The position numbers were made by a program, and so were the translations under genes. A stretch of DNA of 64,000 nt, taken from positions 186,001 through 250,000 of the IMG/VR virus record IMGVR_UViG_3300035698_035366; one strand, 5' to 3'. Shown in pieces: positions 1 to 64,000 of this stretch; position 1 is the first letter of the stretch; every line of letters begins with the position of its first letter. Under the pieces are notes generated by a model. It worked only from the letters and a program-made list of their open reading frames with translations, had not been told where the DNA came from and did not search any database. Source of the stretch: a virus.

Positions 1-837
1 ACCAACAGTAACAGCGCGGGCAACTTCAGCAGGCATAACATCGTAACCAACTTCTGCAAGATCCCTGCCATCGTTACCAGCAGCAACAACACAAATTATT
101 CCTGCATTGATGCAGTCATTTACAACCTGTTCTTCGGTCTTGTGTGCTGGCCCACCAAGTGATAGGTTCATAATGCTTGGGTTCATATTACCTTGAGCAC
201 GCTTATTACGGTGATGCTTTAGGCACGCATCAATTCCAGAAACGATAGCAGCAAGAGAAGCACCACCAGTTTCAAACACCTTACTAATAAGAAGATTGCA
301 TTCCTTAGCTACGCCATACTTCACCCCACCAACTGTAGATGCAACATGAGTTCCATGTCCCTGTTGATCAAACCCATAACCTGTTTGTCCTTTCTTCGCA
401 TAGTAATCGAAGATTGGAACAGCGCGGCCTTGGAAATCATTATGAGAAAAGTTACAACCAGTATCAACTATATAAACGTCAACATTTTTTCCTGTTCGGT
501 TATATTCGTATTTTCCATTAAATGGGTACCAGTTGCTATCATTCCATTCGTCACCGTGTGTAATTCTACTTAGTCCCCAATTATCACCAAAACCATATCG
601 GGAAACAGCAATATTCTGAATAGCTTTAAATTCAACAATAGCATCCGCGGGTGCGACATGTTCGATCTCTCGTTCAGTTTTCAACTTGGTCTTTTTCATA
701 TCGTCCATTGTAATTTTGAACATACGCTCTAAACCACGATAATCTTCGTCAATCGTAGCGTTATATCTAGAAGCTAGATTTTTGAATCTTTGGTTACTAC
801 AACCCATTTTAACTGTTACGATATATTCTTTGTTCAT
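1..837 (-). CDS. Subtilisin-like serine protease (S8), C-terminus outside window
   Basis: The minus-strand frame is open from ATG at 837 to the window edge (279 codons), so the 3' part of the gene is missing. Residues 1-65 look like an I9-type inhibitory propeptide. The catalytic Asp is in VDTG (D125) and the catalytic His in HGTHVAS (H161). The oxyanion-hole Asn is in AAGND near residue 260. The catalytic Ser should lie beyond base 1. A Shine-Dalgarno AAGGAG precedes the start. No signal peptide is seen, so it may act inside the cell or in the virion. Family assignment is firm; the biological substrate is unknown. Confidence 0.9.
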   Translation of the reverse strand, partial: MNKEYIVTVKMGCSNQRFKNLASRYNATIDEDYRGLERMFKITMDDMKKTKLKTEREIEHVAPADAIVEFKAIQNIAVSRYGFGDNWGLSRITHGDEWNDSNWYPFNGKYEYNRTGKNVDVYIVDTGCNFSHNDFQGRAVPIFDYYAKKGQTGYGFDQQGHGTHVASTVGGVKYGVAKECNLLISKVFETGGASLAAIVSGIDACLKHHRNKRAQGNMNPSIMNLSLGGPAHKTEEQVVNDCINAGIICVVAAGNDGRDLAEVGYDVMPAEVARAVTVG

Positions 838-885
838 ACCTGAATCTCCTTAGTCGGAATTATATAATTATTTATCATAAAAGTG

Positions 886-914
886 TTGACTTTCTATAGG
901 GATTGTTGTATAAA
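886..914 (+). promoter_or_regulatory. Sigma70-type promoter of the tmRNA
   Basis: TTGACT at 886-891 and TATAAA at 909-914 with a 17-bp spacer. The predicted start near 921 lies just upstream of the tmRNA acceptor piece. Confidence 0.75.
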
Positions 915-920
915 TATACT

Positions 921-1188
921 TGTAAATGCTTGATGCTAATAATAGCAAATCAGGACCCGGGCTCGTTCCCGGCATCTCCACCAACACTTCGGTGGCATCT
1001 CTTTTTTATGGGGATGAAAGGTTCGACTGGTGCGTGAAAGTTTAGTTTAGTTTACATCGGATTGGTGAGCCGACCACAAAGTAACCCGTTTTAAATGCAA
1101 ACGACAATGCTCCCGTACAGGAAATGCGCCTAGCGGCCTGATCCTGGTAGGGAAATTCCGGAGACGAATGCGATCTTCGGTGGAGTTT
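921..1188 (+). ncRNA. ssrA: Two-piece (circularly permuted) tmRNA
   Basis: The acceptor piece comes first: a T arm (957-972, 6-nt loop), acceptor strand CATCTCC (973-979), A73 and encoded CCA (981-983). A 26-nt spacer follows. The coding piece then begins with GGGGATG (1010-1016), which pairs with CATCTCC over 7 bp and forms the G3-U70 wobble expected for alanine charging. The resume codon GCA is at 1097. The tag reads ANDNAPVQEMRLAA and ends in TGA at 1139-1141. Permuted tmRNAs are known from alphaproteobacteria and a few other lineages, and tags starting ANDN are typical of alphaproteobacteria. Outer ends are approximate. SmpB is encoded at 49690. Confidence 0.93.
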
Positions 1189-1224
1189 GGAGGGCACTCA
1201 TCATCAGGAGCCCTCCGTTTTATT
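1189..1224 (+). terminator. Rho-independent terminator after tmRNA
   Basis: GGAGGGC (1189-1195) pairs with GCCCTCC (1210-1216), followed by GTTTTATT. It also lies at the 3' end of the convergent endonuclease gene and could serve both strands. Confidence 0.8.
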
Positions 1225-2026
1225 CCATAATTTCCAATTCAAGTTCCTCTAATAATATAGAAGAATCACTGCTTTTAGAACTATTTTCAGATACTGTTAA
1301 AAATTCGCAATTTTTTATATGTCCTATTATGGATGGGTCGATTTGATTGTTATAACCATAATGTATACTTAATCGATGATCTTTAACAACCCCACCTGGA
1401 TTATTTTTAGGATGAAACCATCCCAATTTAACCAATAAATCATATCCTTTGATTCCCTTTATATTTTCTGGTGTAATATGAAATGAACAAATAGAACGAT
1501 ATGAATGTATATCTTTTTCAGAACTGGATAAAATACGTTGTTGTTCCTCATTTAATGAGGTTATTTCGTGGTCCATAATTAATTGTAATTCTTTAATTAA
1601 TTCAGAGTATTTAGGATTGGTAATTTCTATTCTCTTTTGTATATGCTCCAATTTTCTAAACGTTGAGAAATTCCTTAAAAACATTTTTCGTATAGATTTG
1701 GTCTTGCGTTTTTGATTAAGTTTATAATAAATAGATTTTGGTATTAAATTATAGGCTAACAGCATCCTGTCCGCAAATATATAATTAGCAAACCCTACAT
1801 CCGATTGATCTATATCAATATTAAATAATGATTTTAACATTAATGATAATTCACTATGTGTTATATTAGGTAATTTCTTTTTGATAACGCCACCAAAGGA
1901 CTGATGCAAATCTGCTAACCCGTCAACTACAATTTCGGTATATGGATAATCGTTACTGTCTGAAGATAATGAACTATTAATATAGGCCCGTAGTTTGATA
2001 AATGTTTCTTTGTCGTAATTTTGCAT
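1220..2026 (-). CDS. HNH-like homing endonuclease, putative
   Basis: 268 residues. The C-terminal part (about 210-250) reads GGVVKDHRLS, then GHIKNCEFL and N-x2-KS. This matches the usual pattern of small phage HNH nucleases (D-H-x-L-S, glycine-rich turn, C-x-F/L, N-x-x-K). The N-terminal 200 residues are Lys- and Ile-rich with predicted helices and are not recognised. The start has a good Shine-Dalgarno (CTGGAGAAATCAAT before ATG). The gene converges on the tmRNA and shares its terminator, a typical free-standing homing-endonuclease position next to a conserved RNA gene. Active nuclease function is inferred. Confidence 0.6.
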   Translation of the reverse strand: MQNYDKETFIKLRAYINSSLSSDSNDYPYTEIVVDGLADLHQSFGGVIKKKLPNITHSELSLMLKSLFNIDIDQSDVGFANYIFADRMLLAYNLIPKSIYYKLNQKRKTKSIRKMFLRNFSTFRKLEHIQKRIEITNPKYSELIKELQLIMDHEITSLNEEQQRILSSSEKDIHSYRSICSFHITPENIKGIKGYDLLVKLGWFHPKNNPGGVVKDHRLSIHYGYNNQIDPSIIGHIKNCEFLTVSENSSKSSDSSILLEELELEIME

Positions 2027-2223
2027 ATTGATTTCTCCAGGTTTTAATGTATAAGTAATGGAGTGGGACAGCCCTCCTCCAGGTGGGTTTTGATTGCTTC
2101 AACAATCAATTACCACTACTATTTAGTCCTTTTTTCATGACAACCCCTCCACACCCCTATATAATGCTGCACTGCCACATCTGCGCTAAACGCATGACAG
2201 TGTTGCGAAACTATGGGTTGAAA
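2027..2223. other. Intergenic region without a supported gene
   Basis: A roughly 200-bp divergent spacer. It holds a short hairpin (GATTG, 6-nt loop, CAATC near 2090-2106) and C-rich tracts. I see no ORF or clear promoter until 2224. Confidence 0.4.
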
Positions 2224-2251
2224 TTGACTCATTTTGCTACTATATTAGTAT
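2224..2251 (+). promoter_or_regulatory. Sigma70-type promoter for micro-ORF array
   Basis: TTGACT at 2224-2229 followed after 16 bp by TAGTAT (2246-2251). Confidence 0.5.
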
Positions 2252-2312
2252 AAATAATATTGCAGTGCAGCAATGTATTATTTGGAAAGATACCCAAAAA
2301 TATGGAGAAGAA

Positions 2313-2462
2313 ATGATGAAGATTATTAAGATTGTTAAGATGATTATAGATAAAATGGATTATGCACAGAGACGTCATGATTATGATCGTTATTTAGTTA
2401 ACGAATATGGTATGAAACGCCCAGTTACCAAATTCAACATTTATGAATTATATAGATTATAA
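2313..2462 (+). CDS. Micro-ORF 1 of tandem array, unknown
   Basis: 49 residues if started at ATG 2313, which has GGAG 8 nt upstream. An in-frame upstream start at 2265 lacks one. The sequence starts with a Lys/Ile-rich amphipathic helix (MMKIIKIVKMIIDKM) and continues basic and Tyr-rich. It shares the pattern K-x-I-I-D followed by an Arg-rich segment with the next two ORFs, so the three look like diverged tandem duplicates. It was not recognised as any named family. Confidence 0.55.
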   Translation: MMKIIKIVKMIIDKMDYAQRRHDYDRYLVNEYGMKRPVTKFNIYELYRL

Positions 2463-2473
2463 GGAGAATTATT

Positions 2474-2590
2474 ATGCGTAAATTTTTTAAAATGATTATT
2501 GATACAGTTGCTTGTTCAATGGAAAAATCAGCACAACGAAAGATTGCCCAGTTTAAGAGAGAAGGCCGTATTGGTACTTATCACGTTTAA
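2474..2590 (+). CDS. Micro-ORF 2 of tandem array, unknown
   Basis: 38 residues, begins MRKFFKMIIDTVACS and ends in a basic stretch (KREGRIGTYHV). AAGGAG lies 8 nt before the ATG. It follows micro-ORF 1 by 11 nt and shares the K-F-x-K-x-I-I-D core with micro-ORF 3. Confidence 0.55.
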   Translation: MRKFFKMIIDTVACSMEKSAQRKIAQFKREGRIGTYHV

Positions 2591-2619
2591 TTATATTTAA
2601 TTTAGAAGGGAGACTCAAA

Positions 2620-2715
2620 ATGAAAAAGTTTATAAAAAGTATTATTGATGCACTTATTGAGGGACGTTCAAAGCGTGTACAATATATGATAAAGCATAGA
2701 ATTTATATTGATTAA
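2620..2715 (+). CDS. Micro-ORF 3 of tandem array, unknown
   Basis: 31 residues, begins MKKFIKSIIDALIEGRSK. A Shine-Dalgarno AAGGGAG precedes the ATG. Same core as micro-ORFs 1 and 2. A small basic amphipathic peptide; membrane association or nucleic-acid binding are both possible. Confidence 0.55.
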   Translation: MKKFIKSIIDALIEGRSKRVQYMIKHRIYID

Positions 2716-2778
2716 GTTGTATGTGGTCTAAAAAATAGAAGCTTAAATAATATATAGCTTTATTCTATGGACTAATAT

Positions 2779-3213
2779 ATGAAACCGAAAAATAAGAATA
2801 TCAATTTAAAACAAAAACTTCTTTCGGCGTTTGGTATAACTTTATGGATCAACCGCAGGAAAAGAATAACCGAAACACATAACGAAACGTTTTTAAAACA
2901 AGCGCATGATGCAAATCAAACACCAGAACGTATTGATAAAACTCTAGCTGCAATTAAAGCCGCTTGGTTACAATCACCCCATGCCCCCCTTGGTCATGTA
3001 CTATCATGGATTGCATCCGATGACCCACGTAAGCGCGGGAATCATAGAGTACCAATGGATTATAGCTTGCAAACTGGGGTTTATGCTTTGTGGGATGTCA
3101 ATGATAAGGAATTGCGAGAACTGGCAACCAAATGGAAAAATAGGCAACAGTCCCGCCCGCGCCGTAAGAAACCATATGGAAAATTTCCAAGAGTAAAATC
3201 TATTGACCCTTGA
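2779..3213 (+). CDS. Conserved small phage protein, function unknown
   Basis: 144 residues. The middle (about 55-125) has the pattern helix, W-x2-S-P-H-A-P-L-G-H-x-L-S-W, then W-D-V-N-D-K-E-L. This resembles a widespread uncharacterised phage family with a W-x2-P-x2-R-L-G-Q core and an acidic D-x2-E-L end. Both termini are Lys/Arg-rich. No catalytic motif is visible. It is the last gene before a strong promoter at 3210, which overlaps its stop codon. Confidence 0.55.
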   Translation: MKPKNKNINLKQKLLSAFGITLWINRRKRITETHNETFLKQAHDANQTPERIDKTLAAIKAAWLQSPHAPLGHVLSWIASDDPRKRGNHRVPMDYSLQTGVYALWDVNDKELRELATKWKNRQQSRPRRKKPYGKFPRVKSIDP

Positions 3214-3238
3214 CAGTCCGCAATTATTATAATATAAT
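3210..3238 (+). promoter_or_regulatory. Consensus promoter, leaderless arrangement
   Basis: TTGACA (3210-3215), 17-bp spacer, TATAAT (3233-3238). The next ATG is at 3245, about where transcription should start. Confidence 0.85.
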
Positions 3239-3244
3239 ATATTT

Positions 3245-3565
3245 ATGAGTTATAATTTATTCCTTGACGACGAGCGATTCCCGCCCGATGATCCCAGAGA
3301 TTGGGTTATTCAACGGAGTTTCGCTACGGCTGTTCATTTCGTTTGCAAGAATGGATTTCCTTCGTTTGTGAGTTTTGATCACGACCTGGGAGATTCTGCC
3401 CCACAAACAGGATATGACTTTGCGAAGTGGCTTGTTGAGCGAGATATTGATTATGGTGACCTACCTGATGATTTTTCGTTCGTAGTACATAGCGCAAATC
3501 CAGTAGGCGCAAAGAACATCCAGATGTATCTTGATAATTATTTAAGAGTTAGGAAAAATGGCTAG
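3245..3565 (+). CDS. Cyclic-phosphate-processing receiver-like domain (cREC) protein
   Basis: 106 residues. The pattern LFLDDER near the N-terminus, SFDHDLG (about 47-53), TGYDFAKWL and FVVHSANPVGAKNI matches the receiver-like fold proposed to act on cyclic nucleotide phosphates (cREC). The acidic residues of a receiver metal site are present (D7, D8, D49, D51). The predicted mRNA is leaderless. Together with the RNA ligase, kinase and 2H protein nearby, a role in RNA end processing is plausible. The function is inferred from domain pattern only. Confidence 0.65.
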   Translation: MSYNLFLDDERFPPDDPRDWVIQRSFATAVHFVCKNGFPSFVSFDHDLGDSAPQTGYDFAKWLVERDIDYGDLPDDFSFVVHSANPVGAKNIQMYLDNYLRVRKNG

Positions 3566-4013
3566 TCTTAGTGAACTAAACCGGATTGAATACTTTTCCG
3601 AGGATATGGAGAATGGTAATTATACTATCATTGTCCATCAATACATGTTTGGGCAGTTGCGAATTCAATTGACTGATCTTCGCAAGCGTGATCCATATGC
3701 CCCAGAAGGCCACGGTGGTATTGTACGTGAGCTCGATACGTATCATGCTGGAACGGCGTCGGGTGCATGTATGAATCTTAGCGAAGCCGAAGATCCTGAG
3801 CAGTGGTGTATCGAGCAAGAGCGAGACTGGAATTGTGAAATGTCCGCTGATGGACCACTGGCCGGTGATAGGATCCGATTGGACGAAACGCAAGAATCAA
3901 ACCCATATCGCCGTTGTGGAGTTCAAGATTTTACTCCCAATGCATATCCAATCCATTTCCCTGGTGTCCGGCAGCAGACAAAAGGTAAGAAAGAACTAAA
4001 AACGCAGGCATAA
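3558..4013 (+). CDS. Unknown protein
   Basis: 151 residues, overlapping the previous gene by 8 nt, with AGGA just upstream of ATG. The N-terminal half is predicted beta-rich. The middle contains GHGGIVRELDTYH and the C-terminus is basic (KGKKELKTQA). I recognise no motif. Translational coupling with the cREC gene suggests a shared transcript. Confidence 0.55.
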   Translation: MASLSELNRIEYFSEDMENGNYTIIVHQYMFGQLRIQLTDLRKRDPYAPEGHGGIVRELDTYHAGTASGACMNLSEAEDPEQWCIEQERDWNCEMSADGPLAGDRIRLDETQESNPYRRCGVQDFTPNAYPIHFPGVRQQTKGKKELKTQA

Positions 4014-4038
4014 ATAATAAAAAGAGGGAATTTTTATT

Positions 4039-4299
4039 ATGACACCAAAGCAAATGAGAAAAGAGCTTGACAGCCTCCAAGAAGGCATGTACGACCAAAA
4101 GAAGAAGTCTCGCCCGGCAGCTTTACCTGCAAACCCGGCGACCAACGATGTTTTCATTGATCGCAGTATGGAACACCCCGATAAAATAGCCATCACTCTC
4201 AAGGGCCGAACTGCCCTAGTCGATGCTGATAAAATAACAAAAATAATCGAAAAACTAGAAAATCTGTTAAAGGAAATCGACGATGGAGCAGATCAATAA
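4039..4299 (+). CDS. Unknown protein with C-terminal helix
   Basis: 86 residues. Lys-rich N-terminus, then a segment IAITLKGRTALVDADKITKIIEKLENLLKEIDDG that looks like two strands and a helix. AGAGGGA lies upstream of the ATG. No known family seen. Confidence 0.5.
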   Translation: MTPKQMRKELDSLQEGMYDQKKKSRPAALPANPATNDVFIDRSMEHPDKIAITLKGRTALVDADKITKIIEKLENLLKEIDDGADQ

Positions 4300-4432
4300 C
4301 GGAACAATAACGTTTTCGTACTCAAACCAAGACATTGAATTTTCAGGAGTTCTTGAGCAACTACGATTAGAACTCACACCTGATATATACCAACGTATCC
4401 CGGGAGCAGACCCAAAAAATTGTTATGAATAG
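4283..4432 (+). CDS. Small ORF overlapping previous gene, unknown
   Basis: 49 residues from ATG 4283, overlapping the previous gene by 17 nt in another frame. It ends in TAG at 4430-4432, immediately before the -35 box of the next promoter. No motif is visible; support is the overlap arrangement and length only. Confidence 0.4.
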   Translation: MEQINNGTITFSYSNQDIEFSGVLEQLRLELTPDIYQRIPGADPKNCYE

Positions 4433-4435
4433 GGG

Positions 4436-4464
4436 TTGACAAATTAATTAATAATTTGTATAAT
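4436..4464 (+). promoter_or_regulatory. Consensus promoter, leaderless arrangement
   Basis: TTGACA (4436-4441), 17 bp, TATAAT (4459-4464); ATG of the RNA ligase at 4473. Confidence 0.85.
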
Positions 4465-4472
4465 ATGGTATT

Positions 4473-5132
4473 ATGAATACACCAGAAAAATATCCTAGGA
4501 CTTTACATTGGCCTGAAAGTGAAACTATTCACGCCGATGATAAGACCCACACCGATCCAGAATTTTTTATCGGCAAGCAAGTCGTAATAACAGAGAAACT
4601 AGACGGCGGGAATACCTGTCTCTATAATGGTAAGGCATATGCCCGATCAACCACAATGGAAGCTGGTGATGGGTGGTTTGCGATGGTCAAAAAGCATCAT
4701 GCATGGAAGACTACAAACATTGATCGCTATGCCTATTATGGTGAGGATTTATATGGCATTCATTCTATTGAGTATGATGCACTGGATGAGGGAGAAACGT
4801 TTCGTCTATTCGCTGTTCTCGACAATGAGACTAATATGTTTTTGCCTTGGGAAGAAGTCGTTCAACATGCGGTACAGAATGATTTCCTTACGGTTCCTGT
4901 AATTCACCCAGGTGGAGTATTTTTCAGTGTTCAGGAGATTACGGATTGGTTTAAGGTTGCAATGGAATATGGTTCAGAACTCGGAGATACTACTGAAGGT
5001 TTTGTTCTTCGACTAGCAGATGAAATACCATTTGATAAATTTGGTATTCAAGCATGTAAGTATGTCCGCAGAAATCATGTTCAAACTGATCAGCATTGGA
5101 GGAAAAACTGGAAGGCCTGTAAATTAACATGA
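4473..5132 (+). CDS. RNA ligase, Rnl2/DRB0094-like
   Basis: 219 residues. Nucleotidyltransferase motifs are in order: motif I EKLDGG (K42 is the likely AMP-accepting lysine), motif III around YGEDLYGIHSI, motif IV EGFVLR, and motif V CKYVRRNH. Length and motifs fit a compact ATP-dependent RNA ligase without a large C-terminal domain. It would seal 3'-OH/5'-P RNA ends and could repair cleaved tRNAs with the kinase at 10846. The transcript is predicted to be leaderless. The next gene starts 4 nt before its stop. Confidence 0.85.
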   Translation: MNTPEKYPRTLHWPESETIHADDKTHTDPEFFIGKQVVITEKLDGGNTCLYNGKAYARSTTMEAGDGWFAMVKKHHAWKTTNIDRYAYYGEDLYGIHSIEYDALDEGETFRLFAVLDNETNMFLPWEEVVQHAVQNDFLTVPVIHPGGVFFSVQEITDWFKVAMEYGSELGDTTEGFVLRLADEIPFDKFGIQACKYVRRNHVQTDQHWRKNWKACKLT

Positions 5133-5461
5133 TGTTACCTGATACCCGAATTATGTGTAATAAGGCGGAATGTAGAACGTGCGGGGATATTATTGAGAGT
5201 CGTCACCGTCATGATTATGTTACATGTTCTTGTTCTTCAATTTCTATCGATGGTGGGAAAGATTATCTTAAACGTGTAGGAAATGTTATAGTTGATCTTA
5301 TTGATCTATCGGAACATGAAAGATATTTCCGAAAGCCTTATGAATGGTCAGCCCGCGACGAAGATGTCGAAAAATGGATGATTGAAAATGGATTTCCTTT
5401 AGATGGCAACTGGGATATCGAGCATTATACTCTTTATAAATTAACATGGGGAGACTGGTGA
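5129..5461 (+). CDS. Zinc-ribbon protein with FKL-type tail (DUF7695-like)
   Basis: 110 residues. The N-terminal half carries C-x2-C (CRTCG) and C-S-C with ESRHRHD between them, a probable zinc ribbon of a type common in phages. The C-terminus has EKWMIENGFP and ends YTLYKLTWGDW, a variant of the tail shared by about 25 small proteins here. It overlaps the RNA ligase by 4 nt and is followed 3 nt later by a clear paralogue. Function unknown. Confidence 0.65.
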   Translation: MMLPDTRIMCNKAECRTCGDIIESRHRHDYVTCSCSSISIDGGKDYLKRVGNVIVDLIDLSEHERYFRKPYEWSARDEDVEKWMIENGFPLDGNWDIEHYTLYKLTWGDW

Positions 5462-5464
5462 GAA

Positions 5465-5812
5465 ATGCTAGTCCCTGGCCGAAGGCTTACCCGTAATGCT
5501 GCTAGATGTAACAATTGCGGTAATCTTTTAGAAAGCACACCGACAGCCTTGAAGCAAAAATGTTCGTGTGGTGCCTTAACCGTATCTGGCGGATACGACC
5601 ATACACATCGACAATATAGTGGACCACTAGATTCAATGTTCCCCAAGTTTTATGAATTATCAGAATATAGTTGGAATTTTGATATTTGGGAAGTGGGAAC
5701 GGTTAGCCATCAATTTAAAGTGGCTGAGTGGATCAAGGAAAACGGTTTCCCTGAAGATGGAAATTGGAGTAAAGAACAAAAAGTTCTTTTTACATTATCC
5801 TATGGTATTTAA
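5465..5812 (+). CDS. Zinc-ribbon protein with FKL-type tail, paralogue
   Basis: 115 residues. Paralogue of the preceding gene: CNNCG and CSCG in the N-terminal half, then AEWIKENGFPEDGNW matching the previous protein's WMIENGFPLDGNW, and tail KVLFTLSYGI. A tandem duplication is the simplest explanation. Confidence 0.65.
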   Translation: MLVPGRRLTRNAARCNNCGNLLESTPTALKQKCSCGALTVSGGYDHTHRQYSGPLDSMFPKFYELSEYSWNFDIWEVGTVSHQFKVAEWIKENGFPEDGNWSKEQKVLFTLSYGI

Positions 5813-6029
5813 ACTAAACGGTAAATATTTTTCAGGTAGTAACGTGGTGTGGTTAAAAGACGGTGTTTTACACAAAACTACTGGACCGGCGGTCGAACGA
5901 GTGGATGGAAGTTCGTTGTGGTTTGTAAATGGGAACGAAATACCCAATGAATGGATTGCGGAAAATATCAAGAACACGAAGGATGTAAATAAGGAAGAAC
6001 AAGTATTATTGAAATTGACTTGGAGTTAA
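5802..6029 (+). CDS. NG-motif protein with FKL-type tail
   Basis: 75 residues from ATG 5802, overlapping the previous gene by 11 nt. It contains LHKTTGPAVERVDGSSLWFVNG, the H-x4-GPA-x6-W-x-NG repeat unit found in many phage proteins (one copy here). It ends EEQVLLKLTWS, a tail variant. Function unknown. Confidence 0.6.
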   Translation: MVFKLNGKYFSGSNVVWLKDGVLHKTTGPAVERVDGSSLWFVNGNEIPNEWIAENIKNTKDVNKEEQVLLKLTWS

Positions 6030-6033
6030 GCAT

Positions 6034-6972
6034 ATGTCAAGCATCGATGGCGGTAAGCCTCCTTACCAAGGTATTAGAACGTTTATGCGTTCAACTTATA
6101 CACAGGATTTAACGGATGTTGATATTGCTGTAATTGGCATTCCTTTAGATTTAGGGACGACTAATCGCCCAGGAACACGGATGGGACCAGCTGATATACG
6201 TGATGTTAGTTTGCGACGTTGTTCCGGTGACAATCCCCGTTATGGGTGTAATCCCGTTAATTATGCAAAGATTGTAGACTATGGTGATCTTAATTTGGTA
6301 CTTGGTGATATTACAAAAAGCGTTGATTTAATTTCTATCCAAATGGAACAAATCTTAAAATCTGGAGTTCATCCGGTTATACTTGGGGGTGACCACACTA
6401 TCACTTATCCAATCCTAAAAGCGTTTTATCAACAAAATCAACAGCCAATGGCCATCGTCCATTTTGATGCTCATCATGATTATTGGTCAGAAAACTATGG
6501 CGCACCAATTGCCCATGGAACATGGCTTTATCATGCAGTACAGGAAGGGTTGGTTGATGTAGAGAATTCTTTCATGCTTGGTATACGTTGCCCTTCGGAA
6601 CCAACCCACGTTGAAAATCTCCGAAACTTGGGGATGACAGTTTGGGATTACGATTTTGTCCATGAGAAAGGAATGGCCGAAATTGCTCGAAGAATAGATT
6701 TCAAATTAAATGACACACCAGTTTATCTTACCTTCGATGTTGATGGACTCGATCCAGCTTATGCTCCAGGAACCGGAACGCCTGAACCGGGAGGATTTAC
6801 TACTCAAGAAGCAATGCTCCTTTTACATGGTTTAAGAAATCTAAACTGGAAAGGTATGGACGTTGTTGAGGTTTCTCCGATGTATGATGTTGGTCAAATA
6901 ACTAGCCTAGCGGCATGTTCAATAGCATGGAACTATATTTCTGGTATAGCACCAAGTATTGGTACCAAATAA
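6034..6972 (+). CDS. speB: Agmatinase/arginase-family ureohydrolase
   Basis: 312 residues, full length for the family. All metal-binding motifs are present: GGDH (H121), FDAHHD (D145, H147, D149) and TFDVDGLDPAYAPGTG with its two aspartates. The enzyme would hydrolyse agmatine (or a related guanidino compound) to putrescine and urea using two Mn2+ ions. GGAG lies 8 nt upstream of the start, inside the end of the previous gene. Polyamine synthesis could help package DNA or support translation. Substrate choice among ureohydrolases cannot be settled by eye. Confidence 0.88.
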   Translation: MSSIDGGKPPYQGIRTFMRSTYTQDLTDVDIAVIGIPLDLGTTNRPGTRMGPADIRDVSLRRCSGDNPRYGCNPVNYAKIVDYGDLNLVLGDITKSVDLISIQMEQILKSGVHPVILGGDHTITYPILKAFYQQNQQPMAIVHFDAHHDYWSENYGAPIAHGTWLYHAVQEGLVDVENSFMLGIRCPSEPTHVENLRNLGMTVWDYDFVHEKGMAEIARRIDFKLNDTPVYLTFDVDGLDPAYAPGTGTPEPGGFTTQEAMLLLHGLRNLNWKGMDVVEVSPMYDVGQITSLAACSIAWNYISGIAPSIGTK

Positions 6973-6973
6973 A

Positions 6974-7201
6974 ATGCAGATCTTCGACGATTATTATGTT
7001 GTTAGGCTTGTTGAACGCACTGACCACCGAGATTATAATCAAGATGATTTTGATTACGTAACTGCGGCTCAGAAATGGTTGCTAGAAAAGAAAGAAGACC
7101 TGGATTCCGATGAAGATGAATGGGATTTTATATGGTATGGCGCAGAATTCCATTTTAGAAAAAAAGAAAACGCCATAGAATTCAAGTTGATTTTTGGTTA
7201 A
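6974..7201 (+). CDS. FKL-tail family protein
   Basis: 75 residues from ATG 6974, 2 nt after the agmatinase stop (a TTG start at 6959 is less likely). It has a central AAQKWLLEKKEDL helix followed by W-x-G-A-E-F-H-F-R-K-K-E-N-A-I-E-F-K-L-I-F-G. The ending is nearly identical to the next gene's. Function unknown. Confidence 0.6.
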   Translation: MQIFDDYYVVRLVERTDHRDYNQDDFDYVTAAQKWLLEKKEDLDSDEDEWDFIWYGAEFHFRKKENAIEFKLIFG

Positions 7202-7212
7202 AAGTGTGTATA

Positions 7213-7431
7213 ATGGAAATTGAAAATATTGGTGTTTATAAAATAATATTACTTGCCCGCAGTGATGATTTACCGTTTGACCGAGCTAGGCGAATAAGAG
7301 AAGCTAGACAATGGTGTGAAGATCTTAGAACAGAGTTAAGGGATATAGGATGGATTTGCCACTTTTTTGGCTCTGAATTTAATTTCCAGCGGAAAGAAGA
7401 TGCAGTTGAATTTAAATTGATGTTTGGATGA
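7213..7431 (+). CDS. FKL-tail family protein
   Basis: 72 residues from ATG 7213 (a GTG at 7204 is in frame). Paralogue of the preceding gene: ARQWCEDL helix, then GSEFNFQRKEDAVEFKLMFG. Its stop overlaps the next ATG (ATGA). Confidence 0.6.
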   Translation: MEIENIGVYKIILLARSDDLPFDRARRIREARQWCEDLRTELRDIGWICHFFGSEFNFQRKEDAVEFKLMFG

Positions 7432-7775
7432 CTTTGAATATTAGCACATATATGCCACAACCAATGATGTTACCGTGGGTTGAGAACCTTAAACATACTG
7501 AGTATTACCGACCCTGTCCTAGGTATTTTTGGTGGAAAGTTTTGAAAGAGTTTCCATGCTGTTTAATAAAACCAATAATAACAATCCAGTATCCAAAAAT
7601 TGCAGCTTACATGATAATGCCAACTAAAATAATAGATCTACCATCAGAGATAGTATATTGGATATTTGAAAATGTTAATCATCCATATTATATGATTCTT
7701 GATGAAGAGGAAATATTTAGATTTTACTTTACCGACCAAGAAGAAGCACTTTGGTTTAAGCTTAAATTTGGATAA
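7428..7775 (+). CDS. FKL-tail family protein with hydrophobic centre
   Basis: 115 residues. Pro- and aromatic-rich N-terminal half, possible membrane-associated segment around 40-70, tail FRFYFTDQEEALWFKLKFG. It starts in an ATGA overlap with the previous member. Confidence 0.55.
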   Translation: MTLNISTYMPQPMMLPWVENLKHTEYYRPCPRYFWWKVLKEFPCCLIKPIITIQYPKIAAYMIMPTKIIDLPSEIVYWIFENVNHPYYMILDEEEIFRFYFTDQEEALWFKLKFG

Positions 7776-7790
7776 TGGAAGATCACCGCA

Positions 7791-8183
7791 ATGCGTATTA
7801 GAGACATTATAAAATTGAGAGTGGTATATTACGTTGGCCCATCAAAACCAACTCTTGTTGCAGACGGAACAGTTGTAGATATCGGAACATATTCTATTAT
7901 GAATATACGAAAGGGTGAGGCTGATTTATCTTCTGGTAGATTTAAGAATTTCCTACCACCGCCACATCATACATCTGATAATGAACTTTTAAAATATTCG
8001 GTATTATGTCCCCGTTTTCAATTTAGCCATATTCTTGAATGGGCACAGAATACGGACGGGAAATGGTTTTCAGATTTCTATAATATTGGCCCAAAAGAGC
8101 ATTCATTTGAAATGTTCTTTGAAATGCAATCAGACGTGTTACTTTTTAGACTGATGTTTCCAGAAGGAATTTATCTAGAATGA
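7791..8183 (+). CDS. FKL-tail family protein
   Basis: 130 residues. GGAAG lies 9 nt before the ATG. The C-terminal half has ILEWAQNTDGKWF and ends MFFEMQSDVLLFRLMFPEG, a tail variant with SDV for DA. The next gene starts at 8180 in an ATGA overlap. Confidence 0.55.
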   Translation: MRIRDIIKLRVVYYVGPSKPTLVADGTVVDIGTYSIMNIRKGEADLSSGRFKNFLPPPHHTSDNELLKYSVLCPRFQFSHILEWAQNTDGKWFSDFYNIGPKEHSFEMFFEMQSDVLLFRLMFPEGIYLE

Positions 8184-8602
8184 TCGTAATAACCAAAATT
8201 TGTAAAGATATTATGGCGGGTGGTAACTATTCAAAGCCAGTGGCAGGTTTTTGGTTAATGGTAATATTATTATCCGTAGTCATTCATTCGATAACAACAG
8301 ATGAATCGGCTTATTTATTCCCGCTATTAGTATTCTCAGCAATTATTGTGTCATTCATGTTGGTATTCCAAATATCGCTCGATCGAATTATTCTTGGTCC
8401 AAGAATAATGGGAGATGATTTAAGTTTTACTCCTAGATTTTCCCCATTTTTCTATTACTTAATAGAGAAAGACAACTTAAACAATAAGATAAAAGAATGG
8501 GCCAACACCGGGTGTGAAGGAGATTGCATCGTTGGGCATACGTATATTTTATTCCAGAAAAAATCGGATATTATTATGTATAAATTGGCGTTCATAGAAT
8601 GA
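8180..8602 (+). CDS. Membrane protein with FKL-type tail
   Basis: 140 residues. Two predicted transmembrane helices (about 19-37 and 45-64) precede a soluble part with KIKEWANTGCEGD and the tail YILFQKKSDIIMYKLAFIE. The same architecture recurs at 9129. ATGA overlaps occur at both ends. Confidence 0.6.
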   Translation: MIVITKICKDIMAGGNYSKPVAGFWLMVILLSVVIHSITTDESAYLFPLLVFSAIIVSFMLVFQISLDRIILGPRIMGDDLSFTPRFSPFFYYLIEKDNLNNKIKEWANTGCEGDCIVGHTYILFQKKSDIIMYKLAFIE

Positions 8603-8769
8603 ACAAATCAAATCAAATATATATGGTCAAACGAGAAAACGTTGATGAGTCTACTATCAACGAGTGGGCCAAAACTACGTGTGAGGAAAAATGGACCATT
8701 ACTGAGAACTATGTCTTGTTTCGAAGCTATTCCGATGTTACAATGTTTAAATTGGTATTCACGGAGTAA
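8599..8769 (+). CDS. Short FKL-tail family protein
   Basis: 56 residues from ATG 8599, which overlaps the previous TGA. Only the core module is present: INEWAKTTCEEKWTITENYVLF, then SDVTMFKLVFTE. It shows the minimal size of the module, about 45 residues. Confidence 0.55.
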   Translation: MNKSNQIYMVKRENVDESTINEWAKTTCEEKWTITENYVLFRSYSDVTMFKLVFTE

Positions 8770-8772
8770 TTA

Positions 8773-9132
8773 ATGATATCGCTTTTTACACGTCATTTAA
8801 TGAATAATAATTTTACACTGGAACTTCGGAAATGTGCTGGGTATGGTCGCCCCTCGTATACAGAGGTTCTTAGAACACTAACTCGAGACGAACAAGAATT
8901 AAAGGGTGGTAGATAGTTAATAAATCTACCACCTTCCGATGCTAATAAAAAGAAATTGGGATTCAAGGTATGTGTTGACGGGAATTTTAAATTACCAGAC
9001 ATGCTTGAATGGATTTTTAACAATGTTGAGAATAAATGGACCATTGATTTCTTTGTGATAGACTCGGTTATATACGATGTGTTTTTTGAAGATGTGAACG
9101 ATGCTGTATTTTGTAGGATGGTGTTACCATGA
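8773..9132 (+). CDS. FKL-tail family protein with in-frame TAG codon
   Basis: One frame runs from ATG 8773 to TGA 9130-9132 and is interrupted only by TAG at 8914-8916 (codon 48). The part after the TAG is clearly a family member: DMLEWIFNNVENKWTID and the tail DVFFEDVNDAVFCRMVLP. The last codons overlap the ATG of the next gene in the operon's usual ATGA pattern. Read-through of TAG would give 119 residues. Otherwise this is a recent nonsense mutation or two genes. No alternative start with a ribosome site was seen after the TAG. Confidence 0.55.
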
Positions 9133-9557
9133 GAGCATATAAGTATTTATGTAAATCATTGTTAGATCGATATATTATAATATTTTGGTCTTTATATTTT
9201 GTTGTATGCATGATTGCATTATCAGTATGTTTTGACAAAACAGGGTCAGATTTCTGGTCAGCGTTATTACCTGCAATATTATTGCCTACTGTTGGCATAA
9301 TAGTTCAATTGATGATGTTTTCTAACGGATTGAAGTTTTATATACAACGCCGCGATGATATTAATGGAAATCCGGGTATATTCAAAATATACAGCCTGGC
9401 TCTTTTATATTATATGATAGAAAGTGGTGAAATGAATGGAATAGATTTTTTAGATTGGTCTAAAGAATACTGTGAGGGAAAATATATTCTTGGACGGAAA
9501 CATGTATTCTTCCAGAAGGAAACAGATGCAACACTATTTAGGCTTACAGTTTTATGA
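9129..9557 (+). CDS. Membrane protein with FKL-type tail, paralogue
   Basis: 142 residues with two transmembrane helices (about 15-35 and 43-65), then FLDWSKEYCEGKYILGRKHVFFQKETDATLFRLTVL. Same layout as 8180-8602. Function unknown. Confidence 0.6.
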   Translation: MRAYKYLCKSLLDRYIIIFWSLYFVVCMIALSVCFDKTGSDFWSALLPAILLPTVGIIVQLMMFSNGLKFYIQRRDDINGNPGIFKIYSLALLYYMIESGEMNGIDFLDWSKEYCEGKYILGRKHVFFQKETDATLFRLTVL

Positions 9558-9730
9558 AGGTTTATAGATATATTTTTAATTTAATAAACAAAGATACTGT
9601 GAAGTATTTTTGTATAACTATGAGTCTGATCATTATTATAGCTTCGTCGTTAGTAATTTCTTATTTTCAAAACATTGACAGAAATTCAGCCGTCATGTTT
9701 AAACTTTTCTGGGGAACAGAAGAAAGTTGA
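9554..9730 (+). CDS. Short membrane protein with FKL-type ending
   Basis: 58 residues from ATG 9554 (ATGA overlap with the previous gene). One transmembrane helix (about 20-40) and the end RNSAVMFKLFWGTEES, a shortened version of the tail without the middle of the module. Possibly a truncated duplicate. Its stop overlaps the next -35 box. Confidence 0.5.
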   Translation: MKVYRYIFNLINKDTVKYFCITMSLIIIIASSLVISYFQNIDRNSAVMFKLFWGTEES

Positions 9731-9754
9731 CAACCCAATTAAATAGTGTATAAT
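9727..9754 (+). promoter_or_regulatory. Consensus promoter, leaderless arrangement
   Basis: TTGACA (9727-9732), 16 bp, TATAAT (9749-9754); ATG at 9761. Confidence 0.8.
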
Positions 9755-9760
9755 AAGAAA

Positions 9761-10501
9761 ATGGAGAATAAAATGAAATTGAATGATTTAAATCCTTTGT
9801 TCGTCGACCTCGACGGTGTTATGGCTGATTTCGATAAGAGAATCATTGAGCTAACTGGTCGACCCGCCTCTGTGCAGGGTCAAACGTTTTGGCATAAAAT
9901 TGCTGATTTGGTAATTTCTCCCGGTAGCGAACGTGGTGTGGTCTTAAAACGTGCGTCAAAGAACGCTGCCAATTCAGTCGATGATTTGGGATTCATTAAG
10001 GGGAAGGGATCAAAGGTTGTTGGGATAATGGTCAAGGAAGGTCTTCTGGACAAATTTGATATTCCAGGAATTGGCATTCGCTATACGCTAACCAAGCGTG
10101 GCGAACTGGCCTATCATGAAGTTGCCGCAGGTCAGACATTCAAGGGCGGACCAGATTTCTATAACAGCTTGGAAAAAATGCCCGATGCTGACCAGCTTTG
10201 GTCTGTTGCAAAAACCATGAATCCTGTCATTCTAACCGGAAAGCCGATGGGTAATTGGGCCGAAGGACAGAAGCGTGCATGGGTTGCACGTGAACTTGGG
10301 TCAAACGTTCCGGTGATCGTTTGCATGGCCAGGGAAAAGGCTGCAAAGGCTGCCGAGTACATGGGAACACCAACTCTTAACGGGGCAATTCTTATCGACG
10401 ATCGAGAGAAGGCCCGGGCACCTTGGGAAGCCCTTGGTGGACGATTTATCCTTCACACCAGTGCATCTAACTCGATTGCCCTTTTACACGGCCTAGAGTA
10501 A
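9761..10501 (+). CDS. HAD-family phosphatase with inserted domain
   Basis: About 246 residues from ATG 9761; an in-frame ATG at 9773 has GGAG 6 nt before it, so either start is possible. HAD motifs: DLDGVMADFD (D16, D18), ILTGKP, a Lys near REKAAKAA, and LIDDREKA. This resembles phage 5'(3')-deoxynucleotidase-like or polynucleotide 3'-phosphatase-like proteins. Between FWHKIAD and GGPDFYNSL is an extra segment of roughly 75 residues that ends in GIGIRYTLTKRGELAYHE and resembles a winged helix. It sits upstream of the P-loop kinase, suggesting a role in nucleic-acid end or nucleotide processing. Confidence 0.8.
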   Translation: MENKMKLNDLNPLFVDLDGVMADFDKRIIELTGRPASVQGQTFWHKIADLVISPGSERGVVLKRASKNAANSVDDLGFIKGKGSKVVGIMVKEGLLDKFDIPGIGIRYTLTKRGELAYHEVAAGQTFKGGPDFYNSLEKMPDADQLWSVAKTMNPVILTGKPMGNWAEGQKRAWVARELGSNVPVIVCMAREKAAKAAEYMGTPTLNGAILIDDREKARAPWEALGGRFILHTSASNSIALLHGLE

Positions 10502-10809
10502 TGACCAAGAGTCGAATGGGCTTTCTTGCTAGAAAGCTTCGATATCAGCCACCCAAACCAGACGCAAACCGCCGATCAATATCGTGTGAGTATGCCACAT
10601 GGAACTGTGTTAAAGTTTTGCAACGGCGTTATGGCTTTGTTACCCCTGGGAGGCCAGCGTCATCTAAAGTAGATGATGAAAAATCACTTGAAAAAATGGT
10701 TGAATGGTGTAAGACTGAAATCGAAGGAAGATGGTTTTTAAACTCTAACCGATTCTTTTATTTTGAAAACAAAGATGATGCTATCATGTTTAAGTTGGTT
10801 AATTTTTGA
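10501..10809 (+). CDS. FKL-tail family protein with basic N-terminus
   Basis: 102 residues; the first A of its ATG is the last base of the previous stop. Basic N-terminal half (ARKLRYQPPKPDANRR), then MVEWCKTEIEGRWFLNSNRFFYFENKDDAIMFKLVNF, a textbook example of the tail. Confidence 0.6.
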   Translation: MTKSRMGFLARKLRYQPPKPDANRRSISCEYATWNCVKVLQRRYGFVTPGRPASSKVDDEKSLEKMVEWCKTEIEGRWFLNSNRFFYFENKDDAIMFKLVNF

Positions 10810-10811
10810 TA

Positions 10812-10840
10812 TTGACATTATCATAGACTGGTGCTATAAT
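10812..10840 (+). promoter_or_regulatory. Consensus promoter, leaderless arrangement
   Basis: TTGACA (10812-10817), 17 bp, TATAAT (10835-10840); ATG of the kinase at 10846. Confidence 0.85.
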
Positions 10841-10845
10841 ACAAT

Positions 10846-11382
10846 ATGAATAGGAATAGAGATATGAATAGGAATAGGAATAGAGATATGAGCAAGCCGC
10901 ATTTCATTATGCTTATCGGACTTCCGGGCTCTGGAAAGAGCACCTGGCTAAGGGATTTCTTGTCGAAGACTGATGAGGAATACGTAATCATCAGTGCCGA
11001 TGATGTCGTCATGGAACTGGCAGAGCCGGAAGGTTTGACTTATAGTCAGGCCTTTAAGAAGCATATTGGTCAGGCTACTAAGATATCGAAAGCCCGCGCT
11101 ACTAGCGCTTTCAATGAAGGTAAGAACATTATTTGGGACCAGACGAATATGAGCGAAAAGGTTCGCCGACCTCGTCTTCAACGGGCTCTTGAAAAAGATT
11201 ATTATATCGAAGCGGTTGATTTCCAGCTTCTTCCACAGGAATTGGAAAAGAGGCTTCGCCACCGTGAGAAGATGGAAGACAAGCATATTCCAGAACACGT
11301 TATGGAGAATTTCGCTAAGAGCTATAATTGCCCGTCGAAGAAAGAAGGGTTTGTTAATTTTACGTGGATCCGAAACTATTAG
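10846..11382 (+). CDS. P-loop kinase, polynucleotide 5'-kinase-like
   Basis: 178 residues from the first ATG. Walker A GLPGSGKST (25-33), a DxD-like ISADDVV, WDQTNMSEKVRR (the D-x-T-N lid region of Pnkp-type kinases) and RLRHREK. It fits the AAA_33/Pnkp 5'-kinase group and would phosphorylate 5'-OH ends, matching the phage RNA ligase. The N-terminus MNRNRDMNRNRNRDM comes from a short purine-rich repeat giving three in-frame ATGs (10846, 10864, 10888); the conserved fold begins after the third. Stop is TAG. Confidence 0.8.
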   Translation: MNRNRDMNRNRNRDMSKPHFIMLIGLPGSGKSTWLRDFLSKTDEEYVIISADDVVMELAEPEGLTYSQAFKKHIGQATKISKARATSAFNEGKNIIWDQTNMSEKVRRPRLQRALEKDYYIEAVDFQLLPQELEKRLRHREKMEDKHIPEHVMENFAKSYNCPSKKEGFVNFTWIRNY

Positions 11383-11401
11383 TTTAATAAAGGCATCTAT
11401 T

Positions 11402-11755
11402 GTGGCTGGGATTATCTATACAAATACAACGTCTAAAAAGCGAAAACAGAAAAAAACATCCAATCAAATCAAAGCGGAAGCAGACCACGCCGCGTTCTTA
11501 CGAAGTATGGGCGTAAGTGCAAGCCATCCGAAAAAAGAGAAAAAGAAAACATATAAACCTACACAAGTAACAGAGCATTCTAATGCTACAACCCTTGATA
11601 GCATTAAAGGCATAGCACCCAAGAGGAAAGAAAACGTTTATTCCGGTGAGCGCAAGCTGATTGGAATTGCTACGATGCATAAATCTAACGCCGTGCCCGT
11701 TTTTGAAGATAATAAAGAACTTGCAAAAGAAATTGCACAAATGCGACGAAATTAA
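11402..11755 (+). CDS. Basic unknown protein
   Basis: 117 residues from GTG 11402 with AAAGG 8 nt upstream. The frame is open much further upstream but there it is antisense-like noise over the kinase. Very Lys-rich (KKRKQKK, KKEKKK) with a central HAAFLRSMGV motif and a C-terminal helix. The charge suggests nucleic-acid binding; the HAAFL..LGV pattern is shared by other small phage proteins I cannot name. Confidence 0.5.
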   Translation: MAGIIYTNTTSKKRKQKKTSNQIKAEADHAAFLRSMGVSASHPKKEKKKTYKPTQVTEHSNATTLDSIKGIAPKRKENVYSGERKLIGIATMHKSNAVPVFEDNKELAKEIAQMRRN

Positions 11756-12052
11756 ATGAAAATATACGAAAACGCTCAATTTTCAAAAAAAGCCGTGGGT
11801 GATAATTACCGAGCATTTCCTTACTATTTGGAATTTAGTTATTGGAGAAATTTTGATAGTGTCAAGAGAATTTCTTTCCCACGAATTGTCAAAGTCCTGA
11901 ACGGGAAGCCTATTTATAAAGCTGTTCCACGAGACCATGTTAAGGAATGGTTAGCTGAACATAACGCAAAGTTTGTGCATACTAGAAGACGTATTCGTCT
12001 TTATATGCATGATGAGAGTTTAGCGGTTATGTTTAAATTATATTTTTGTTAA
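11756..12052 (+). CDS. FKL-tail family protein
   Basis: 98 residues, ATG directly after the previous stop. It has DHVKEWLAEHNAKFVHTRRRIRLYMHDESLAVMFKLYFC at the end, a tail variant with LAV for DA-x. It is followed by the promoter at 12061. Confidence 0.55.
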   Translation: MKIYENAQFSKKAVGDNYRAFPYYLEFSYWRNFDSVKRISFPRIVKVLNGKPIYKAVPRDHVKEWLAEHNAKFVHTRRRIRLYMHDESLAVMFKLYFC

Positions 12053-12060
12053 AAAAGTCC

Positions 12061-12089
12061 TTGACATTGCGTACTAAATACATTATATT
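12061..12089 (+). promoter_or_regulatory. Sigma70-type promoter of Pth2 gene
   Basis: TTGACA (12061-12066), 17 bp, TATATT (12084-12089). A leader of about 35 nt with GGAGAAAG precedes ATG 12131. Confidence 0.85.
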
Positions 12090-12130
12090 ATAAATAACAT
12101 TGTAACAAACGTTAGATACGGAGAAAGACG

Positions 12131-12598
12131 ATGGAAAAGATGATTAAAGAGACAATTACTACAAACGAAGGTCACCGTGACAACAAGGCATTCGATCAGT
12201 AGATTCACCGAGAAGGTGACCCAACACTAAGACTATACGCCATTCTCCGGCGGGATATACGCATGTCTGCTGGTAAGGTAGCAAGCCAGGCTGGTCATGC
12301 ATTTACCCAACAAATCCTAAAAGCTATTACCGCTGATCCATAGCTACTCGATAGTTATGAGACAATCAATGACATCGGAACCAAAGTTGTTCTCGGTGCA
12401 AAATCCTTCCATCACATTAAAAGAGCGCATCGCGAGCTAACAGCCCGTGGTATTCCTTGCTCTTTGATTACAGATACTGGTCATATTCATGGACCGGACT
12501 TCAATGGAGATCCTATCATTACGGCGCTGGGTGTTGGTCCAGTTCTAAGACGGGATAGCTATGACATTTTGAAACGATTTAATGTGTATGGTGGGTGA
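12131..12598 (+). CDS. pth2: Peptidyl-tRNA hydrolase 2 (Pth2) with two in-frame TAG codons
   Basis: One frame runs from ATG 12131 (good ribosome site, own promoter) to TGA 12596-12598 and is interrupted only by TAG at 12200-12202 and 12341-12343. The translation is plainly Pth2: RDIRMSAGKVASQAGHAF (the conserved K-x2-S-Q-x-x-H-A region), then KVVLGAKS, and TDTGHIHG...TALGVGP at the end. Full reading gives about 155 residues, slightly over family size because of the N-terminal extension. Pth2 frees tRNA from stalled peptidyl-tRNA. No frameshift or other stop is present, which favours TAG read-through over decay, but a pseudogene cannot be excluded. Confidence 0.75.
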
Positions 12599-12599
12599 T

Positions 12600-12917
12600 A
12601 TGAAAAAGCAACAAAATTTCTGTAGACGTCCGTATTGTTCTTTACCAGATAAAGATGGATATTATGATAAACCCAAGGGTGTTTCATTGCGGTCATGGAT
12701 CCGTGGCCTCAAAGAAACATGGGGATCGGATATTAGTTTCATCGATACAAGTGAGCTTGATGGAAAGTGGGTGAGCAAGTATATCAAAGAACATGATATA
12801 CCGTATGGGCGTGTACGAATTGTGACCACTTATAAATTTGGTAAAAGTATTAGGACAAAATTTATGAAAACCGAGGATGCTGTCATGTTAAGGATGTCGC
12901 ATCCAGACCCAGACTAA
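12600..12917 (+). CDS. FKL-tail family protein, variant tail
   Basis: 105 residues from ATG 12600, 1 nt after the Pth2 stop. It contains SLRSWIRGLKETWG and ends TKFMKTEDAVMLRMSHPDPD, a tail with L in place of F and a short extension. The structured tRNA-like element begins 7 nt after its stop. Confidence 0.55.
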   Translation: MKKQQNFCRRPYCSLPDKDGYYDKPKGVSLRSWIRGLKETWGSDISFIDTSELDGKWVSKYIKEHDIPYGRVRIVTTYKFGKSIRTKFMKTEDAVMLRMSHPDPD

Positions 12918-12924
12918 ACTTTAA

Positions 12925-13129
12925 GCCCGGAGGGCACTGTGGATTGTGCAATTTGATATCAACGGGAAACAGCGGTGAACAGTAGGGTTTTAGTATTAAC
13001 CATACCGAAACGATGAAGACAGTAGCCAAAGTGAAACGGTCAAATAACAGCGTTACTAAACCGAATGCTTGGTGGTTCTTGCAAAGTAATTTAGTAGGGT
13101 GGGAGGTTCGAATCCTCCCCCGGGCGCCA
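12925..13129 (+). tRNA. tRNA-like gene with about 120-nt insertion in the anticodon arm
   Basis: The 5' strand GCCCGGA (12925-12931) pairs 6 of 7 with CCCGGGC (13119-13125). A D-like arm GCAC/GTGC (12934-12949) and a perfect T arm GGAGG-TTCGAAT-CCTCC (13102-13118) follow, then G73 and encoded CCA (13127-13129). Between D and T arms lie about 150 nt instead of about 45. ATTTG (12951) and CAAAG (13082) could close an anticodon stem around an insertion of about 120 nt. That is short for a group I ribozyme; no classic P7 core was confirmed. Identity is undetermined. Confidence 0.5.
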
Positions 13130-13151
13130 ATTTTAACAAAGGAGAAAGAAG

Positions 13152-13319
13152 ATGATTAGAATTACCAACGATAAAGCGGAAAAGATTATCGCATTGTTGC
13201 ATGAACTTGAAGGGCAAAATCAATCCCATTATGATCATTTTCCAAAGTGTGGATTAGACGCTAAATCGGAAGAAATTTATGAGATGATTGGATATCTTGA
13301 ATTTAACGGAGAAGGATAA
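13152..13319 (+). CDS. Small unknown protein
   Basis: 55 residues, AAGGAGAAAGAAG before the ATG. Acidic, helix-rich sequence (KAEKIIALLHELEG and AKSEEIYEMIGYLEF). No motif recognised. Probably co-transcribed with the next gene, 4 nt away. Confidence 0.55.
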   Translation: MIRITNDKAEKIIALLHELEGQNQSHYDHFPKCGLDAKSEEIYEMIGYLEFNGEG

Positions 13320-13323
13320 GACG

Positions 13324-13833
13324 ATGTTTATTGCTTTTTATAGAGAATATCAACATGGTAGAGATAGGGATAATTATAACACTAGTGAAATAACCGATTC
13401 TGGTTCTATTGCTCGTGAATCAATGGAAGATCTACTAAATGAGATGTTTAGGTTGAGTGAACATCATAAGAAGAGTGTAAAACCGAAAGATCAAAGTTTT
13501 TCTTATGAATATACAAGCATTGAATGGCTTGGGGTCCATGAAATTGAAGTTAAAAATACATTTTATCAAGAATCTGATTTTGAAATTAATTGGGATTATA
13601 TTGGAAATACCAGTGAAAAGGTGTTGTTAAAAATGATTGATAATTCTGAATTAGGTAAGAAAGCCGCGCTTGAGGAGGAAATTGATCGTAAAAGGCAAGC
13701 TGAGAAAACAAAGCTTGAGAATGAAGTTAGAAAGAAAAAACGACTTATCAAAGAACAAGAGGATTTAGAACTTAGTGAGCAACATGACAAAGAAGAATAT
13801 GAACGACTAAAAACCAAATACGGGAGAGGATAA
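13324..13833 (+). CDS. Unknown protein with C-terminal coiled coil
   Basis: 169 residues from ATG 13324, preceded by GGAGAAGG inside the previous gene's end (the longer frame to 13288 is less likely). An N-terminal globular part has aromatic strands around 60-95. The last 65 residues are an uninterrupted charged helix (EEEIDRKRQAEKTKLENEV and onward) that should form a coiled coil. Function unknown. Confidence 0.55.
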   Translation: MFIAFYREYQHGRDRDNYNTSEITDSGSIARESMEDLLNEMFRLSEHHKKSVKPKDQSFSYEYTSIEWLGVHEIEVKNTFYQESDFEINWDYIGNTSEKVLLKMIDNSELGKKAALEEEIDRKRQAEKTKLENEVRKKKRLIKEQEDLELSEQHDKEEYERLKTKYGRG

Positions 13834-13834
13834 A

Positions 13835-14275
13835 ATGAAGAAAGATGAGATCCCAGAAAGATTTAAGCATATAGTAAAAGTCCAAGATCACACTTTCGGA
13901 CATGATGATTTAGAACAAGAGTGTTGGAAAATGTGGGGACCAAAATGGGGCAAATGTGATGACGCGCCATTATGTGAACATGATTGGGACGTTTGGTATT
14001 ATGCGAAACCATACCAATCCGAACTCGATAAAAAGCTTGATTTGTGTAGAAAAAATGATACCAAGGATATACAGAAAACCATTGAGGAACACTTTAATTG
14101 GGTATTTGCATTACCAGAATGCCCGAGAGATCATAGTCATCCTTATGGGATATGGACAACTGAGTGGATTAAGAAAACAGGTTATGATTATGGCATCATG
14201 CATTACCTGTTTGAGAACCAAGAAGATGCCGTTTACTTTACATTAACATTTATGAAGGAATACAACCATGTTTGA
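13835..14275 (+). CDS. FKL-tail-like protein
   Basis: 146 residues. Trp- and Cys-containing N-terminal half (QECWKMWGPKWGKCDDAPLCEHDW), then TTEWIKKTGYDYGIMHYLFENQEDAVYFTLTFMKE, a tail with T for K. It overlaps the next gene by 8 nt. Confidence 0.55.
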   Translation: MKKDEIPERFKHIVKVQDHTFGHDDLEQECWKMWGPKWGKCDDAPLCEHDWDVWYYAKPYQSELDKKLDLCRKNDTKDIQKTIEEHFNWVFALPECPRDHSHPYGIWTTEWIKKTGYDYGIMHYLFENQEDAVYFTLTFMKEYNHV

Positions 14276-14570
14276 ATATACCGAAGTTACTGATAGAGAA
14301 ACCTACCTTGCATTCCGCGATTCTTGGAAGAAGCATTATAAAGAACTGAGTCAGACTATCAAGAGGATAAAAGGAACCCGAAAGGAGTTTACTTGGGAAT
14401 ATCGCCCCAAGGGTGATACGGGAAGTAAGAAGAAGACCAAAACCGGCGATAATCCCAATTATAATGTGAATTTTGATGCATGGGGATTATGTAACCTTAG
14501 ATACCAAGCGCGAGAAATGATGGAATTGTTGGAGGAAATTAAAAATGTTAGACCAAAGAAGACGCTTTAA
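14268..14570 (+). CDS. Unknown protein
   Basis: 100 residues, overlapping the previous gene by 8 nt. It starts MFEYTEVTDRETYLAFRDSWKKHYKELS, has a basic centre and ends in a helix. It converges on the MazG-like gene with a 4-nt overlap. Similar start pattern (FRxSWKxxYxxLS) to other uncharacterised phage proteins; not named. Confidence 0.55.
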   Translation: MFEYTEVTDRETYLAFRDSWKKHYKELSQTIKRIKGTRKEFTWEYRPKGDTGSKKKTKTGDNPNYNVNFDAWGLCNLRYQAREMMELLEEIKNVRPKKTL

Positions 14571-14926
14571 GGTGAATCGTTTTTTAGAAGGCGATTAGAA
14601 ACTTTCTCTTTTAGTTTGCGGGATTCGAGTTCGTTGTCTGAAGCCTCCAACACCCAGCCTTCTTTGAAACCACCATTCTTTTCATGTTTAGTTATTCGTG
14701 CATCGTTAATTTGAGAAACACTGATAGCATTTTGTTGTGCAATTGTTAAGAGCACTTCAATGCTATCAGCGTACTCATATACGTCTTTAAAACCAGAGTC
14801 AGCAAGCTCTCCGAGTTCTTCGACAAGCTTTTCTATAAGTAATTTACTAAATTCCATATTATCAGTAATGGCCCTAACCGGGGCATCAGTGATGCGCATA
14901 GCCAATTTATCTCGAATTAATTTCAT
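14567..14926 (-). CDS. MazG-like nucleotide pyrophosphohydrolase
   Basis: 119 residues from the minus-strand ATG at 14926, which has AGGAAG 5 nt upstream; the longer frame to 14968 lacks one. KLIRDKL at the start, EKLVEELGEL with an E-x2-E metal-binding pattern, and YEYADSIEVLLTIAQ with another E/D pair fit the all-alpha NTP pyrophosphohydrolase superfamily. RITKHEKNGGFKEGWVL is also typical. It may adjust nucleotide or alarmone pools during infection. Confidence 0.75.
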   Translation of the reverse strand: MKLIRDKLAMRITDAPVRAITDNMEFSKLLIEKLVEELGELADSGFKDVYEYADSIEVLLTIAQQNAISVSQINDARITKHEKNGGFKEGWVLEASDNELESRKLKEKVSNRLLKNDSP

Positions 14927-14978
14927 ATTACTTCCTTTCCGATCTGGGTGGGATTGGCACCCACCCAAAATACTTAAT

Positions 14979-15128
14979 TTAGTCCTGTGTACCGATTAGT
15001 CTACCGAACTCTGATTTAGCTGACTCTTGCGTAACCCTGTCTACATGAACTCCATCGCCATCGACGACGCCTGAATCCCATGCACCAAAACCAACAAGAA
15101 GAGCACCTAATACTGCAAATACAAACAT
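14979..15128 (-). CDS. Small protein with N-terminal hydrophobic helix
   Basis: 49 residues from minus-strand ATG at 15128 with AGGAG upstream. The N-terminus FVFAVLGALLVGFGAWDSGV looks like a signal peptide or membrane anchor, followed by an acidic segment. Possibly a small lipoprotein-like or membrane protein; no conserved Cys. Confidence 0.5.
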   Translation of the reverse strand: MFVFAVLGALLVGFGAWDSGVVDGDGVHVDRVTQESAKSEFGRLIGTQD

Positions 15129-15210
15129 AATAATTCTCCTTTATAATTGTTATTATATACACCGTGTATATATAACTATTTATCCCGATATTTTAACAGA
15201 TGTCGTTTAA

Positions 15211-15354
15211 TTATGTTGTTCCATTATATATTAAAAATGCAACACCTATTAAAGGAGATAATGCCAGGAGAAATAGTATCAATCTAATGTAATCTTTTCT
15301 CTCCCATTGTTCCCAGCCATCTCCTAATAACATAGTCCTAAGGCTTTTCTGCAT
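15211..15354 (-). CDS. Small membrane protein
   Basis: 47 residues from the ATG at 15354-15352, which overlaps the QueD stop (TAATG). One transmembrane helix (LILFLLALSPLIGVAFLIY). The tight overlap is the main support for its being real. Confidence 0.5.
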   Translation of the reverse strand: MQKSLRTMLLGDGWEQWERKDYIRLILFLLALSPLIGVAFLIYNGTT

Positions 15355-15821
15355 TATTCAAAATCTCCGTCTCCACTGTGACCAATTACCATTGCCATAT
15401 TGCTGTCAGTTTCCCGAACTTCAACACGGCTACACCAAACACGATTTCCTTCGCCATATTCCGGCAAGAAAATAGTGTTGATATATTCGTATAAGTATTC
15501 TGCAATACCTTCACAACCAGTCTTTTCAACTTGTGTAATTTTTGCTAGACCAAGTTCTCCTAACTTTAAGAGATCATCCCGAAGAGGATCATCGTCTGCA
15601 ACAAGTAAGGTGTGATCAAACCAATCTTCAAGTAAATCTTTTAATGGGCGCAATCCGCCAAAGTCTATAACCCAGTTACGGACGTCAAGTGTATCAGACT
15701 CGAATTCAAAATGGAATGACAGCGCATACCCATGAATCAAGTTGCAATGACTTTCTGCTCGCCATTGGCGATATGCTACTGGGCCAAGCTGTTTATATGT
15801 TTTAGTTGATATATATTTCAT
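15354..15821 (-). CDS. queD: QueD-like 6-pyruvoyl-tetrahydropterin synthase homologue
   Basis: 155 residues from the minus-strand ATG at 15821, preceded by GAGGAG. Features of the T-fold family: AESHCNLIHGYALSFHFEF (zinc His region), WVIDFGGLRPLKDLLEDWFDHTLLV, and a C-terminal VEVRET with the conserved Glu. It would make 6-carboxytetrahydropterin for 7-deazaguanine synthesis (tRNA queuosine or modified DNA bases). No other queuosine gene is certain in this window. Confidence 0.82.
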   Translation of the reverse strand: MKYISTKTYKQLGPVAYRQWRAESHCNLIHGYALSFHFEFESDTLDVRNWVIDFGGLRPLKDLLEDWFDHTLLVADDDPLRDDLLKLGELGLAKITQVEKTGCEGIAEYLYEYINTIFLPEYGEGNRVWCSRVEVRETDSNMAMVIGHSGDGDFE

Positions 15822-15899
15822 AATTTCTCCTCGTATTATCATTTTACGGAGCAGAATATTTTAAGAGGGTTGATCCGACTAAGGCCTCATTTTTATTTA

Positions 15900-16189
15900 T
15901 TACTTATGAAGTCTACTTAGAACTTCATTTTGAACATATGCTTCAATTTCACCAACTGTCATATCTTGTATACTAAATTTATAATCCCTATACGGAAAAC
16001 TTCAATTTTATTATCACCTTCTTCTACGGTCATAAAAAATAAGTCATAATTTTCAAGAAGTTCTTTATAATAGGCATCATCATTAAAGAATATTTCTCTA
16101 GCTTGACTTAAAGCAGAACTTGATCTTCGTGGAGCCATACCACCAGTATGTATAAAAAATACCATCAATCCCTGTTTACCAGTACTCAT
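15900..16189 (-). pseudogene. Unknown protein, apparent frameshift near the C-terminus
   Basis: The minus frame from ATG 16189 gives 76 residues ending at 15959 (FFMTVEEGDNKIEVF then RIGIINLVYKI). Another frame continues immediately as YRDYKFSIQDMTVGEIEAYVQNEV and stops with TAA at 15902-15900. The join is at a TTTTCC tract near 15998, so a single missing base would give one protein of about 96 residues. It could be a sequencing error, real decay, or two overlapping ORFs. The ATG overlaps the exonuclease stop. Confidence 0.4.
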
Positions 16190-16998
16190 TTATCCAGCCT
16201 GCTTTCAATTTCATTTGCAACGGCGGTTGACAAATCAGGATCATATCGTTCATGATTTTCTTGGAAACAATCCATGTTATTAATTGCCCACATATAATAG
16301 CTGTCCGGCACATCTTTTAGCAATACTCCTTTATGCTTTCCAAACGGAAACTTAGTAATGACCGGAGCCGCCCAGGAAAATTCGTGTAATTGTTCACCAA
16401 TATCTCCTTCAGGGTCGATGTGACCATCTAGTATACATTTGCTAACCATTTCAACAAGCAAGTGCCCAGTAACATAAACATCAGTATCTGTTCTATGTGG
16501 AAGATTTGCCATCTTTGGATCCATGTGTGCATCGAGATCAAGTGAATAACGTAAAAAGCCAAGAGATCTTTCATCGAGATCTTCGTAAATCTTTCTTGCA
16601 ATTCGTAGAGTGCAAATCCAATGTGGCTTCCAGTTATCCATCGATACCGTTGGAACATCTAGATCAGCGCGTCGCATATGATGTGCTAATTGCATAGCAT
16701 CGAATTCCGCATTATGCGCAACAAACCATTTCTTTCCCGTCATATTTTTTACACAAAATTCAGGTTCATCAACCAATCGTGGTTTACCAGCAATCATATA
16801 ATTAGAAATACCAGTAACAACTGAAATAAATGGTGGGATTGGTGTGGTTGGAGAATAAAGCCGACTATCGCCTGCCCAACCATTTGATGTGAAATCTGCA
16901 TAACCAAATTCAATAATATCAACTTTTAGAGGATCAAATCCTGTAGTTTCTGTATCAATTATCCGAACGTCGCTTAAAAACTTTTCAATATTATTCAT
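16186..16998 (-). CDS. DnaQ-like 3'-5' exonuclease with C-terminal DUF3820-like domain
   Basis: 270 residues. DEDDh nuclease motifs: ExoI DTETTG (about 15-20), ExoII VAHNAEFDAM, ExoIII with LPHRTDTDVYVT (H and D). The C-terminal 60 residues, FPFGKHKGVLLKDVPDSYYMWAI, match the small domain often attached to phage exonucleases. Likely ssDNA or RNA 3'-5' exonuclease in replication or repair. It is followed by a 4-nt overlap with the frameshifted gene. Confidence 0.88.
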   Translation of the reverse strand: MNNIEKFLSDVRIIDTETTGFDPLKVDIIEFGYADFTSNGWAGDSRLYSPTTPIPPFISVVTGISNYMIAGKPRLVDEPEFCVKNMTGKKWFVAHNAEFDAMQLAHHMRRADLDVPTVSMDNWKPHWICTLRIARKIYEDLDERSLGFLRYSLDLDAHMDPKMANLPHRTDTDVYVTGHLLVEMVSKCILDGHIDPEGDIGEQLHEFSWAAPVITKFPFGKHKGVLLKDVPDSYYMWAINNMDCFQENHERYDPDLSTAVANEIESRLDK

Positions 16999-17071
16999 TA
17001 ATTTATTTCCTTGGCTAATATTTAATTTTGTAAATAACTATAACATTAATAGTTAATGGATTCCAATATAA

Positions 17072-17455
17072 ATGTATGCAACACCAACATTATCAGCTAA
17101 TTTTCGAGTAACCACTATCGGCAATTCATGGACCGAAGAAATGTCTCAAATGTTCATGTCTCTTGTTATGTCTATTGAAATGGACTATGTTCATAAAGAA
17201 ATATTGCTTAAAATACGAAATACCGTTAGTATAGTAGCTCAAAACTGCATTGCCGATTTGATCGATAACGGAGTTAAAACATTAACATTAGAAATACTAG
17301 CACCAGATGGTACATCGAATTTGCAATTTGTAAAATTTAGAGAGATCAAAGTCATTCACCATTCATTAAGATATTGTTACAGTGAGCAAGGATTAGCATA
17401 CCATTTACTAGTGTTATCATATGAAATGAAAGATATATCAAATGGCTCAAAGTGA
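17072..17455 (+). CDS. Unknown protein
   Basis: 127 residues starting MYATPTLSANFRVTTIGNSW. Mixed strand/helix sequence with no catalytic motif. It faces away from the exonuclease across a 73-bp spacer and overlaps the Smr gene by 14 nt. A structural or accessory role is possible; not recognised. Confidence 0.55.
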   Translation: MYATPTLSANFRVTTIGNSWTEEMSQMFMSLVMSIEMDYVHKEILLKIRNTVSIVAQNCIADLIDNGVKTLTLEILAPDGTSNLQFVKFREIKVIHHSLRYCYSEQGLAYHLLVLSYEMKDISNGSK

Positions 17456-17891
17456 TAAAACAATTTGGCAAGAATATGTTAAGGATGTGACGCCTATTCA
17501 TAAACCATCGCCTAAAATTTCAGAAAATATTGAAACTGTTGATGAGTCAATAACTCCGTTTGAGAGAATGGATAAACAGCTTACATTTAATATGCAATCG
17601 CATAGTAATGGAAACCCAGATAGAATCGATTTGCACGGATATACGTTAGATAGAGCATATGAGGCAACACAACGATTTATTGCTCGATCTCACAAACGTG
17701 GTATTAAATTTATAACAGTAATCACAGGTAGAGGGGCTGGAGATACTTCAATTAGTCTAGAATTTACAAAATGGGTACTTCATGGCGTCAATAAAGATTT
17801 AGTTGTTGAGGTTTATCCTACACGCCAGGAGGAGATACCTGGATCATATACTGTTCAAATCAAAGCAAATCGGCAGTATCAACAAACATAA
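17442..17891 (+). CDS. Smr-domain protein
   Basis: 149 residues. The C-terminal half is an Smr domain: RIDLHGYTLDRAYEATQRF (the D-L-H-G motif), FITVITGRG (T-G-x-G) and YTVQIK. Smr domains bind or cut nucleic acids; recent family knowledge links them to RNA cleavage on collided ribosomes. The N-terminal 60 residues look disordered. It converges on and overlaps the HAD gene by 32 nt. Confidence 0.82.
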   Translation: MAQSDKTIWQEYVKDVTPIHKPSPKISENIETVDESITPFERMDKQLTFNMQSHSNGNPDRIDLHGYTLDRAYEATQRFIARSHKRGIKFITVITGRGAGDTSISLEFTKWVLHGVNKDLVVEVYPTRQEEIPGSYTVQIKANRQYQQT

Positions 17892-18327
17892 CACCATGTT
17901 TTTTACATCCATTTTCAACCCAATTTGGTCGATCATCAACTATGATGGTGCAACCCAATTCCTTTGATCGAATTGCTTTCCAATCATAAAAATTGGTTTC
18001 TTCTGGTAAAATAATGGTTGGTACCATTGTATCAGTTTGTTTTCTCGATGTTTGTATTAAAGAGAAGTTTTCATAAAGCCCATCATTACAAAAAGATATT
18101 GAATTGATCATATATGGAAGGACTGTTTGATTTGATTCGTGAATCATTTCTTCTATTAATACACCTTCGTCTGCCCAATTTCCGGAGCGAAAAGTGATGA
18201 TATGGAATTCTTTAACAAGGTGGTTATCTCGTATAAATTTCCAAAGCAATGGGGAATTTCGATGACCAACTAAAGTATCATCAAAATCAATCGCTATTTT
18301 TTCATGGTTATGTAATTCATTAATCAT
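17860..18327 (-). CDS. HAD-like hydrolase
   Basis: 155 residues. Motif I IAIDFDDTLVG (the D-x-D pair), motif II IITFRSG, and motif IV CTIIVDDRPN. A compact HAD fold with no obvious cap. Substrate unknown; polynucleotide 3'-phosphatase or nucleotidase roles are possible. Second HAD of the window, without the insertion seen at 9761. Confidence 0.75.
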   Translation of the reverse strand: MINELHNHEKIAIDFDDTLVGHRNSPLLWKFIRDNHLVKEFHIITFRSGNWADEGVLIEEMIHESNQTVLPYMINSISFCNDGLYENFSLIQTSRKQTDTMVPTIILPEETNFYDWKAIRSKELGCTIIVDDRPNWVENGCKKHGVMFVDTADLL

Positions 18328-18367
18328 ATTTTATTATAAGCACATTTTGTAATTATTACAATATTAA

Positions 18368-19735
18368 TTATTTTGCATATTTCCTTAGGTTTTCTAATTC
18401 ATCTAAATATACCTGACGTATTTTGGTTTTTGATTTCAGTAATGATTTATAATACTTGATGTTTTTCTCTAATTCAGTAATTTTCTTCTTAACTTCTTCA
18501 AAGAATTCCTTATTCCAACGATAGGTTGGTAGACTAACGATTCTGTCGATTTGTTTTTCATCCAACGCGGTTCCCGATGTCAATTTGACAACTATTTTTT
18601 CTAAGGTTTCCTTGTTTGGTACACCTGCACCAAGCTTTTCCGTTAGTTTATTCACAAAACACTTTTTAACACCTTCCCAGAAGTTTAATTCGTATTCATC
18701 GTCGGCGAGCATTTTATTATATCGTGTTGTATAAAATCCCAATCTCCAGTCCACGAAATCTTTTACGATATCAGTTGTGCTTTCGTACTTCTTAATACTG
18801 GTACCATTCCAATCAATCACAACCATGTTTTCAGTTTTGCGCTGCTTGAGTTTTAGAAGGTCAACGAAGTGTGTTTCGGTTTTATCTTTGCAATATCCCC
18901 GAGCGAATTTAATTTCAACATTAATATGATCGGTTGAATGATCAGTATAACCTTTAATTTTATCCTCGTCTTCAAGATTATTTAATCTATCCTTAAACTT
19001 TTCCAAACTAACATCTGGTGGTAGTTCAATAACCGAAACAGTTGATAAATCATTTATTTTTACTCTACCAAATATCTCCCAAGAATACCCTTCAACATTT
19101 ACTACTGGGCAGTCTAAATACGAATATGTTGGTTTCATCTTCCGTATTTCTTTACCTTCGACCACTGCAATAGTAGCTTCTAGTACCTGCTTAAAGCTAC
19201 GTGGTAAAATTTCAGTAGCCCACCCAACAGCGATACCTGAAATACCATTTAATAACACAGTTGGAACTAATGGTAGAAAATGTTCTGGTTCCTTTACTGA
19301 ACCATCATAATTATCTTTTAATGGGACAATTGCCAAGTCAGGTAACATAACATCTTCAGAAAATTTATTGCGTTTGATATAAGTATATCTCGGCGCCGCA
19401 ATACCGTCCTTGGGCGCAATACGAGTTCCAAACGTTCCGATACCATTAAATAATGGGACATTGTTATTATATGGCGCAGCAAGCAAACTGATCGCCCCTG
19501 CTGCTGATTGGTCACCATGAACATACAGATTTGAGGAAATCATTTCACCAGCAAGGGAAATAGTTTTAATTTTATCTGCTCGATTGCGCATGAGCCATAA
19601 AGCTTTTCGTTGAGCGTCCTTTAGACCATCACATATTCTAGGAATAGCTCGGTTTTCACAAACATATATAGAGTATTCCCTACTTGTTTCTAAAATATAG
19701 TTTGACGCTTCTCTTTTTATTAATTTTTCAGTCAT
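18368..19735 (-). CDS. Type II topoisomerase subunit A-like (T4 gp52-like)
   Basis: 455 residues. RAIPRICDGLKDAQRKALW is the conserved GyrA/ParC N-terminal region. The catalytic tyrosine is in APRYTYI (Y117). Long helices and a coiled coil close the protein, which lacks the beta-propeller C-terminal domain, as in T4 gp52. It cuts and passes DNA with the ATPase subunit at 20273. It is the last of a four-gene minus-strand operon. Confidence 0.93.
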   Translation of the reverse strand: MTEKLIKREASNYILETSREYSIYVCENRAIPRICDGLKDAQRKALWLMRNRADKIKTISLAGEMISSNLYVHGDQSAAGAISLLAAPYNNNVPLFNGIGTFGTRIAPKDGIAAPRYTYIKRNKFSEDVMLPDLAIVPLKDNYDGSVKEPEHFLPLVPTVLLNGISGIAVGWATEILPRSFKQVLEATIAVVEGKEIRKMKPTYSYLDCPVVNVEGYSWEIFGRVKINDLSTVSVIELPPDVSLEKFKDRLNNLEDEDKIKGYTDHSTDHINVEIKFARGYCKDKTETHFVDLLKLKQRKTENMVVIDWNGTSIKKYESTTDIVKDFVDWRLGFYTTRYNKMLADDEYELNFWEGVKKCFVNKLTEKLGAGVPNKETLEKIVVKLTSGTALDEKQIDRIVSLPTYRWNKEFFEEVKKKITELEKNIKYYKSLLKSKTKIRQVYLDELENLRKYAK

Positions 19736-20049
19736 TAATCGTACCTTAATTTTAACATTATTAGGTTATCGTTGTTTATCCCGTGACAAAAGATTCGAAT
19801 TTCTGGATTTTGTCCCCGACCGTAGCCGGGAGAACTTGCAATTTTATAATCTTTATCCCATCTCCCAAATAAATCATCGCACAATTCTAAAAAATCTTGA
19901 TTTAGTCTATATTCATATCTATCTTCATCGTCTCGTATGATACAATCTTTAGACCTTTCACCATTAATAATAATACACCATTCAAAATGGTTATAATAAT
20001 TCTCATCTTTGAGGCTATATTCTTTATTTTCCAATACTTCTGTTGTCAC
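19735..20049 (-). CDS. FKL-tail family protein, within topoisomerase operon
   Basis: 104 residues. It contains DFLELCDDLFGRWDKDYK and ends EIRIFCHGINNDNLIMLKLRYD, a tail variant with N-L for D-A and L for F. Its stop overlaps the start of the topoisomerase A-like gene by one base. Confidence 0.55.
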   Translation of the reverse strand: MTTEVLENKEYSLKDENYYNHFEWCIIINGERSKDCIIRDDEDRYEYRLNQDFLELCDDLFGRWDKDYKIASSPGYGRGQNPEIRIFCHGINNDNLIMLKLRYD

Positions 20050-20052
20050 ATT

Positions 20053-20271
20053 TTAATCCCAAACCATCTTAAATAATAATAAATCTTCTTTTTCTTTGAA
20101 CGCAATATGAGTTATGCAACCGGCATGATATATACAAATATAACCGTCATTAATAGTCTCGTCGAGCCATTTAAAGACATGAATATCCAAGCGATAAACA
20201 AGCACCCATTCAGGTTTAATTTGGATTTCGAATGGATAGTCTTCTTTCTCCGAAAAAAGTGTATGGTTCAT
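20053..20271 (-). CDS. FKL-tail family protein, within topoisomerase operon
   Basis: 72 residues from minus-strand ATG 20271, 1 nt after the topoisomerase B-like stop (upstream in-frame ATGs at 20316 and 20301 would overlap more). It contains HVFKWLDETINDGYI and ends ITHIAFKEKEDLLLFKMVWD. Two tail proteins sit between the two topoisomerase genes. Confidence 0.55.
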   Translation of the reverse strand: MNHTLFSEKEDYPFEIQIKPEWVLVYRLDIHVFKWLDETINDGYICIYHAGCITHIAFKEKEDLLLFKMVWD

Positions 20272-20272
20272 T

Positions 20273-22153
20273 TTAAAGAGCAATCCATTTTTTTCTATCA
20301 TCGGATCGTTTACCATTGAATACTAGATCCAAACTTTCTTGCAGCTTTCCATCGTCTACGAGTGGAACACTTACTGGGTGATCTAAACTTTGTGCCCAAT
20401 CTTCCTTAGTCAATGTTCCAAGTCCTTTGGCACGAGTAATTGACCATCCTTTATATTTTTCCGAATCAAAGCTGTTATAATCATGTGAATACCAATATTT
20501 TCTCTGTTTGCCCTTCTCTGCGATGATGAATGGCGTCATAAACACATGAACGAACGGGTCCTTTTCGGAATCAAATAATTCTGGCCAATACGTATGGAAG
20601 AAATTGACAAGTAAAGCCGTAATGTTCATCCCGTCAGCATCCATATCAGCAGCAATGAAAACCTTTCCGTAACGCATAAATGGTCTTGACGCGGGTTCAC
20701 CAATCATTAGACCCAAAGCGTTCATTATATCAACCAAAACTTTATTGTCTAGAATTTTCTTTGGGACTTCACCATTAATATTGAGTATCTTACCGCTTAG
20801 TCCCAATCCACCATGTCTCTGTGGATCACGTACAGAGCTCATACCGGAAATAGCCGAAAGCCCTTCAGCGAGGAACAAAATGCAATCTTCTCTATTTTTG
20901 CCTGTTGCGTCTAGTAGCCCTGCAACTTTTGCCCGTTTAGCACTTTTAGCAGCTTTTTTCGTCTCATCTATGGCACGCTTATTTGATCGAGCTTCAGCTC
21001 TTTCAAAAATCATTTCAACCCATTCTTTATTTCGACCAAGTATTCTCTTAATCATTTCTAGATCGGAAACTTGTTTTTGCACTTCCTTACCAACCCATTC
21101 ATTAATCAAACGGGTTTTGGATTGTGAATCGAAATCCGGTGCTTTCATATTGGTGACATTGTAAATCAATAAGCCGTCATTAACGTCGGATCGATTCGGT
21201 GTAACCTTACGTCTTTTGGAGGTACCCTCTAGTGCCTGCAATACTGTACTATAAAAACTTCTCTTGAATAAATCAATATGAACTCCCCCATTGAACGCGG
21301 GTATATTATTCACCAAAGTATGTATTGTTTCTCCCGAATCAGTAAAATTCGGAATAATATAAAACTTGCTTCGTAAATTTTCTTGTGTAACATCAATGAT
21401 AATGGGTTTGATTTTAGGAAACAATGTTTTTTCAATAAACGGTGACACTTTTAATCGTTGACCATTATAATAGATTTTAACTAGCGGATTACTAACTGCA
21501 ATTTCAAATACCCGACTTTTAATAAATTCTTCAGGAATGACTAATGAGTCAAAAACTTTGGCACTCGGTTTGAACGTGATCTTTGTTCCAGTTTTTCCAC
21601 CTGTTTGGTCGACTATTTTTGGTTTACTCTTGTTTAATGAATCACCATCGATAAATGGATTCTCTTTAAAAACCTGCGTGAACTTTTTCTTATCACGCCA
21701 TATCTCAAGGTTCATAAATTCGGAACAGAAATTACAAGCTGAAATGCCAATACCATTTGTTCCCGCAACTTCACCTCGTTCTTCAAAGTTTCTACCAGCT
21801 CTGGCATTAGTTAATACCATTGTAGCCAAATATTCTTTATGATCTTTGTCATAATCGATTGGAATGCCACGCCCGTTATCTTCAATTGATATAGTTAATG
21901 TTTTAGGATCAACAGTTACGTCGATACGATCACCCGAGTTGTGGCCCACTACTTCATCAATAGCATTATCAATTGCTTCTCGAAAAAAGGTGTAAAGAGC
22001 AGGAACCCAGGTTAACTCTTTGATTTGTGGCTCGCCCTTATTGGAATAAACAATTGTTTCTTGTGTATGTGGTGATCTAGAACCAAGGTACATCTCCGTT
22101 CTCTTACGCACATGACTGTAATCTGTTAATTTTTGGATACCGTGATCTGTCAT
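20273..22153 (-). CDS. Type II topoisomerase ATPase subunit (GyrB/ParE, T4 gp39-like)
   Basis: 626 residues. GHKL ATPase motifs: REAIDNAIDEV, EDNGRGIP and GTNGIGIS. A transducer domain follows, then a TOPRIM domain with LAEGLSAISGM and AADMDADGMNI (the D-x-D metal site). Length matches ParE or the fused T4 gp39/gp60 form. Start at 22153 follows a minus-strand promoter at 22198-22226. It would hydrolyse ATP and work with the subunit at 18368 to relax or decatenate phage DNA. Confidence 0.94.
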   Translation of the reverse strand: MTDHGIQKLTDYSHVRKRTEMYLGSRSPHTQETIVYSNKGEPQIKELTWVPALYTFFREAIDNAIDEVVGHNSGDRIDVTVDPKTLTISIEDNGRGIPIDYDKDHKEYLATMVLTNARAGRNFEERGEVAGTNGIGISACNFCSEFMNLEIWRDKKKFTQVFKENPFIDGDSLNKSKPKIVDQTGGKTGTKITFKPSAKVFDSLVIPEEFIKSRVFEIAVSNPLVKIYYNGQRLKVSPFIEKTLFPKIKPIIIDVTQENLRSKFYIIPNFTDSGETIHTLVNNIPAFNGGVHIDLFKRSFYSTVLQALEGTSKRRKVTPNRSDVNDGLLIYNVTNMKAPDFDSQSKTRLINEWVGKEVQKQVSDLEMIKRILGRNKEWVEMIFERAEARSNKRAIDETKKAAKSAKRAKVAGLLDATGKNREDCILFLAEGLSAISGMSSVRDPQRHGGLGLSGKILNINGEVPKKILDNKVLVDIMNALGLMIGEPASRPFMRYGKVFIAADMDADGMNITALLVNFFHTYWPELFDSEKDPFVHVFMTPFIIAEKGKQRKYWYSHDYNSFDSEKYKGWSITRAKGLGTLTKEDWAQSLDHPVSVPLVDDGKLQESLDLVFNGKRSDDRKKWIAL

Positions 22154-22174
22154 TATTTGCCTTATTTTTATTAT

Positions 22175-22226
22175 ATGCTGTTTTATTCGTTTTATTTATA
22201 TAACATAATTAACAGCATGTAGTCAA
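22175..22226 (-). promoter_or_regulatory. Minus-strand promoter with inverted repeat (topoisomerase operon)
   Basis: On the minus strand TTGACT (22226-22221), 17 bp, TTATAT (22203-22198). An inverted repeat ATGCTGTT (22175-22182) and AACAGCAT (22211-22218) brackets the -10 region and start site and may be an operator. Confidence 0.6.
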
Positions 22227-22284
22227 TATCTTACAATTGTATAAATAACGGTATAATATTCATCTTTTCCGGAGATATAGATTT

Positions 22285-23116
22285 ATGGGAACAAGTATTA
22301 ACAATAGAGTAAAAATCAATTCGGGACGAACCACATTCATCGATCGAGCCGGCTTCCGAGATTCATCTATCTATCTATCCAATTGAAGCAGAGGCAGGTC
22401 CCTGGCATATCGCCAATCCAGGTGGATCTACTGATCCAAACTTTGCCGATGTTGTATATCTATTAAAGGCTGATTCAGGATTTACTGACTTGAGCAGCGT
22501 TGGCCGAACAGTTACAAATAATACCGGCGCGGTCACAACCGCAGGCACAGCATTATTTGGTACAAATTCATTCAGATTTAATAATTCGACAGCAACTTAT
22601 ATTACTTCTCCCGATAGTGATGATTTTAGCTTTGGAGCGGGAGATGCAACAATTGAAGTGTTCATCCGTTGGAATACAACGGTTCCAACGAATGTCGAAA
22701 GTTTATTTGGTACGGGATTAACTGGTGGGACCCAACCAAAAATGAATTTCCTTGCTAATGCTAACCCTTCCACATTTGTATACCAAGCTAATAAATTAGG
22801 TAATAATATAGTTCAAGGTGGTACTGGCGGTAAAGATTTATCCGCAAACTTTACATGGGCGCCCGATACGTGGTATCACATTGCATGGGTCCGCCAAGGA
22901 ACATCTCAGACATTTTATGTAAATGGTACAAGTATTGGAACAAACACTCTTTTTCCAACCACTGCGCCAAACGCATCAAGTGATTTCCGTTGGGGAACAG
23001 ATGGCGAAGCATATCAAGCATTTAGTGGAGATATGGATGAAATGCGTATCACTAAAGGTGTTGCTAGATATACCTCCAATTTTACTGCACCAACCGAGCC
23101 ATATCCAACTTCATAA
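22285..23116 (+). pseudogene. LamG-like adhesin or tail protein, frame broken at a TCTA repeat
   Basis: ATG 22285 (after GGAG) opens MGTSINNRVKINSGRTTFID and stops at TGA 22384. A second frame is open across the junction and encodes a LamG/concanavalin-like domain: VVYLLKADSGFTDLSS, IEVFIRWNTT, WYHIAWVRQG, FYVNG, GDMDEMRITKGVARYTSNF. The two frames meet at ATCTATCTATCTATC (about 22364-22379). Loss of one 4-nt unit would fuse them into about 275 residues. This may be phase variation or an assembly error. Probably a receptor-binding or decoration protein. Confidence 0.65.
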
Positions 23117-23142
23117 TTTATTATATGCTTTCATATAAATTG

Positions 23143-23167
23143 AAAAAACGCCTTAAAGGCGTTTTTT
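23143..23167 (+). terminator. Rho-independent terminator
   Basis: AAAAAACGCC, short loop, GGCGTTTTTT. A symmetrical A/T-flanked hairpin after the LamG gene. Confidence 0.85.
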
Positions 23168-23184
23168 CCTATGATAGAATTATC

Positions 23185-23213
23185 TTGACAATAAAGCCCA
23201 GATCGCTTATTAT
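23185..23213 (+). promoter_or_regulatory. Sigma70-type promoter
   Basis: TTGACA (23185-23190), 17 bp, TATTAT (23208-23213), upstream of the membrane protein at 23240. Confidence 0.75.
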
Positions 23214-23239
23214 GGTAAAGTAAATTAAAAGGGTTTTCT

Positions 23240-23584
23240 ATGGGAATTTTATTCATTAGTTTTATAACTTTGTTTGGTTATATGCGAGCTATTCAATATC
23301 ATCAAGAAGGGAAATTCCTTAGGACTGGACTCTATCTGTCGGTGTCAATCGTAATTATGATGCTGTCTAATAACATACTATTGGGGGTATTAATACTTCC
23401 TGCAATTGTCCCTTATATTATAGCAGCTATAGAAATCTGTGTGATACTGTTTTTGTATAAGAATTTGAAAGGCCCCCCAGAAGGGATATTCAATATTCTA
23501 AGATTCGTATTAATTGCAGTTGTCGCAATAAATTTTCTTATAGCTATAACGGGAACATTTGACTCAGAATTCATACCTAAATAA
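23240..23584 (+). CDS. Small polytopic membrane protein
   Basis: 114 residues with about four hydrophobic helices covering most of the length (about 3-15, 28-50, 52-75, 85-105). No motif. A holin role is conceivable but is not supported by position or a lysin neighbour. Confidence 0.55.
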   Translation: MGILFISFITLFGYMRAIQYHQEGKFLRTGLYLSVSIVIMMLSNNILLGVLILPAIVPYIIAAIEICVILFLYKNLKGPPEGIFNILRFVLIAVVAINFLIAITGTFDSEFIPK

Positions 23585-23612
23585 ATACTATATAGTATTT
23601 TTGGAGCATAAA

Positions 23613-24014
23613 ATGAAGTATAAAGATTTAAATAAACCTAAAAAAGGATACGCGGGTTATTTGTTGCCTGACGTAGAGCGGGATCGCCTGTTCTCAGAAT
23701 TTCCACCAAAATATTCAAAAACAGTTGCACATCATGTAACTACTAAATTTGGTGCAACGGAGAATGAAACACCAGATGATGTTGAATCATATTCAGTTGT
23801 TGGATATGCAGACACTGGTGATGGTTTGGAAGCATTAGTAATTTCGATTGGTGGTACAGTAAATCGCCCAGATGGATCAATTTATCATATTACTTGGAGT
23901 ATTAATCCTGAGAAATATAAGCCAAAGGATTCAAATGATCTGGTTAAACGGGACTATGACGAAGTTGGCCCAATTAACATTGATATGGTACCAACTTTCT
24001 TTCCGTTTAATTGA
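23613..24014 (+). CDS. 2H phosphoesterase-like (Swiss-army-knife RNA repair-like) protein
   Basis: 133 residues from ATG 23613 with TTGGAG upstream. Two H-x-[ST]-type motifs are visible: AHHVTTKFG and YHITWSI, the signature of the 2H superfamily; the sequence between contains YADTGDGLEALVISIGG. Short phage proteins of this type are thought to open or remove 2',3'-cyclic phosphates in RNA repair. Function is inferred from the motif pair. Confidence 0.6.
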   Translation: MKYKDLNKPKKGYAGYLLPDVERDRLFSEFPPKYSKTVAHHVTTKFGATENETPDDVESYSVVGYADTGDGLEALVISIGGTVNRPDGSIYHITWSINPEKYKPKDSNDLVKRDYDEVGPINIDMVPTFFPFN

Positions 24015-24064
24015 TAAATAAATATACAATAATTTAAATTCCCGTATGTCGGAGGACATTTTTT

Positions 24065-24610
24065 ATGGCAATACATGATACGTTTATCCCAGTTTGGTAT
24101 CACATTACAGTAACAAATCTAACAGGTGCTGCACCTGCAGATGGTTTTATTGATCACCAAAATCCACAAGACTTTCCAGCTTTTCCATCTACTCTTGCGC
24201 TGTCCCGGGCTAAGGAACGCGCCCGTATGCGTTATGAGGGAATGCTACAGCAACTCGCATTAGTTCAGATGATGTCACGAACAATGAATATTGTTGCAAC
24301 GGCATCTACTGAAGATACGGAAGCAACTGATTTTCAGATTACTGTTCAGTATGATCGCCCAGAATATGTTGCAACCGAAGATGAAGATAACCCAGGAACA
24401 ATTCTTGAGGGGGTTGATGCTGTTACACGTTTCGTCGCAAGAGCATTGGTTGTTGATACAATTGTAAATCGAGAGATTTATGATCCAACAGTTTCTTCAG
24501 GAAACCCACGCGGCCCAGTCATTGAAGAAGTTACAGCTGGAAAAATAGCTGCTGATCTCGCTACTGCTGAAGCAGCAATAACAGTTATCGAATCAGACCT
24601 AACGACATAA
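24065..24610 (+). CDS. Unknown protein, possible virion component
   Basis: 181 residues, GGAGG before the start. N-terminal strands (FIPVWYHITVTNLTG), a central helix with SRAKERARMRYEGML, and an Ala-rich C-terminal helix. No catalytic motif. TAAATAAATA lies 40-50 nt upstream, similar to a T4-type late promoter, so a structural role is possible. Confidence 0.5.
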   Translation: MAIHDTFIPVWYHITVTNLTGAAPADGFIDHQNPQDFPAFPSTLALSRAKERARMRYEGMLQQLALVQMMSRTMNIVATASTEDTEATDFQITVQYDRPEYVATEDEDNPGTILEGVDAVTRFVARALVVDTIVNREIYDPTVSSGNPRGPVIEEVTAGKIAADLATAEAAITVIESDLTT

Positions 24611-24620
24611 AAGAAATTGG

Positions 24621-26000
24621 ATGATTAGTACCCGTATAATTGCGTTCACCCTACTATTATTATCGTTGGGTATCGCTTCTTGCGCGGCATATTTTAGCAT
24701 CAGTGGGTTATCTGAACTATTTGCTGCGGCCGTAATTCCGGTTGTTATAATGACCAGTACTCTTGAAGCAGCAAAGCTTGGGGCAACTTTTTATGTCCAT
24801 CGATGGTGGGACATTTTACCAGCATGGAAATGGTTAATAGCCATTATGATTGCGATTCTTATGGCTATTACCAGTATGGGAATATTTGGATTTCTATCAA
24901 AAGGTCATCTGGATCAAGAAGCACCATTAACTGACAATAAGTTGCAGATAGAGCGTCTTGATGAAAGGTCTTTAATTTTCCAAGGGCAAATCGACAGACA
25001 ACAGGCTAAAATTGAATATGCAACAGCTAGTATTAAAAAACTTGATGGTATTATCGATACTTTAATAAAATATGATAGAATACGTGGTAAAGATGGTGCA
25101 GACGCCACATTGAAAAGCCAATCCTCGCAACGTGAAGAATTTGAATCCAATATAACCAAAGCAAACGATGAAATTGAAAAAATAAGAACAAAACTTGACG
25201 TAATTAATAAAGAACGAATAACAATACGAACAGCGTCAGCTAAAATTGAAGCAAAACTTGGCCCCATTATCTATGCCGCCGAGTTATTTGGCTTTGATTT
25301 GGAACATGGTGATGGTAAAGGAAAAGCCGTAAGGTTATTGATTATCATGCTTATGATTGCATTTGACCCATTGGCCATTGTGTTAATAATGGCATTTGAT
25401 TGGACATTGCAACGAGCAACATTTGAGAAAAAAGAGAAACTAGAAGCCGATCTTAAAAAGCTCGAAAAGGAATTACAAGATGAAATGGTCGAGGAAACCA
25501 CATCGACAGAACAATCCAAATCACCCACCCCATCATTGGAAATACAAGAAAACTACCATGACGGGAAAGAGGAAGAACAAGCCAATGTTACGCCCGTCAA
25601 GGATGAGGAAAAAAGAGAAAGAGAACTCCAAAGTACCGATGGCAGTGGTAACGGGATTCGGATCCAAGAAAATACTCCAATCATTGAAAAAACCGTACAG
25701 GATAAGAAAACTCCTGTTACTTCCATACCAATGATATTGGTGCAATTATTAAATGATGATTCAATGACAGATGAAAAGCTTGTTCAGCATATACGAAGTA
25801 ATAAAGAATTGTTTGATGAATTATTACAACTACGTGATGTTTCATCATCTGCGTCGGATGAAGACCGAGAGATTGTGAGTGATCTTCTTTCGAAAGTTGA
25901 AGAGCTTGCTTTAATAGAACTTACGGAGCAAGCTAAACCGAAACACCCAAAGCCTGATAATAATGCTTGGTTAACTGGCCTATCTGGAAGGAAGAAATAA
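24621..26000 (+). CDS. Membrane protein with long coiled coil
   Basis: 459 residues. Three transmembrane helices near the N-terminus (about 5-25, 33-50, 70-92), a coiled coil from about 105 to 210, one or two further hydrophobic helices (about 235-265), then a second coiled coil and an acidic, probably disordered C-terminal third. No enzymatic motif. It could scaffold a complex at the inner membrane. Confidence 0.6.
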   Translation: MISTRIIAFTLLLLSLGIASCAAYFSISGLSELFAAAVIPVVIMTSTLEAAKLGATFYVHRWWDILPAWKWLIAIMIAILMAITSMGIFGFLSKGHLDQEAPLTDNKLQIERLDERSLIFQGQIDRQQAKIEYATASIKKLDGIIDTLIKYDRIRGKDGADATLKSQSSQREEFESNITKANDEIEKIRTKLDVINKERITIRTASAKIEAKLGPIIYAAELFGFDLEHGDGKGKAVRLLIIMLMIAFDPLAIVLIMAFDWTLQRATFEKKEKLEADLKKLEKELQDEMVEETTSTEQSKSPTPSLEIQENYHDGKEEEQANVTPVKDEEKRERELQSTDGSGNGIRIQENTPIIEKTVQDKKTPVTSIPMILVQLLNDDSMTDEKLVQHIRSNKELFDELLQLRDVSSSASDEDREIVSDLLSKVEELALIELTEQAKPKHPKPDNNAWLTGLSGRKK

Positions 26001-26001
26001 T

Positions 26002-26475
26002 ATGTCAAAATTGACTTTTGTAAAATACCCATCAAATCAAAATTTCTTACTTGGAGCAAGAATTGTTGTTTTGGGTGGTGATAAACAATGGAGAGATCAA
26101 TTTATTTCTCAAGTGAATGAATTGTGGATAGACGAAGATGTTAATTTCTTTTTCATCGAAGACACTGAAAAAATGGAAGCAGAGAGAACATCCTGGATAA
26201 TGAATCAAATTGCGTTATGTGATTTCTTTGTTATCTATGTTGAAGATAAAAAAGATACAAATACGCTTTTGAATCTAGGCTTTGCAGGAGTAAATATTGA
26301 TAATCCAAATTGTTTCGTATTGTTCGATGAAACGGATGATTTAAATATTGTACAAAATCTTTATGCAACGTATAATAAGAATAACTTTTGTGAAACCGAG
26401 AGCGAAGTTATCGTAGCAATGCGGGAAATGTATGCCGACGCAACAGGATACAATCTTGTTGATGGCGAAGAATAA
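26002..26475 (+). CDS. Unknown protein, possible nucleoside deoxyribosyltransferase-like fold
   Basis: 157 residues. Alternating strand/helix pattern: ARIVVLGGDKQWRDQF, VNFFFIED, NQIALCDFFVIYVED. A glycine turn followed by W-R and a later C-D-F-F-V-I-Y segment recall nucleoside 2-deoxyribosyltransferase or DUF4406-type folds, but catalytic residues are not certain. It sits 10 nt before clpX. Confidence 0.35.
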   Translation: MSKLTFVKYPSNQNFLLGARIVVLGGDKQWRDQFISQVNELWIDEDVNFFFIEDTEKMEAERTSWIMNQIALCDFFVIYVEDKKDTNTLLNLGFAGVNIDNPNCFVLFDETDDLNIVQNLYATYNKNNFCETESEVIVAMREMYADATGYNLVDGEE

Positions 26476-26485
26476 AGGAAAATAA

Positions 26486-27739
26486 ATGTCAGACTTAGGT
26501 GATAATGCGGCTTCCACGCCACCAGAATGTTCATTCTGTGATAAAAATTCTCTTGAAGTATCAAAAATGATTGCTGCCGCTCAAGAAGGTGTGTATATAT
26601 GCGACGAATGTATTGAATTGTGTATGGAAGTTCTAAAACAAGATAAATCAACTGATATTGAAATTGACGGAGAAATACCAACTCCAGAAGAACTAAAAGA
26701 ATTTCTAGATCAATATGTTATTGGTCAGGATTATGCTAAAAAAGTCATCTCTGTTGCGGTTTATGACCATTATCGCCGTCTTGATAATCCAATTATTGAC
26801 GATGTTGAAATTGAGAAATCAAACATACTGCTTTGTGGTCCAACTGGCTCAGGGAAGACCCATATAGTTAAGACAATTGCTCGTATGCTTGATGTACCAT
26901 ATTATATCGCTGATGCCACTTCATTAACTGAAGCGGGTTATGTTGGGGATGACGTTGAATCTATTCTTTACGGATTGATGCAAGCCGCCGATCAAGACAT
27001 TAACCGTGCCCAGCGCGGAATTGTATTCATCGATGAAATTGATAAAAAAGGAACTAAATCGGGCTCGGCAAATATTACACGTGATGTTTCGGGCGAAGGA
27101 GTACAGCAAGCACTTTTGAAGATGATTGAAGGGACTGTTGCTCGTGTTCCAACAACTGGTGGCAGGAAACATCCACAAGGTGAAGTAGTGGAAATTGATA
27201 CAGCTAACATTTTGTTCGTTGTTTCTGGAGCATTCATTGGTCTTGATAAACTTGTATCTAAACGCATGAATAAAGGATACACATCGCTAGGATTTGCAAA
27301 TAAGAAAGAGCGACCAGACGAAGGCAAATCAATGGGTGAGATTTTAGAAAACATTGAACCAGAAGATTTAATAGAATATGGCTTAATCCCAGAACTTATT
27401 GGTCGTTTGCCAATTGTTTGCGGGCTTGACGAACTGACAGAAGAGCAGCTAGTGCAGATTCTAATTGAACCAAAAAATGCTCTTGTTAAGCAGTTTAAAG
27501 CTATGTTTAGTTTGGAAAAAGTTGAGTTGAAATTTAATGATGATGCGTTGGTTGAAATCGCAAGAATTGCTAAGAACCGTAAGACTGGCGCCCGCGGTTT
27601 GCGAGCCGTGCTCCAAAGGGCATTATTAAGCACGCAATTTCAAATACCTACAGCGGCAAAAGCAAAACCACCACTAAAGAATGTTACAGTAACTTATGAA
27701 GCGGTTACTGGTGAAGAAGAACCCAAATTGGATTATTAA
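26486..27739 (+). CDS. clpX: ClpX ATPase
   Basis: 417 residues, full length. N-terminal zinc-binding domain with two C-x2-C pairs (CSFC, CDEC). AAA+ motifs: Walker A GPTGSGKT, Walker B VFIDEID, pore-loop GYVGDDVE, sensor region ending ARGLRAVLQRALL. ClpX unfolds tagged proteins and feeds them to ClpP, encoded here at 37391. With the phage tmRNA tag ending LAA it forms a complete degradation route. Shine-Dalgarno AAAGGAAA is upstream. Confidence 0.96.
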   Translation: MSDLGDNAASTPPECSFCDKNSLEVSKMIAAAQEGVYICDECIELCMEVLKQDKSTDIEIDGEIPTPEELKEFLDQYVIGQDYAKKVISVAVYDHYRRLDNPIIDDVEIEKSNILLCGPTGSGKTHIVKTIARMLDVPYYIADATSLTEAGYVGDDVESILYGLMQAADQDINRAQRGIVFIDEIDKKGTKSGSANITRDVSGEGVQQALLKMIEGTVARVPTTGGRKHPQGEVVEIDTANILFVVSGAFIGLDKLVSKRMNKGYTSLGFANKKERPDEGKSMGEILENIEPEDLIEYGLIPELIGRLPIVCGLDELTEEQLVQILIEPKNALVKQFKAMFSLEKVELKFNDDALVEIARIAKNRKTGARGLRAVLQRALLSTQFQIPTAAKAKPPLKNVTVTYEAVTGEEEPKLDY

Positions 27740-27742
27740 TGG

Positions 27743-27771
27743 TTGACATTACTATCCCGATATGCTACATT
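27743..27771 (+). promoter_or_regulatory. Sigma70-type promoter of infC
   Basis: TTGACA (27743-27748), 17 bp, TACATT (27766-27771), just after the clpX stop. Confidence 0.7.
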
Positions 27772-27802
27772 TACCCAATAACAACGGAGAAGTACACTTT
27801 TT

Positions 27803-28327
27803 ATGAAAACCGATAGCGAAGACAATATTAAAGTCAATGGTGAAATTACCGCAGCTAATGTAAGGCTGCTTGATGTGGAAGGCGAGGCACTTGGTGTGGT
27901 TACTATCAACCAAGCAACAAACCTAGCAAGGAATGCAGGACTTGACTTGGTTGAGATTGTCCCTCATGCTGAGCCCCCTGTTTGCCGCATGATGGATTTT
28001 GTTAAATTCAAGTATGAACGCAAAAAATCCAAACGTGAGCAAAATCGTAAAAATAGGGAAAACCGTACGGTTGTTAAGGAAATTCAATTCCGCCCCAATA
28101 CGGAAATACATGACATTAATAACAAAACTCGTCAAGCAATTGGTTTTTTGGAGAAGGGAAACCACGTGCGTTTCGTTGTCAAGTTTCGTGGGCGCGAACT
28201 TTCCTATACCGAGAAGGGTGATGAACTTCTAAATCAAGTTCTTTCTACTCTTGGTGATGTGACTGTTGATCAAGAACCAAAAATGATTGGTCGAAATATG
28301 GTCTTGACGGTTTCACCTGCCAAGTAA
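27803..28327 (+). CDS. infC: Translation initiation factor IF-3
   Basis: 174 residues with both IF3 domains: N-terminal NGEITAANVRLLDVEGEALG and DLVEIVPHAEPPVCRMMDF..KFKYE, basic linker, then C-terminal KEIQFRPNTEIHD, GNHVRFVVKFRGREL and PKMIGRNMVLTVSP. Normal bacterial length. It starts with ATG rather than the rare AUU used in many bacteria, so the usual autoregulation is not expected. It could bias host ribosomes toward phage messages. Confidence 0.96.
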   Translation: MKTDSEDNIKVNGEITAANVRLLDVEGEALGVVTINQATNLARNAGLDLVEIVPHAEPPVCRMMDFVKFKYERKKSKREQNRKNRENRTVVKEIQFRPNTEIHDINNKTRQAIGFLEKGNHVRFVVKFRGRELSYTEKGDELLNQVLSTLGDVTVDQEPKMIGRNMVLTVSPAK

Positions 28328-28354
28328 AAGATTTAACTTGTTCTAAGAGATAAT

Positions 28355-28603
28355 ATGAGACTTCTTGAAATAGATTACATATATCCGTATACATTCGAAA
28401 TGAAATTCACTATTCAGGCAAGTAAGTTGGATTTTGAAGATATAGATTTGGAAGATTTAGAAGAATGGTGTATGGACAATTTGGAAGGCAAGTACCATAT
28501 TCGTCATGTACTATTACCACATGGTGATTTATGTCGATTTATATGGGTAACACTTTCGTCGGAATCGGATAGTGTTTTGTTTAAAACTAGATGGCAGGTA
28601 TAA
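28355..28603 (+). CDS. FKL-tail family protein
   Basis: 82 residues. DLEEWCMDNLEGKYHIRHV, then RFIWVTLSSESDSVLFKTRWQV, a tail with S for A and T for L. It follows infC by 27 nt. Confidence 0.55.
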   Translation: MRLLEIDYIYPYTFEMKFTIQASKLDFEDIDLEDLEEWCMDNLEGKYHIRHVLLPHGDLCRFIWVTLSSESDSVLFKTRWQV

Positions 28604-28607
28604 TAAG

Positions 28608-28787
28608 ATGAAACAGGAATATAGAACAATCGATACAAATGAGCTTTCGCCATATCCAAGCATGACATCCGATGAATTACAAGAATTTGAATTATGGTCT
28701 AGCGCAATTGAAAAAGAATATTCCGGTATCCCAGTTCTTATAATTGCAATTTTGGCTATTGCTACGATTATTGCACTCTTTGCATAA
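28608..28787 (+). CDS. Small tail-anchored membrane protein
   Basis: 59 residues from ATG 28608. Acidic cytoplasmic-type N-terminus and one C-terminal transmembrane helix (VLIIAILAIATIIALFA). No motif. Confidence 0.5.
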   Translation: MKQEYRTIDTNELSPYPSMTSDELQEFELWSSAIEKEYSGIPVLIIAILAIATIIALFA

Positions 28788-28799
28788 GGTTTATATGAA

Positions 28800-29243
28800 A
28801 TGGACATCGAATACATCAAAGGCAATTTATTTGAGACTGAACATAAAGTTATTGTTCATGGCTGTAATGCAATGGGCCGTATGGGATCTGGTGTTGCTCG
28901 TATTGTCAACAATGACTTTAATGAAGCTTATCAAGCTTATCGATCGGAATTCGAAACAACTGGTCTAGAACTTGGCACAGTTGTTTGGGCTGAATCGAAT
29001 GGTTATATGTTTGCCAATGCCATTACTCAGGACCGTTTCGGGCATGATGGGAAAAATTATGTTAACTATGATGCTATTCGAGCATGTATGGAAGAAGTAC
29101 ATGGGTATTGTGTAGCGCATGGTTATAGCCATGCAGCAATGCCAATGATTGGTGCTGGATTGGGTGGCGGAGACTGGGAAATCATTTCCAATATCATTGA
29201 AGTAGCGTTTATTAATGTCCAGCCAGTTGTTTATGTAATCTAA
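28800..29243 (+). CDS. Macro-domain protein (ADP-ribose-1''-phosphatase-like)
   Basis: 147 residues forming a single macro domain: VIVHGCNAMGRMGSGVA (the N-A-x-G ligand loop), and MPMIGAGLGGGDWEII (the second glycine loop). It belongs to the Poa1p/Appr-1''-p-like group. Such proteins bind or hydrolyse ADP-ribose species, including the by-product of tRNA 2'-phosphate removal, or reverse ADP-ribosylation. Either role, RNA repair or defence reversal, is possible. Confidence 0.85.
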   Translation: MDIEYIKGNLFETEHKVIVHGCNAMGRMGSGVARIVNNDFNEAYQAYRSEFETTGLELGTVVWAESNGYMFANAITQDRFGHDGKNYVNYDAIRACMEEVHGYCVAHGYSHAAMPMIGAGLGGGDWEIISNIIEVAFINVQPVVYVI

Positions 29244-29255
29244 TAATAAATTTTA

Positions 29256-29285
29256 TTGACAATAAAAACCAATTTACTATATACT
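29256..29285 (+). promoter_or_regulatory. Sigma70-type promoter upstream of the bS21 region
   Basis: TTGACA (29256-29261), 18 bp, TATACT (29280-29285). Confidence 0.65.
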
Positions 29286-29313
29286 TAATAATAATAAAAA
29301 TAAAAAGGAGCCC

Positions 29314-29586
29314 ATGATGGCAATACAAAGAAATCCAAATAATCCGAAATTAGCAGTGAATAGAACACAACCACCAACGCCAAATGAAACACGTTCAGCA
29401 ATCAATACCGCAAACCAATGCGCAATTGAAGTTGATGAATTATGGAAAGTTGTGAAAGAGCTTAAATTTCAGATATCAAAGCTGGAAGAGGCCGCACAGC
29501 CAGTTGCTACTCCTACAAAGAAGCGGAAACCAACGAAAGAATCGTCGGAAGAAACATTAGTGTTAAAAGATTCCGACGAAGTTTAA
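29314..29586 (+). CDS. Unknown protein with Lys-rich tail
   Basis: 90 residues, AAGGAG before two ATGs. Disordered N-terminus rich in Asn and Pro, a central helix (CAIEVDELWKVVKELKFQIS) that could form a coiled coil, and a Lys/Pro-rich C-terminus. First gene of the bS21 transcript. Function unknown. Confidence 0.5.
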   Translation: MMAIQRNPNNPKLAVNRTQPPTPNETRSAINTANQCAIEVDELWKVVKELKFQISKLEEAAQPVATPTKKRKPTKESSEETLVLKDSDEV

Positions 29587-29613
29587 TTATAAACCATTAA
29601 AGGGAATAACAAA

Positions 29614-29862
29614 ATGGGTAAAAACAACCATTCAGGTGAGTGGGAAGGCCTTCGCGGCTTAAAGGTTAATGTCCGCGATAATAACATTGATCAAGCAATC
29701 CGTAGGTTGAAGAAGATGGTCATCCAAGAAGGATTAATCCGCGAGCTCAAAGAGCGTGAATTTTTTACACGGCCCGGTGAGAAACGGCGACTGAAGAATC
29801 AGGAAGCCCGTCGCAGGACCCAACGTAACACCCGTAAACAAAACGAAGAATGGGATATTTGA
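29614..29862 (+). CDS. rpsU: Ribosomal protein bS21
   Basis: 82 residues. LKVNVRDNNIDQAIRRLKK followed by REFFTRPGEKRRLKNQEARRR is the full bS21 signature. bS21 sits near the 3' end of 16S rRNA and helps Shine-Dalgarno recognition. Phage copies are known in some marine phages and may replace the host protein. It overlaps the next gene by 13 nt. Confidence 0.95.
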   Translation: MGKNNHSGEWEGLRGLKVNVRDNNIDQAIRRLKKMVIQEGLIRELKEREFFTRPGEKRRLKNQEARRRTQRNTRKQNEEWDI

Positions 29863-30245
29863 CATCAAAACCGCCAAGCCGGGAACTCGATAGTCAGATT
29901 GCTACCGAGATCTTTGGCTTGGCTATATCTTGTGATGCTACGACTGGTATTTGGACATCTTGGCACCCCAAGGTTCCAACAAAAAGATATCATATGCCAC
30001 ATTACTCAACCAATCTGGATCATTCTTCAGGGGTGGTTCATTGGTTACAGGATCGCAAATTTTTCCTAGACTCGGGATCCTTTGTGCGGAATGATAATGA
30101 AATGGTTTGGCGAGCAAGATTTTTTAGAAACCCTGATCACAAACCGGATCATGTCGAGGGTTTGTCATTATCGCATGTGATTTGTTTAGCGGCAATTGAT
30201 TGTTTGGATAGATATCCTGATGATTTTCACACACTTCCTTATTAA
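29850..30245 (+). CDS. Phage ABA-sandwich domain protein
   Basis: 131 residues. SQIATEIFGLAI near the start, PHYSTNLDHSSGVVHWL, and HVICLAAIDCLDRYP at the end match the phage ABA sandwich family (YST-x3 then a C-terminal helix with A-x2-A). A function for the family is not established. Confidence 0.65.
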   Translation: MGYLTSKPPSRELDSQIATEIFGLAISCDATTGIWTSWHPKVPTKRYHMPHYSTNLDHSSGVVHWLQDRKFFLDSGSFVRNDNEMVWRARFFRNPDHKPDHVEGLSLSHVICLAAIDCLDRYPDDFHTLPY

Positions 30246-30257
30246 ATAGGTTTTGTT

Positions 30258-30509
30258 ATGGCACATTGGAATCACCGTGTTGTTGTTAAGGAATACAAAT
30301 CCAGTACGGGTGAAATTGAAAAATTTTATGGTATACATGAGGTATATTATGATGACAAGGGAAACCCTGACGGCGTAACTGAAGAAAGCGTTTCACCAGT
30401 TGGTGATTCACTAACCGACATTAAAAACAGTCTTGACCGGATGAAAAAAGCGTGTACGCTACCAGTCTTGAACTATGATACAGATTTTAAGAGCGGAGAT
30501 GATGCGTAA
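30258..30509 (+). CDS. Conserved small phage protein
   Basis: 83 residues. WNHRVVVKEY, FYGIHEVYYDDKGNPDGVTE, then GDSLTDIKNSLDRMKKA..PVL match a widespread family of short uncharacterised proteins (WN[YH]RV..YGIHEVYYD..G..V....G..). Function unknown. Confidence 0.65.
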   Translation: MAHWNHRVVVKEYKSSTGEIEKFYGIHEVYYDDKGNPDGVTEESVSPVGDSLTDIKNSLDRMKKACTLPVLNYDTDFKSGDDA

Positions 30510-30711
30510 ATTTGATATAAAAGGCCCATTAACGGCCTTTCGAGCATACCGAATGATTTGTCGAGGTGAGCATGTTTTATTGACACATCGTAATAAACCA
30601 ATTATGGGTGTAGTTCCGGTTAACGATTTGAATATGCTTGAAAGTATGCAACAGGAACGCTTGAAAGATGTTGATGATGAATTTGATCTTGGAATTTTAG
30701 ATGAAAAGTGA
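30499..30711 (+). CDS. Phd/YefM-like antitoxin-fold protein
   Basis: 70 residues from the ATG pair at 30499/30502. KGPLTAFRAYRMICRGEHVLLTHRNKPIMGVVPVNDLNMLES follows the Phd/YefM pattern (basic helix, G-E-x-V-L-I-T, R-N-K-P-I-x-x-V-V-P). No partner toxin is seen next to it. It may be an orphan antitoxin or a repressor. Confidence 0.6.
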   Translation: MMRKFDIKGPLTAFRAYRMICRGEHVLLTHRNKPIMGVVPVNDLNMLESMQQERLKDVDDEFDLGILDEK

Positions 30712-30730
30712 AAAAAACTGAAAAAAGTCC

Positions 30731-30759
30731 TTGACAAATAGATACCAAATTACTAAATA
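30731..30759 (+). promoter_or_regulatory. Promoter of hsp20
   Basis: TTGACA (30731-30736), 17 bp, TAAATA (30754-30759). Confidence 0.7.
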
Positions 30760-30763
30760 TAAA

Positions 30764-30855
30764 GTAAGCAATGCCTAATGGATTGCTTGCTTAACATATA
30801 GAGGCGCTGCATTGTGCAGGCTTCGCTAAAACTTGCTTATTAAAGGAGTTACACA
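30764..30855 (+). promoter_or_regulatory. ROSE-like RNA thermometer leader of hsp20
   Basis: The 90-nt leader holds a hairpin AAGCAAT/ATTGCTT (about 30766-30790), a middle hairpin, and a final element with TTGCT shortly before AAGGAG. In ROSE elements of alphaproteobacterial small heat-shock genes a conserved U-U/C-GCU faces the Shine-Dalgarno through a weak helix with a G-G pair; the same arrangement can be drawn here. Inference from position and motif. Confidence 0.5.
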
Positions 30856-31308
30856 ATGAATATTCGAACAACAAACCTCCACGAAATCATGAACAGAGCA
30901 ACCCCACACCTAGTTGGTTTTGATAGTCTCATCCGTTTACTTGAAGATACTGGAACAGCTTTGAATGGTGGTGCGTATCCTCCATACAACATAGTACAAG
31001 ATTCCGAACATGCTTACCGTATTGAACTCGCGGTTGCTGGATTCAAGGAAGAGGAAATCAACATTACTGTTGAAAACCGCAAGCTTTTAATTGTTGGCCG
31101 CAAAGACGATTCCGAAGAGCGTAATTATCTACACCGCGGTATCTCCACTAGAGCATTTGAACGTTCCTTCGTTCTAGCGCAAGACGTAGAAATACGTGAT
31201 GCGAGTCTAGTTGACGGCATGCTTTTGATTGAGCTCGAACATATCGTACCCGAGGCATTACAGCCAAAGAAGATTGATATACGAGTTGCTTCTAAATCAA
31301 AGAAGTAA
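30856..31308 (+). CDS. Small heat-shock protein Hsp20/IbpA
   Basis: 150 residues. Alpha-crystallin domain about 45-140: PPYNIVQDSEHAYRIELAVAGF, ITVENRKLLIVGRK, RGISTRAFERSFVL and DGMLLIELEH, ending with basic residues. It would hold aggregating proteins in a refoldable state. It has its own promoter, leader and terminator. Confidence 0.93.
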   Translation: MNIRTTNLHEIMNRATPHLVGFDSLIRLLEDTGTALNGGAYPPYNIVQDSEHAYRIELAVAGFKEEEINITVENRKLLIVGRKDDSEERNYLHRGISTRAFERSFVLAQDVEIRDASLVDGMLLIELEHIVPEALQPKKIDIRVASKSKK

Positions 31309-31331
31309 TTTAGATTAGATATTATATTTGG

Positions 31332-31361
31332 GACGCGGGGAATCATTCCCCGCGTCTTTTA
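31332..31361 (+). terminator. Rho-independent terminator after hsp20
   Basis: GACGCGGGGAA, TC loop, TTCCCCGCGTC, then TTTT. Very stable hairpin. Confidence 0.9.
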
Positions 31362-31390
31362 TTGACTTTGAATAAAAATTCTATTAGTAT
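31362..31390 (+). promoter_or_regulatory. Promoter of the ExbB/ExbD-like operon
   Basis: TTGACT (31362-31367), 17 bp, TAGTAT (31385-31390), directly after the terminator. Confidence 0.65.
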
Positions 31391-31452
31391 AAAAAATATA
31401 TTAACTAAATAATGTGGTATTAAAATTATTCATATATAAAGGAAACAACGTA

Positions 31453-32166
31453 ATGGCACCATTTGAACATAAATATTTTCTATTATGGTTTCTTTTTGTT
31501 ACGTTTGTGTCATTTATGGCAATAACTGGGTTCTATCTAGGATTGCTTGGTCCAGTATTTGAAGGAGACCAAACATATATTTCACATAGCATAGGGATGA
31601 TATATATCATAACTGAGTTATATGTTGGATATAAAATATATCGTTTAAGCCAAGAGCTCAATCACGTAATCGAAACTGATAGAATATATGATGCAGCAAC
31701 CGTGATTGATATCAAAACTAAATCTAAAATATTAAATGATGTAATTGGTAATCTTGTTCGAAAGAAGAATGCTGATCCAAAACTGTTGTTAGAAAACACT
31801 GATGATCAAATTTCCGTTAATAACCAAGGACCATTCCTTTCAGAAATAATGATCCGTGCAGGCTTATTTGGTACAATCATCGGTCTTATTATTGCATTTT
31901 ATCCGTTCATCCAAGGACAGGTTGATGGATCAGGATCAGCGACATTAACAGCTGATCAAACTAAATTGATTATTGGTAGCTTGTTCCAGGGCGTAGCAAC
32001 CGCATTTTACACAACCGCGGTTGGCTTATTTTGTGGAACATTGATTACCATTTCCTCTAGATTCTACGAAATGTGCCAAAGCCAAATAATGAATAAAATG
32101 ACAGTATTGTTATTAGGACAAATTCACCAACCTCTTGAAATTATTAAACCGGCGGGTGGTAAATGA
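31453..32166 (+). CDS. MotA/TolQ/ExbB-like channel protein
   Basis: 237 residues from ATG 31453 (GGAAA upstream). Two N-terminal hydrophobic helices (about 8-30, 42-62), a cytoplasmic stretch, then two more: IMIRAGLFGTIIGLIIAFYPF and LFQGVATAFYTTAVGLFCGTL, the conserved G-L-x-G-T-x-x-G and T-A-x-G-L regions of proton-channel subunits. It overlaps the ExbD-like gene by 4 nt, so the pair should form an ion-driven complex. Confidence 0.78.
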   Translation: MAPFEHKYFLLWFLFVTFVSFMAITGFYLGLLGPVFEGDQTYISHSIGMIYIITELYVGYKIYRLSQELNHVIETDRIYDAATVIDIKTKSKILNDVIGNLVRKKNADPKLLLENTDDQISVNNQGPFLSEIMIRAGLFGTIIGLIIAFYPFIQGQVDGSGSATLTADQTKLIIGSLFQGVATAFYTTAVGLFCGTLITISSRFYEMCQSQIMNKMTVLLLGQIHQPLEIIKPAGGK

Positions 32167-32870
32167 GAAGAACGCGATCTGAATTTCCACAACTACCAAC
32201 ATCTTTTTTAGATTTATTATTTGGGCTTATTATTGTTTTCGCAACCGTTTCGGTTTTAGCTTGGATATTAATCAATCCAATAGCCGAAAAGGGTAACATT
32301 ACTAAAAAAGCTGAATTCTTGCTTACGCTTTCATGGCCGGAAGGATCAATTGATATTGATACTTGGATATTGTTGCCAAATGGTCGTACTATCAGTTTCC
32401 GCTCCCCTGAACTTTCTCTTGTTAATATGGAACGAGATGATACTGGAAATTACAAGGATAGAATGGTAATTAACGATGAACTCGTCGCAGATAAAACTAA
32501 TATCGAATATACAACATTTAGAGCTATTGTACCAGGGGAATATATAATCAATGTTCATTTATATGGTGGTGGAGTATTCCATAGAGTCAACAGTATTGTC
32601 GACGCTATAGACCAAGAAAAAGAAAAATCCGATAAGTTTGATAACTTGCCATTAACAGGTAATTTTTTGGAACCATTACCGTTCCATGTAAAATTTGAAA
32701 AGTTGAATCCAAAAATAAAATTGATATTTGATACGGATGGTGAATTCAATCACTATAGAGAAGAAGTTCATGTTTTCAGGTTTACCCTCACACTTGACGG
32801 GGATATTACGGATTTACGTACCGATGAACCAGTAAAAATTGTTGATGATGTTATCAATGAACGAAATTAA
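32163..32870 (+). CDS. ExbD/TolR/MotB-like subunit with periplasmic beta domain
   Basis: 235 residues. Basic N-terminus, then one transmembrane helix with a leading Asp (SFLDLLFGLIIVFATV), as in ExbD where that Asp carries the proton. The rest is outside: SIDIDTWILLPNGRTISF and many strands. No OmpA peptidoglycan-binding motif is seen, unlike MotB. This suggests a novel effector end on an ExbBD-like motor. Confidence 0.65.
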   Translation: MRRTRSEFPQLPTSFLDLLFGLIIVFATVSVLAWILINPIAEKGNITKKAEFLLTLSWPEGSIDIDTWILLPNGRTISFRSPELSLVNMERDDTGNYKDRMVINDELVADKTNIEYTTFRAIVPGEYIINVHLYGGGVFHRVNSIVDAIDQEKEKSDKFDNLPLTGNFLEPLPFHVKFEKLNPKIKLIFDTDGEFNHYREEVHVFRFTLTLDGDITDLRTDEPVKIVDDVINERN

Positions 32871-32885
32871 TAAGGAAACGAATAA

Positions 32886-33398
32886 ATGGAAATTGGTTTA
32901 AACATTTTTACATTTTCATTAATGTATGTGTTTTTGATTATATTATTATTAGTTATGTGTATATATAGTCGAGCACCTTTTTGGATCAAAATAATACCAA
33001 TTTCATGTGCAATTTTCTTTTTGGTGGGTTCATATCTCACTATTAACGGTTTATTAGGTAGACCTACAACAAAACAATTACCAAACGAATTCAAGTTTAT
33101 TGAATATGTTGTTGAAGCACCAATTAAGGCTAAAAATGATCCAGGTAGAATTTTCGTATTTTTAAAAGATGGGAATGGTTATAGATTACACGAATTACCA
33201 TATTCTAGACCAATGCATAAAAAGTTAAAAGAACTAAAAAAGAAGAAAAAAGGTAGCCGTGGTCAACCTATTGATATTAAAAGAAAAGATAAACAAACAA
33301 AGAAATTATTGCCACATTTATTCAATACTGATGTATATGAACCAACCAAATGGCGAATTATGAATGATGTTGTAAATCCACCAGCAAAGGATGGTTGA
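32886..33398 (+). CDS. Membrane protein of the ExbB/ExbD-like operon
   Basis: 170 residues. Two N-terminal transmembrane helices (about 8-27, 35-55), then a very basic soluble part (KKLKELKKKKKGSRG). Third gene of the operon, 15 nt after the ExbD-like gene. Function unknown; probably a partner of the channel. Confidence 0.55.
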   Translation: MEIGLNIFTFSLMYVFLIILLLVMCIYSRAPFWIKIIPISCAIFFLVGSYLTINGLLGRPTTKQLPNEFKFIEYVVEAPIKAKNDPGRIFVFLKDGNGYRLHELPYSRPMHKKLKELKKKKKGSRGQPIDIKRKDKQTKKLLPHLFNTDVYEPTKWRIMNDVVNPPAKDG

Positions 33399-33434
33399 AC
33401 TTAATAGTATAAGTTTGGGTGATAGAATTATTAA

Positions 33435-33463
33435 TTGACATGTTATCTATTTTATGCTATAAA
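33435..33463 (+). promoter_or_regulatory. Promoter of clpS
   Basis: TTGACA (33435-33440), 17 bp, TATAAA (33458-33463). Confidence 0.85.
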
Positions 33464-33500
33464 TACACTGAATGCAAATGACATACCAGGAGTTGTTCTT

Positions 33501-33815
33501 ATGAGTGACGTAGAAGTAGTTGCCGATGTAGACATTATGACAAAGGTAAAGACTAAATCAAAACCGCCATCAATGTACAAGGTAATTTTCCATAATGACG
33601 ATTTTACCCCAATGGATTTTGTGATTAAAGTATTGATGACTATCTTTAGTAAGGATTTAGAAGAAGCTAATGCATTAATGCTCCGAATCCATGTGAAGGG
33701 AAAAGGCATCGCCGGCGTGTATAGTAAAGAAATTGCCGAAACAATGAAGAAAGAAACAATTGATGCCGCCCGCCTAAATGGCTATCCATTGAGAGTAACC
33801 ACTGAAGAAGATTAA
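33501..33815 (+). CDS. clpS: ClpS adaptor
   Basis: 104 residues from ATG 33501 with AGGAG upstream. The core PPSMYKVIFHNDDFTPMDFVI is the ClpS N-degron pocket region; HVKGKGIAGVYSKEIAETM and the final PLRVTTEE complete the fold. ClpS normally delivers N-degron substrates to ClpA, which is not seen here; it may act with host ClpA and phage ClpP, or redirect host Clp. Confidence 0.93.
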   Translation: MSDVEVVADVDIMTKVKTKSKPPSMYKVIFHNDDFTPMDFVIKVLMTIFSKDLEEANALMLRIHVKGKGIAGVYSKEIAETMKKETIDAARLNGYPLRVTTEED

Positions 33816-33880
33816 GAACGAATTATATTGATTATATAGCGCCTCTTTTACTATAATTATAAGGTAAAGGAGGCGTAATC

Positions 33881-34153
33881 ATGACTACTGTAATACATAT
33901 TAATCGGAATGTCATTCAGCATAATAGCAAATACAATACAAATTTACCAATTTGTCGGGTGCAAATTGGAAATAAAGCCCGATATTGCCAGGAAGTTGAC
34001 ATACAAGGACCAAGCCGTATGGTATATCAACCCGATAAACCATTGAAATGTGGCGCTAAACTTTGGATAGAAACGAATTCACCGGTCGGGCTTATTGGTG
34101 AAATCTCATGGACCCGAATTAGTAAAGAAATGACAAAAAATAAATTGGGATAA
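33881..34153 (+). CDS. Conserved phage protein, unknown
   Basis: 90 residues, AAAGGAGG before the ATG. Pattern IHINRNVIQHN, YCQEVDIQGPSRMVYQPDKPLKCGAKLWIET matches a common small phage family with the core H-x-x-G-P-S-x-x-V-Y-x-P. No known function. Confidence 0.65.
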   Translation: MTTVIHINRNVIQHNSKYNTNLPICRVQIGNKARYCQEVDIQGPSRMVYQPDKPLKCGAKLWIETNSPVGLIGEISWTRISKEMTKNKLG

Positions 34154-34155
34154 TA

Positions 34156-34494
34156 ATGAAAATCTTTGAACATTCAAACACAGATAGAGAATATCCTCAT
34201 AATTTTGAATATGTTTTTACGATCTATGCAACCAATGACGAAGACCTGGAAAATGCCATAGAAACTATGCAGGACCCATTTGGCTATTGGTTGCAGGATA
34301 ACACTGAAGATAATTATATTTTCCTACGGCACGCTTCTAAAATTGTTGGGGGAGGATATGGTGGCAACTCAGAACAATCATATATTTTATGCAGAGATGA
34401 CCCATCTGATCTATCGCATGAAAATGTTTTTGATCATTTAGAAATAAGAATGTCAAAGCGAGATGCAGTAAAATTTAAATTGTGGTGGTGTTAA
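34156..34494 (+). CDS. FKL-tail family protein
   Basis: 112 residues. The C-terminal end is VFDHLEIRMSKRDAVKFKLWWC, a clear tail. The next gene's ATG overlaps its stop (TAATG). First of six consecutive members. Confidence 0.6.
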   Translation: MKIFEHSNTDREYPHNFEYVFTIYATNDEDLENAIETMQDPFGYWLQDNTEDNYIFLRHASKIVGGGYGGNSEQSYILCRDDPSDLSHENVFDHLEIRMSKRDAVKFKLWWC

Positions 34495-34715
34495 TGGAAA
34501 TAATTGAATTACCAATCAACGACCGTACAGCGGGGATGTCATTTAATCAAGATGGAGAAGAGAAATACTTCTTTACAACTGATGTCGAAAAATATGATGA
34601 AATGATAGAATGGCTATTTGAATATACTGCGCACCGATTTACATTTTTAGGAACAAATAGAATTTATTTCGAAGACAAGAAGGATGCTGCAATTTTTAAG
34701 ATTGCTTGGCTATGA
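34494..34715 (+). CDS. FKL-tail family protein
   Basis: 73 residues from ATG 34494. EMIEWLFEYTAHRFTFLGTNRIYFEDKKDAAIFKIAWL shows the whole module in its cleanest form: E-W helix, aromatic strand, tail. Confidence 0.6.
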   Translation: MEIIELPINDRTAGMSFNQDGEEKYFFTTDVEKYDEMIEWLFEYTAHRFTFLGTNRIYFEDKKDAAIFKIAWL

Positions 34716-34900
34716 CCATACTATTTGATGGATGTTATTTTATAGTGAATGCGGGGGTATCAGATTACCGATCTGATTGGTGTTCTGATAATATTGGAAT
34801 GTTCGATTGGAAAGTTGGGTCTAACCCAGTTGATGGTTGTTCATGTTATTTTTTTAAAAACGACGAAGATGCAATTTTATTTAAGTTATCATGTTTATAA
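34712..34900 (+). CDS. FKL-tail family protein
   Basis: 62 residues from ATG 34712 (ATGA overlap). It ends SCYFFKNDEDAILFKLSCL. Cys-rich centre (DWCSDN, GCSC). Confidence 0.55.
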   Translation: MTILFDGCYFIVNAGVSDYRSDWCSDNIGMFDWKVGSNPVDGCSCYFFKNDEDAILFKLSCL

Positions 34901-35223
34901 TAATCCTTTTTGTTTTTGTTGTAGATTCATTAATCGGTAATTATATGATTGAGATTGGCTTACATTCTGAATCATTGGTTGTATCATTGATTATTGCAAC
35001 TATCCTAAGAGGTTGTTCCAATATATCAAATATATATGTAAACATGTTAAAGTTGTTTTTTAAGCACATAAATATTAAAGGTAACAGTAAAGAACACCAA
35101 AACTGGTGCCGAGATAATTTATCAATTTGTTGGTTTAAAATTGAAAACACATTTTATTTTTTAAGAAAACAGGACGCTGTACTATTCAAATTGGCACACA
35201 ATATTAATGAAGATTACACTTAA
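34891..35223 (+). CDS. Membrane protein with FKL-type tail
   Basis: 110 residues overlapping the previous gene by 10 nt. Hydrophobic N-terminus (FIIILFVFVVDSLIG) and a second helix about 25-40, then NWCRDNLSICWFKIENTFYFLRKQDAVLFKLAHN. Membrane plus tail architecture as at 8180 and 9129. Confidence 0.55.
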   Translation: MFIIILFVFVVDSLIGNYMIEIGLHSESLVVSLIIATILRGCSNISNIYVNMLKLFFKHINIKGNSKEHQNWCRDNLSICWFKIENTFYFLRKQDAVLFKLAHNINEDYT

Positions 35224-35488
35224 ACAGTTATTGTCGCCTGATATATCAAGTGATTTCGTTGAAGCAATTGAAAGCGGTGAAGCATTTGATCTAGAAGGAA
35301 ATACGGCTTATATCATTAAGGGTGGATCAGAACTAAAAAATGAAATAGATGAGTGGTGTACTAATACATTAGAATATGAATGGGCTAGTATTGGCCCAGT
35401 ATCATATTCTATAACCGAAAAGAAAATATGCGGATGGACGTTTTTTAATGATAATGACGCACTTTTATTTAGATTGACGTGGGTATAA
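35207..35488 (+). CDS. FKL-tail family protein
   Basis: 93 residues overlapping the previous gene by 17 nt. IDEWCTNTLEYEWASIG, then KICGWTFFNDNDALLFRLTWV. Confidence 0.6.
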   Translation: MKITLKQLLSPDISSDFVEAIESGEAFDLEGNTAYIIKGGSELKNEIDEWCTNTLEYEWASIGPVSYSITEKKICGWTFFNDNDALLFRLTWV

Positions 35489-35489
35489 T

Positions 35490-35750
35490 ATGGCGATAGA
35501 TGAAAATTTGAAAGTAGATAATTGGTTTTCGTATTCCTTGTTCCTTGATTCATTTGTCCAAAAGGAATCAAATGGTATATATTTTCTTTCTCCTGAAATT
35601 ATGGAATGGTTATGTGAAACCGTTGAATATCCAATCGAAACTGAAGGCTTCGATGAAGAGGGGTTTTCTCTTGGGTTTGGATTGTATTTTGAAAAAAATG
35701 AAGATGCAACCCTATTTCGATTGACGTGGTGTAATGATAAAGATAAGTAA
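35490..35750 (+). CDS. FKL-tail family protein
   Basis: 86 residues. IMEWLCETVEYPIETEG, then FGLYFEKNEDATLFRLTWCNDKDK. The next gene starts 17 nt before its stop. Confidence 0.6.
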   Translation: MAIDENLKVDNWFSYSLFLDSFVQKESNGIYFLSPEIMEWLCETVEYPIETEGFDEEGFSLGFGLYFEKNEDATLFRLTWCNDKDK

Positions 35751-36465
35751 AGAGCTTGAAGAATTATTAGTTCGAGACGATATATCTAATCAAATCTTCC
35801 ATGAACGATATATTTCCGTCAATCAATTGATAATCAATGGTGGGACACCGAATTCGGTGAGGATAGCTTATGCATTCGATGGATCATATGTGGGAACATT
35901 CAATGAGCACCTTATTATTGGTATAATTGATAAATTTCAAATTACTCCACAGCGTGCATTCCCTGAAGCAACCATATCTAAATTAGGCTGGAGTGATTTG
36001 ACAAATAAATGGTATGCATGGAATCGGGCTACATATAATAGCTTTACAATAGGTAGCCAAATTACAAAAAAAGATTTAGGATATATTCCAGATAATAAAG
36101 ATGAGTTTTTAATAGCCACGAAACGTTTTTGGGAGGATGCATGGGAGACTCCTAGAAGAAAGAAGGATGTCATTGCTATACATGATACAGAATTTGAAAA
36201 TGTATATGAAGACGAAGTCGAAGTTATGGATGAGAAAACTGGCTTAATGAAAATACACAGTGAAATTAAAAAAGGTGGGAAACTCCTTCATGGTGTCCGT
36301 GTTTCTTGGACCTATACACATGATGTTCCTAATGAAACATTAAGAGGTCAACCTGGAGGAAACTTTACCCCATATCCGAAGAATTGGGGAAGGGGAGAAT
36401 GGACCGCATTAACTATGGATGACGCTAAACAAATGGCTATGGATTTTGTAAGAAGTTTAAGTTAG
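35734..36465 (+). CDS. Conserved phage protein, unknown
   Basis: 243 residues. KWYAWNRATYNSFTIGSQI and WTYTHDVPNETLRGQPGGNFTPYP..WGRGEWTALTMDDAKQMA match a family of uncharacterised phage proteins with Trp-rich W-x-Y-x-V-P and F-T-P-Y-P signatures. Stop is TAG, close to the promoter of the structured RNA. Confidence 0.6.
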   Translation: MIKISKELEELLVRDDISNQIFHERYISVNQLIINGGTPNSVRIAYAFDGSYVGTFNEHLIIGIIDKFQITPQRAFPEATISKLGWSDLTNKWYAWNRATYNSFTIGSQITKKDLGYIPDNKDEFLIATKRFWEDAWETPRRKKDVIAIHDTEFENVYEDEVEVMDEKTGLMKIHSEIKKGGKLLHGVRVSWTYTHDVPNETLRGQPGGNFTPYPKNWGRGEWTALTMDDAKQMAMDFVRSLS

Positions 36466-36471
36466 ACTTTA

Positions 36472-36500
36472 TTGACAAACCATATAAAAATGTTTATAAT
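36472..36500 (+). promoter_or_regulatory. Perfect consensus promoter of structured RNA
   Basis: TTGACA (36472-36477), 17 bp, TATAAT (36495-36500). Confidence 0.9.
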
Positions 36501-36506
36501 CTAAAA

Positions 36507-36818
36507 GTTAAGTTAAATTGAGTTGTGGATTGTAGCGTGATAGTGTCAGAAAATCTATTGCTGGCGTCGAATACGGGAGTATAAACCCAAGTCTAGAGGA
36601 GTGTTATAAGAGTAAGTAACCCCACACAGGATGGTCAGGCGGGCGGAGGTGAGATTAGGAAATTGCTTCCCATTTAGAGGTAAGCGGTGAAAGCCCGCAA
36701 GCTGAAACCCGATAGCGGAACCGTAATACTATGCGTAAGTCCCAATGGTGGTTGTACTCTAGGCAAGTAGGTACTATGCGGGAGTGGAGACCCGCACAAT
36801 CTACAACTCAAATTTAAA
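36507..36818 (+). ncRNA. Structured non-coding RNA of unknown class
   Basis: About 310 nt with a consensus promoter and no ORF. The ends form a closing helix of about 18 bp (36515-36533 with 36796-36815, one bulge and one G-U). A 3' hairpin GCGGG/CCCGC lies at 36778-36795. TACTATGCG occurs twice (36726 and 36772). GC content is well above the flanks. It lacks the conserved cores of RNase P RNA, SRP RNA or tmRNA that I could test by eye. Possibly a new phage ncRNA class. Confidence 0.7.
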
Positions 36819-36843
36819 TAAATAATAAGGAATAATAAGCAAA

Positions 36844-37107
36844 GTGGATCATCCAAATTTTTATCAAAACAGCTACACTGGATCACATATTGAAATCGTT
36901 ATGCAATTGTGTGATGAATTTGCATATGTAGTTGAAGTTAGGGGATCAGTATCAACCGCATATTTTAAGGAGAATGTAAAAAATCGTTTTTGTTTTGTTA
37001 CAAAGGAGCCTGGTATTTTATCCTTATTTTTTGATAATGGAATGGAAGCATTAAAAGCTGATAAATATTTTAATCCAGAAAAATACGAGGAAAATAAAAA
37101 TGAATAA
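36844..37107 (+). CDS. Unknown protein
   Basis: 87 residues from GTG 36844 with AAGGAA upstream. Mixed alpha/beta with SLFFDNGMEALKADKYF near the end; acidic tail. It overlaps the next gene by 8 nt. Not recognised. Confidence 0.45.
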   Translation: MDHPNFYQNSYTGSHIEIVMQLCDEFAYVVEVRGSVSTAYFKENVKNRFCFVTKEPGILSLFFDNGMEALKADKYFNPEKYEENKNE

Positions 37108-37363
37108 TATACCAACTGATCTATCCAATATCGATGATTATCCAAAGTATGATCCAAAACTTGGAGAACTGGACGAAACTATTGGAAAGGTTCTTGGTTA
37201 CGATATCATGGAAGAAGATATACTTGGTATGGCTCTTCGTAGTGGTTTTTCAGAAATGCGAATCATAGATGAAAATACAGTAGTTACCATGGACTATTCC
37301 GATAATAGAATTAATATACATATCGATAAACATAATGAAATCAACTCAGTCGGCATTGGGTAA
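37100..37363 (+). CDS. Unknown acidic protein
   Basis: 87 residues. Acidic N-terminus (DLSNIDDYPKYDPKLGELDE), then GMALRSGFSEMRIIDENTVVTMDY and RINIHIDKHNEINS, a strand-rich C-terminus. No motif known to me. It precedes clpP by 27 nt. Confidence 0.5.
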   Translation: MNNIPTDLSNIDDYPKYDPKLGELDETIGKVLGYDIMEEDILGMALRSGFSEMRIIDENTVVTMDYSDNRINIHIDKHNEINSVGIG

Positions 37364-37390
37364 TGAAAAATAAGAAAGGAATAATAAATT

Positions 37391-37957
37391 ATGTCAAAAG
37401 CAACTGTGGCGGAAAGTTATACATTACCTGAGTTATCTCAGCATGGGGTCCATTTTCTGAATGAAGGAATAACTGACAAATCTTGCGGTCAAGCAATAAA
37501 TTATATTCTGCGTGCCAACATGGATCCAAGTTGTCCGTGGAAACATATCCAGTTAATTATTAATTCTGGGGGCGGATATGTTGATTCTGGTTTTGCTTTG
37601 ATTGATGTTATGGAAACAAGTAAAATACCAGTTAGAACTCTTGGGCTTGGTACCATTGCTTCAATGGGGTTATTAATTTGCATGGCAGGTGATAAAGGCA
37701 ACAGAGCAGTAACGCCAAAAACAATGATAATGAGCCACCAATTTGCCGGTGGTGCATTCGGTAAACAACACGAACTTGTTTCATCAGCGATACATCATGA
37801 TTGGGTAGGTGATACAATTTTAAAACATTATAAAAAGCATACTGGGTTAACTGAAAAAGTAATCAAAGAAAAATTGCTTCCTGAATCTGATACATGGTTG
37901 ACCGCAACCCAGGCAAAAAAATATAAATTAATAGACAGAATTGCCAATTCATATTAA
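37391..37957 (+). CDS. clpP: ClpP protease
   Basis: 188 residues. Catalytic triad visible: Ser91 in GTIASMGLLI, His116 in MIMSHQFAGG, Asp167 in LLPESDTWLTATQAKKYKLID. IINSGGGYVDSGFALIDVM is the usual ClpP core. No propeptide is evident. Partner ATPase is ClpX at 26486. The order of triad residues and length are normal for ClpP. Confidence 0.95.
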   Translation: MSKATVAESYTLPELSQHGVHFLNEGITDKSCGQAINYILRANMDPSCPWKHIQLIINSGGGYVDSGFALIDVMETSKIPVRTLGLGTIASMGLLICMAGDKGNRAVTPKTMIMSHQFAGGAFGKQHELVSSAIHHDWVGDTILKHYKKHTGLTEKVIKEKLLPESDTWLTATQAKKYKLIDRIANSY

Positions 37958-37981
37958 CTATTTTAATATCAAATTCTACTA

Positions 37982-38017
37982 AACCTCCGGTAATAAATAA
38001 AATATCGGAGGTTTTTT
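37982..38017 (+). terminator. Terminator whose 3' arm carries the next gene's ribosome site
   Basis: AACCTCCG (37982-37989) pairs with CGGAGGTT (38006-38013), followed by TTTT. The same GGAGG is the Shine-Dalgarno of the ATG at 38018, so the hairpin could both end clpP transcription and mask translation. Confidence 0.65.
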
Positions 38018-38290
38018 ATGATTAATTTTAATAAATTCAATTTAAAAGAAATGAAGAAACGAGTAATAATACCATTATTCTTTCTTTATACGGCAATCTC
38101 CGTCTTGATTTATATTATCGTTGAAATTGCTACTTTTTGTTATCGTATTGTGCATGAAGATTACCAGCCAACATTGGTTGCTATAACCATTTGGTTATCA
38201 TGTTTTATAATTTTAGGATATCTTATAAGATATATTTATAAGTCTATTCGACACAAAGCATGGAATGCCGACAATACCAATAATAATTAG
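38018..38290 (+). CDS. Small membrane protein
   Basis: 90 residues. Two transmembrane helices (about 17-40 and 50-70), basic flanks, Asn-rich end. Its ribosome site lies in the upstream hairpin. Confidence 0.55.
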   Translation: MINFNKFNLKEMKKRVIIPLFFLYTAISVLIYIIVEIATFCYRIVHEDYQPTLVAITIWLSCFIILGYLIRYIYKSIRHKAWNADNTNNN

Positions 38291-38343
38291 GTAACCAGAT
38301 TTGCTAAATACTTTATATTATATTGAGAAAATGGGAGATTATC

Positions 38344-38824
38344 TTGGCTAGTACATATAAAAATATTGACAAACCTGGCAAAAGGGGGTGAAGGTTATTA
38401 TAAAGTTAACACTACACTAGACGATGCTCCAACTACGCGAGCAAGTGTTATTGATAAGAATAAATTAACACAGGGAAATCTGCATTTTCGTGGCCTTGAG
38501 GCAGGACCAGGTGTACGAATCGATGTTGTTGATGTAGATAATGATAGATTTATCACTGATGATAAGAAAATTGTTATCACGGCAACTGGTTCTGGGGGTG
38601 GATCAGGTGATCTATTAGTTGTTGATATACCAATCACCTCGAGCGGTCAAACAGTTTTTTCTTTACCAGCCCCAACATTAAGTGTTCATATTATTACAGT
38701 TAACGGTATTGAAGCCACCGATTTTCTATTAACATTAGCACCACCTACGTTATTTGTTAATGATACAACACTCGGATATATTCTAGAGCCGGATGATCAA
38801 CTGTTGGTATTTTACAAAGTATGA
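38344..38824 (+). pseudogene. Putative tail-appendage protein, frame broken at an A4G5 tract
   Basis: A TTG start at 38344 (GGGAG upstream) reads ASTYKNIDKPGKRG then stops at TGA 38389. The main frame (about 150 residues) begins beyond this with GGEGYYKVNTTLDDAPTTRASVIDKNKL, has LTQGNLHFRGLEAGPGVRI and a beta-rich C-terminal part ending DQLLVFYKV. One base fewer in AAAAGGGGG would join them. Virion-appendage type by composition and position before fibre genes. Alternative: the main frame starts at the TTG at 38366. Confidence 0.5.
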
Positions 38825-38882
38825 TAAATAGTCAGATGTATATGATTAACGAAGAGTTAACTAAAATAAGGAAACTGTCCTA

Positions 38883-41248
38883 ATGGCACAAATTCGGTCC
38901 AAACAAATAAAACTAAATGCAAGAGGCGATCTAATTGTTGGAAATCCACTTGCCAATGGTAGTGTTCTTGCAATTGGCGCAGCAAACACAGTATTGAAAT
39001 CTGATGGAACAGATCCATCTTGGTCTACAATTGGTGCATCTAGCCTTTCACTTACCGAAGGAAATATGTTTGTTGGTGGGCCCGGCGACATTGCTATTGA
39101 AGCTGGCGCCGTTTCTGAAGGTCAGGTTATGGTTTCAGGACCAGGACCAAACTTTAATTTTGCTGTTGGTAACTTATCCGCCGCCTTTTTAACATTTACA
39201 CCGAACCCACCGAATAACATTGCCGCCACAACTGTTCAAAATGCTATTGTTGAGGTCGCCGCCGAAAGAGCATATCTACATATTGATTCAGTAGACCCAT
39301 TACCAACCAATGATTCCGTTGATACTGCTACGCTTGGTGAATTTTTTAAGATCGGTGATCGGTGGATTAACACAATTACCGATAACGTTTTCACTCTAGT
39401 TGACTCATCGGCAAGTACCGCCGTTTGGGTAAGAGACGCAGGTGTTGCTTCAGCCTTCGTTTATAAAGGTGATTTGGATGCAGGTAATGCCGGCGACACA
39501 CTTCCGGTTGGCCCACAAGCCGGTGATTGGTATAGAATTTCTGCAACCGACGGAACTCAAAACTTCAACGCTGCATGGGACGCTTCAGGTGAACCAAATG
39601 GCGCTACCTTTGAGATTGGAGATGCGGTTGTATTTGGTGATGATGGTAATTGGCATAAAATTGATAACACTGATCCATCAGTGCAAGCAGGTAATGGTAT
39701 TACAGTATCGGCTGGATCAAACTATACAGTATCAGTTGATGCAGATGAAGTAACAATTACCGCAACGGGCGGAACTGGCACTGAACTTTCTGTATTTGGT
39801 GGCGATGCTAATCAAGTATTGCTTGGCGTAAATGCAACAAGCGATGCTGTATGGGGATTCTTAAGCGACTTGCGTGATAGTACAGGTGCATTAATTGTAG
39901 ACGGTGTTGAGGTTGCCTCCGCTGTCAACAATATAGCAATTTCAAACTCTGCAACTGGTATTGCTCCTTCAATTACTGCTACGGGAACCGACGCCGACAT
40001 CGATTTAATAATTGATCCTAAGGGTACTGGTAATTTACAATTAGATGGTATTCAATGGCCAAATAATGGTATTCCGCCACATCTATTCTTGTTGCCAATA
40101 CAGCAAATGAACTAGAGCCAGCGACGCCAATTGATACTGCTGGTGATCAGGTATTATTCTTTAATGATACAACAAATAATGTTGAATGGACCCTTGCATC
40201 CACAATTGGTGGTAATGCTTGGTCTACAATCTCAACTGATAGTGGAACAGCCACGGCAGATACAACATCGGATTCATTAACATTAACTGGTGGCATTGGT
40301 ATTGGTACCAGTGCAACAGACGATCCCGAAACTGTAACAATTAGTTTTAATAACAGCGGAATGGTAAGTACAGCCGTTGTTGGTGCTGACACGATTCCAT
40401 TCTTTGATGCATCGAACGCAGATGAGCCAGAGTTCCGCTCTTGGACAAATATTATTTCTGATCTAACAATTTTAACAGATTCTACGTTCTCAAATGGTAT
40501 CCTAGTTAAGACTGGCGCAGGAATATATGCTGCTAGAACAATTGTTGCATCGGCAGTTAATAACGAGCTTGGAATTGCCGTAACAAACGGTAATGGTATT
40601 GCTGGTAATCCAACAATTGGTGTTGATATCGTTGGACAGACACTTGAAACAACAATTGATGGACCAAATGATTTTGTTCTATTATATGACGCCTCGGCTG
40701 ATAAAAACGTTAAGGTAAGAGCTTCAGATTTGGCTTCTGTTGGTGGTGCAGTTACAACCGCATTCGTAACAATGACCGATGGTTCTAACAATGCTGTTGC
40801 AGATAGCGCAACTGATACATTTACATTTACAGGTGGCGAAGGTGTTGATTTTGTTATATCTGATATTGCCAATAATGCAACAGTAACAGGTAATTTAGAT
40901 GTTAATGGGTTAACGATTGAAAACACTCTTGATGAAACAAATGACTTTATCGTGTTCTTTGATGCTTCTGCCGGTGTACACAGAAAAACCGCAATAACTA
41001 ATGTTGCGGGTGCTGGTGGTACGGTTGGGCAAGATGAAACAACCGCAACGGGAGGAGCCAACGAAGCATTTGCTGCTTTCTTCACTAACACTCCATTAAA
41101 TGATGATGCAATTAATGTATTCTTTAATGGTATTAAATTGCGGACAAGTGGCTGGTCAAGAACAGGTACAACATTGACCTTAATTGACGTTGTTAATGGT
41201 TATTCTACTGAATCTGGAGATATTATTGCTGCCGATTACGAGTTCTAA
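38883..41248 (+). pseudogene. Tail-fibre protein, apparent single frameshift
   Basis: Frame 1 (38883-40115, 410 residues) starts MAQIRSKQIKLNARGDLIVGN and is Gly/Ala/Asn-rich with fibre-type repeats. It ends in an out-of-character LFLLPIQQMN. A second frame already open before this continues the style: SILVANTANELEPATPIDTAGD, then the 295-residue run ending at 41248. They switch near 40060-40080. A repaired protein would have about 785 residues. It shares TTSDSLTLTGG-type repeats with the giant gene downstream. Assembly error, decay or recoding are all possible. Confidence 0.65.
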
Positions 41249-41325
41249 TAACTAAAATAAAAAACTTCTCAACCAACAAAAAAATTATAATAACTAAGTT
41301 GATTGGGTTAATGTAGGAGTTAAAA

Positions 41326-41964
41326 ATGTCGCTTATTAAGATTAAGCAAATTAATAATACACCAGCTAATACGGGTGATGTCATTACATTTAATGGCACA
41401 AATAACGTTTGGGCACCAACAAATGCGTTACAGATTGTAACATCTTTTGTGGGTCTTCCAGGAAGCCCGACCACTAATGATGTTGTGTTTTACATGCCTT
41501 TCCAAACATTAATGGTTTTTGATGGTACAGATTGGGTCGGTCCTAAGACTATACAACCAATGTTTTCTAACAACGGAAGAATGAGAAATAGTACATGGAT
41601 GGAAACAGCTGGTGGGGTTAATACTGGTATCGGTAATGGTGGTAATCCTATTGGTTTATTATTCCCTGCTATGGGCTCAGTTGGTGCAGCTTATAACATT
41701 TATGGTTTTTCCGGAACAAATAGTGAAACAACAACTAGTTCAATGGAATTGCATAATACCAGCACTGCATCTAATCCCGTATTTGGTACAACAGGTATAG
41801 GACAAGTTGCTTCGATCACAGCCGCTAAGAGCTTCGATCTTACTTTTTCTTCGCCTGATAAGATAAATAGTGGTGATGTGCTGCAATGTTTCTGGAGAAG
41901 AGTAAGTGGCGACGCTCGAGATTTCACTTTGCAAGTAACATACGCCCTAGTGGCAACGGCATAA
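41326..41964 (+). CDS. Tail-fibre or appendage protein
   Basis: 212 residues, TAGGAG before the start. MSLIKIKQINNTPANTGDVITFNG at the N-terminus resembles the start of the 38883 gene, suggesting a common attachment segment. Gly/Thr/Ser-rich beta sequence afterwards. Function as a virion appendage is inferred. Confidence 0.6.
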   Translation: MSLIKIKQINNTPANTGDVITFNGTNNVWAPTNALQIVTSFVGLPGSPTTNDVVFYMPFQTLMVFDGTDWVGPKTIQPMFSNNGRMRNSTWMETAGGVNTGIGNGGNPIGLLFPAMGSVGAAYNIYGFSGTNSETTTSSMELHNTSTASNPVFGTTGIGQVASITAAKSFDLTFSSPDKINSGDVLQCFWRRVSGDARDFTLQVTYALVATA

Positions 41965-41974
41965 GGAATACAGA

Positions 41975-44900
41975 ATGGCTGACGCAAATGCATTACGCAA
42001 AATAATAATTCTAAAAAATGTATCAGTATCTGATATAACCGTTGCCGGTGCGCTAATCCCCGCAGGACAACAAGGTGATTTTAGTGAAGTTCCTATTTCG
42101 GACCTGTTTGACGATCCATTTTTAGAACCGGCTATTGCTTCTGGTGATATCATTGTTAATGATGGTACAGGGGATTTGTCAGCTGATGGTGGTGATATTC
42201 ACATCCGTCGTGATTCACAACATACTCGTTGGGTAACACCATGGACCGATGAAGATGGTCAGATTTATGATGATCCCCTACCAACTGAGCATTTAGTTTT
42301 AATTAGTACAGGAACAAATACTAACCCGGTTTGGGATTGGCCTAGACTTAGGATTAGGGATGATGGTGTTATAGTACCAGGATTAACTGGGCCGGGAACA
42401 CCAATGGATATGTTGGATTTCACTGGTTCTGGTGTAACAGTAACCCACTTGGGTGGGGGAATTGCTGGAATTGATATTGCTGGTCCAGGCTTAGTAATCC
42501 AAGAAGAAGGCGGAACTGTTACTGGTGGGCCACATGATACTTTGAATTTCGTTGGTGCATCAGTTACCGTAACCGATGGAACTGGCGGCGTTGCAACAAT
42601 TACACTTGATGCTGAAAACAATACTGCTTCAAATATTGGTGTTGGTGGTGTTGGTGTATTTGATGGTAAGGTTGGTGTAGATTTACAGTTCAAAAATATT
42701 AATGCTGGATCAAGTAAAGTTTCGATTACTGACGACTCTGGTAATAACGAAATTGACATTGATGTAGATCCAAGCAATATACTAACTTCGACCCTAAATA
42801 ACGACGAAAATTGGGCCGATGATCAGAATTTGTGGCTAACCGTTGCTGGTGATTCAGGATCAACCGCAGCTAATACAACGACTGATACGTTGACAATTGC
42901 CGGTGGTACAAATATCTCAACGTTAATGGCGGGTGATACCTTAATAATTAATACAACCGCTATGCCCGATCAGAATTTGTTCTCTCATATTGTTGCTGAT
43001 TCGGGATCAACTACTGCTGATGTTACAACTGACACATTGAACATTGTTGGTGGAACTAATGTAACAACTACAATTGTCGGAGATACATTAACTATTGATG
43101 CAACTGGCGGGGGATCAGGTGAAGTAAATACCGCAAGTAATATTGGTGTTGGTGGTTTTGGTGTATTCGATGGAAAAGTTGGAGTAGATTTACAATTTAA
43201 GAATATCAATACTGGATCTAATAAAGTATCTATTACCGATGATGTTGGTAACAACGAGATTGATATTGATATTGTTCCAGGAAATATCCTAACATCAACT
43301 TTGAATAATAACGCTAATTGGGCTGCGAATCAAAATTTGTTTGAAACGGTTACTGCTGATTCGGGATCAACTACTGCTAATGTTACAACCGACACATTAA
43401 ACATTGTTGGCGGAACTAATGTAACAACAACTATTGTGGGTGATACATTAACCATTGATGCAACTGGTGGGGGAGCAGGTGAATCAAATACGGCTTCGAA
43501 TGTTGGTGCGGGTGGTGTTGGCGTATTTGACGGAAAGGTTGGATTGGATTTACAATTTAAGAATATCAATGCCGGGTCTAATAAAGTAACTATTACCGAT
43601 GACGCAGGCAATAATGAAATTGATATTGATGTAGATCCAAGCAATATCCTAACTTCGACCCTAAATAACGACGAAAATTGGGCCGCTAACCAAAATATAT
43701 GGTTAACAATTGCTGGTGATTCGGGTTCAAGTGCAGCTAATACAATAACTGATACATTGACTGTATCAGGTGGAACTGGGATTGATACCTTGGTATCGGG
43801 TGATACGCTTACTATTACCAATAGTAATCCAAACGTTGATCAAAACATCTTCCTAAACGTAACTGATGGATCAAATACTGCGGTTGCTGATAGTACGACA
43901 GACACGTTAACAATCGCCGGCGGATCCGGTATTGACGTGTTGGTCAATCCTGGAACTGACACGGTTACCATTTCGTATTCAGGAGTAATCGGCGACTTAG
44001 ATCAAAATCTGTTTGAAACAGTGTCTAGTGATTCAGGATCAACCACCGCCAATACAATAACTGATACAATAACAATTGCCGGTGGTACTGGAATTGATAC
44101 ATCGGTATTAGGTGATACCCTAACTATCACTGCAAATGCTAATGTTCCAGCTAATCAGAATTTATTCGAAACTATTGCATTATCAGGAAATACCACTGGT
44201 GATACTTCGGTGGTGGCAGACACAACTACTGATACATTAAACATTGTTGGTGGAACTGGCGTAACATTAACTGGTAACGCAACAACCGATACAATTACTA
44301 TCAGTACAGATGGACAACCAGATCAGAACTTATTCGAAACAATTACTGGTGACTCGGGTTCAACCACTGCTAACGTAACAAATGATACCTTAACAATCGC
44401 GGGCGGAACTGGGATTGATACAGTAGTTTCTGGAGATACATTAACTATCACTGCAAATAATGCTGTACCAGCAAACCAAAATATATGGCTTAATGTTGCA
44501 GGCGATTCGGGCTCAACTGCGGCAAATACAACAACTGATACCTTAACTGTATCGGGCGGAACTCTTGTAACAACCAGTGTTTCAGGTGATACTTTAACAA
44601 TTGATGCTAGTGTAGCATTAAATGATATATCAGATGTGGATCTAACTGGTCTATCTAACAACGACATACTAATATATAATTTGAGCAGTGGTAATTGGGA
44701 AGTGGGAACATTACCTGCTCCAGGGGAAACTAATACTGCTTCTAATATCGGTGTTGGTGGTGTCGGTGTATTTGACGGAAAAGTTGGTGTAGATTTACAG
44801 TTCAAAAATATTAATGCCGGATCTAACAAGGTAACAGTTACCGATGATGCAGGTAATAATGAAATTGATATTGATGTAGATCCAAGCAATATACTAACTT

Positions 44901-47467
44901 CGACCCTAAATAACGACGAAAATTGGGCTTCTAACCAGAACGTATTCGTTACTGTTAATGCTGATTCTGGTACAACTACTGCGGATACAATAACAGATAC
45001 ATTTATTATTTCCGGTGGTTCAGGCATTAGTACATCTATTTCAGGTGACACACTAACAATTACAAATACAGTTAGTCATTTATTGAATAAACTTGATGGT
45101 ATCGTACCTCCTACAGTAAATGATGACAGCGGTGATGGATATGAAGTTGGTAGCTTTTGGGTTGATACTGTAGCAGATGAAGCATATAGACTAGTAGATG
45201 ATACGGTTGGTGCAGCCGTATGGATTAATACCACACTAGAAACATCAGAGCTTGCAACTGTTGCGGTTTCAGGAGATCACTTAGATCTAATCAATATTGG
45301 AACAAATAGCCACGCACAAATTGATAGCCATATTGCTAATGTGACTACAAATCCGCATAATGTAACAGCGATACAGGTTGGAGCCGCCGCAACTGCATCT
45401 AATGTTGGTGTAGGCGGTGTTGGTGTATTCAAACAGAAAACAGGTACTGATTTAGAATTTAGAAACGTAAATGCTGGATCCAACAAGGTAACGATTTCAC
45501 TTGACGCAGGAAATAACGAAATTGATGTTGATATTGATCCTTCCAACATTCTAACTTCAACCCTTAATAATGACAGCAATTGGGCCGCAGATCAAAATCT
45601 ATGGTTGACAGTCGTTGGTGATTCAGGTTCAAGTGCAGCAAATGCAACAACTGATACGCTAAACATTGTTGGTGGTTCAGGAATTTCAACTGCAATGTCC
45701 GGTGATACGTTGACTATTTCAAACAGTTCAGCTAATGCTGATCAGGATATATGGTTAACAATAGCCAGTGATTCGGGATCAACCGCAGCTAATACAACGA
45801 CTGATACTTTAACCATAGCAGGCGGCACCGGAATTAGTACCGCTGTTTCAGGTGATACATTAACTATTACTAATGATTCACCAAACGATGACCAGAATAT
45901 TTGGCTAACTGTTGTTGGTGATTCAGGAGCAACGTCTGCTGATACAACGACTGATACTTTAAATGTTGTTGGTGGTTCAGGAATTTCAACTTCAGTATCT
46001 GGTGATACATTAACCATTAATGCAACCGGTATGTCAGGAACTGAAATGCCAACAGCACAGTTAACAAAAACTGGAAGTGTATATGTTACAAGTACGTCAC
46101 ACACAGATGTTGTTTTTGATACAATTGATGTAGAAAATGATGACACTGTTCTTGATATTGATCCAGATTTAACACACATTGATGTTTTGGAAGATGGTTT
46201 ATATTTCATTGGGTATTCAATGGATGTTGATTCGGGATCTAATGCAACCACACTTTCTGTCCATCTTAGAGATGTTGGTATAACTCCTATTGTTGACATT
46301 CCGGGAACCGTTCGAACCTATGCTGACGCAGAACACGGAATACTTGCTGCCAGCTCATTCGTTTACCTTGATGCAGGAAGTCGGCTCGAGATTGAAGCAA
46401 AAAGAATTGGATCCAATACGCCCACCATAGTTAATCCAACCATGTATGCTATGAAGGTTGAAGGTGCTAAGGGTGATCAAGGTCCTGCAGGGTCTGGATC
46501 AAGTATTCTTGTTAAAGATGAAGGCACGAATGTTGTAAATACCCCACATGATGCATTAAACTTTGTTGGTCCCAGCGTTACAGTCACAGACGGTGGTAGT
46601 GGAGTTGCAACGGTTACGATTTCTGCAACCCCAGACCAGGACTTATTTAAAACGGTAGCTACCGATTCTGGTAGCTCGGTTGCAGATAATTCAACTGATA
46701 CCTTGACTCTCAATGGCGGATCAGGAATTTCAACATCAGCTTCTGGTGATACAATTACGATAACAAACGATTCGCCGAATATTGTCCAAGATGTATTTAA
46801 GACCGTATCTAGTGACTCGGGTAGCTCGGTTGCAGATAATTCAACTGATACTTTGACAATTACGGGTGGATCAGGAATTTCAACATCAGCTTCCGGTGAT
46901 ACAATTACCATCTCTAATACATCTCCAAATATTGTTCAAGATGTATTTAAGACAATTGTTGTAAGTGGGCAATCTAATGTTGTAGCAGAAAGTTCCGCTG
47001 ATACCCTAACATTGGTTGCTGGAACTAATATGACTATTACTACTGATGCTGGATCAGATACTGTTACGTTTGCAGCATCAGGCGGCGCCGCATATGGCGC
47101 GGGATTTGAAGAATCGTCAAGTGATTCGGAATCAAGCACTACATCATCATATAAACAAACGAAACTAAGCCATACAACCGCATCGTTAACAAGTGGACAT
47201 AAATATAGAATTGGATATTCGTTTGAATGTAAAAACTCCAGTGATAGTGGCAAAGTTCTAGTTGATGTGGAAATTGATGGTACTGATATAGGCAATACCT
47301 ATTATCAACCAGGCGAGGATTGCTCAAATAACTATATTATGCAATCAGGTTTTTACTATTCCGATAGTTTGTCTGGTGCAGAAACTATTACAATAAAATT
47401 TAGTAACAGTGGTTATGGAACAGCGTATATTAAGAAAGCTAGAATAGAAATTTGGAGAGTCTCATAA
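41975..47467 (+). CDS. Giant repetitive tail-fibre protein
   Basis: 1830 residues. A long array of two alternating units: one around GVGVFDGKVGVDLQFKNIN, NEIDIDVDPSNILTSTLNN, and one around DSGSTTANTTTDTLTIAGGTG. Five or six copies of the first and many of the second are present, some near-identical in DNA. Near residue 1370-1510 is a C1q/TNF-like segment (GSVYVTSTSHTDVVFDT, FIGYSMDV), then a short collagen-like GAKGDQGPAG, more repeats and a unique C-terminal domain (about 1705-1830). Likely a trimeric fibre that binds the host surface. AAGGA upstream of ATG. Confidence 0.85.
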   Translation: MADANALRKIIILKNVSVSDITVAGALIPAGQQGDFSEVPISDLFDDPFLEPAIASGDIIVNDGTGDLSADGGDIHIRRDSQHTRWVTPWTDEDGQIYDDPLPTEHLVLISTGTNTNPVWDWPRLRIRDDGVIVPGLTGPGTPMDMLDFTGSGVTVTHLGGGIAGIDIAGPGLVIQEEGGTVTGGPHDTLNFVGASVTVTDGTGGVATITLDAENNTASNIGVGGVGVFDGKVGVDLQFKNINAGSSKVSITDDSGNNEIDIDVDPSNILTSTLNNDENWADDQNLWLTVAGDSGSTAANTTTDTLTIAGGTNISTLMAGDTLIINTTAMPDQNLFSHIVADSGSTTADVTTDTLNIVGGTNVTTTIVGDTLTIDATGGGSGEVNTASNIGVGGFGVFDGKVGVDLQFKNINTGSNKVSITDDVGNNEIDIDIVPGNILTSTLNNNANWAANQNLFETVTADSGSTTANVTTDTLNIVGGTNVTTTIVGDTLTIDATGGGAGESNTASNVGAGGVGVFDGKVGLDLQFKNINAGSNKVTITDDAGNNEIDIDVDPSNILTSTLNNDENWAANQNIWLTIAGDSGSSAANTITDTLTVSGGTGIDTLVSGDTLTITNSNPNVDQNIFLNVTDGSNTAVADSTTDTLTIAGGSGIDVLVNPGTDTVTISYSGVIGDLDQNLFETVSSDSGSTTANTITDTITIAGGTGIDTSVLGDTLTITANANVPANQNLFETIALSGNTTGDTSVVADTTTDTLNIVGGTGVTLTGNATTDTITISTDGQPDQNLFETITGDSGSTTANVTNDTLTIAGGTGIDTVVSGDTLTITANNAVPANQNIWLNVAGDSGSTAANTTTDTLTVSGGTLVTTSVSGDTLTIDASVALNDISDVDLTGLSNNDILIYNLSSGNWEVGTLPAPGETNTASNIGVGGVGVFDGKVGVDLQFKNINAGSNKVTVTDDAGNNEIDIDVDPSNILTSTLNNDENWASNQNVFVTVNADSGTTTADTITDTFIISGGSGISTSISGDTLTITNTVSHLLNKLDGIVPPTVNDDSGDGYEVGSFWVDTVADEAYRLVDDTVGAAVWINTTLETSELATVAVSGDHLDLINIGTNSHAQIDSHIANVTTNPHNVTAIQVGAAATASNVGVGGVGVFKQKTGTDLEFRNVNAGSNKVTISLDAGNNEIDVDIDPSNILTSTLNNDSNWAADQNLWLTVVGDSGSSAANATTDTLNIVGGSGISTAMSGDTLTISNSSANADQDIWLTIASDSGSTAANTTTDTLTIAGGTGISTAVSGDTLTITNDSPNDDQNIWLTVVGDSGATSADTTTDTLNVVGGSGISTSVSGDTLTINATGMSGTEMPTAQLTKTGSVYVTSTSHTDVVFDTIDVENDDTVLDIDPDLTHIDVLEDGLYFIGYSMDVDSGSNATTLSVHLRDVGITPIVDIPGTVRTYADAEHGILAASSFVYLDAGSRLEIEAKRIGSNTPTIVNPTMYAMKVEGAKGDQGPAGSGSSILVKDEGTNVVNTPHDALNFVGPSVTVTDGGSGVATVTISATPDQDLFKTVATDSGSSVADNSTDTLTLNGGSGISTSASGDTITITNDSPNIVQDVFKTVSSDSGSSVADNSTDTLTITGGSGISTSASGDTITISNTSPNIVQDVFKTIVVSGQSNVVAESSADTLTLVAGTNMTITTDAGSDTVTFAASGGAAYGAGFEESSSDSESSTTSSYKQTKLSHTTASLTSGHKYRIGYSFECKNSSDSGKVLVDVEIDGTDIGNTYYQPGEDCSNNYIMQSGFYYSDSLSGAETITIKFSNSGYGTAYIKKARIEIWRVS
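42620..45600 (+). repeat. Tandem coding repeats within the giant fibre gene
   Basis: Blocks beginning near 42624, 43131, 43490, 44728 and 45390 repeat the same 50-60-codon unit. The segment encoding DPSNILTSTLNNDENWA is almost identical at about 42766, 43636 and 44878. Such identity allows copy-number change by recombination. Confidence 0.8.
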
Positions 47468-47488
47468 TATTATTGAGGATTATTAAAA

Positions 47489-48421
47489 ATGGCATTATAT
47501 AACAAAAATAAAACTGGTTCAATTAAGACAAATCAGCTTCAAGTAGAAATTAACAATGATCTAACTATTGTTCCTTCTTGTACTTCTATATCAAGCAATG
47601 GGGATGATTTAATTATTGAATTTGCTGATACTTTGACGGGTGCAGAGGAAACTCAGCTTGATACATTGGTTGAAAACCATGTACCAACCGCCGATTTGGT
47701 AAATGCTGCTATGTTCCCTATATCAGATATTGATGGAATTAAATTAGCGGTTCATTCTTCCCCGAAACCTGATGTTCCCGGTGTAAAATCTATTGCAGTT
47801 TGGACTGGTGCTGGAGATGATCCAATAACTGGCTCTATTGGAGGAGGTGAATTATTGGGTTTTGAGTGTACTCCAGGAACAGCACTGGTTGAAATTGATG
47901 TTAAGTTTTCACCAGTAAACGGACGAATATGGATTCATGAAGGTTATTTGAAATTTGATAATGGTGGCGTTGGTGACTATATGGATTCATTGGTTATTTG
48001 CAATCCGACGCCATTGCAAACATCAGTTAATTTGGATTTAGTTATTGACGGAGATTGGATTAAATATTCACTTAGTGGTCCAGGAACCGGAACTCATGGC
48101 TTCGCCGATCCTACTTTAATTTCATTGGTGCCAAGACCCTTTTTAAAAGATGGTGATTGGGATTATGATGGGACAAATCTTACCCCTAATTTCGCAGGGG
48201 ACGGAAATTCTAAAATTTCAGCTGTAGAGAAAGTTGTTAGCAAATTTCTAAATAAAATTCCTGTTAAGGGGACTTCATCGTTTTTCACAATGACTTCCGA
48301 TGAAACTACTGAATTGCCTGCAAATTTCTTCCTTAGAATTCGTGCTCATAATGTATCAAATACGACATGGTCAGCAACGGCTATTATGGAAATTTATAGA
48401 GAAAAAACAGTCGACGATTAA
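47489..48421 (+). CDS. Tail or structural protein, unknown
   Basis: 310 residues, GAGG upstream of the ATG. N-terminus MALYNKNKTGSIKTNQLQVE suggests an appendage start; the rest is beta-rich with a Gly-rich loop (GSIGGGELLGFE). It directly follows the giant fibre gene and could be a fibre tip or chaperone. Confidence 0.5.
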   Translation: MALYNKNKTGSIKTNQLQVEINNDLTIVPSCTSISSNGDDLIIEFADTLTGAEETQLDTLVENHVPTADLVNAAMFPISDIDGIKLAVHSSPKPDVPGVKSIAVWTGAGDDPITGSIGGGELLGFECTPGTALVEIDVKFSPVNGRIWIHEGYLKFDNGGVGDYMDSLVICNPTPLQTSVNLDLVIDGDWIKYSLSGPGTGTHGFADPTLISLVPRPFLKDGDWDYDGTNLTPNFAGDGNSKISAVEKVVSKFLNKIPVKGTSSFFTMTSDETTELPANFFLRIRAHNVSNTTWSATAIMEIYREKTVDD

Positions 48422-48498
48422 AATTATTAAGAATATTGATATTCCTTCTATTATTTGTTATATTAAATTATAATATCATAATAAAAGGGTTATAATTT

Positions 48499-49431
48499 AT
48501 GGATAATCAATGCAGGACTACGGAAGAATTATATGATGAATGTAATCGGATCGTTAAGGAATCTGAACATGTATCAATCACACCATCCAAATATGTAAAT
48601 TTTGATCATGCGTTTGTGGAGAACCCAGAGCCAGTTTCAATGGTGTGGTACCTAAGTGAAGATACAGATGATCACCAACAGGCGTTTGGTGAATTTATAG
48701 TTTCTTCCGCCTTTAATGGTGGTTACTGGTATGATACAGATCCCGTAACACAATGGGAAGTAAATGGTTCCGGTAGCATGGCTATGGAAAAATGGATACG
48801 TGAGGAATTATTCAATAACGGCCTTCATCCATATCATTGCCAAGACCGTCAAAAAGTTATAAAGAAGCTTTATCCAAGTCTTGATTTGCAGCCAAATGCA
48901 GCACATCGAAAAAGAATTATATCTGAACTTGCGTTTAATAACCGTCGATTTGCAGAACCCATTATGCGTCAAAGACACACAAATCGAGAAGAATACACTT
49001 TCAATTGGCTCGATGTTTCATTTTTAGCAGATTGCTTACCTGAATCATTTGGTGGAGATCCGTATTTGAAAAAGGCTTGTTTAGTATATCTCATATTTAC
49101 GGGTTGGCTTCGATCAAAGGGTATTAAAGTTACTGCTGATTTCCCAATCCCAACCGATTATCAAATGCCACGAATTTTCCAATATGAAGGAGCAATTGAT
49201 ATTACAGTAGCTTTTGAAAACGAATTGAATGCCGGGAAGCTTGTTGATGTAACATCACCAGAAGTAATGGCTTTTAGAGCAGCGGGAATTGTTGTCGCAC
49301 ATGAACTTGCTGAACGTTATGGTCTCGATGATTACCAGATTGATAATGTACTGTTTAGTCTGTATCGCAAAGACGAAAACTTCATAAAAAACTCTGTAAA
49401 ACCAATGCGTTGCATGAGCATGTGGTTCTAA
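48499..49431 (+). CDS. Unknown enzyme-like protein, possibly queuosine-salvage (DUF2419)-like
   Basis: 310 residues, mixed alpha/beta. SSAFNGGYWYDTDPVTQWEVNGSGS, KKACLVYLIFTGWL and TADFPIPTDYQMPRIFQYEGAI loosely follow the pattern of queuosine 5'-phosphate N-glycosylase proteins (aromatic substrate pocket, D-x-x-I-P, D-Y-x-x-P). The match is by eye and weak. A queD homologue is present at 15354. Otherwise uncharacterised. Confidence 0.35.
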   Translation: MDNQCRTTEELYDECNRIVKESEHVSITPSKYVNFDHAFVENPEPVSMVWYLSEDTDDHQQAFGEFIVSSAFNGGYWYDTDPVTQWEVNGSGSMAMEKWIREELFNNGLHPYHCQDRQKVIKKLYPSLDLQPNAAHRKRIISELAFNNRRFAEPIMRQRHTNREEYTFNWLDVSFLADCLPESFGGDPYLKKACLVYLIFTGWLRSKGIKVTADFPIPTDYQMPRIFQYEGAIDITVAFENELNAGKLVDVTSPEVMAFRAAGIVVAHELAERYGLDDYQIDNVLFSLYRKDENFIKNSVKPMRCMSMWF

Positions 49432-49432
49432 C

Positions 49433-49678
49433 ATGCATATTGACACCCTAATACAAGAATATGTTGTAATTCGCGATAAAATGCGAAAAGCGCAGGAAAT
49501 TGAGCAGGATTTGCGTTCCAAATGGTTTAATGAAGATGATTATCTAACAAACAAAGCCATTATGAAAATACGCAAGTCATGGTTGAGCCAACTTGATATT
49601 GTTAGTAATTTGTCTCAAAAAGCTAACAAGGCCAAGCGTTTGATTACTGAAGAGCTTGACAATCTCCCCAGTTCATAG
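49433..49678 (+). CDS. Small helical protein upstream of smpB
   Basis: 81 residues, nearly all helix with heptad-like spacing (IQEYVVIRDKMRKAQEIEQDL). Its last codons and TAG stop overlap the smpB promoter. A helical bundle or coiled coil; function unknown. Confidence 0.5.
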   Translation: MHIDTLIQEYVVIRDKMRKAQEIEQDLRSKWFNEDDYLTNKAIMKIRKSWLSQLDIVSNLSQKANKAKRLITEELDNLPSS

Positions 49679-49684
49679 TATAAT
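49656..49684 (+). promoter_or_regulatory. Consensus promoter of smpB, leaderless arrangement
   Basis: TTGACA (49656-49661), 17 bp, TATAAT (49679-49684); smpB ATG at 49690. It lies inside the preceding coding sequence. Confidence 0.88.
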
Positions 49685-49689
49685 AAGCT

Positions 49690-50136
49690 ATGACAAACAT
49701 TACAACAAACCGCCGCGCGAAATTTGACTACGAACTGGAACAATCCTACGAAGCGGGGATTGAGCTCGTTGGTTCAGAAGTTAAGACTCTTCGAACTCGT
49801 GGAGCCAGCATTGTCGAATCATATGTAGAGGTCAAAGACGACGAATGTTGGTTAATTAATGCTAACATTGAACCATATGAACCAGCTAGGATTAATCATG
49901 AGCCAAAGCGTCGCCGGAAGCTTTTGTTGCACCGGCGTGAAATCGACCAGATGACAGTGAAAGTTCAACAGCGTGGATATACTATTGTCCCAGTAAAAAT
50001 GTATTTTAATTCCAGAGGCCGAGTGAAGATTGAAATTGCTATCGGCAAGGGGAAGCATACATATGATAAGAAAAGGGCTATTCGTGATCGTATAGTTGAT
50101 CGAGAAACCCAACGAGAGATGAAGAATTTAGGTTAA
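49690..50136 (+). CDS. smpB: SmpB, tmRNA-binding protein
   Basis: 148 residues. NRRAKFDYELEQSYEAGIELVGSEVK, YVEVKDDECWLINANIEPYE, RRRKLLLHRREIDQM and a basic C-terminal tail (YDKKRAIRDRIVDRETQREMK) are all SmpB hallmarks. It escorts tmRNA to stalled ribosomes. The phage thus encodes both halves of trans-translation. Start codon sits at the expected transcription start. Confidence 0.96.
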   Translation: MTNITTNRRAKFDYELEQSYEAGIELVGSEVKTLRTRGASIVESYVEVKDDECWLINANIEPYEPARINHEPKRRRKLLLHRREIDQMTVKVQQRGYTIVPVKMYFNSRGRVKIEIAIGKGKHTYDKKRAIRDRIVDRETQREMKNLG

Positions 50137-50148
50137 CAGGCATATAAA

Positions 50149-50652
50149 ATGACTTTGATTTATTGTGATCCTGTAGAACTTATTAGACACCAAACAATAC
50201 TCAAGCTATCGTCGGATAACCCGATCCGAACATATGAGATCGAGAACGAATTCGTATTCTTACCATTTGCTCCATGTTTATATAACCGCCGAAAGAGGCG
50301 ACAAGAGCAATATCGTGGTATTATTGGTATGTGTCGAATCGATGTTAATGCATTTAATCAATTGCAAGAAGATTACACCGAAGAATTGGAGGGCTTACCG
50401 GATTGGAAGCACTGCGCCGCGACCCAAAAAAATGCTCTTGAATATGTATGGTACATAAATGGTCCAGTTGATTTCGATACTGATTTGGTCGATATTGAGG
50501 CAGATGATTATATAGCATTAAGAAACAATCTAAGAACTAATTGTCGTCAAAATTGGCGAGTTGCTAATCCTAATAAAATTTTCAGACGTAAGACCATTAA
50601 TATCATGATGCGTCAATTCTTGATGACCCATTTGTCGGCGAGTGATTTTTAA
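50149..50652 (+). CDS. Unknown protein
   Basis: 167 residues. Basic N-terminal half (YNRRKRRQEQYRG), central acidic stretch, C-terminal basic helix (PNKIFRRKTINIMMRQFL). Not recognised. It begins 12 nt after smpB and may be co-transcribed. Confidence 0.5.
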   Translation: MTLIYCDPVELIRHQTILKLSSDNPIRTYEIENEFVFLPFAPCLYNRRKRRQEQYRGIIGMCRIDVNAFNQLQEDYTEELEGLPDWKHCAATQKNALEYVWYINGPVDFDTDLVDIEADDYIALRNNLRTNCRQNWRVANPNKIFRRKTINIMMRQFLMTHLSASDF

Positions 50653-50664
50653 CTAAATACTTAT

Positions 50665-51078
50665 ATGGTACAAGAAAATCAATTTTTAGAAACTACTGGC
50701 GAGCGTGAAATTTTACATGATACTGTTCACGCAATCGAATTTGAATTACGGTCTGAAAAGGCTATAATTATTCGAGCAGCAATTACAACCGATGAAGAGG
50801 CTCAAGCTTATTCATTGAGGATGTGGATTTCTCGACAACCATTCTCTACATCTATTCCTGACGTTTATTCAAGCGTTAATATTATTGGTGTTTATCATGT
50901 ACCTACGATCCTCCCGATCAAAGCAAAAGACGCTAAAATGTCGGTTGAAGGATATCATATTATCGAGCCAGCCGGAACGCTTTATGTAAACTTGCATAAT
51001 CGCTCTGGGGCGAATGGAGCGTATGTTATTGATATCACTGAATTAGATAAGGACATATGTTTTAATCCTGATGAATAG
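50665..51078 (+). CDS. Unknown, probably structural, protein
   Basis: 137 residues. Immunoglobulin-like or jelly-roll strands (VHAIEFELRSEKAIIIRAAI, TLYVNLHNRSGANGAYVIDI). CTAAATAC lies just upstream (50653), a T4-late-like motif. Possible virion decoration protein. Confidence 0.5.
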   Translation: MVQENQFLETTGEREILHDTVHAIEFELRSEKAIIIRAAITTDEEAQAYSLRMWISRQPFSTSIPDVYSSVNIIGVYHVPTILPIKAKDAKMSVEGYHIIEPAGTLYVNLHNRSGANGAYVIDITELDKDICFNPDE

Positions 51079-51116
51079 CAACTAAATACTATAGTTAATA
51101 ACATCAGGAGAAAGTT

Positions 51117-51380
51117 GTGGAAGCGATCGAAACACTAATAAATTTAATACTGGCCGGCGGACCACAAGCAGTAGCAGCAATTTTGATTTTAGTAGTATTT
51201 TTCTGCATCTATACTATTAGATCTCTAAATGCAAGAATAAAAGAAAAAGATATACTTTTGAAGAATCGGGAAGAGAGAAATGAGCAATTAATGGAGCGTT
51301 ATCATGATGCTACTTTAACAGTAGTTGGGGCATTGAATAATGTCGAGAAAGCTATTGTAGAAATTAAGGCGAAACTATAA
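51117..51380 (+). CDS. Membrane-anchored coiled-coil protein
   Basis: 87 residues from GTG 51117 with CAGGAG upstream. Transmembrane helix about 17-38 (VAAILILVVFFCIYTI), then a charged coiled coil to the end. Spanin-like or chemoreceptor-like topology; no lipobox. It precedes the PAS protein. Confidence 0.5.
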   Translation: MEAIETLINLILAGGPQAVAAILILVVFFCIYTIRSLNARIKEKDILLKNREERNEQLMERYHDATLTVVGALNNVEKAIVEIKAKL

Positions 51381-51398
51381 CAACTGGAGCAAATTGAA

Positions 51399-52340
51399 GT
51401 GGATTGGTTAAACTACCTGTACCATAAAAATCCCGATTTAGCGAAGAAAGAAATACTTCAAGTTAAGTCTGAAGAGAAATTTTTAGAACAAAGCTATAAT
51501 CTTCTTGCGAATGCCGTAAAAAACACTTCAAACGCGGTCGATGATCTTATATCAGGTGATAATGATCCATTATTTAAAACCAAGCGTAGAATTAATGCTA
51601 TGGGACATTTAATACATGATGTAATTGCGGTGACATCCAAAGATGGAACGATTGATACAATATCAAATAAATGCAATGCAATGTTTGGCCATGACGAAGA
51701 ATATTACATTGGGGAAAACATCAGTGAACTTTTTGCTATTAGTGTTAGAGAACAACATTTTGGCTATTTTAATGGTGATATGCCATATGACCATGATACG
51801 AACCCAACCATTGAAACAATTATGTGTCGTGGTGATCATTCAGAATTTTATGCTGAATTTACAATAGAAAAATTTGAGGAAGACGATGAATGTATGTTTA
51901 TGATAATAATACGTGATATCACTTCTAGAAAAGATGATGAAGGAAAACTTCAAGAAGCCAAAAGAAATGAAAACTTCCACCGAATGTTAGCAACCTGTCT
52001 AGATCACATTGACGATATGGTAATCCTGGTTAATGCGGAAAAAAACGCGGTATATGTTAATAAAGCATTCACTGATCATTATGGATTTTGCCTCGATGAT
52101 ATCGTTGGAAAAAGACCACGGGATGTCATCGGAGAACTCCCAATTAATCCAGAATTATATGAAAATATATATAGTGATTATTTGGATAACGGCCTTATAT
52201 GGACAGGGCAATTACCTAATAAAACTAAAAATGGTAATGGTGTTATTGACGATATTAAAATTATTCCTATAATGGGTGATGATAACAAGCCACAATTTTA
52301 TCTTTCCATCCATAAATTAGTGGTTGACAATTCTGTATAA
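51399..52340 (+). CDS. Tandem PAS-domain protein
   Basis: 313 residues. Two PAS domains: about 70-175 (DVIAVTSKDGTIDTISNKCNAMFGHDEEYYIGENISEL, ending IIIRDITSRK) and about 195-308 (DDMVILVNAEKNAVYVNKAFTDHYGFCLDDIVGKR). No histidine kinase, GGDEF or helix-turn-helix domain follows. It may sense a ligand or redox state and act by protein contact, possibly with the small membrane protein just upstream. Start is GTG at 51399. Confidence 0.8.
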   Translation: MDWLNYLYHKNPDLAKKEILQVKSEEKFLEQSYNLLANAVKNTSNAVDDLISGDNDPLFKTKRRINAMGHLIHDVIAVTSKDGTIDTISNKCNAMFGHDEEYYIGENISELFAISVREQHFGYFNGDMPYDHDTNPTIETIMCRGDHSEFYAEFTIEKFEEDDECMFMIIIRDITSRKDDEGKLQEAKRNENFHRMLATCLDHIDDMVILVNAEKNAVYVNKAFTDHYGFCLDDIVGKRPRDVIGELPINPELYENIYSDYLDNGLIWTGQLPNKTKNGNGVIDDIKIIPIMGDDNKPQFYLSIHKLVVDNSV

Positions 52341-52351
52341 TGTAATATAAT
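52324..52351 (+). promoter_or_regulatory. Sigma70-type promoter
   Basis: TTGACA (52324-52329), 16 bp, TATAAT (52346-52351), leading to the gene at 52377. Confidence 0.85.
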
Positions 52352-52376
52352 ATGCATGTAACTTAAAGGAAGCAAC

Positions 52377-54644
52377 ATGACTGTATATGCATATAAGACA
52401 GAATTCGAAGACGAACAAGTCCTTGCGATCGTTGCCGGCGATACAATTTCTGAAATGAATGGCTGGTGGAAAAAGAACGAATCCCGAGACGATGTTTATA
52501 TTACTGATATTTTAATGGATCATGTATCCGACGACGAACTGCGGAAGTTTAAACGACCCGTTGTCATGCTCAAGCTAAACGGCGCGACGCCTGAAAGTAA
52601 AGCAAGCGCCGAAAGTATTGAGCTAGTGCCTGGGCCCAATGCTGCAAAGTCATGTCAGGAGAATATGGTCGCCGAAGAAAATGATGTCGATGAGTATTCT
52701 GCTTCAACTGGTGACCGACGAACTATTGGTGAAGTAACTGGTACTGCCCACGCTGATAAATGGGATAAGGCACCAACTGATGCAAAAACTATGAAGGCAC
52801 CAGATGGCGTTACTGGTCAAGATGGGCAGGGCGGCACAGCCGGCAAGCTAAAGAAGACCGAAGAGCAGATTGAAGAAGAGCGTGGAAAAATCGTCGAACG
52901 CAAAACAAACAAAATCCTTATTGCTGTACGAGAAGGTCGGTGTTCAACGCACGCTGTTCACACTCTTGCAGATGAAATGCTCGGCGAAGAAAAGATTTCC
53001 GAAATCGTTGCAAACTCAATCAGGTCTTCAATTCCCAAGCTAAATGATGCAAAGAAGGAAGTTAAGCGCGTTGCACTTGCGGAAATGCGCGGATATATTG
53101 AAGAACTAAATTCCGCCATTATCAATCCAGCACAAGAAGTTGTTGATGCTGATCGTAACTCAATTGGTGTTATCCGCAACGAACAGGACGCCCACGGAAA
53201 CATTAACATTACGGCCATCCATCGCTCATCTGAAGAGCGTGCCGAAGCACTTCGTCATATTACCGAAGCACGTGAGTCGGCCCGGAAACAGGACGAGAAG
53301 AATAAGGTTGCAGTCCAGACCGCCGCAGCCAAAGTTGGCATGGATCCGATGAAGCCTGGCACTGCAACTTCGATTCTTCCTGATGGTCGTGTTGCTCAGG
53401 AGCATGGAACGGCCAAGGTTGTGAAGATTGTTGATGTCGATGGTCAAAATGCAAAACATTACAGCGTAACTGAGCAGGGCGAAATTACAGCCGAAGAGTA
53501 TGAAGAGAAAGTTTCAAAGGCTGATGCGGTTATCCAGCGCGACCTAACTGACGGTGAAGAATTTGCCGATGCTGTTGATTCGTTGAAGGCCGCCGTTGAC
53601 ACGCTCGGAGAAGCTGTTGAGGATTTGAATGGTGCTATCACAGGACCAGTAAATATGGATGACATTGATTTAGTCGTCGAATGCACTGAGATTGCAGAAC
53701 CAGAGACAGTTGTAGAGTCGGACCCCATAGAAAACCCCGAAAATTGGGTGTTCGCGGTTGCTGGTGATGTTGACTACGAAGAGCTTGTTATTATTTATCG
53801 GGAGGTTTGGGAAAAGACTGGTAAGACAGAACAGCCCAATGCCGCTGATGTTGATTGGCTAAACATCAACAATTATCGTTACAAGGGAAACGGTCGCTGG
53901 ACATATTTGACAGGTTCAGTAACCGATGGCCGTAACCGCCTCATTAGTTATGGTTGTGAAGAACTTCCGGCTCTTACTAACGAACTTGATGAAAAATATG
54001 ATTGGAAAGTTGGTAAGCGTGGTCAGCGTCTTTTCAAAGATGAAGAAAAGGCAAAGGATTATTACTTTGCCATTTGCCCGCCAGGGTTTCATGCGGAAGA
54101 AGAAACGATCTTTGGTCACCGCACCTGGGTTGTCATGTTCCCACGCAAACGGTTTGATGATGGTGAAAATCCAGGCGAGCAGGAAGACTCAATCAGCGAA
54201 AAGACATTGAAAAAGTATGGTTGGGAAAGTCACGGGAACAATGTGTTCTCTGTTGAAACCCCCGCTGGTCAGGTTTCAGTTGGGCTTCTTGCACAGGATG
54301 CAAAAGAAAATGGTCAGTTGCTTTACCGTATGGGTCTCGACCCCAACACGGTACCATATGATTGGCCTTTCCATTACCGAGATTCTGGTACGCGAAAGAG
54401 TTCAAATGATTTCCGCCAGGAAGCGATTCGGATCCTAGAAATTGCCCGTAAGCAGGGAATTGTTCTAGAAGATGATAACGGAGTTGTCGAACACTCGGCT
54501 CCAGTTGGCGTCAACCAAGAAGTGGTTGGTGATGAGAGTGGTGATGATATCACCGAAGACGTTCTTAAAACACTTGGCACTTCACTAGATGAAGTCAACG
54601 CGAAGAAGAATAAGGACAAAGACAAAGAAGACGATAAAGAGTAG
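52377..54644 (+). CDS. Large unknown protein (755 residues)
   Basis: AAAGGA before the ATG. Acidic N-terminal 150 residues, a helical middle (about 160-260 and 275-320), an acidic helical segment about 385-435, an apparently globular part (about 455-660, with WLNINNYRYKGNGRWTYL and FGHRTWVVMFPRKRFD), and a Lys/Asp-rich tail. No enzymatic motif seen. Codons are GC-richer than in the neighbours, which may reflect high expression or transfer. Stop is TAG. Confidence 0.6.
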   Translation: MTVYAYKTEFEDEQVLAIVAGDTISEMNGWWKKNESRDDVYITDILMDHVSDDELRKFKRPVVMLKLNGATPESKASAESIELVPGPNAAKSCQENMVAEENDVDEYSASTGDRRTIGEVTGTAHADKWDKAPTDAKTMKAPDGVTGQDGQGGTAGKLKKTEEQIEEERGKIVERKTNKILIAVREGRCSTHAVHTLADEMLGEEKISEIVANSIRSSIPKLNDAKKEVKRVALAEMRGYIEELNSAIINPAQEVVDADRNSIGVIRNEQDAHGNINITAIHRSSEERAEALRHITEARESARKQDEKNKVAVQTAAAKVGMDPMKPGTATSILPDGRVAQEHGTAKVVKIVDVDGQNAKHYSVTEQGEITAEEYEEKVSKADAVIQRDLTDGEEFADAVDSLKAAVDTLGEAVEDLNGAITGPVNMDDIDLVVECTEIAEPETVVESDPIENPENWVFAVAGDVDYEELVIIYREVWEKTGKTEQPNAADVDWLNINNYRYKGNGRWTYLTGSVTDGRNRLISYGCEELPALTNELDEKYDWKVGKRGQRLFKDEEKAKDYYFAICPPGFHAEEETIFGHRTWVVMFPRKRFDDGENPGEQEDSISEKTLKKYGWESHGNNVFSVETPAGQVSVGLLAQDAKENGQLLYRMGLDPNTVPYDWPFHYRDSGTRKSSNDFRQEAIRILEIARKQGIVLEDDNGVVEHSAPVGVNQEVVGDESGDDITEDVLKTLGTSLDEVNAKKNKDKDKEDDKE

Positions 54645-54692
54645 ACATATTTTTTCAAGAGAATTGGGCGCCGTGTGCGTCCATTTCTTTGA

Positions 54693-55142
54693 TTACTTGA
54701 TTAGTTTTTTATAAATTTTTAATAAATCCGTCTTTTTCTCTTTACCGGTTAATTCTTGCTCGTGTTCTTCAATGAGAATTTTTACCTGTTCGGTTTTATT
54801 TAATCGTCTAAATTTCTTCCAACGATCCGACATGAGACTTGGATGCTCATAAGTTGTATGCTCTTTTTTCAAGTAAACTAAAAGTTGCTCAACCCATTCA
54901 ACATAATCAGTTCCTCGACCAACATGACCAGATCGTTTGAATCGATAGAGCATTGTACCTTCGAGGAGGTTGCATTTTTGGCATAAAACTGAACGGATCA
55001 TTCCTGTTTCGTGATCGTGATCTACGTGTTGATTTGACCCGGATTCATCTCTTAAATCAAGTTTACAAATACCACATTTATAATCTTGTTTCTCTAATAA
55101 TTCTTTTCGAACTGCTGGTAAATCTTTGTTTGTAAGCCTCAT
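54693..55142 (-). CDS. Recombination endonuclease VII-like protein
   Basis: 149 residues from the minus-strand ATG at 55142 (the longer frame to 55214 has no better start). CGICKLDLRDESGS, HVDHDHETGMIRSVLCQKCNLLEG gives the two C-x2-C zinc pairs and the H-x-D-H-D-H of the His-Me finger seen in T4 gp49. It resolves Holliday junctions and branched DNA before packaging. The C-terminal half is helical and basic. Confidence 0.85.
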   Translation of the reverse strand: MRLTNKDLPAVRKELLEKQDYKCGICKLDLRDESGSNQHVDHDHETGMIRSVLCQKCNLLEGTMLYRFKRSGHVGRGTDYVEWVEQLLVYLKKEHTTYEHPSLMSDRWKKFRRLNKTEQVKILIEEHEQELTGKEKKTDLLKIYKKLIK

Positions 55143-55158
55143 GCTACTATTTATAAGG

Positions 55159-55186
55159 TTGACAAAAGTGCGATCTGTGTTATAAT
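55159..55186 (+). promoter_or_regulatory. Sigma70-type promoter
   Basis: TTGACA (55159-55164), 16 bp, TATAAT (55181-55186); divergent from the endonuclease VII gene. Confidence 0.85.
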
Positions 55187-55215
55187 AATGACATAACGCA
55201 AACAGGAGATACAAA

Positions 55216-55494
55216 ATGAAAATTTCAGATCGTCATTTAGAAATCTTAAACTTTGTTGCTGCCAATCCCGATTGTTCCACTAACAAAGTGTATATTGGCA
55301 CCAGCCCCATTTGTCAGAGTACTGGTCGAACAAGATCGATGGGAACGTCGGGGTGGACTATCCCGGATACTCTCAAACGCAAAGGTTTGATTACAATTAA
55401 AAAGATCATGCCCAAAAATACGTCTTATCACAACACTCATTTGGTTCGTTATTACTGGAACCTCACCAAAAAGGGTCGCAATGCAATTGCGTAA
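55216..55494 (+). CDS. Winged-helix protein
   Basis: 92 residues, AGGAG before ATG. DRHLEILNFVAANPDCSTNKV, GWTIPDTLKRKGLITIKK and YYWNLTKKGRNAIA follow the winged-helix layout (helix, recognition helix, beta wing). Possible transcription regulator; target unknown. Confidence 0.65.
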   Translation: MKISDRHLEILNFVAANPDCSTNKVYIGTSPICQSTGRTRSMGTSGWTIPDTLKRKGLITIKKIMPKNTSYHNTHLVRYYWNLTKKGRNAIA

Positions 55495-55500
55495 TTAAAA

Positions 55501-55806
55501 ATGAAGAATTGGACCGAGCATCACCAAATTAGTCAATCAATCAAGCACACTTGCGTGGTTAAAACCAATGAGGATTGGTATCCAACAGTCAATGGTGAAT
55601 TGAAGATGTCGGTGATGAAATACAATGCCGGTAAAGCAAACAAACTAAATCGAATTTGTATCTGGGGTGGGGATGATTTTGGAATGGATCGAGATTTCGA
55701 AGATTTCGACTCGATAACGTTTGACGAAATGAAAGAGATTGCGGATAATATCCCAGAACCAATAACTGTTAAATGGCTATTAGCAAATGGTTTCATTTAT
55801 GCATAA
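55501..55806 (+). CDS. Unknown protein
   Basis: 101 residues. EDWYPTVNGELKMSVMKYNAGKANKLNRICIWGGDDFGMD and a C-terminal PEPITVKWLLANGFIYA. Trp/Gly-containing strands; not recognised. It starts 6 nt after the winged-helix gene. Confidence 0.5.
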   Translation: MKNWTEHHQISQSIKHTCVVKTNEDWYPTVNGELKMSVMKYNAGKANKLNRICIWGGDDFGMDRDFEDFDSITFDEMKEIADNIPEPITVKWLLANGFIYA

Positions 55807-55808
55807 GG

Positions 55809-55836
55809 TTGACATCTCCCAGTTCTATGTTATAAT
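55809..55836 (+). promoter_or_regulatory. Sigma70-type promoter
   Basis: TTGACA (55809-55814), 16 bp, TATAAT (55831-55836). Confidence 0.85.
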
Positions 55837-55867
55837 TATAACATAAGCAAACAACAGGAGAAGATCG

Positions 55868-56272
55868 ATGGAAAAGTTGGTAATCAGTTATCAAGTAGGT
55901 GACGACACCTATTCGAATGAAGTAATCGAATGCGTGCATTGTGAATCGAAAGATCATTTCGGTGTCATGTTCATCGAAGAGGTAGAGAAATTTTACAAAT
56001 CGGAAGATCGGGGCCAGACACTGTGGTCAACCGTTGAAGCTGCAACCTCTGCCGGTAACACTGACAAGGCTAATAATGCTTTCGAAGAATATCTCGAATG
56101 GCAAACATCTAGACCACGTTCTGTTATCGTATGCGGTAAGGATTTTGGTAGTTTCCAGGATATGACGTTTGATATAAAAGGCAAGATGACGTCATTTGAA
56201 CTTCCGGAAATCCAGACCTTGGAAGAATGGTTCGATAGTCGAATCCCATACATGGAGAATGAAAATGAATAA
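55868..56272 (+). CDS. Unknown acidic protein
   Basis: 134 residues, AGGAG before the ATG. Strand-rich N-terminus with SNEVIECVHCESKDHFG and a later PRSVIVCGKDFGSFQDMTFD. It overlaps the next gene by 8 nt. No motif. Confidence 0.5.
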   Translation: MEKLVISYQVGDDTYSNEVIECVHCESKDHFGVMFIEEVEKFYKSEDRGQTLWSTVEAATSAGNTDKANNAFEEYLEWQTSRPRSVIVCGKDFGSFQDMTFDIKGKMTSFELPEIQTLEEWFDSRIPYMENENE

Positions 56273-56642
56273 GTCGATTAGGAATATTCTTATCACATGC
56301 TCAATTCTTGTGATCCCGGCATTTCTTACGGTCCAACACATCAGGAAACAGAATGCCGAAATTGTTTCCTTGAAGAATCAGGTTGGTGTTTTGTCGGCTC
56401 TAACATGGACAACAAGCACCGCACGAATGAAACCCTCAACGGGAATAAAATCATCCAAACCCCGAACTAATACGAGAAGTATATCACATGCAACGGGTCG
56501 GTGGTTGCGACCCGGATACACGCACAAACCCACCTACCGCTCCTTCACGTCAAAGCCTCCAAATTCGATGCATAAAATAAATTATTCAAGAACGGTTGGT
56601 CCCGCTACCCCGTGCGGTAAAACTACAAAGGGAAGGCAATAA
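56265..56642 (+). pseudogene. Membrane-anchored protein, probably frameshifted
   Basis: The frame from ATG 56265 starts well (NKSIRNILITCSILVIPAFLTV membrane helix, then a short coiled coil to about residue 42). After VGVLSALTW it turns into a Thr/Ser/Arg/Pro-rich run unlike the rest. Another frame reads GSNMDNKHRTNETLNGNKII from the same place. The switch is at a TTTT run near 56391. One extra T would give a protein of about 65 residues ending at TAA. Either a sequencing indel or real decay. Confidence 0.35.
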
Positions 56643-56646
56643 CACA

Positions 56647-56814
56647 ATGTATCAGAAACTTTTTTACACAGTAACGTCGCCCAATAACGAAGGGTTTCCT
56701 GATTGGCAATCCGCCTTGTTCGCAACAGTCGTTAATTTGGTTATCATCCCTGCCCAGATTTATGGTTTGGTGTTCTTAGTTACGACTGCTATCAAGCACG
56801 CTTGGAATTTTTAG
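56647..56814 (+). CDS. Small membrane protein
   Basis: 55 residues from ATG 56647, GGGAAGG upstream. One long hydrophobic helix (FATVVNLVIIPAQIYGLVFLV). It stops at TAG, in frame with the next ATG six bases later, so TAG read-through would fuse it to the oxygenase-like protein. Confidence 0.5.
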   Translation: MYQKLFYTVTSPNNEGFPDWQSALFATVVNLVIIPAQIYGLVFLVTTAIKHAWNF

Positions 56815-56820
56815 AAACAA

Positions 56821-57156
56821 ATGAAAAACCTTTTCCAATGGATTAATGGTCGGCAATTAGATTGTGAATATCAAAAATTTACAATCTGGTTCTTCTCCAT
56901 CGGAAATTTCGGAACCGACTGTTACATATTGCACTATCTACCAAACACAAATCTTCCGGAGCATACGGATCCAGTAAAAGGAAAGAATCATTATCGTTTA
57001 AATATCAACTTGTTTGGCGGTGGCGGATTTATATGTAAGAATGTAATTTTTAAATTTGGGACAATCGTTTTGTTTCGACCAGACAATGAACCACATTCAG
57101 TTATCAATAGTAATCATAATCGTTGGATTTTAAGCATCGGATGGGTAAAGAAATGA
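56821..57156 (+). CDS. 2OG-Fe(II) oxygenase-like protein
   Basis: 111 residues. LPEHTDPVKG (H-x-D iron ligands), HYRLNINLFGGGG, LFRPDNEPHSVI (distal His) and a following Arg in NRWILSIGW (2-oxoglutarate contact) make a compact double-stranded beta helix. Phages often encode such dioxygenases for DNA or protein hydroxylation. No ribosome site precedes the ATG. Overlaps the next gene (ATGA). Confidence 0.65.
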   Translation: MKNLFQWINGRQLDCEYQKFTIWFFSIGNFGTDCYILHYLPNTNLPEHTDPVKGKNHYRLNINLFGGGGFICKNVIFKFGTIVLFRPDNEPHSVINSNHNRWILSIGWVKK

Positions 57157-57398
57157 ATCACCGTAAAGCAATTAGATCGCATGTATTGAAAAAGCTGTCA
57201 ACTCGAATTGATGTTCATGATGGAACGACTGTTATCACTGAACTAAAAAGGCAAATCCGTGAGGGCGAAGCAATCAAGTTGCGTAAATCAGATTTTCTAA
57301 AGAAACGTCATAGCAAATGGCGATGTTTTTATGATAACAACAACGTCGTTGTTGTATTCGACGAGTTACATTCAACTATTATGACTGTATATCTTTAA
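57153..57398 (+). CDS. Unknown basic protein
   Basis: 81 residues from ATG 57153. Basic helical N-terminal part, then SKWRCFYDNNNVVVVFDELHSTIMTVYL, which only loosely recalls the FKL-type tail (aromatic strand, D-E-L-H-x-x-I-M). Membership in that family is doubtful. Confidence 0.45.
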   Translation: MNHRKAIRSHVLKKLSTRIDVHDGTTVITELKRQIREGEAIKLRKSDFLKKRHSKWRCFYDNNNVVVVFDELHSTIMTVYL

Positions 57399-57408
57399 GG
57401 AATATATT

Positions 57409-57870
57409 ATGGGACGCCGTAGGAAACGTCGGGAACGAGCATACGATTCCCAGGAAAAGGTGACGCCAATCATCGTTGAATATTGGGGTAACTACCCAGT
57501 TGGCGGAAGTGGATTGAGTACATCTATCCAAATCACATTACAAGGTATGGCTCTACGAATTGTTGACTTAGAAGAAGAGATCGATGTTAGCTTGTCAATC
57601 ATTCCTGGATATCACAATGAAGATAACGAAGTCGGGTATGGTGAAATATTAGCATCTCTACCATATACAATCGAGATTACCAAACATAACTGGAACGGCT
57701 TCAAAGACTCGAATTATAAGCTAAACTTCTCCATTAAGTTGAAGGATTTCGAAACCCTTAAAACATTAATGGAATGGTATGATGACAATGTACCAGAGTT
57801 TACCGGCATTGATGAAATTAATATGGATTTTTCTAGTCGAAGGGTGCAAGCTATTGACCTTCTAGTATAA
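57409..57870 (+). CDS. Unknown protein with basic N-terminus
   Basis: 153 residues. GRRRKRRERA at the start, then a beta-rich domain (LPYTIEITKHNWNGF, YKLNFSIKLKDFETLKTLMEWYDD). AAGGA before the ATG. Possible nucleic-acid binding; not recognised. Confidence 0.5.
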   Translation: MGRRRKRRERAYDSQEKVTPIIVEYWGNYPVGGSGLSTSIQITLQGMALRIVDLEEEIDVSLSIIPGYHNEDNEVGYGEILASLPYTIEITKHNWNGFKDSNYKLNFSIKLKDFETLKTLMEWYDDNVPEFTGIDEINMDFSSRRVQAIDLLV

Positions 57871-58061
57871 ATAAACTTAACAGGAGTACAGAGAGCGGAA
57901 CCTTCCCAGAAGATTCCAAAGAATTATATTTTAGCAGATGTTTATCTGTGCATGTAGCAAAAGCGAAGCTAGTAAACAAAAAAGTTTGCTAAAATATATA
58001 GTAGTTACAACAACCTAGAAAAAGGATTGTGGATTTTTCCAATTTTTTTCAAAATAAAGGT
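57871..58061 (+). other. Non-coding stretch with an imperfect hairpin
   Basis: No ORF. TATATTTTAGCA (57925-57936) pairs perfectly with TGCTAAAATATA (57987-57998). Inside are GTTTA/TAAAC and TAGC/GCTA helices, giving a branched stem of about 74 nt. It could be a small RNA or processing element. Confidence 0.45.
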
Positions 58062-58090
58062 TGACGTAACTACGAACCCACTGTATACTC
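58062..58090 (+). promoter_or_regulatory. Sigma70-type promoter
   Basis: TTGACG (58062-58067), 17 bp, TATACT (58085-58090). Confidence 0.7.
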
Positions 58091-58112
58091 CTAAAACTAA
58101 GCAAAGGAAACG

Positions 58113-58193
58113 ATGCTTGGTGGGATTAACCTCCCAAAATTATTTTCAACTTTTTTAAAAAAAGGAGTTGACAATAGATCGAAGTTAGTGTAG
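58113..58193 (+). CDS. Possible 26-residue micro-ORF
   Basis: AAAGGAA precedes ATG 58113; reads MLGGINLPKLFSTFLKKG and ends in TAG within the next promoter's -10 box. Could be a leader peptide. Weak support. Confidence 0.25.
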   Translation: MLGGINLPKLFSTFLKKGVDNRSKLV

Positions 58194-58196
58194 TAT
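58168..58196 (+). promoter_or_regulatory. Sigma70-type promoter
   Basis: TTGACA (58168-58173), 17 bp, TAGTAT (58191-58196). Confidence 0.7.
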
Positions 58197-58265
58197 ATAA
58201 AAACATTAACAAGCGTTAACGGGCAATGGTGCCCAAGCAATTTTAAGGACTTAGGACAAACGAAA

Positions 58266-58487
58266 ATGTTTATCGAGACCAGACATATACAGACAGCGAT
58301 TGCAAATGGCGTAAGCCATATTGTCGAGCTGTTGACTGGTGGGCTAGAAACATTATCACCTTGGTCAAACGGTGGAATCGGCTCAATGCAACTGGTCCAA
58401 ATATGTGAAGATGATACACGACCAGTAAAGAACCCTGAATATCGTTTTATTAATATTAAGGGTGGAGGTTCAAGTATGTTGCGGTAA
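58266..58487 (+). CDS. Unknown small protein
   Basis: 73 residues, AAGGA about 15 nt before the ATG. VSHIVELLTGGLETLSPWSNGG and Gly-rich end. It has its own promoter and terminator at the head of the tRNA region. Not recognised. Confidence 0.5.
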   Translation: MFIETRHIQTAIANGVSHIVELLTGGLETLSPWSNGGIGSMQLVQICEDDTRPVKNPEYRFINIKGGGSSMLR

Positions 58488-58523
58488 AGAGCACATACAT
58501 AGCGCACACGGCGCAAATTGAAC

Positions 58524-58557
58524 CTTCCAAGCAAAACGGCTTAGGAAGGTTTTTTTG
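58524..58557 (+). terminator. Rho-independent terminator
   Basis: AACCTTCC pairs with GGAAGGTT, followed by TTTTT. Confidence 0.85.
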
Positions 58558-58881
58558 TACCTAAGCGTTAAGATCGGAGAAGCGGAAGAGTGAAACAGTT
58601 GGAGTTAATGAATGGAAAATGTGACTTAGAGATTACTTAAAGAATTACCAAATTGGCATCGAGGTGTCAAGGAGGTGAGTGGGATACGCGGAACGAGGCT
58701 GCGGGATTAACCACTATAAATAAGATCCAAACGGGCGGCGGCGCGGAGTAACACAAAGCGTCGGTAGACACAGTCGTAGTTGACAGAGTCTACGGTGGTG
58801 TAGCCGTATGCGGCAACATAACGCCACCAAAAAATAAGCAGAATTTGGGGGTGGGTTCACCGTCCGTGGCCCACCCCATAA
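58558..58881 (+). other. Non-coding structured stretch before the first tRNA
   Basis: No ORF. Hairpins: GTAGAC/GTCTAC (about 58763-58793), GGTGGTG/CGCCACC with an inner GCCG/CGGC (about 58795-58828), and GGGGTGGG/CCCACCCC just before the tRNA-Glu gene. These look like spacer or tRNA-derived structures. Confidence 0.4.
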
Positions 58882-58954
58882 CGCCCCATAGTTTATCGGT
58901 TTAGAATTCCGGTTTTTCACACCGGCGAGCGGGGTTCGATTCCCCGTGGGGCGA
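58882..58954 (+). tRNA. tRNA-Glu(TTC)
   Basis: Acceptor CGCCCCA/TGGGGCG, anticodon loop TTTTCAC, T arm CGGGG-TTCGATT-CCCCG, A73. The next three bases are CCC, so CCA must be added or has mutated. Confidence 0.85.
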
Positions 58955-58970
58955 CCCAGTTAAAATTTAT

Positions 58971-59043
58971 AGCGGGTTGGAGAAGTAGTTATCTCGACGT
59001 CCTCATAAGGCGTAGGTCGGCAGTGCAATTCTGTCACCCGCAA
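58971..59043 (+). tRNA. Initiator-like tRNA-Met(CAT)
   Basis: Anticodon loop CTCATAA. Initiator traits: unpaired A1-A72, A11-U24 in the D stem (GAGA/TCTC), A73. It lacks the full run of three G-C pairs at 29-31/39-41 of the anticodon stem. T loop TGCAATT. CCA is not encoded (CAA). Confidence 0.75.
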
Positions 59044-59047
59044 CAAA

Positions 59048-59152
59048 ACTTGGCTCTCGACTGACCGTCCCGATATTAAGAGCAAAGGTCATATGATATT
59101 TAATTATCTGCCACAAGCAGATATGAAGGTCATTAAAAAATTGCCGCCAAGT
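59048..59152 (+). other. Structured tRNA-like spacer element
   Basis: ACTTGGC (59048) and GCCAAGT (59146) could close a 105-nt domain holding ATCTGC/GCAGAT and TGACC/GGTCA helices. It has no T loop. Possible tRNA remnant or small RNA. Confidence 0.35.
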
Positions 59153-59159
59153 ATTTTAT

Positions 59160-59234
59160 GCTCCGTTAGCTCATTGGTGGAGCGGGACACTGAAGATGTC
59201 CGCGTAGGTAGTTCGATTCTATCACGGAGCACCA
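59160..59234 (+). tRNA. tRNA-Phe(GAA)
   Basis: Perfect cloverleaf: GCTCCGT/ACGGAGC, GCTC/GAGC, anticodon loop CTGAAGA, T loop TTCGATT, A73, CCA encoded. Confidence 0.92.
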
Positions 59235-59240
59235 ATTTAT

Positions 59241-59316
59241 GCCTTTCAAGCTAATCTAGAGAAAGCGACGGATTGAAGACCCGTAGAGCCTGGAGCGTAA
59301 CCAGGGAAAGGCACCA
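59241..59316 (+). tRNA. tRNA-like, variant T loop (anticodon reads GAA)
   Basis: GCCTTTC/GAAAGGC acceptor, A73, CCA encoded. Anticodon loop TTGAAGA with an A-C mismatch at its base, three-pair D stem without GG, and T loop AGCGTAA instead of TTCRANY. Possibly degenerate. Confidence 0.55.
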
Positions 59317-59346
59317 AACATTATTTGGTCACTGCAAAGTGTGTTA

Positions 59347-59402
59347 GCGACGGCTAATAGTTTAGGTGAGTATAGCACTCTTAAAGGGTACAGAACCGTC
59401 GC
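59347..59402 (+). other. Stem-loop element between tRNAs
   Basis: GCGACGG (59347) pairs with CCGTCGC (59396), enclosing 42 nt with a GTG/CAC hairpin. Too small for a tRNA. Confidence 0.35.
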
Positions 59403-59420
59403 CTAATGCCAATGTTTTAT

Positions 59421-59505
59421 AAGGGTTGATCCTGCCCGCGGTATCAAACCCGTGGTCTTGAATAAGGCAGGAAGCAGGACGAGGGGAGCGTTACCTCCAA
59501 CCTTT
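59421..59505 (+). other. tRNA-like element, non-cloverleaf
   Basis: AAGGGTTG/CAACCTTT forms an 8-bp end stem. TCCTGCC/GGCAGGA encloses a CGCGG/CCGTG hairpin with loop TATCAAA. A T-like hairpin has loop AGCGTTA. No D arm. Remnant or unusual small RNA. Confidence 0.4.
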
Positions 59506-59515
59506 GCTAATTTAT

Positions 59516-59595
59516 AGGGGTGCCTGTATCGGTGAACTAAGCCGTCTCCAAAACGGTGCTTCGGCCTGGGAGTTCGAATCTCTCCACCCCTGCCA
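59516..59595 (+). tRNA. tRNA-Trp(CCA)
   Basis: AGGGGTG/CACCCCT, anticodon loop CTCCAAA, T loop TTCGAAT, G73, CCA encoded. The variable region is longer than usual (about 10 nt). Confidence 0.85.
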
Positions 59596-59604
59596 ATATA
59601 ATAT

Positions 59605-59686
59605 GGGAAGGTAAAGCTAGTGGCTCTAGCAAGTGGTCTGTAAAACCACTCTCTTCGGGGGCGAGGATCGATACCTCACTTTCCCA
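59605..59686 (+). tRNA. tRNA-Tyr(GTA)
   Basis: GGGAAGG/CTTTCCC, D arm GCTA/TAGC, anticodon loop CTGTAAA, long variable arm as expected for Tyr, T loop ATCGATA, CCA encoded. Confidence 0.85.
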
Positions 59687-59689
59687 CCA

Positions 59690-59890
59690 ATTAAAGCAGA
59701 TACAGTCAATAAACATTCTGCCGTAGACACCATGTGTTGGGCGCAACTCATGTTGAAAACGGGTGACCCTGTTGAGACTATATGAAGGACTTGGTCTCCT
59801 TTAATCTGCACATGGCCAGAGAATATCGAACGAGGTGGTGGCTGATCCTGTCCGGGATGGGCCGTATGTTTCATACCGGGGGCCACCCTA
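59690..59890 (+). other. Structured spacer before second tRNA-Glu
   Basis: GCAGAT (59695) pairs with ATCTGC about 110 nt later, with small GAGAC/GTCTC and CAAC/GTTG hairpins inside. It is followed by a GGTGGC/GCCACC domain next to the tRNA. The same kind of hairpin precedes the first tRNA-Glu. No ORF. Confidence 0.4.
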
Positions 59891-59891
59891 A

Positions 59892-59969
59892 CGCCCCATA
59901 GTTTATCGGTTTTAGAACGCCGGGTTCTCAACCCGGAAAGCGCGGGTTCAACTCCCCGTGGGGCGACCA
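59892..59969 (+). tRNA. tRNA-Glu(CTC)
   Basis: Acceptor CGCCCCA/TGGGGCG identical to the first Glu gene, anticodon loop TTCTCAA, T loop TTCAACT, A73, CCA encoded. The T stem has a mismatch or bulge. Confidence 0.82.
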
Positions 59970-59978
59970 AAATAATAC

Positions 59979-60006
59979 TTGACAATAAATTGGATGTTGT
60001 TATAAT
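59979..60006 (+). promoter_or_regulatory. Internal promoter of tRNA cluster
   Basis: TTGACA (59979-59984), 16 bp, TATAAT (60001-60006). Confidence 0.85.
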
Positions 60007-60012
60007 ACTTAA

Positions 60013-60250
60013 ATACTGTTCGTTAATTGGACAGATTTACAACCGGGGAACTAGTCCACTACGACGCCGGAAACATTGTAAATCCCGAAAGACGATTTAG
60101 TGTGATGGTTATAAGGTTAGACGGTGTCGGTATGTGGTCAACCCGCCCGTGACGTTATAATCACAGCGCAGGCTGGAGGCCTTAATGCGGGACGCAGGTA
60201 CCCGAGGTGAGATGATAGGCCGTTAGTGGATAGGATGGGATCCATTTATT
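60013..60250 (+). ncRNA. Structured leader RNA upstream of tRNA-Cys
   Basis: About 240 nt, no ORF, own promoter. GATTTACAA/TTGTAAATC (60034-60084) with an inner CCGG/CCGG helix; TGTGAT-gg-TTATAA with TTATAATCACA (60101-60165). It may be an independent small RNA or a processed leader. Confidence 0.5.
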
Positions 60251-60255
60251 TTTAT

Positions 60256-60330
60256 GTTCCTGATGCCGACGAAGTGAGGCCTTGGATTGCAAATCCAAAG
60301 TACCGGATGCAAGCGCCGGCGGGAACTCCA
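60256..60330 (+). tRNA. tRNA-Cys(GCA)
   Basis: GTTCCTG/CGGGAAC, D arm GCC/GGC, anticodon loop TTGCAAA, T loop TGCAAGC, T73, CCA encoded. Confidence 0.87.
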
Positions 60331-60339
60331 AAACAATAC

Positions 60340-60368
60340 TTGACACTTATAAATAGATGTGTTAGTAT
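60340..60368 (+). promoter_or_regulatory. Sigma70-type promoter
   Basis: TTGACA (60340-60345), 17 bp, TAGTAT (60363-60368). Confidence 0.7.
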
Positions 60369-60430
60369 TACAGAATAAGCATTGCGCTTATAACGCCATA
60401 ATGGCAGTCAACATGATAAAGGAAAAGACA

Positions 60431-60769
60431 ATGGAATTAACAACTCAACATCAAGCTTCGATTTATAAAGGCATTGGTCACGTAATTGGGGCCATCCCAA
60501 CCAAAGCATTTAGACTTCATAACAATTTGCGGAATGTCAACCGATCAGTTCGGTTTTATGACAAATATGGAAACTCCATGTTATTTTCCGGTAATGAAAT
60601 CTGCACCAACGATACTCTTAATCAACAAGGTGCTAGGTTGAATGTCGGTGAAGCAGGCCAAAAATACTCCTTGATTTGGCCAGATGACTTGGAAAAATTC
60701 AGGGAGATGTTCCAATACGACGTTTCAAAGAAAAATGAAGTATTAATCGAAATCGTATCAATATTCTAA
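60431..60769 (+). CDS. Unknown protein within tRNA cluster
   Basis: 112 residues from ATG 60431 with AAAGGA 7 nt upstream; earlier in-frame starts precede the predicted transcription start or lack a ribosome site. MELTTQHQASIYKGIGHVIGAIP, then RSVRFYDKYGNSMLFSGNEI and a C-terminal helix. Not recognised. Confidence 0.55.
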   Translation: MELTTQHQASIYKGIGHVIGAIPTKAFRLHNNLRNVNRSVRFYDKYGNSMLFSGNEICTNDTLNQQGARLNVGEAGQKYSLIWPDDLEKFREMFQYDVSKKNEVLIEIVSIF

Positions 60770-60777
60770 TTCAACAA

Positions 60778-60875
60778 TTTGCATTACAGTCCACAGCGTT
60801 CAAGAGCTTAGGCATTAGGTGGCTACTGTGGTTGAACCCGTTCAAATCGGGTTAAGAGACTCTTGATAATGCAAA
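60778..60875 (+). other. tRNA-like structured RNA with one good T arm
   Basis: Outer stem TTTGCATTA/TAATGCAAA (9 bp). Inside, CCACAG/CTGTGG and TCAAGAG/CTCTTGA interleave, and AACCCG-TTCAAAT-CGGGTT (60835-60853) is a canonical T arm. The interleaving suggests a pseudoknot. It could be a tRNA relic. Confidence 0.45.
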
Positions 60876-60883
60876 GATTTTAT

Positions 60884-60959
60884 GGACCATGACTCAGCAA
60901 GGAACGAGACCTGCTTTACATGCAGGATTTGCGGGGAGCGTTACCTCGATGGTCCACCA
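60884..60959 (+). tRNA. tRNA-Val(TAC) with variant T loop
   Basis: GGACCAT/ATGGTCC, D arm CTC/GAG with GG, anticodon loop TTTACAT, T stem CGGGG/CCTCG but loop AGCGTTA, position 8 is G, CCA encoded. Confidence 0.8.
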
Positions 60960-60964
60960 AATTA

Positions 60965-61101
60965 TGAGGTAGTTGGCTAGGTTGGCGGTTCGACTCCGTC
61001 GTTCCTGATGGTCAGGTGTGGTTCGAGTCCACGTTAAATTAAGCGGAAAACAAATAGGGTAGCACCCGCCTATTAAGGTTCAACTCCTTAATACCTCACC
61101 A
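60965..61101 (+). tRNA. Composite tRNA-like locus with three T arms
   Basis: TGAGGTA (60965) pairs with TACCTCA (61092), followed by CCA. Inside are three T-arm hairpins: GGCGG-TTCGACT-CCGTC, GTGG-TTCGAGT-CCAC and TTAAGG-TTCAACT-CCTTAA. No single cloverleaf fits. Likely fused tRNA fragments. Confidence 0.45.
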
Positions 61102-61172
61102 ATATAGTGTGCGCCAAATGGCGAAGGCTCGGTCGCTCCGAGCATCTTGCGGGCCAAATTGGCCCGCATTAT

Positions 61173-61248
61173 CCGGGTGTGGGAAAGTCTGGCTTAATCC
61201 GTTCGCTTTGGGAGCGAAAGACCGCAGGTTCAAATCCTGCCCCCCGGA
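61173..61248 (+). tRNA. tRNA-Pro(TGG)
   Basis: CCGGGTG/CCCCCGG (one mismatch), anticodon arm TTCGC-TTTGGGA-GCGAA, T arm GCAGG-TTCAAAT-CCTGC, A73. CCA not encoded (CAG). A perfect TGCGGGCC/GGCCCGCA hairpin lies just upstream. Confidence 0.85.
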
Positions 61249-61268
61249 CAGAGAAATTATAAACATAA

Positions 61269-61344
61269 CAGGGTATAGCTCAATCTGGTAGAGTAGGGGC
61301 CTCGGAAGCTTCGGGTGCCGGTTCGAATCCGGCTATCCTGACCA
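61269..61344 (+). tRNA. tRNA-Pro(CGG)
   Basis: CAGGGTA/TATCCTG, D arm GCTC/GAGT, anticodon loop CTCGGAA, T loop TTCGAAT, CCA encoded. Confidence 0.9.
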
Positions 61345-61354
61345 ATAAAACAAT

Positions 61355-61439
61355 GGGTGGCGCAGCTAATGCGATGTCTGGGACCGACGCGGGCTCTTAA
61401 TCCGTGAACCAAGGGGTTCAATTCCCTCGCCACCCGCCA
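61355..61439 (+). tRNA. tRNA-Lys(CTT), enlarged D region
   Basis: GGGTGGC/GCCACCC, anticodon loop CTCTTAA, T loop TTCAATT, G73, CCA encoded. The D region is about 8 nt longer than normal. Confidence 0.78.
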
Positions 61440-61445
61440 ATTTAT

Positions 61446-61527
61446 CCCTGAGTGGCGGAACGGTATACGTAGCGAGCTTAAACCTCGTGGCTTCGGCATG
61501 TGAGTTCGACTCTCACCTTAGGGACCA
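61446..61527 (+). tRNA. tRNA-Leu(TAA)
   Basis: CCCTGAG/CTTAGGG, anticodon loop CTTAAAC, long variable arm, T arm GTGAG-TTCGACT-CTCAC, CCA encoded. Confidence 0.9.
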
Positions 61528-61537
61528 ATAAAATAAT

Positions 61538-61613
61538 GGACCGGTAGCTCAGAGGCAGTAGCGACGGGCTCTTAACCCGTAGGTCGAGATTTCGAAATTC
61601 TCCCGGTTCACCA
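61538..61613 (+). tRNA. tRNA-Lys(CTT), second copy
   Basis: GGACCGG/CCGGTTC, anticodon arm ACGGG-CTCTTAA-CCCGT, CCA encoded. Sequence differs from the other Lys gene. Confidence 0.87.
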
Positions 61614-61619
61614 AAAATA

Positions 61620-61648
61620 TTGACATTAAACATAGATATGTGTATAGT
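61620..61648 (+). promoter_or_regulatory. Internal promoter of tRNA cluster
   Basis: TTGACA (61620-61625), 17 bp, TATAGT (61643-61648). Confidence 0.75.
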
Positions 61649-61664
61649 TTATAAATACAAAATT

Positions 61665-61750
61665 GCCTGAGTGGCGGAACCGGTATACGCGAAGGTCTCA
61701 AAAACCTTTGTCCTTGCGGCATGTGAGTTCGAATCTCACCTCAGGCACCA
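61665..61750 (+). tRNA. tRNA-Leu(CAA)
   Basis: GCCTGAG/CTCAGGC, anticodon arm AAGGT-CTCAAAA-ACCTT, long variable arm, CCA encoded. Confidence 0.92.
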
Positions 61751-61793
61751 ATATATAAATTTAGGCAGGATTAATCCGTAAGTCCTATTTTAT

Positions 61794-61872
61794 GCCCGAG
61801 TGGTCAAATTGGTAAAGACGTCCGCCTAAGAAGCGGAAGATTTTGTGGGTTCGAGTCCCACCTTGGGCACCA
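61794..61872 (+). tRNA. tRNA-Leu(AAG)
   Basis: GCCCGAG/CTTGGGC, anticodon arm TCCGC-CTAAGAA-GCGGA, T loop TTCGAGT, CCA encoded. A34 in a Leu tRNA is unusual for bacteria. Confidence 0.88.
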
Positions 61873-61968
61873 ATAGATTTTTGTTCGATTGTGCGGCTGG
61901 TCCCAAACAATCGTTCAAGAGAAGACCAGTTGAACGCAAACTGACCAGAGTGCGTTATTAAACTGGAG

Positions 61969-62033
61969 GCCGTCGTCTAAAAGAAAGGACGCCCCCGTTG
62001 AGGGGGAAATGGTGGGTGCGAGTCCCCTCGGCA
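61969..62033 (+). tRNA. Degenerate tRNA-like, possible Gln(TTG)
   Basis: GCCGTCG pairs 5 of 7 with CCTCGGC. D arm GTC/GAC, anticodon stem CCCC/GGGG with loop CGTTGAG, T-like loop TGCGAGT with a poor stem. No CCA. Probably decayed. Confidence 0.4.
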
Positions 62034-62058
62034 AAGTGCTTCTTACATAAATAGTTAT

Positions 62059-62283
62059 ATGAGATACGAACACATCATACAAGAAGAACCAGTTATATCA
62101 AGTTGGATTTCAGATCTAACGTATGATGATGGTGACGTGATCATGGCATTAAATTCAGGGCGTGAATATCAAATACAAGATGTTCCGTTAGATGTTTATG
62201 AATCATGGATGGAATATGGTTCAAAAGGTCAATTTTGGCACGGGTATATCCGTGGTATGTACCAAGTTTGGCGAATTGCTTAA
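62059..62283 (+). CDS. KTSC-domain protein
   Basis: 74 residues. SSWISDLTYDDGDVIMALNSGREYQIQDVPLDVYESWMEYGSKGQFWHGYIRG fits the KTSC pattern (short beta protein with G-x-x-Y-x-Y-x-x-V-P and S-x-G-x-[FY]). The domain is often found beside RNA-processing proteins such as lysyl-tRNA synthetases; its role is unknown. It sits inside the tRNA cluster. Confidence 0.75.
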   Translation: MRYEHIIQEEPVISSWISDLTYDDGDVIMALNSGREYQIQDVPLDVYESWMEYGSKGQFWHGYIRGMYQVWRIA

Positions 62284-62311
62284 ATTTACAATACAATTAT
62301 ACTTATACTGA

Positions 62312-62388
62312 TCCTAGCGGTCCCTGTCGGCAAGGGAGCGGCGCTGTTAACGCCGTTGTTCCAGGTTCGAGCCCTGGGCTAGGAGCCA
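62312..62388 (+). tRNA. tRNA-Asn(GTT)
   Basis: TCCTAGC/GCTAGGA, anticodon arm CGGCG-CTGTTAA-CGCCG, T arm CCAGG-TTCGAGC-CCTGG, G73, CCA encoded. Confidence 0.9.
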
Positions 62389-62528
62389 AATTTGTTCAGA
62401 CCTGATTTGCAAGTCAACTGAACATCGCTCGGACGATGGGCTTCATGAGCTTATCACATGCGAATTAAAATGGCTTTAACTGCGGCCGCGGTTGACTCCA
62501 GGAGATTTGCTTCCGAGCAACCAATTAT

Positions 62529-62612
62529 GCGACGCGTAGGCGAGAAGGTTCTGCCGCTGGGCTTCCACCCCAGTCCGAAAGGTGTAGGGTTCGATTCCCT
62601 CGCGTCGCTCCA
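62529..62612 (+). tRNA. tRNA-Gly(TCC)
   Basis: GCGACGC/GCGTCGC, anticodon arm CTGGG-CTTCCAC-CCCAG, 11-nt variable region, T73, CCA encoded. Confidence 0.87.
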
Positions 62613-62620
62613 ATATAATT

Positions 62621-62779
62621 TTCTCTGTAGCTTAATGATCTTCATTGATGACGGTTCCGACGGGAACGGAATGAAGGCCGCAAGGCGTTGCAATGGTCTA
62701 GAACATTGTGTTAGTCGCCGATAAAAGGGCAGAGCGCCACCCGCGGAGGTTGGAGGTAGGGTTCAATTCCCTTAGAGAA
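62621..62779 (+). tRNA. tRNA-like with about 90-nt D-loop insertion
   Basis: TTCTCTG/TAGAGAA acceptor, GCTT/GAGC D stem, T arm with TTCAATT. The D loop holds nested hairpins CTTCATT/AATGAAG and GTTCC/GGAAC, plus CAATG/CATTG. The anticodon loop (CGCGGAG) lacks T33. No CCA. Confidence 0.4.
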
Positions 62780-62787
62780 TTTAGTTT

Positions 62788-62861
62788 GCTCCTGTGATGT
62801 TCTGGGAACATATCCGGCTGTCTACCGGACGAGGTGGGTTCAATTCCCATCAGGAGCGCCA
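62788..62861 (+). tRNA. tRNA-Asp(GTC), copy 1
   Basis: GCTCCTG/CAGGAGC, anticodon arm TCCGG-CTGTCTA-CCGGA, T loop TTCAATT, G73, CCA encoded. Confidence 0.9.
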
Positions 62862-62864
62862 ATT

Positions 62865-62937
62865 GGGCGTGTGGTGAAGCGGTTAACACAGTGGATTGTC
62901 TATCCACCATTCGCAGGTTCAAGTCCTGTCACGCTCG
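62865..62937 (+). tRNA. tRNA-Asp(GTC), copy 2
   Basis: GGGCGTG/CACGCTC, D arm GTG/CAC, anticodon arm GTGGA-TTGTCTA-TCCAC, T loop TTCAAGT, G73. CCA not encoded (CAA). Confidence 0.88.
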
Positions 62938-62987
62938 CAAAGCTTAAATACTAAATAGTATATAATAATATTATTGAGGTTTAAATT

Positions 62988-63656
62988 ATGCGATTAAATG
63001 AAATAGACGCAAAACGTCCAGATCAAAGACATCCTGATGTAGAATACGAAGAGGTTCCAAAAAAGAAATCAGAACCTGATGTGATCGACAGCGTTATCGC
63101 ATACCTTTCTGGCGGAGAATCAGGAGCATACACAAAGCTTGCAAAAAGATTCAAAGATATAAAGGACGCTGAGGCGCAACTTATCGAGAATAAAAATAAA
63201 TTAAATGCAGAACTAAAAGAAAACGTTGATAATTTATTTCCAGAAGCCGACGATATTTTTACAAGAGTTGTTGATACCGCGTCATTAGTTATTAAAATTG
63301 GGAAAGCAGAAAAAGCTCACCAGATTGATAGATTTGATGCAGAAGGTTATATCAAAGAAATTGAAAAAATGTTTCCGGAGTTAACTGAATCTTTTAAAAC
63401 AGTCCGTGAAAAATTTACCACAGTTCAAGAGATTGCTGCAAAATCTCCCAAGCTTTTAACTCCCAAGTTGAAAGATAAAGGTGACGACAAGATTAAGAAA
63501 ACAACAAAAACCGAAACCGTTATTTACGAAGGAATCGGCGAAAGATTTTCTCAGTATCTTCAAGCAGTTGCTAATAAAATCGGAAGGCTTCTTAGTAATT
63601 GGGACAAGAAATATGCAGATATCAATTCAAGATTAGAATCTGCTATTGCAAATTAA
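62988..63656 (+). CDS. Unknown coiled-coil protein
   Basis: 222 residues. Charged N-terminus, then long helices (AKRFKDIKDAEAQLIENKNKL, DAEGYIKEIEKMF) and a C-terminal amphipathic helix. CTAAATAG lies about 35 nt upstream, a late-promoter-like motif. MRLNEIDAKRP at the start suggests a virion or prohead-core type protein, but this is a guess. Confidence 0.5.
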   Translation: MRLNEIDAKRPDQRHPDVEYEEVPKKKSEPDVIDSVIAYLSGGESGAYTKLAKRFKDIKDAEAQLIENKNKLNAELKENVDNLFPEADDIFTRVVDTASLVIKIGKAEKAHQIDRFDAEGYIKEIEKMFPELTESFKTVREKFTTVQEIAAKSPKLLTPKLKDKGDDKIKKTTKTETVIYEGIGERFSQYLQAVANKIGRLLSNWDKKYADINSRLESAIAN

Positions 63657-63680
63657 TCAAATACATATTATAATATTATA

Positions 63681-63769
63681 CTTGGCGTAGCTCAGGGATG
63701 CTTGATAAGCAGGGTAGAGCAGCCGCGCGAGAACAGCGGTGTGACGGTGGTTCGAAACCATCCCCAAGT
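63681..63769 (+). tRNA. Degenerate tRNA-like with D-loop hairpin insertion
   Basis: CTTGGCG/CCCCAAG (one mismatch), D stem GCTC/GAGC with TGCTT-GAT-AAGCA inserted in the loop, anticodon loop GCGAGAACA (9 nt, no T33), T arm GGTGG-TTCGAAA-CCATC. No CCA. Confidence 0.45.
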
Positions 63770-63779
63770 ACAAAATAAT

Positions 63780-63858
63780 GCCCTTGTGGTCAAATTGGAA
63801 AAGGCGCTCGGTTTAGGTCCGAGAGATTTTGCAGGTTCGAGTCCTGCCAGGGGCACCA
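63780..63858 (+). tRNA. tRNA-Leu(TAG)
   Basis: GCCCTTG/CAGGGGC, anticodon arm CTCGG-TTTAGGT-CCGAG, T arm GCAGG-TTCGAGT-CCTGC, A73, CCA encoded. Confidence 0.9.
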
Positions 63859-63866
63859 GAAATTAT

Positions 63867-63940
63867 ATCCTTGAGGTCCAGGGAATGGACACCTCCTTGT
63901 CCGGGAGGAGATCACCACTTCGATGTGGTCAAGGATGCCA
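63867..63940 (+). tRNA. tRNA-Asp(GTC), copy 3
   Basis: ATCCTTG/CAAGGAT, D arm GTCC/GGAC, anticodon arm CCTCC-TTGTCCG-GGAGG, T arm ACCAC/GTGGT with a 6-nt loop, G73, CCA encoded. Confidence 0.82.
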
Positions 63941-64000
63941 AGCTTAGAAGTGGATGGGAATTGACACCTTGTTACTCTCCCAGGTAATGTAGGATGCAAG

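Follow-up and report, generated by a model that had tools for sequence, protein, structure and literature searches.

A phage genome carries a gene for a circularly permuted tmRNA together with genes for SmpB, ClpX and ClpP, and during infection the phage most likely performs trans-translation, and degrades the proteins so tagged, with components of its own. We analyzed a stretch of 64,000 nucleotides (the window), corresponding to positions 186001-250000 in a virus record of 296,119 bases (IMG/VR record IMGVR_UViG_3300035698_035366); phage genes in the record include baseplate and topoisomerase genes. Unless stated otherwise, positions refer to the window and features are on the plus strand. 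The tmRNA gene, at 921-1219, is phage-encoded, two-piece and of the alpha type. This RNA with its parts, SmpB, ClpX and ClpP1 are all identifiable from sequence. The phage itself is T4-like, has 296 kb and is related to jumbo phages of Agrobacterium and Sinorhizobium.

An earlier note had proposed a phage-encoded two-piece permuted tmRNA, and a covariance search (cmscan) bore this out, with two Rfam models matching above their gathering cut-offs. RF04321 (tmRNA_permuted) matched 921-1141 with 79.8 bits (gathering 47; E 1.2e-13) over all 213 model positions, and RF01849 (alpha_tmRNA) matched 868-1219 with 76.3 bits (gathering 50; E 6.2e-19) over all 355 positions. ARAGORN reported no tmRNA gene at this locus when run on the window. 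The order of the parts was as the note had described it, with the acceptor piece and its encoded CCA preceding the coding piece. The acceptor piece (921-983), placed by both Rfam alignments and by a structural scan, comprises the 5' strand of P2 (UGUAAA, 921-926), the T-arm (957-972) with a 6-nt loop (CUCGUU, 962-967), the acceptor 3' strand CATCTCC (973-979), A73 (980) and the CCA (981-983). cmscan and the structural scan located a 26-nt intervening sequence at 984-1009, the removal of which would leave two pieces, and the coding piece at 1010-1188. The latter contains the acceptor 5' strand GGGGATG (1010-1016), the D-loop GGTTCGAC, the 3' strand of P2 (UUUACA, 1051-1056), the tag region and the 3' part. 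All seven pairs of the acceptor helix were found by reading the sequence and in the structural scan, including the alanine identity pair G3-U70 that the note had pointed out; A73 is present as well. The tag also proved readable. From a GCA resume codon at 1097, the frame (1097-1141; sequence and structural scan) encodes ANDNAPVQEMRLAA (1097-1138), ends in hydrophobic LAA-like residues and closes with UGA (1139-1141).

The intervening sequence contains GGTGGCATCTC. By sequence reading, its GGTGG (991-995) is pairable with the CCACC acceptor end in the precursor, and CATCTC (996-1001) repeats the acceptor 3' strand, which together with the GGTGG pairing gives an alternative precursor fold. We attach no weight to this acceptor-strand copy, its frequency over the phage tmRNA set being close to chance.

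A promoter-like element (886-916), read from the sequence, ends about 5 nt upstream of the acceptor piece. It consists of TTGACT (886-891), a 17-nt spacer and TATAAA/TATAAATA (909-916), and is likely the tmRNA promoter; counted to the end of TATAAA (886-914), it stops about 6 nt short of 921. Note that a consensus promoter scan overlooked this element because a T was demanded at position 6. A role of TATAAATA as a T4-type late promoter was considered and rejected: 13 occurrences were found in the window versus 8.4 expected, and the enrichment was not significant. On the 3' side, the earlier note had ended the gene at 1188. The coding piece does end there, but a GC hairpin of 7 bp, GGAGGGC (1189-1195) with GCCCTCC (1210-1216), and its T-rich tail GTTTTATT lie just beyond (1189-1224). 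This hairpin is inside the RF01849 match (to 1219), is present in the MFE fold and is likely a terminator or the 3' hairpin conserved in alpha-type tmRNAs.

These features also bear on whether the gene could be a host ssrA fragment carried as an attachment site for integration, or could stem from faulty assembly. Although phages and other elements often integrate at ssrA (see also PMC9004378), the gene here is complete, has its own promoter-like element and lies 187 kb into the 296-kb phage record. Moreover, no tyrosine integrase was detected, and many related phages carry a permuted tmRNA. We consider this explanation extremely improbable and largely refuted.

A structural scan covering related viral loci yielded 102 distinct permuted tmRNAs. 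The scan asked for acceptor pairing and a GG start but not for a G-U pair at position 3; G3-U70 and A73 were nevertheless common to all 102, and acceptor pairs 4, 5 and 6 varied with changes on both sides. Among 83 distinct tags, 77 start with ANDN and 65 end in LAA, in a set that favours canonical tags since the scan demanded GCAAACGA at the tag start. The T-loop has 7 nt in 99 of the 102 tmRNAs, 6 nt in two (the tmRNA described here being one) and 8 nt in one. Thus, a 7-nt T-loop is not strictly defining. T-loops of the set mostly read GGCRGUA rather than the TTCRANN of tRNA, so that departures in the T-loop alone are not fatal. For the pseudoknot PK1 before the tag, the best H-type candidate pairs UCGG with CCGA and GGU with ACC, but half of the shuffled sequences matched it, and the pseudoknot is without statistical support in what was a weak test. 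The model score of 79.8 bits is low compared to most relatives (13 tmRNAs from related phages score 73-134 bits).

The 6-nt T-loop and the weak pseudoknot would fit a tmRNA that has decayed, or one that acts as a decoy by tying up host SmpB or ribosomes but adds no tag. A precedent exists in the CDS-less tmRNA of phage DS6A, which inhibits endogenous tmRNA (PMC11915505). However, the DS6A form has no tag. The tmRNA here has an intact CCA, G3-U70, resume codon and tag frame, and its promoter-like and terminator-like elements are intact as well, as would be unexpected for a relic. We consider decay or a decoy role improbable.

Permuted tmRNAs of phages are an established kind of RNA and not rare in viral metagenomes, and the present gene is a further example of those already published. 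The statement of the earlier note that phage tmRNAs are rare, and a permuted one rarer, was overstated: 53 of 133 distinct tmRNA structures from 402 phages are two-piece (PMC9004378), and our scan adds about 100 (102 distinct ones). In the paper on RF04321, 79 phage tmRNAs are listed (PMC11915505). Searching IMG/VR for exact matches to the start of the tag found at least 120 stretches, and 13 of 20 sampled stretches had an RF04321 match above cut-off. We found no match by blastn for relatives of the window tmRNA in phages and plasmids, and no close copies by exact-pattern search of IMG/VR; a search for kin with a 755-aa ORF also found none.

We then examined phages encoding ClpX, sampling 21 sizeable contigs (G002-G021 and G026). 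A permuted tmRNA was present above cut-off in 12 of the 21 and ClpP in 17. The alpha model applied to most of these tmRNAs and the beta model to three, a split that points to repeated acquisition. The earlier note had proposed capture from an alphaproteobacterial host. This is compatible with the match of the window tmRNA to the alpha model and with the closest cultured phages, which infect Agrobacterium and Sinorhizobium. Recent capture from a host is not established: as permuted tmRNAs of both alpha and beta types are widespread in the ClpX-bearing set, long residence in phages or repeated exchange among them is equally likely.

The larger find, outside the region covered by the earlier note, is that SmpB and ClpXP are encoded along with the RNA. 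SmpB, the tmRNA-binding partner in trans-translation (148 aa; 49690-50136), matched PF01668 with about 185 bits and, at full length and equivalog level, the NCBIfam models NF003843 (188.7 bits; cut-off 130) and TIGR00086 (173.3 bits; cut-off 119.1). Its E values against SmpB chains in the PDB reached 8.6e-40. In the tree it stands alone on a long branch and is not placed with the Alphaproteobacteria. The best of the matches listed in plasmid and chromid records was from Sphingomonas (50%), and a search of genome contigs returned mostly Bacillota, probably an effect of the peptide patterns used. Two genes upstream of smpB, the product of 48499-49431 has a weak match, below cut-off, to a queuosine salvage protein (PF10343, 17.4 bits).

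Among the 21 ClpX-set contigs, SmpB exceeded the cut-off only in G008, a 523,836-bp (~524-kb) IMG/VR record, although absences are weak given unsure record completeness. G008 encodes a permuted tmRNA, SmpB, ClpX and ClpP, and is the only contig of the set that pairs a permuted tmRNA with SmpB. Its tmRNA tag reads ANDNVFAMAA (loci L255/L250/L181). The SmpB of G008 groups within a gamma/beta branch (100/99) to which the window SmpB does not belong. With the two proteins on different branches, SmpB was probably gained separately and came to accompany a phage tmRNA on two or more occasions.

The unfoldase ClpX (417 aa; 26486-27739) matched TIGR00382 with 540.5 bits (cut-off 370.75) as well as Pfam domains. 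Alignment to solved ClpX showed that the zinc-binding domain, Walker A/B motifs, GYVG pore loop and GGRKH loop are kept, with LGF aligned at the position of the ClpP-docking IGF tripeptide. In E. coli ClpX, the GYVG pore and RKH loop read the LAA end. Directly 3' of clpX lies the gene for translation initiation factor IF-3 (27803-28327; TIGR00168, 180.7 bits, cut-off 60; PF05198/PF00707). A canonical ClpP1 is encoded outside the window at record positions 10157-10768 (TIGR00493, 321.4 bits, cut-off 308.6), and its alignment retains the Ser-His-Asp active-site stretches of ClpP. SmpB, ClpX, ClpP1 and IF-3 are thus all above their NCBIfam equivalog cut-offs. A divergent second ClpP-like protein (188 aa; 37391-37957; PF00574, E 7.8e-35) is below every NCBIfam cut-off and apparently retains the triad residues. 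The genes for the tmRNA, SmpB, ClpX and ClpP1 are scattered far apart on the genome and form no single operon.

ClpX also has roles unrelated to tmRNA. The phage RNA could merely top up trans-translation that uses host SmpB and ClpXP, with the phage SmpB, ClpX and ClpP serving other ends, such as virion proteolysis or control of replication. Consistent with this, clpX adjoins topoisomerase and IF-3 genes in many such phages, and a replication role has been proposed for the clpX of phage AP-J-162 (PMC11242549). Furthermore, SmpB was not detected in Sinorhizobium phage Phosso, nor in 10 or more of the other ClpX-set contigs that bear a tmRNA (IMG/VR absences being weak, with completeness unsure). 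As most tmRNA-bearing relatives are without SmpB, host SmpB must usually suffice. What a topping-up role leaves unexplained is the presence of smpB in both this phage and the 524-kb phage, from different branches. We regard this role as unlikely.

The explanation that accounts best for the data overall, and which we consider probable, is a processed, alanine-charged tmRNA that acts with SmpB and ClpXP, of phage or host, in tagging and degradation. Cleavage of a single precursor RNA by tRNA-processing enzymes would yield the coding piece and an acceptor piece with a CCA end, held together by P2 and the acceptor helix. The tmRNA would be charged via G3-U70 by the host's alanyl-tRNA synthetase, and SmpB of the phage (or host) would bring it to ribosomes that have stalled on cleaved mRNA. 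Translation would then switch to the GCA resume codon, append ANDNAPVQEMRLAA and stop at UGA, after which ClpX and ClpP, from the phage (or host), would degrade the tagged protein via its LAA end. The phage may benefit by keeping ribosomes free and recycling amino acids while mRNA is cleaved in the infected cell. Note that we infer processing, charging, the use of the phage's own partners and the benefit to the phage. In favour of this explanation are the two Rfam matches, the conservation of G3-U70 across the 102 tmRNAs, the intact tag frame, the equivalog-level partner proteins and the second phage with the same combination; the 6-nt T-loop, the low model score, the weak pseudoknot, the other roles of ClpX, the scattered genes and the lack of SmpB in most tmRNA-bearing relatives count against it. 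A stronger version is conceivable, though rather doubtful: the two-piece tmRNA, a matched SmpB, ClpX and ClpP could form a self-contained pathway that replaces or outcompetes that of the host, the altered T-loop and divergent SmpB being a matched, host-independent pair.

Several other genes of the window were noted. An RNA ligase (4473-5132; PF09414, 72 bits) and a cluster of 15 tRNA genes (58882-63858; ARAGORN), among them Leu (aag) and a tandem pair for Asp (gtc), are present; the ligase together with the tmRNA and tRNA genes suggests that the phage may face RNA-cleaving defences. The product of 35734-36465 matched Tad6, a type I Thoeris inhibitor (PF25188, 77.5 bits, E 1.4e-21), and is a probable anti-defence protein. 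Near ClpX and IF-3, a macro-domain protein (28800-29243; PF01661, E 2.6e-8; weak ThsA_Macro match) possibly binds ADP-ribose or the Thoeris signal. The window also encodes a complete arginase-family enzyme (6034-6972; PF00491, 293 bits), an unusual phage cargo, and a sensor-like 313-aa protein with PAS domains (51399-52340; PF13426, two stretches). A subtilisin-like S8 protease (1-837, minus strand; PF00082, 64 bits) is encoded upstream of the tmRNA and runs off the window edge.

In the usual view, phage tmRNAs depend on host SmpB and protease. With a phage that encodes the RNA along with its partner protein and protease, it becomes possible to address directly if ribosome rescue is carried out by phages themselves, and if they are thereby protected against mRNA cleavage by the host or its defences. 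In the large set of jumbo phages with ClpX that was surveyed, permuted tmRNAs of both alpha and beta types proved common. In the literature searched, which was incomplete, we found no published description of a phage with a two-piece tmRNA and its own SmpB.

By ClpX and topoisomerase, the nearest named jumbo-phage kin are Phosso (Sinorhizobium) and Atu_ph07 (Agrobacterium), with topoisomerase identities of 59% and 55%, respectively. The group of Phosso, AP-J-162 and Atu_ph07 shares the gene order topoisomerase II-ClpX-IF-3, which recurs in many IMG/VR contigs, and has ClpP as here. Phosso has a permuted tmRNA (113 bits), whereas none was found in Atu_ph07; neither phage was among the organisms listed and tallied for SmpB matches. 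For the Sinorhizobium phage AP-J-162, a tmRNA and clpX have been reported (PMC11242549).

The RNA resembles the two-piece tmRNA of Alphaproteobacteria (RF01849/RF04321) in gene order, encoded CCA, G3-U70, D-loop motif, resume codon and ANDN...LAA tag, but differs in being phage-encoded and in its 6-nt T-loop and short intervening sequence of 26 nt. The alphaproteobacterial form was reportedly first demonstrated in Caulobacter. The ssrA of Methylophilales phage Melnitz is likewise phage-encoded, permuted and of alphaproteobacterial affinity (PMC9004378). It was reported with a glutamine riboswitch, whereas Rfam calls none in the window, and the same paper names smpB once, as a pathway component. 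A general account of huge phages carrying tmRNA and SmpB already exists (PMC7162821). As here, SmpB occurs with tmRNA and ClpP in the Lak megaphages of Prevotella and in other huge phages (PMC7162821), and Lak-A2 and Lak-B5 also encode ClpX, like this phage. However, the Lak SmpB lies on a different tree branch from the window SmpB, and Lak-A2, Lak-B5 and LR756504 combine SmpB and ClpP with a standard one-piece tmRNA, in contrast to the two-piece form described here.
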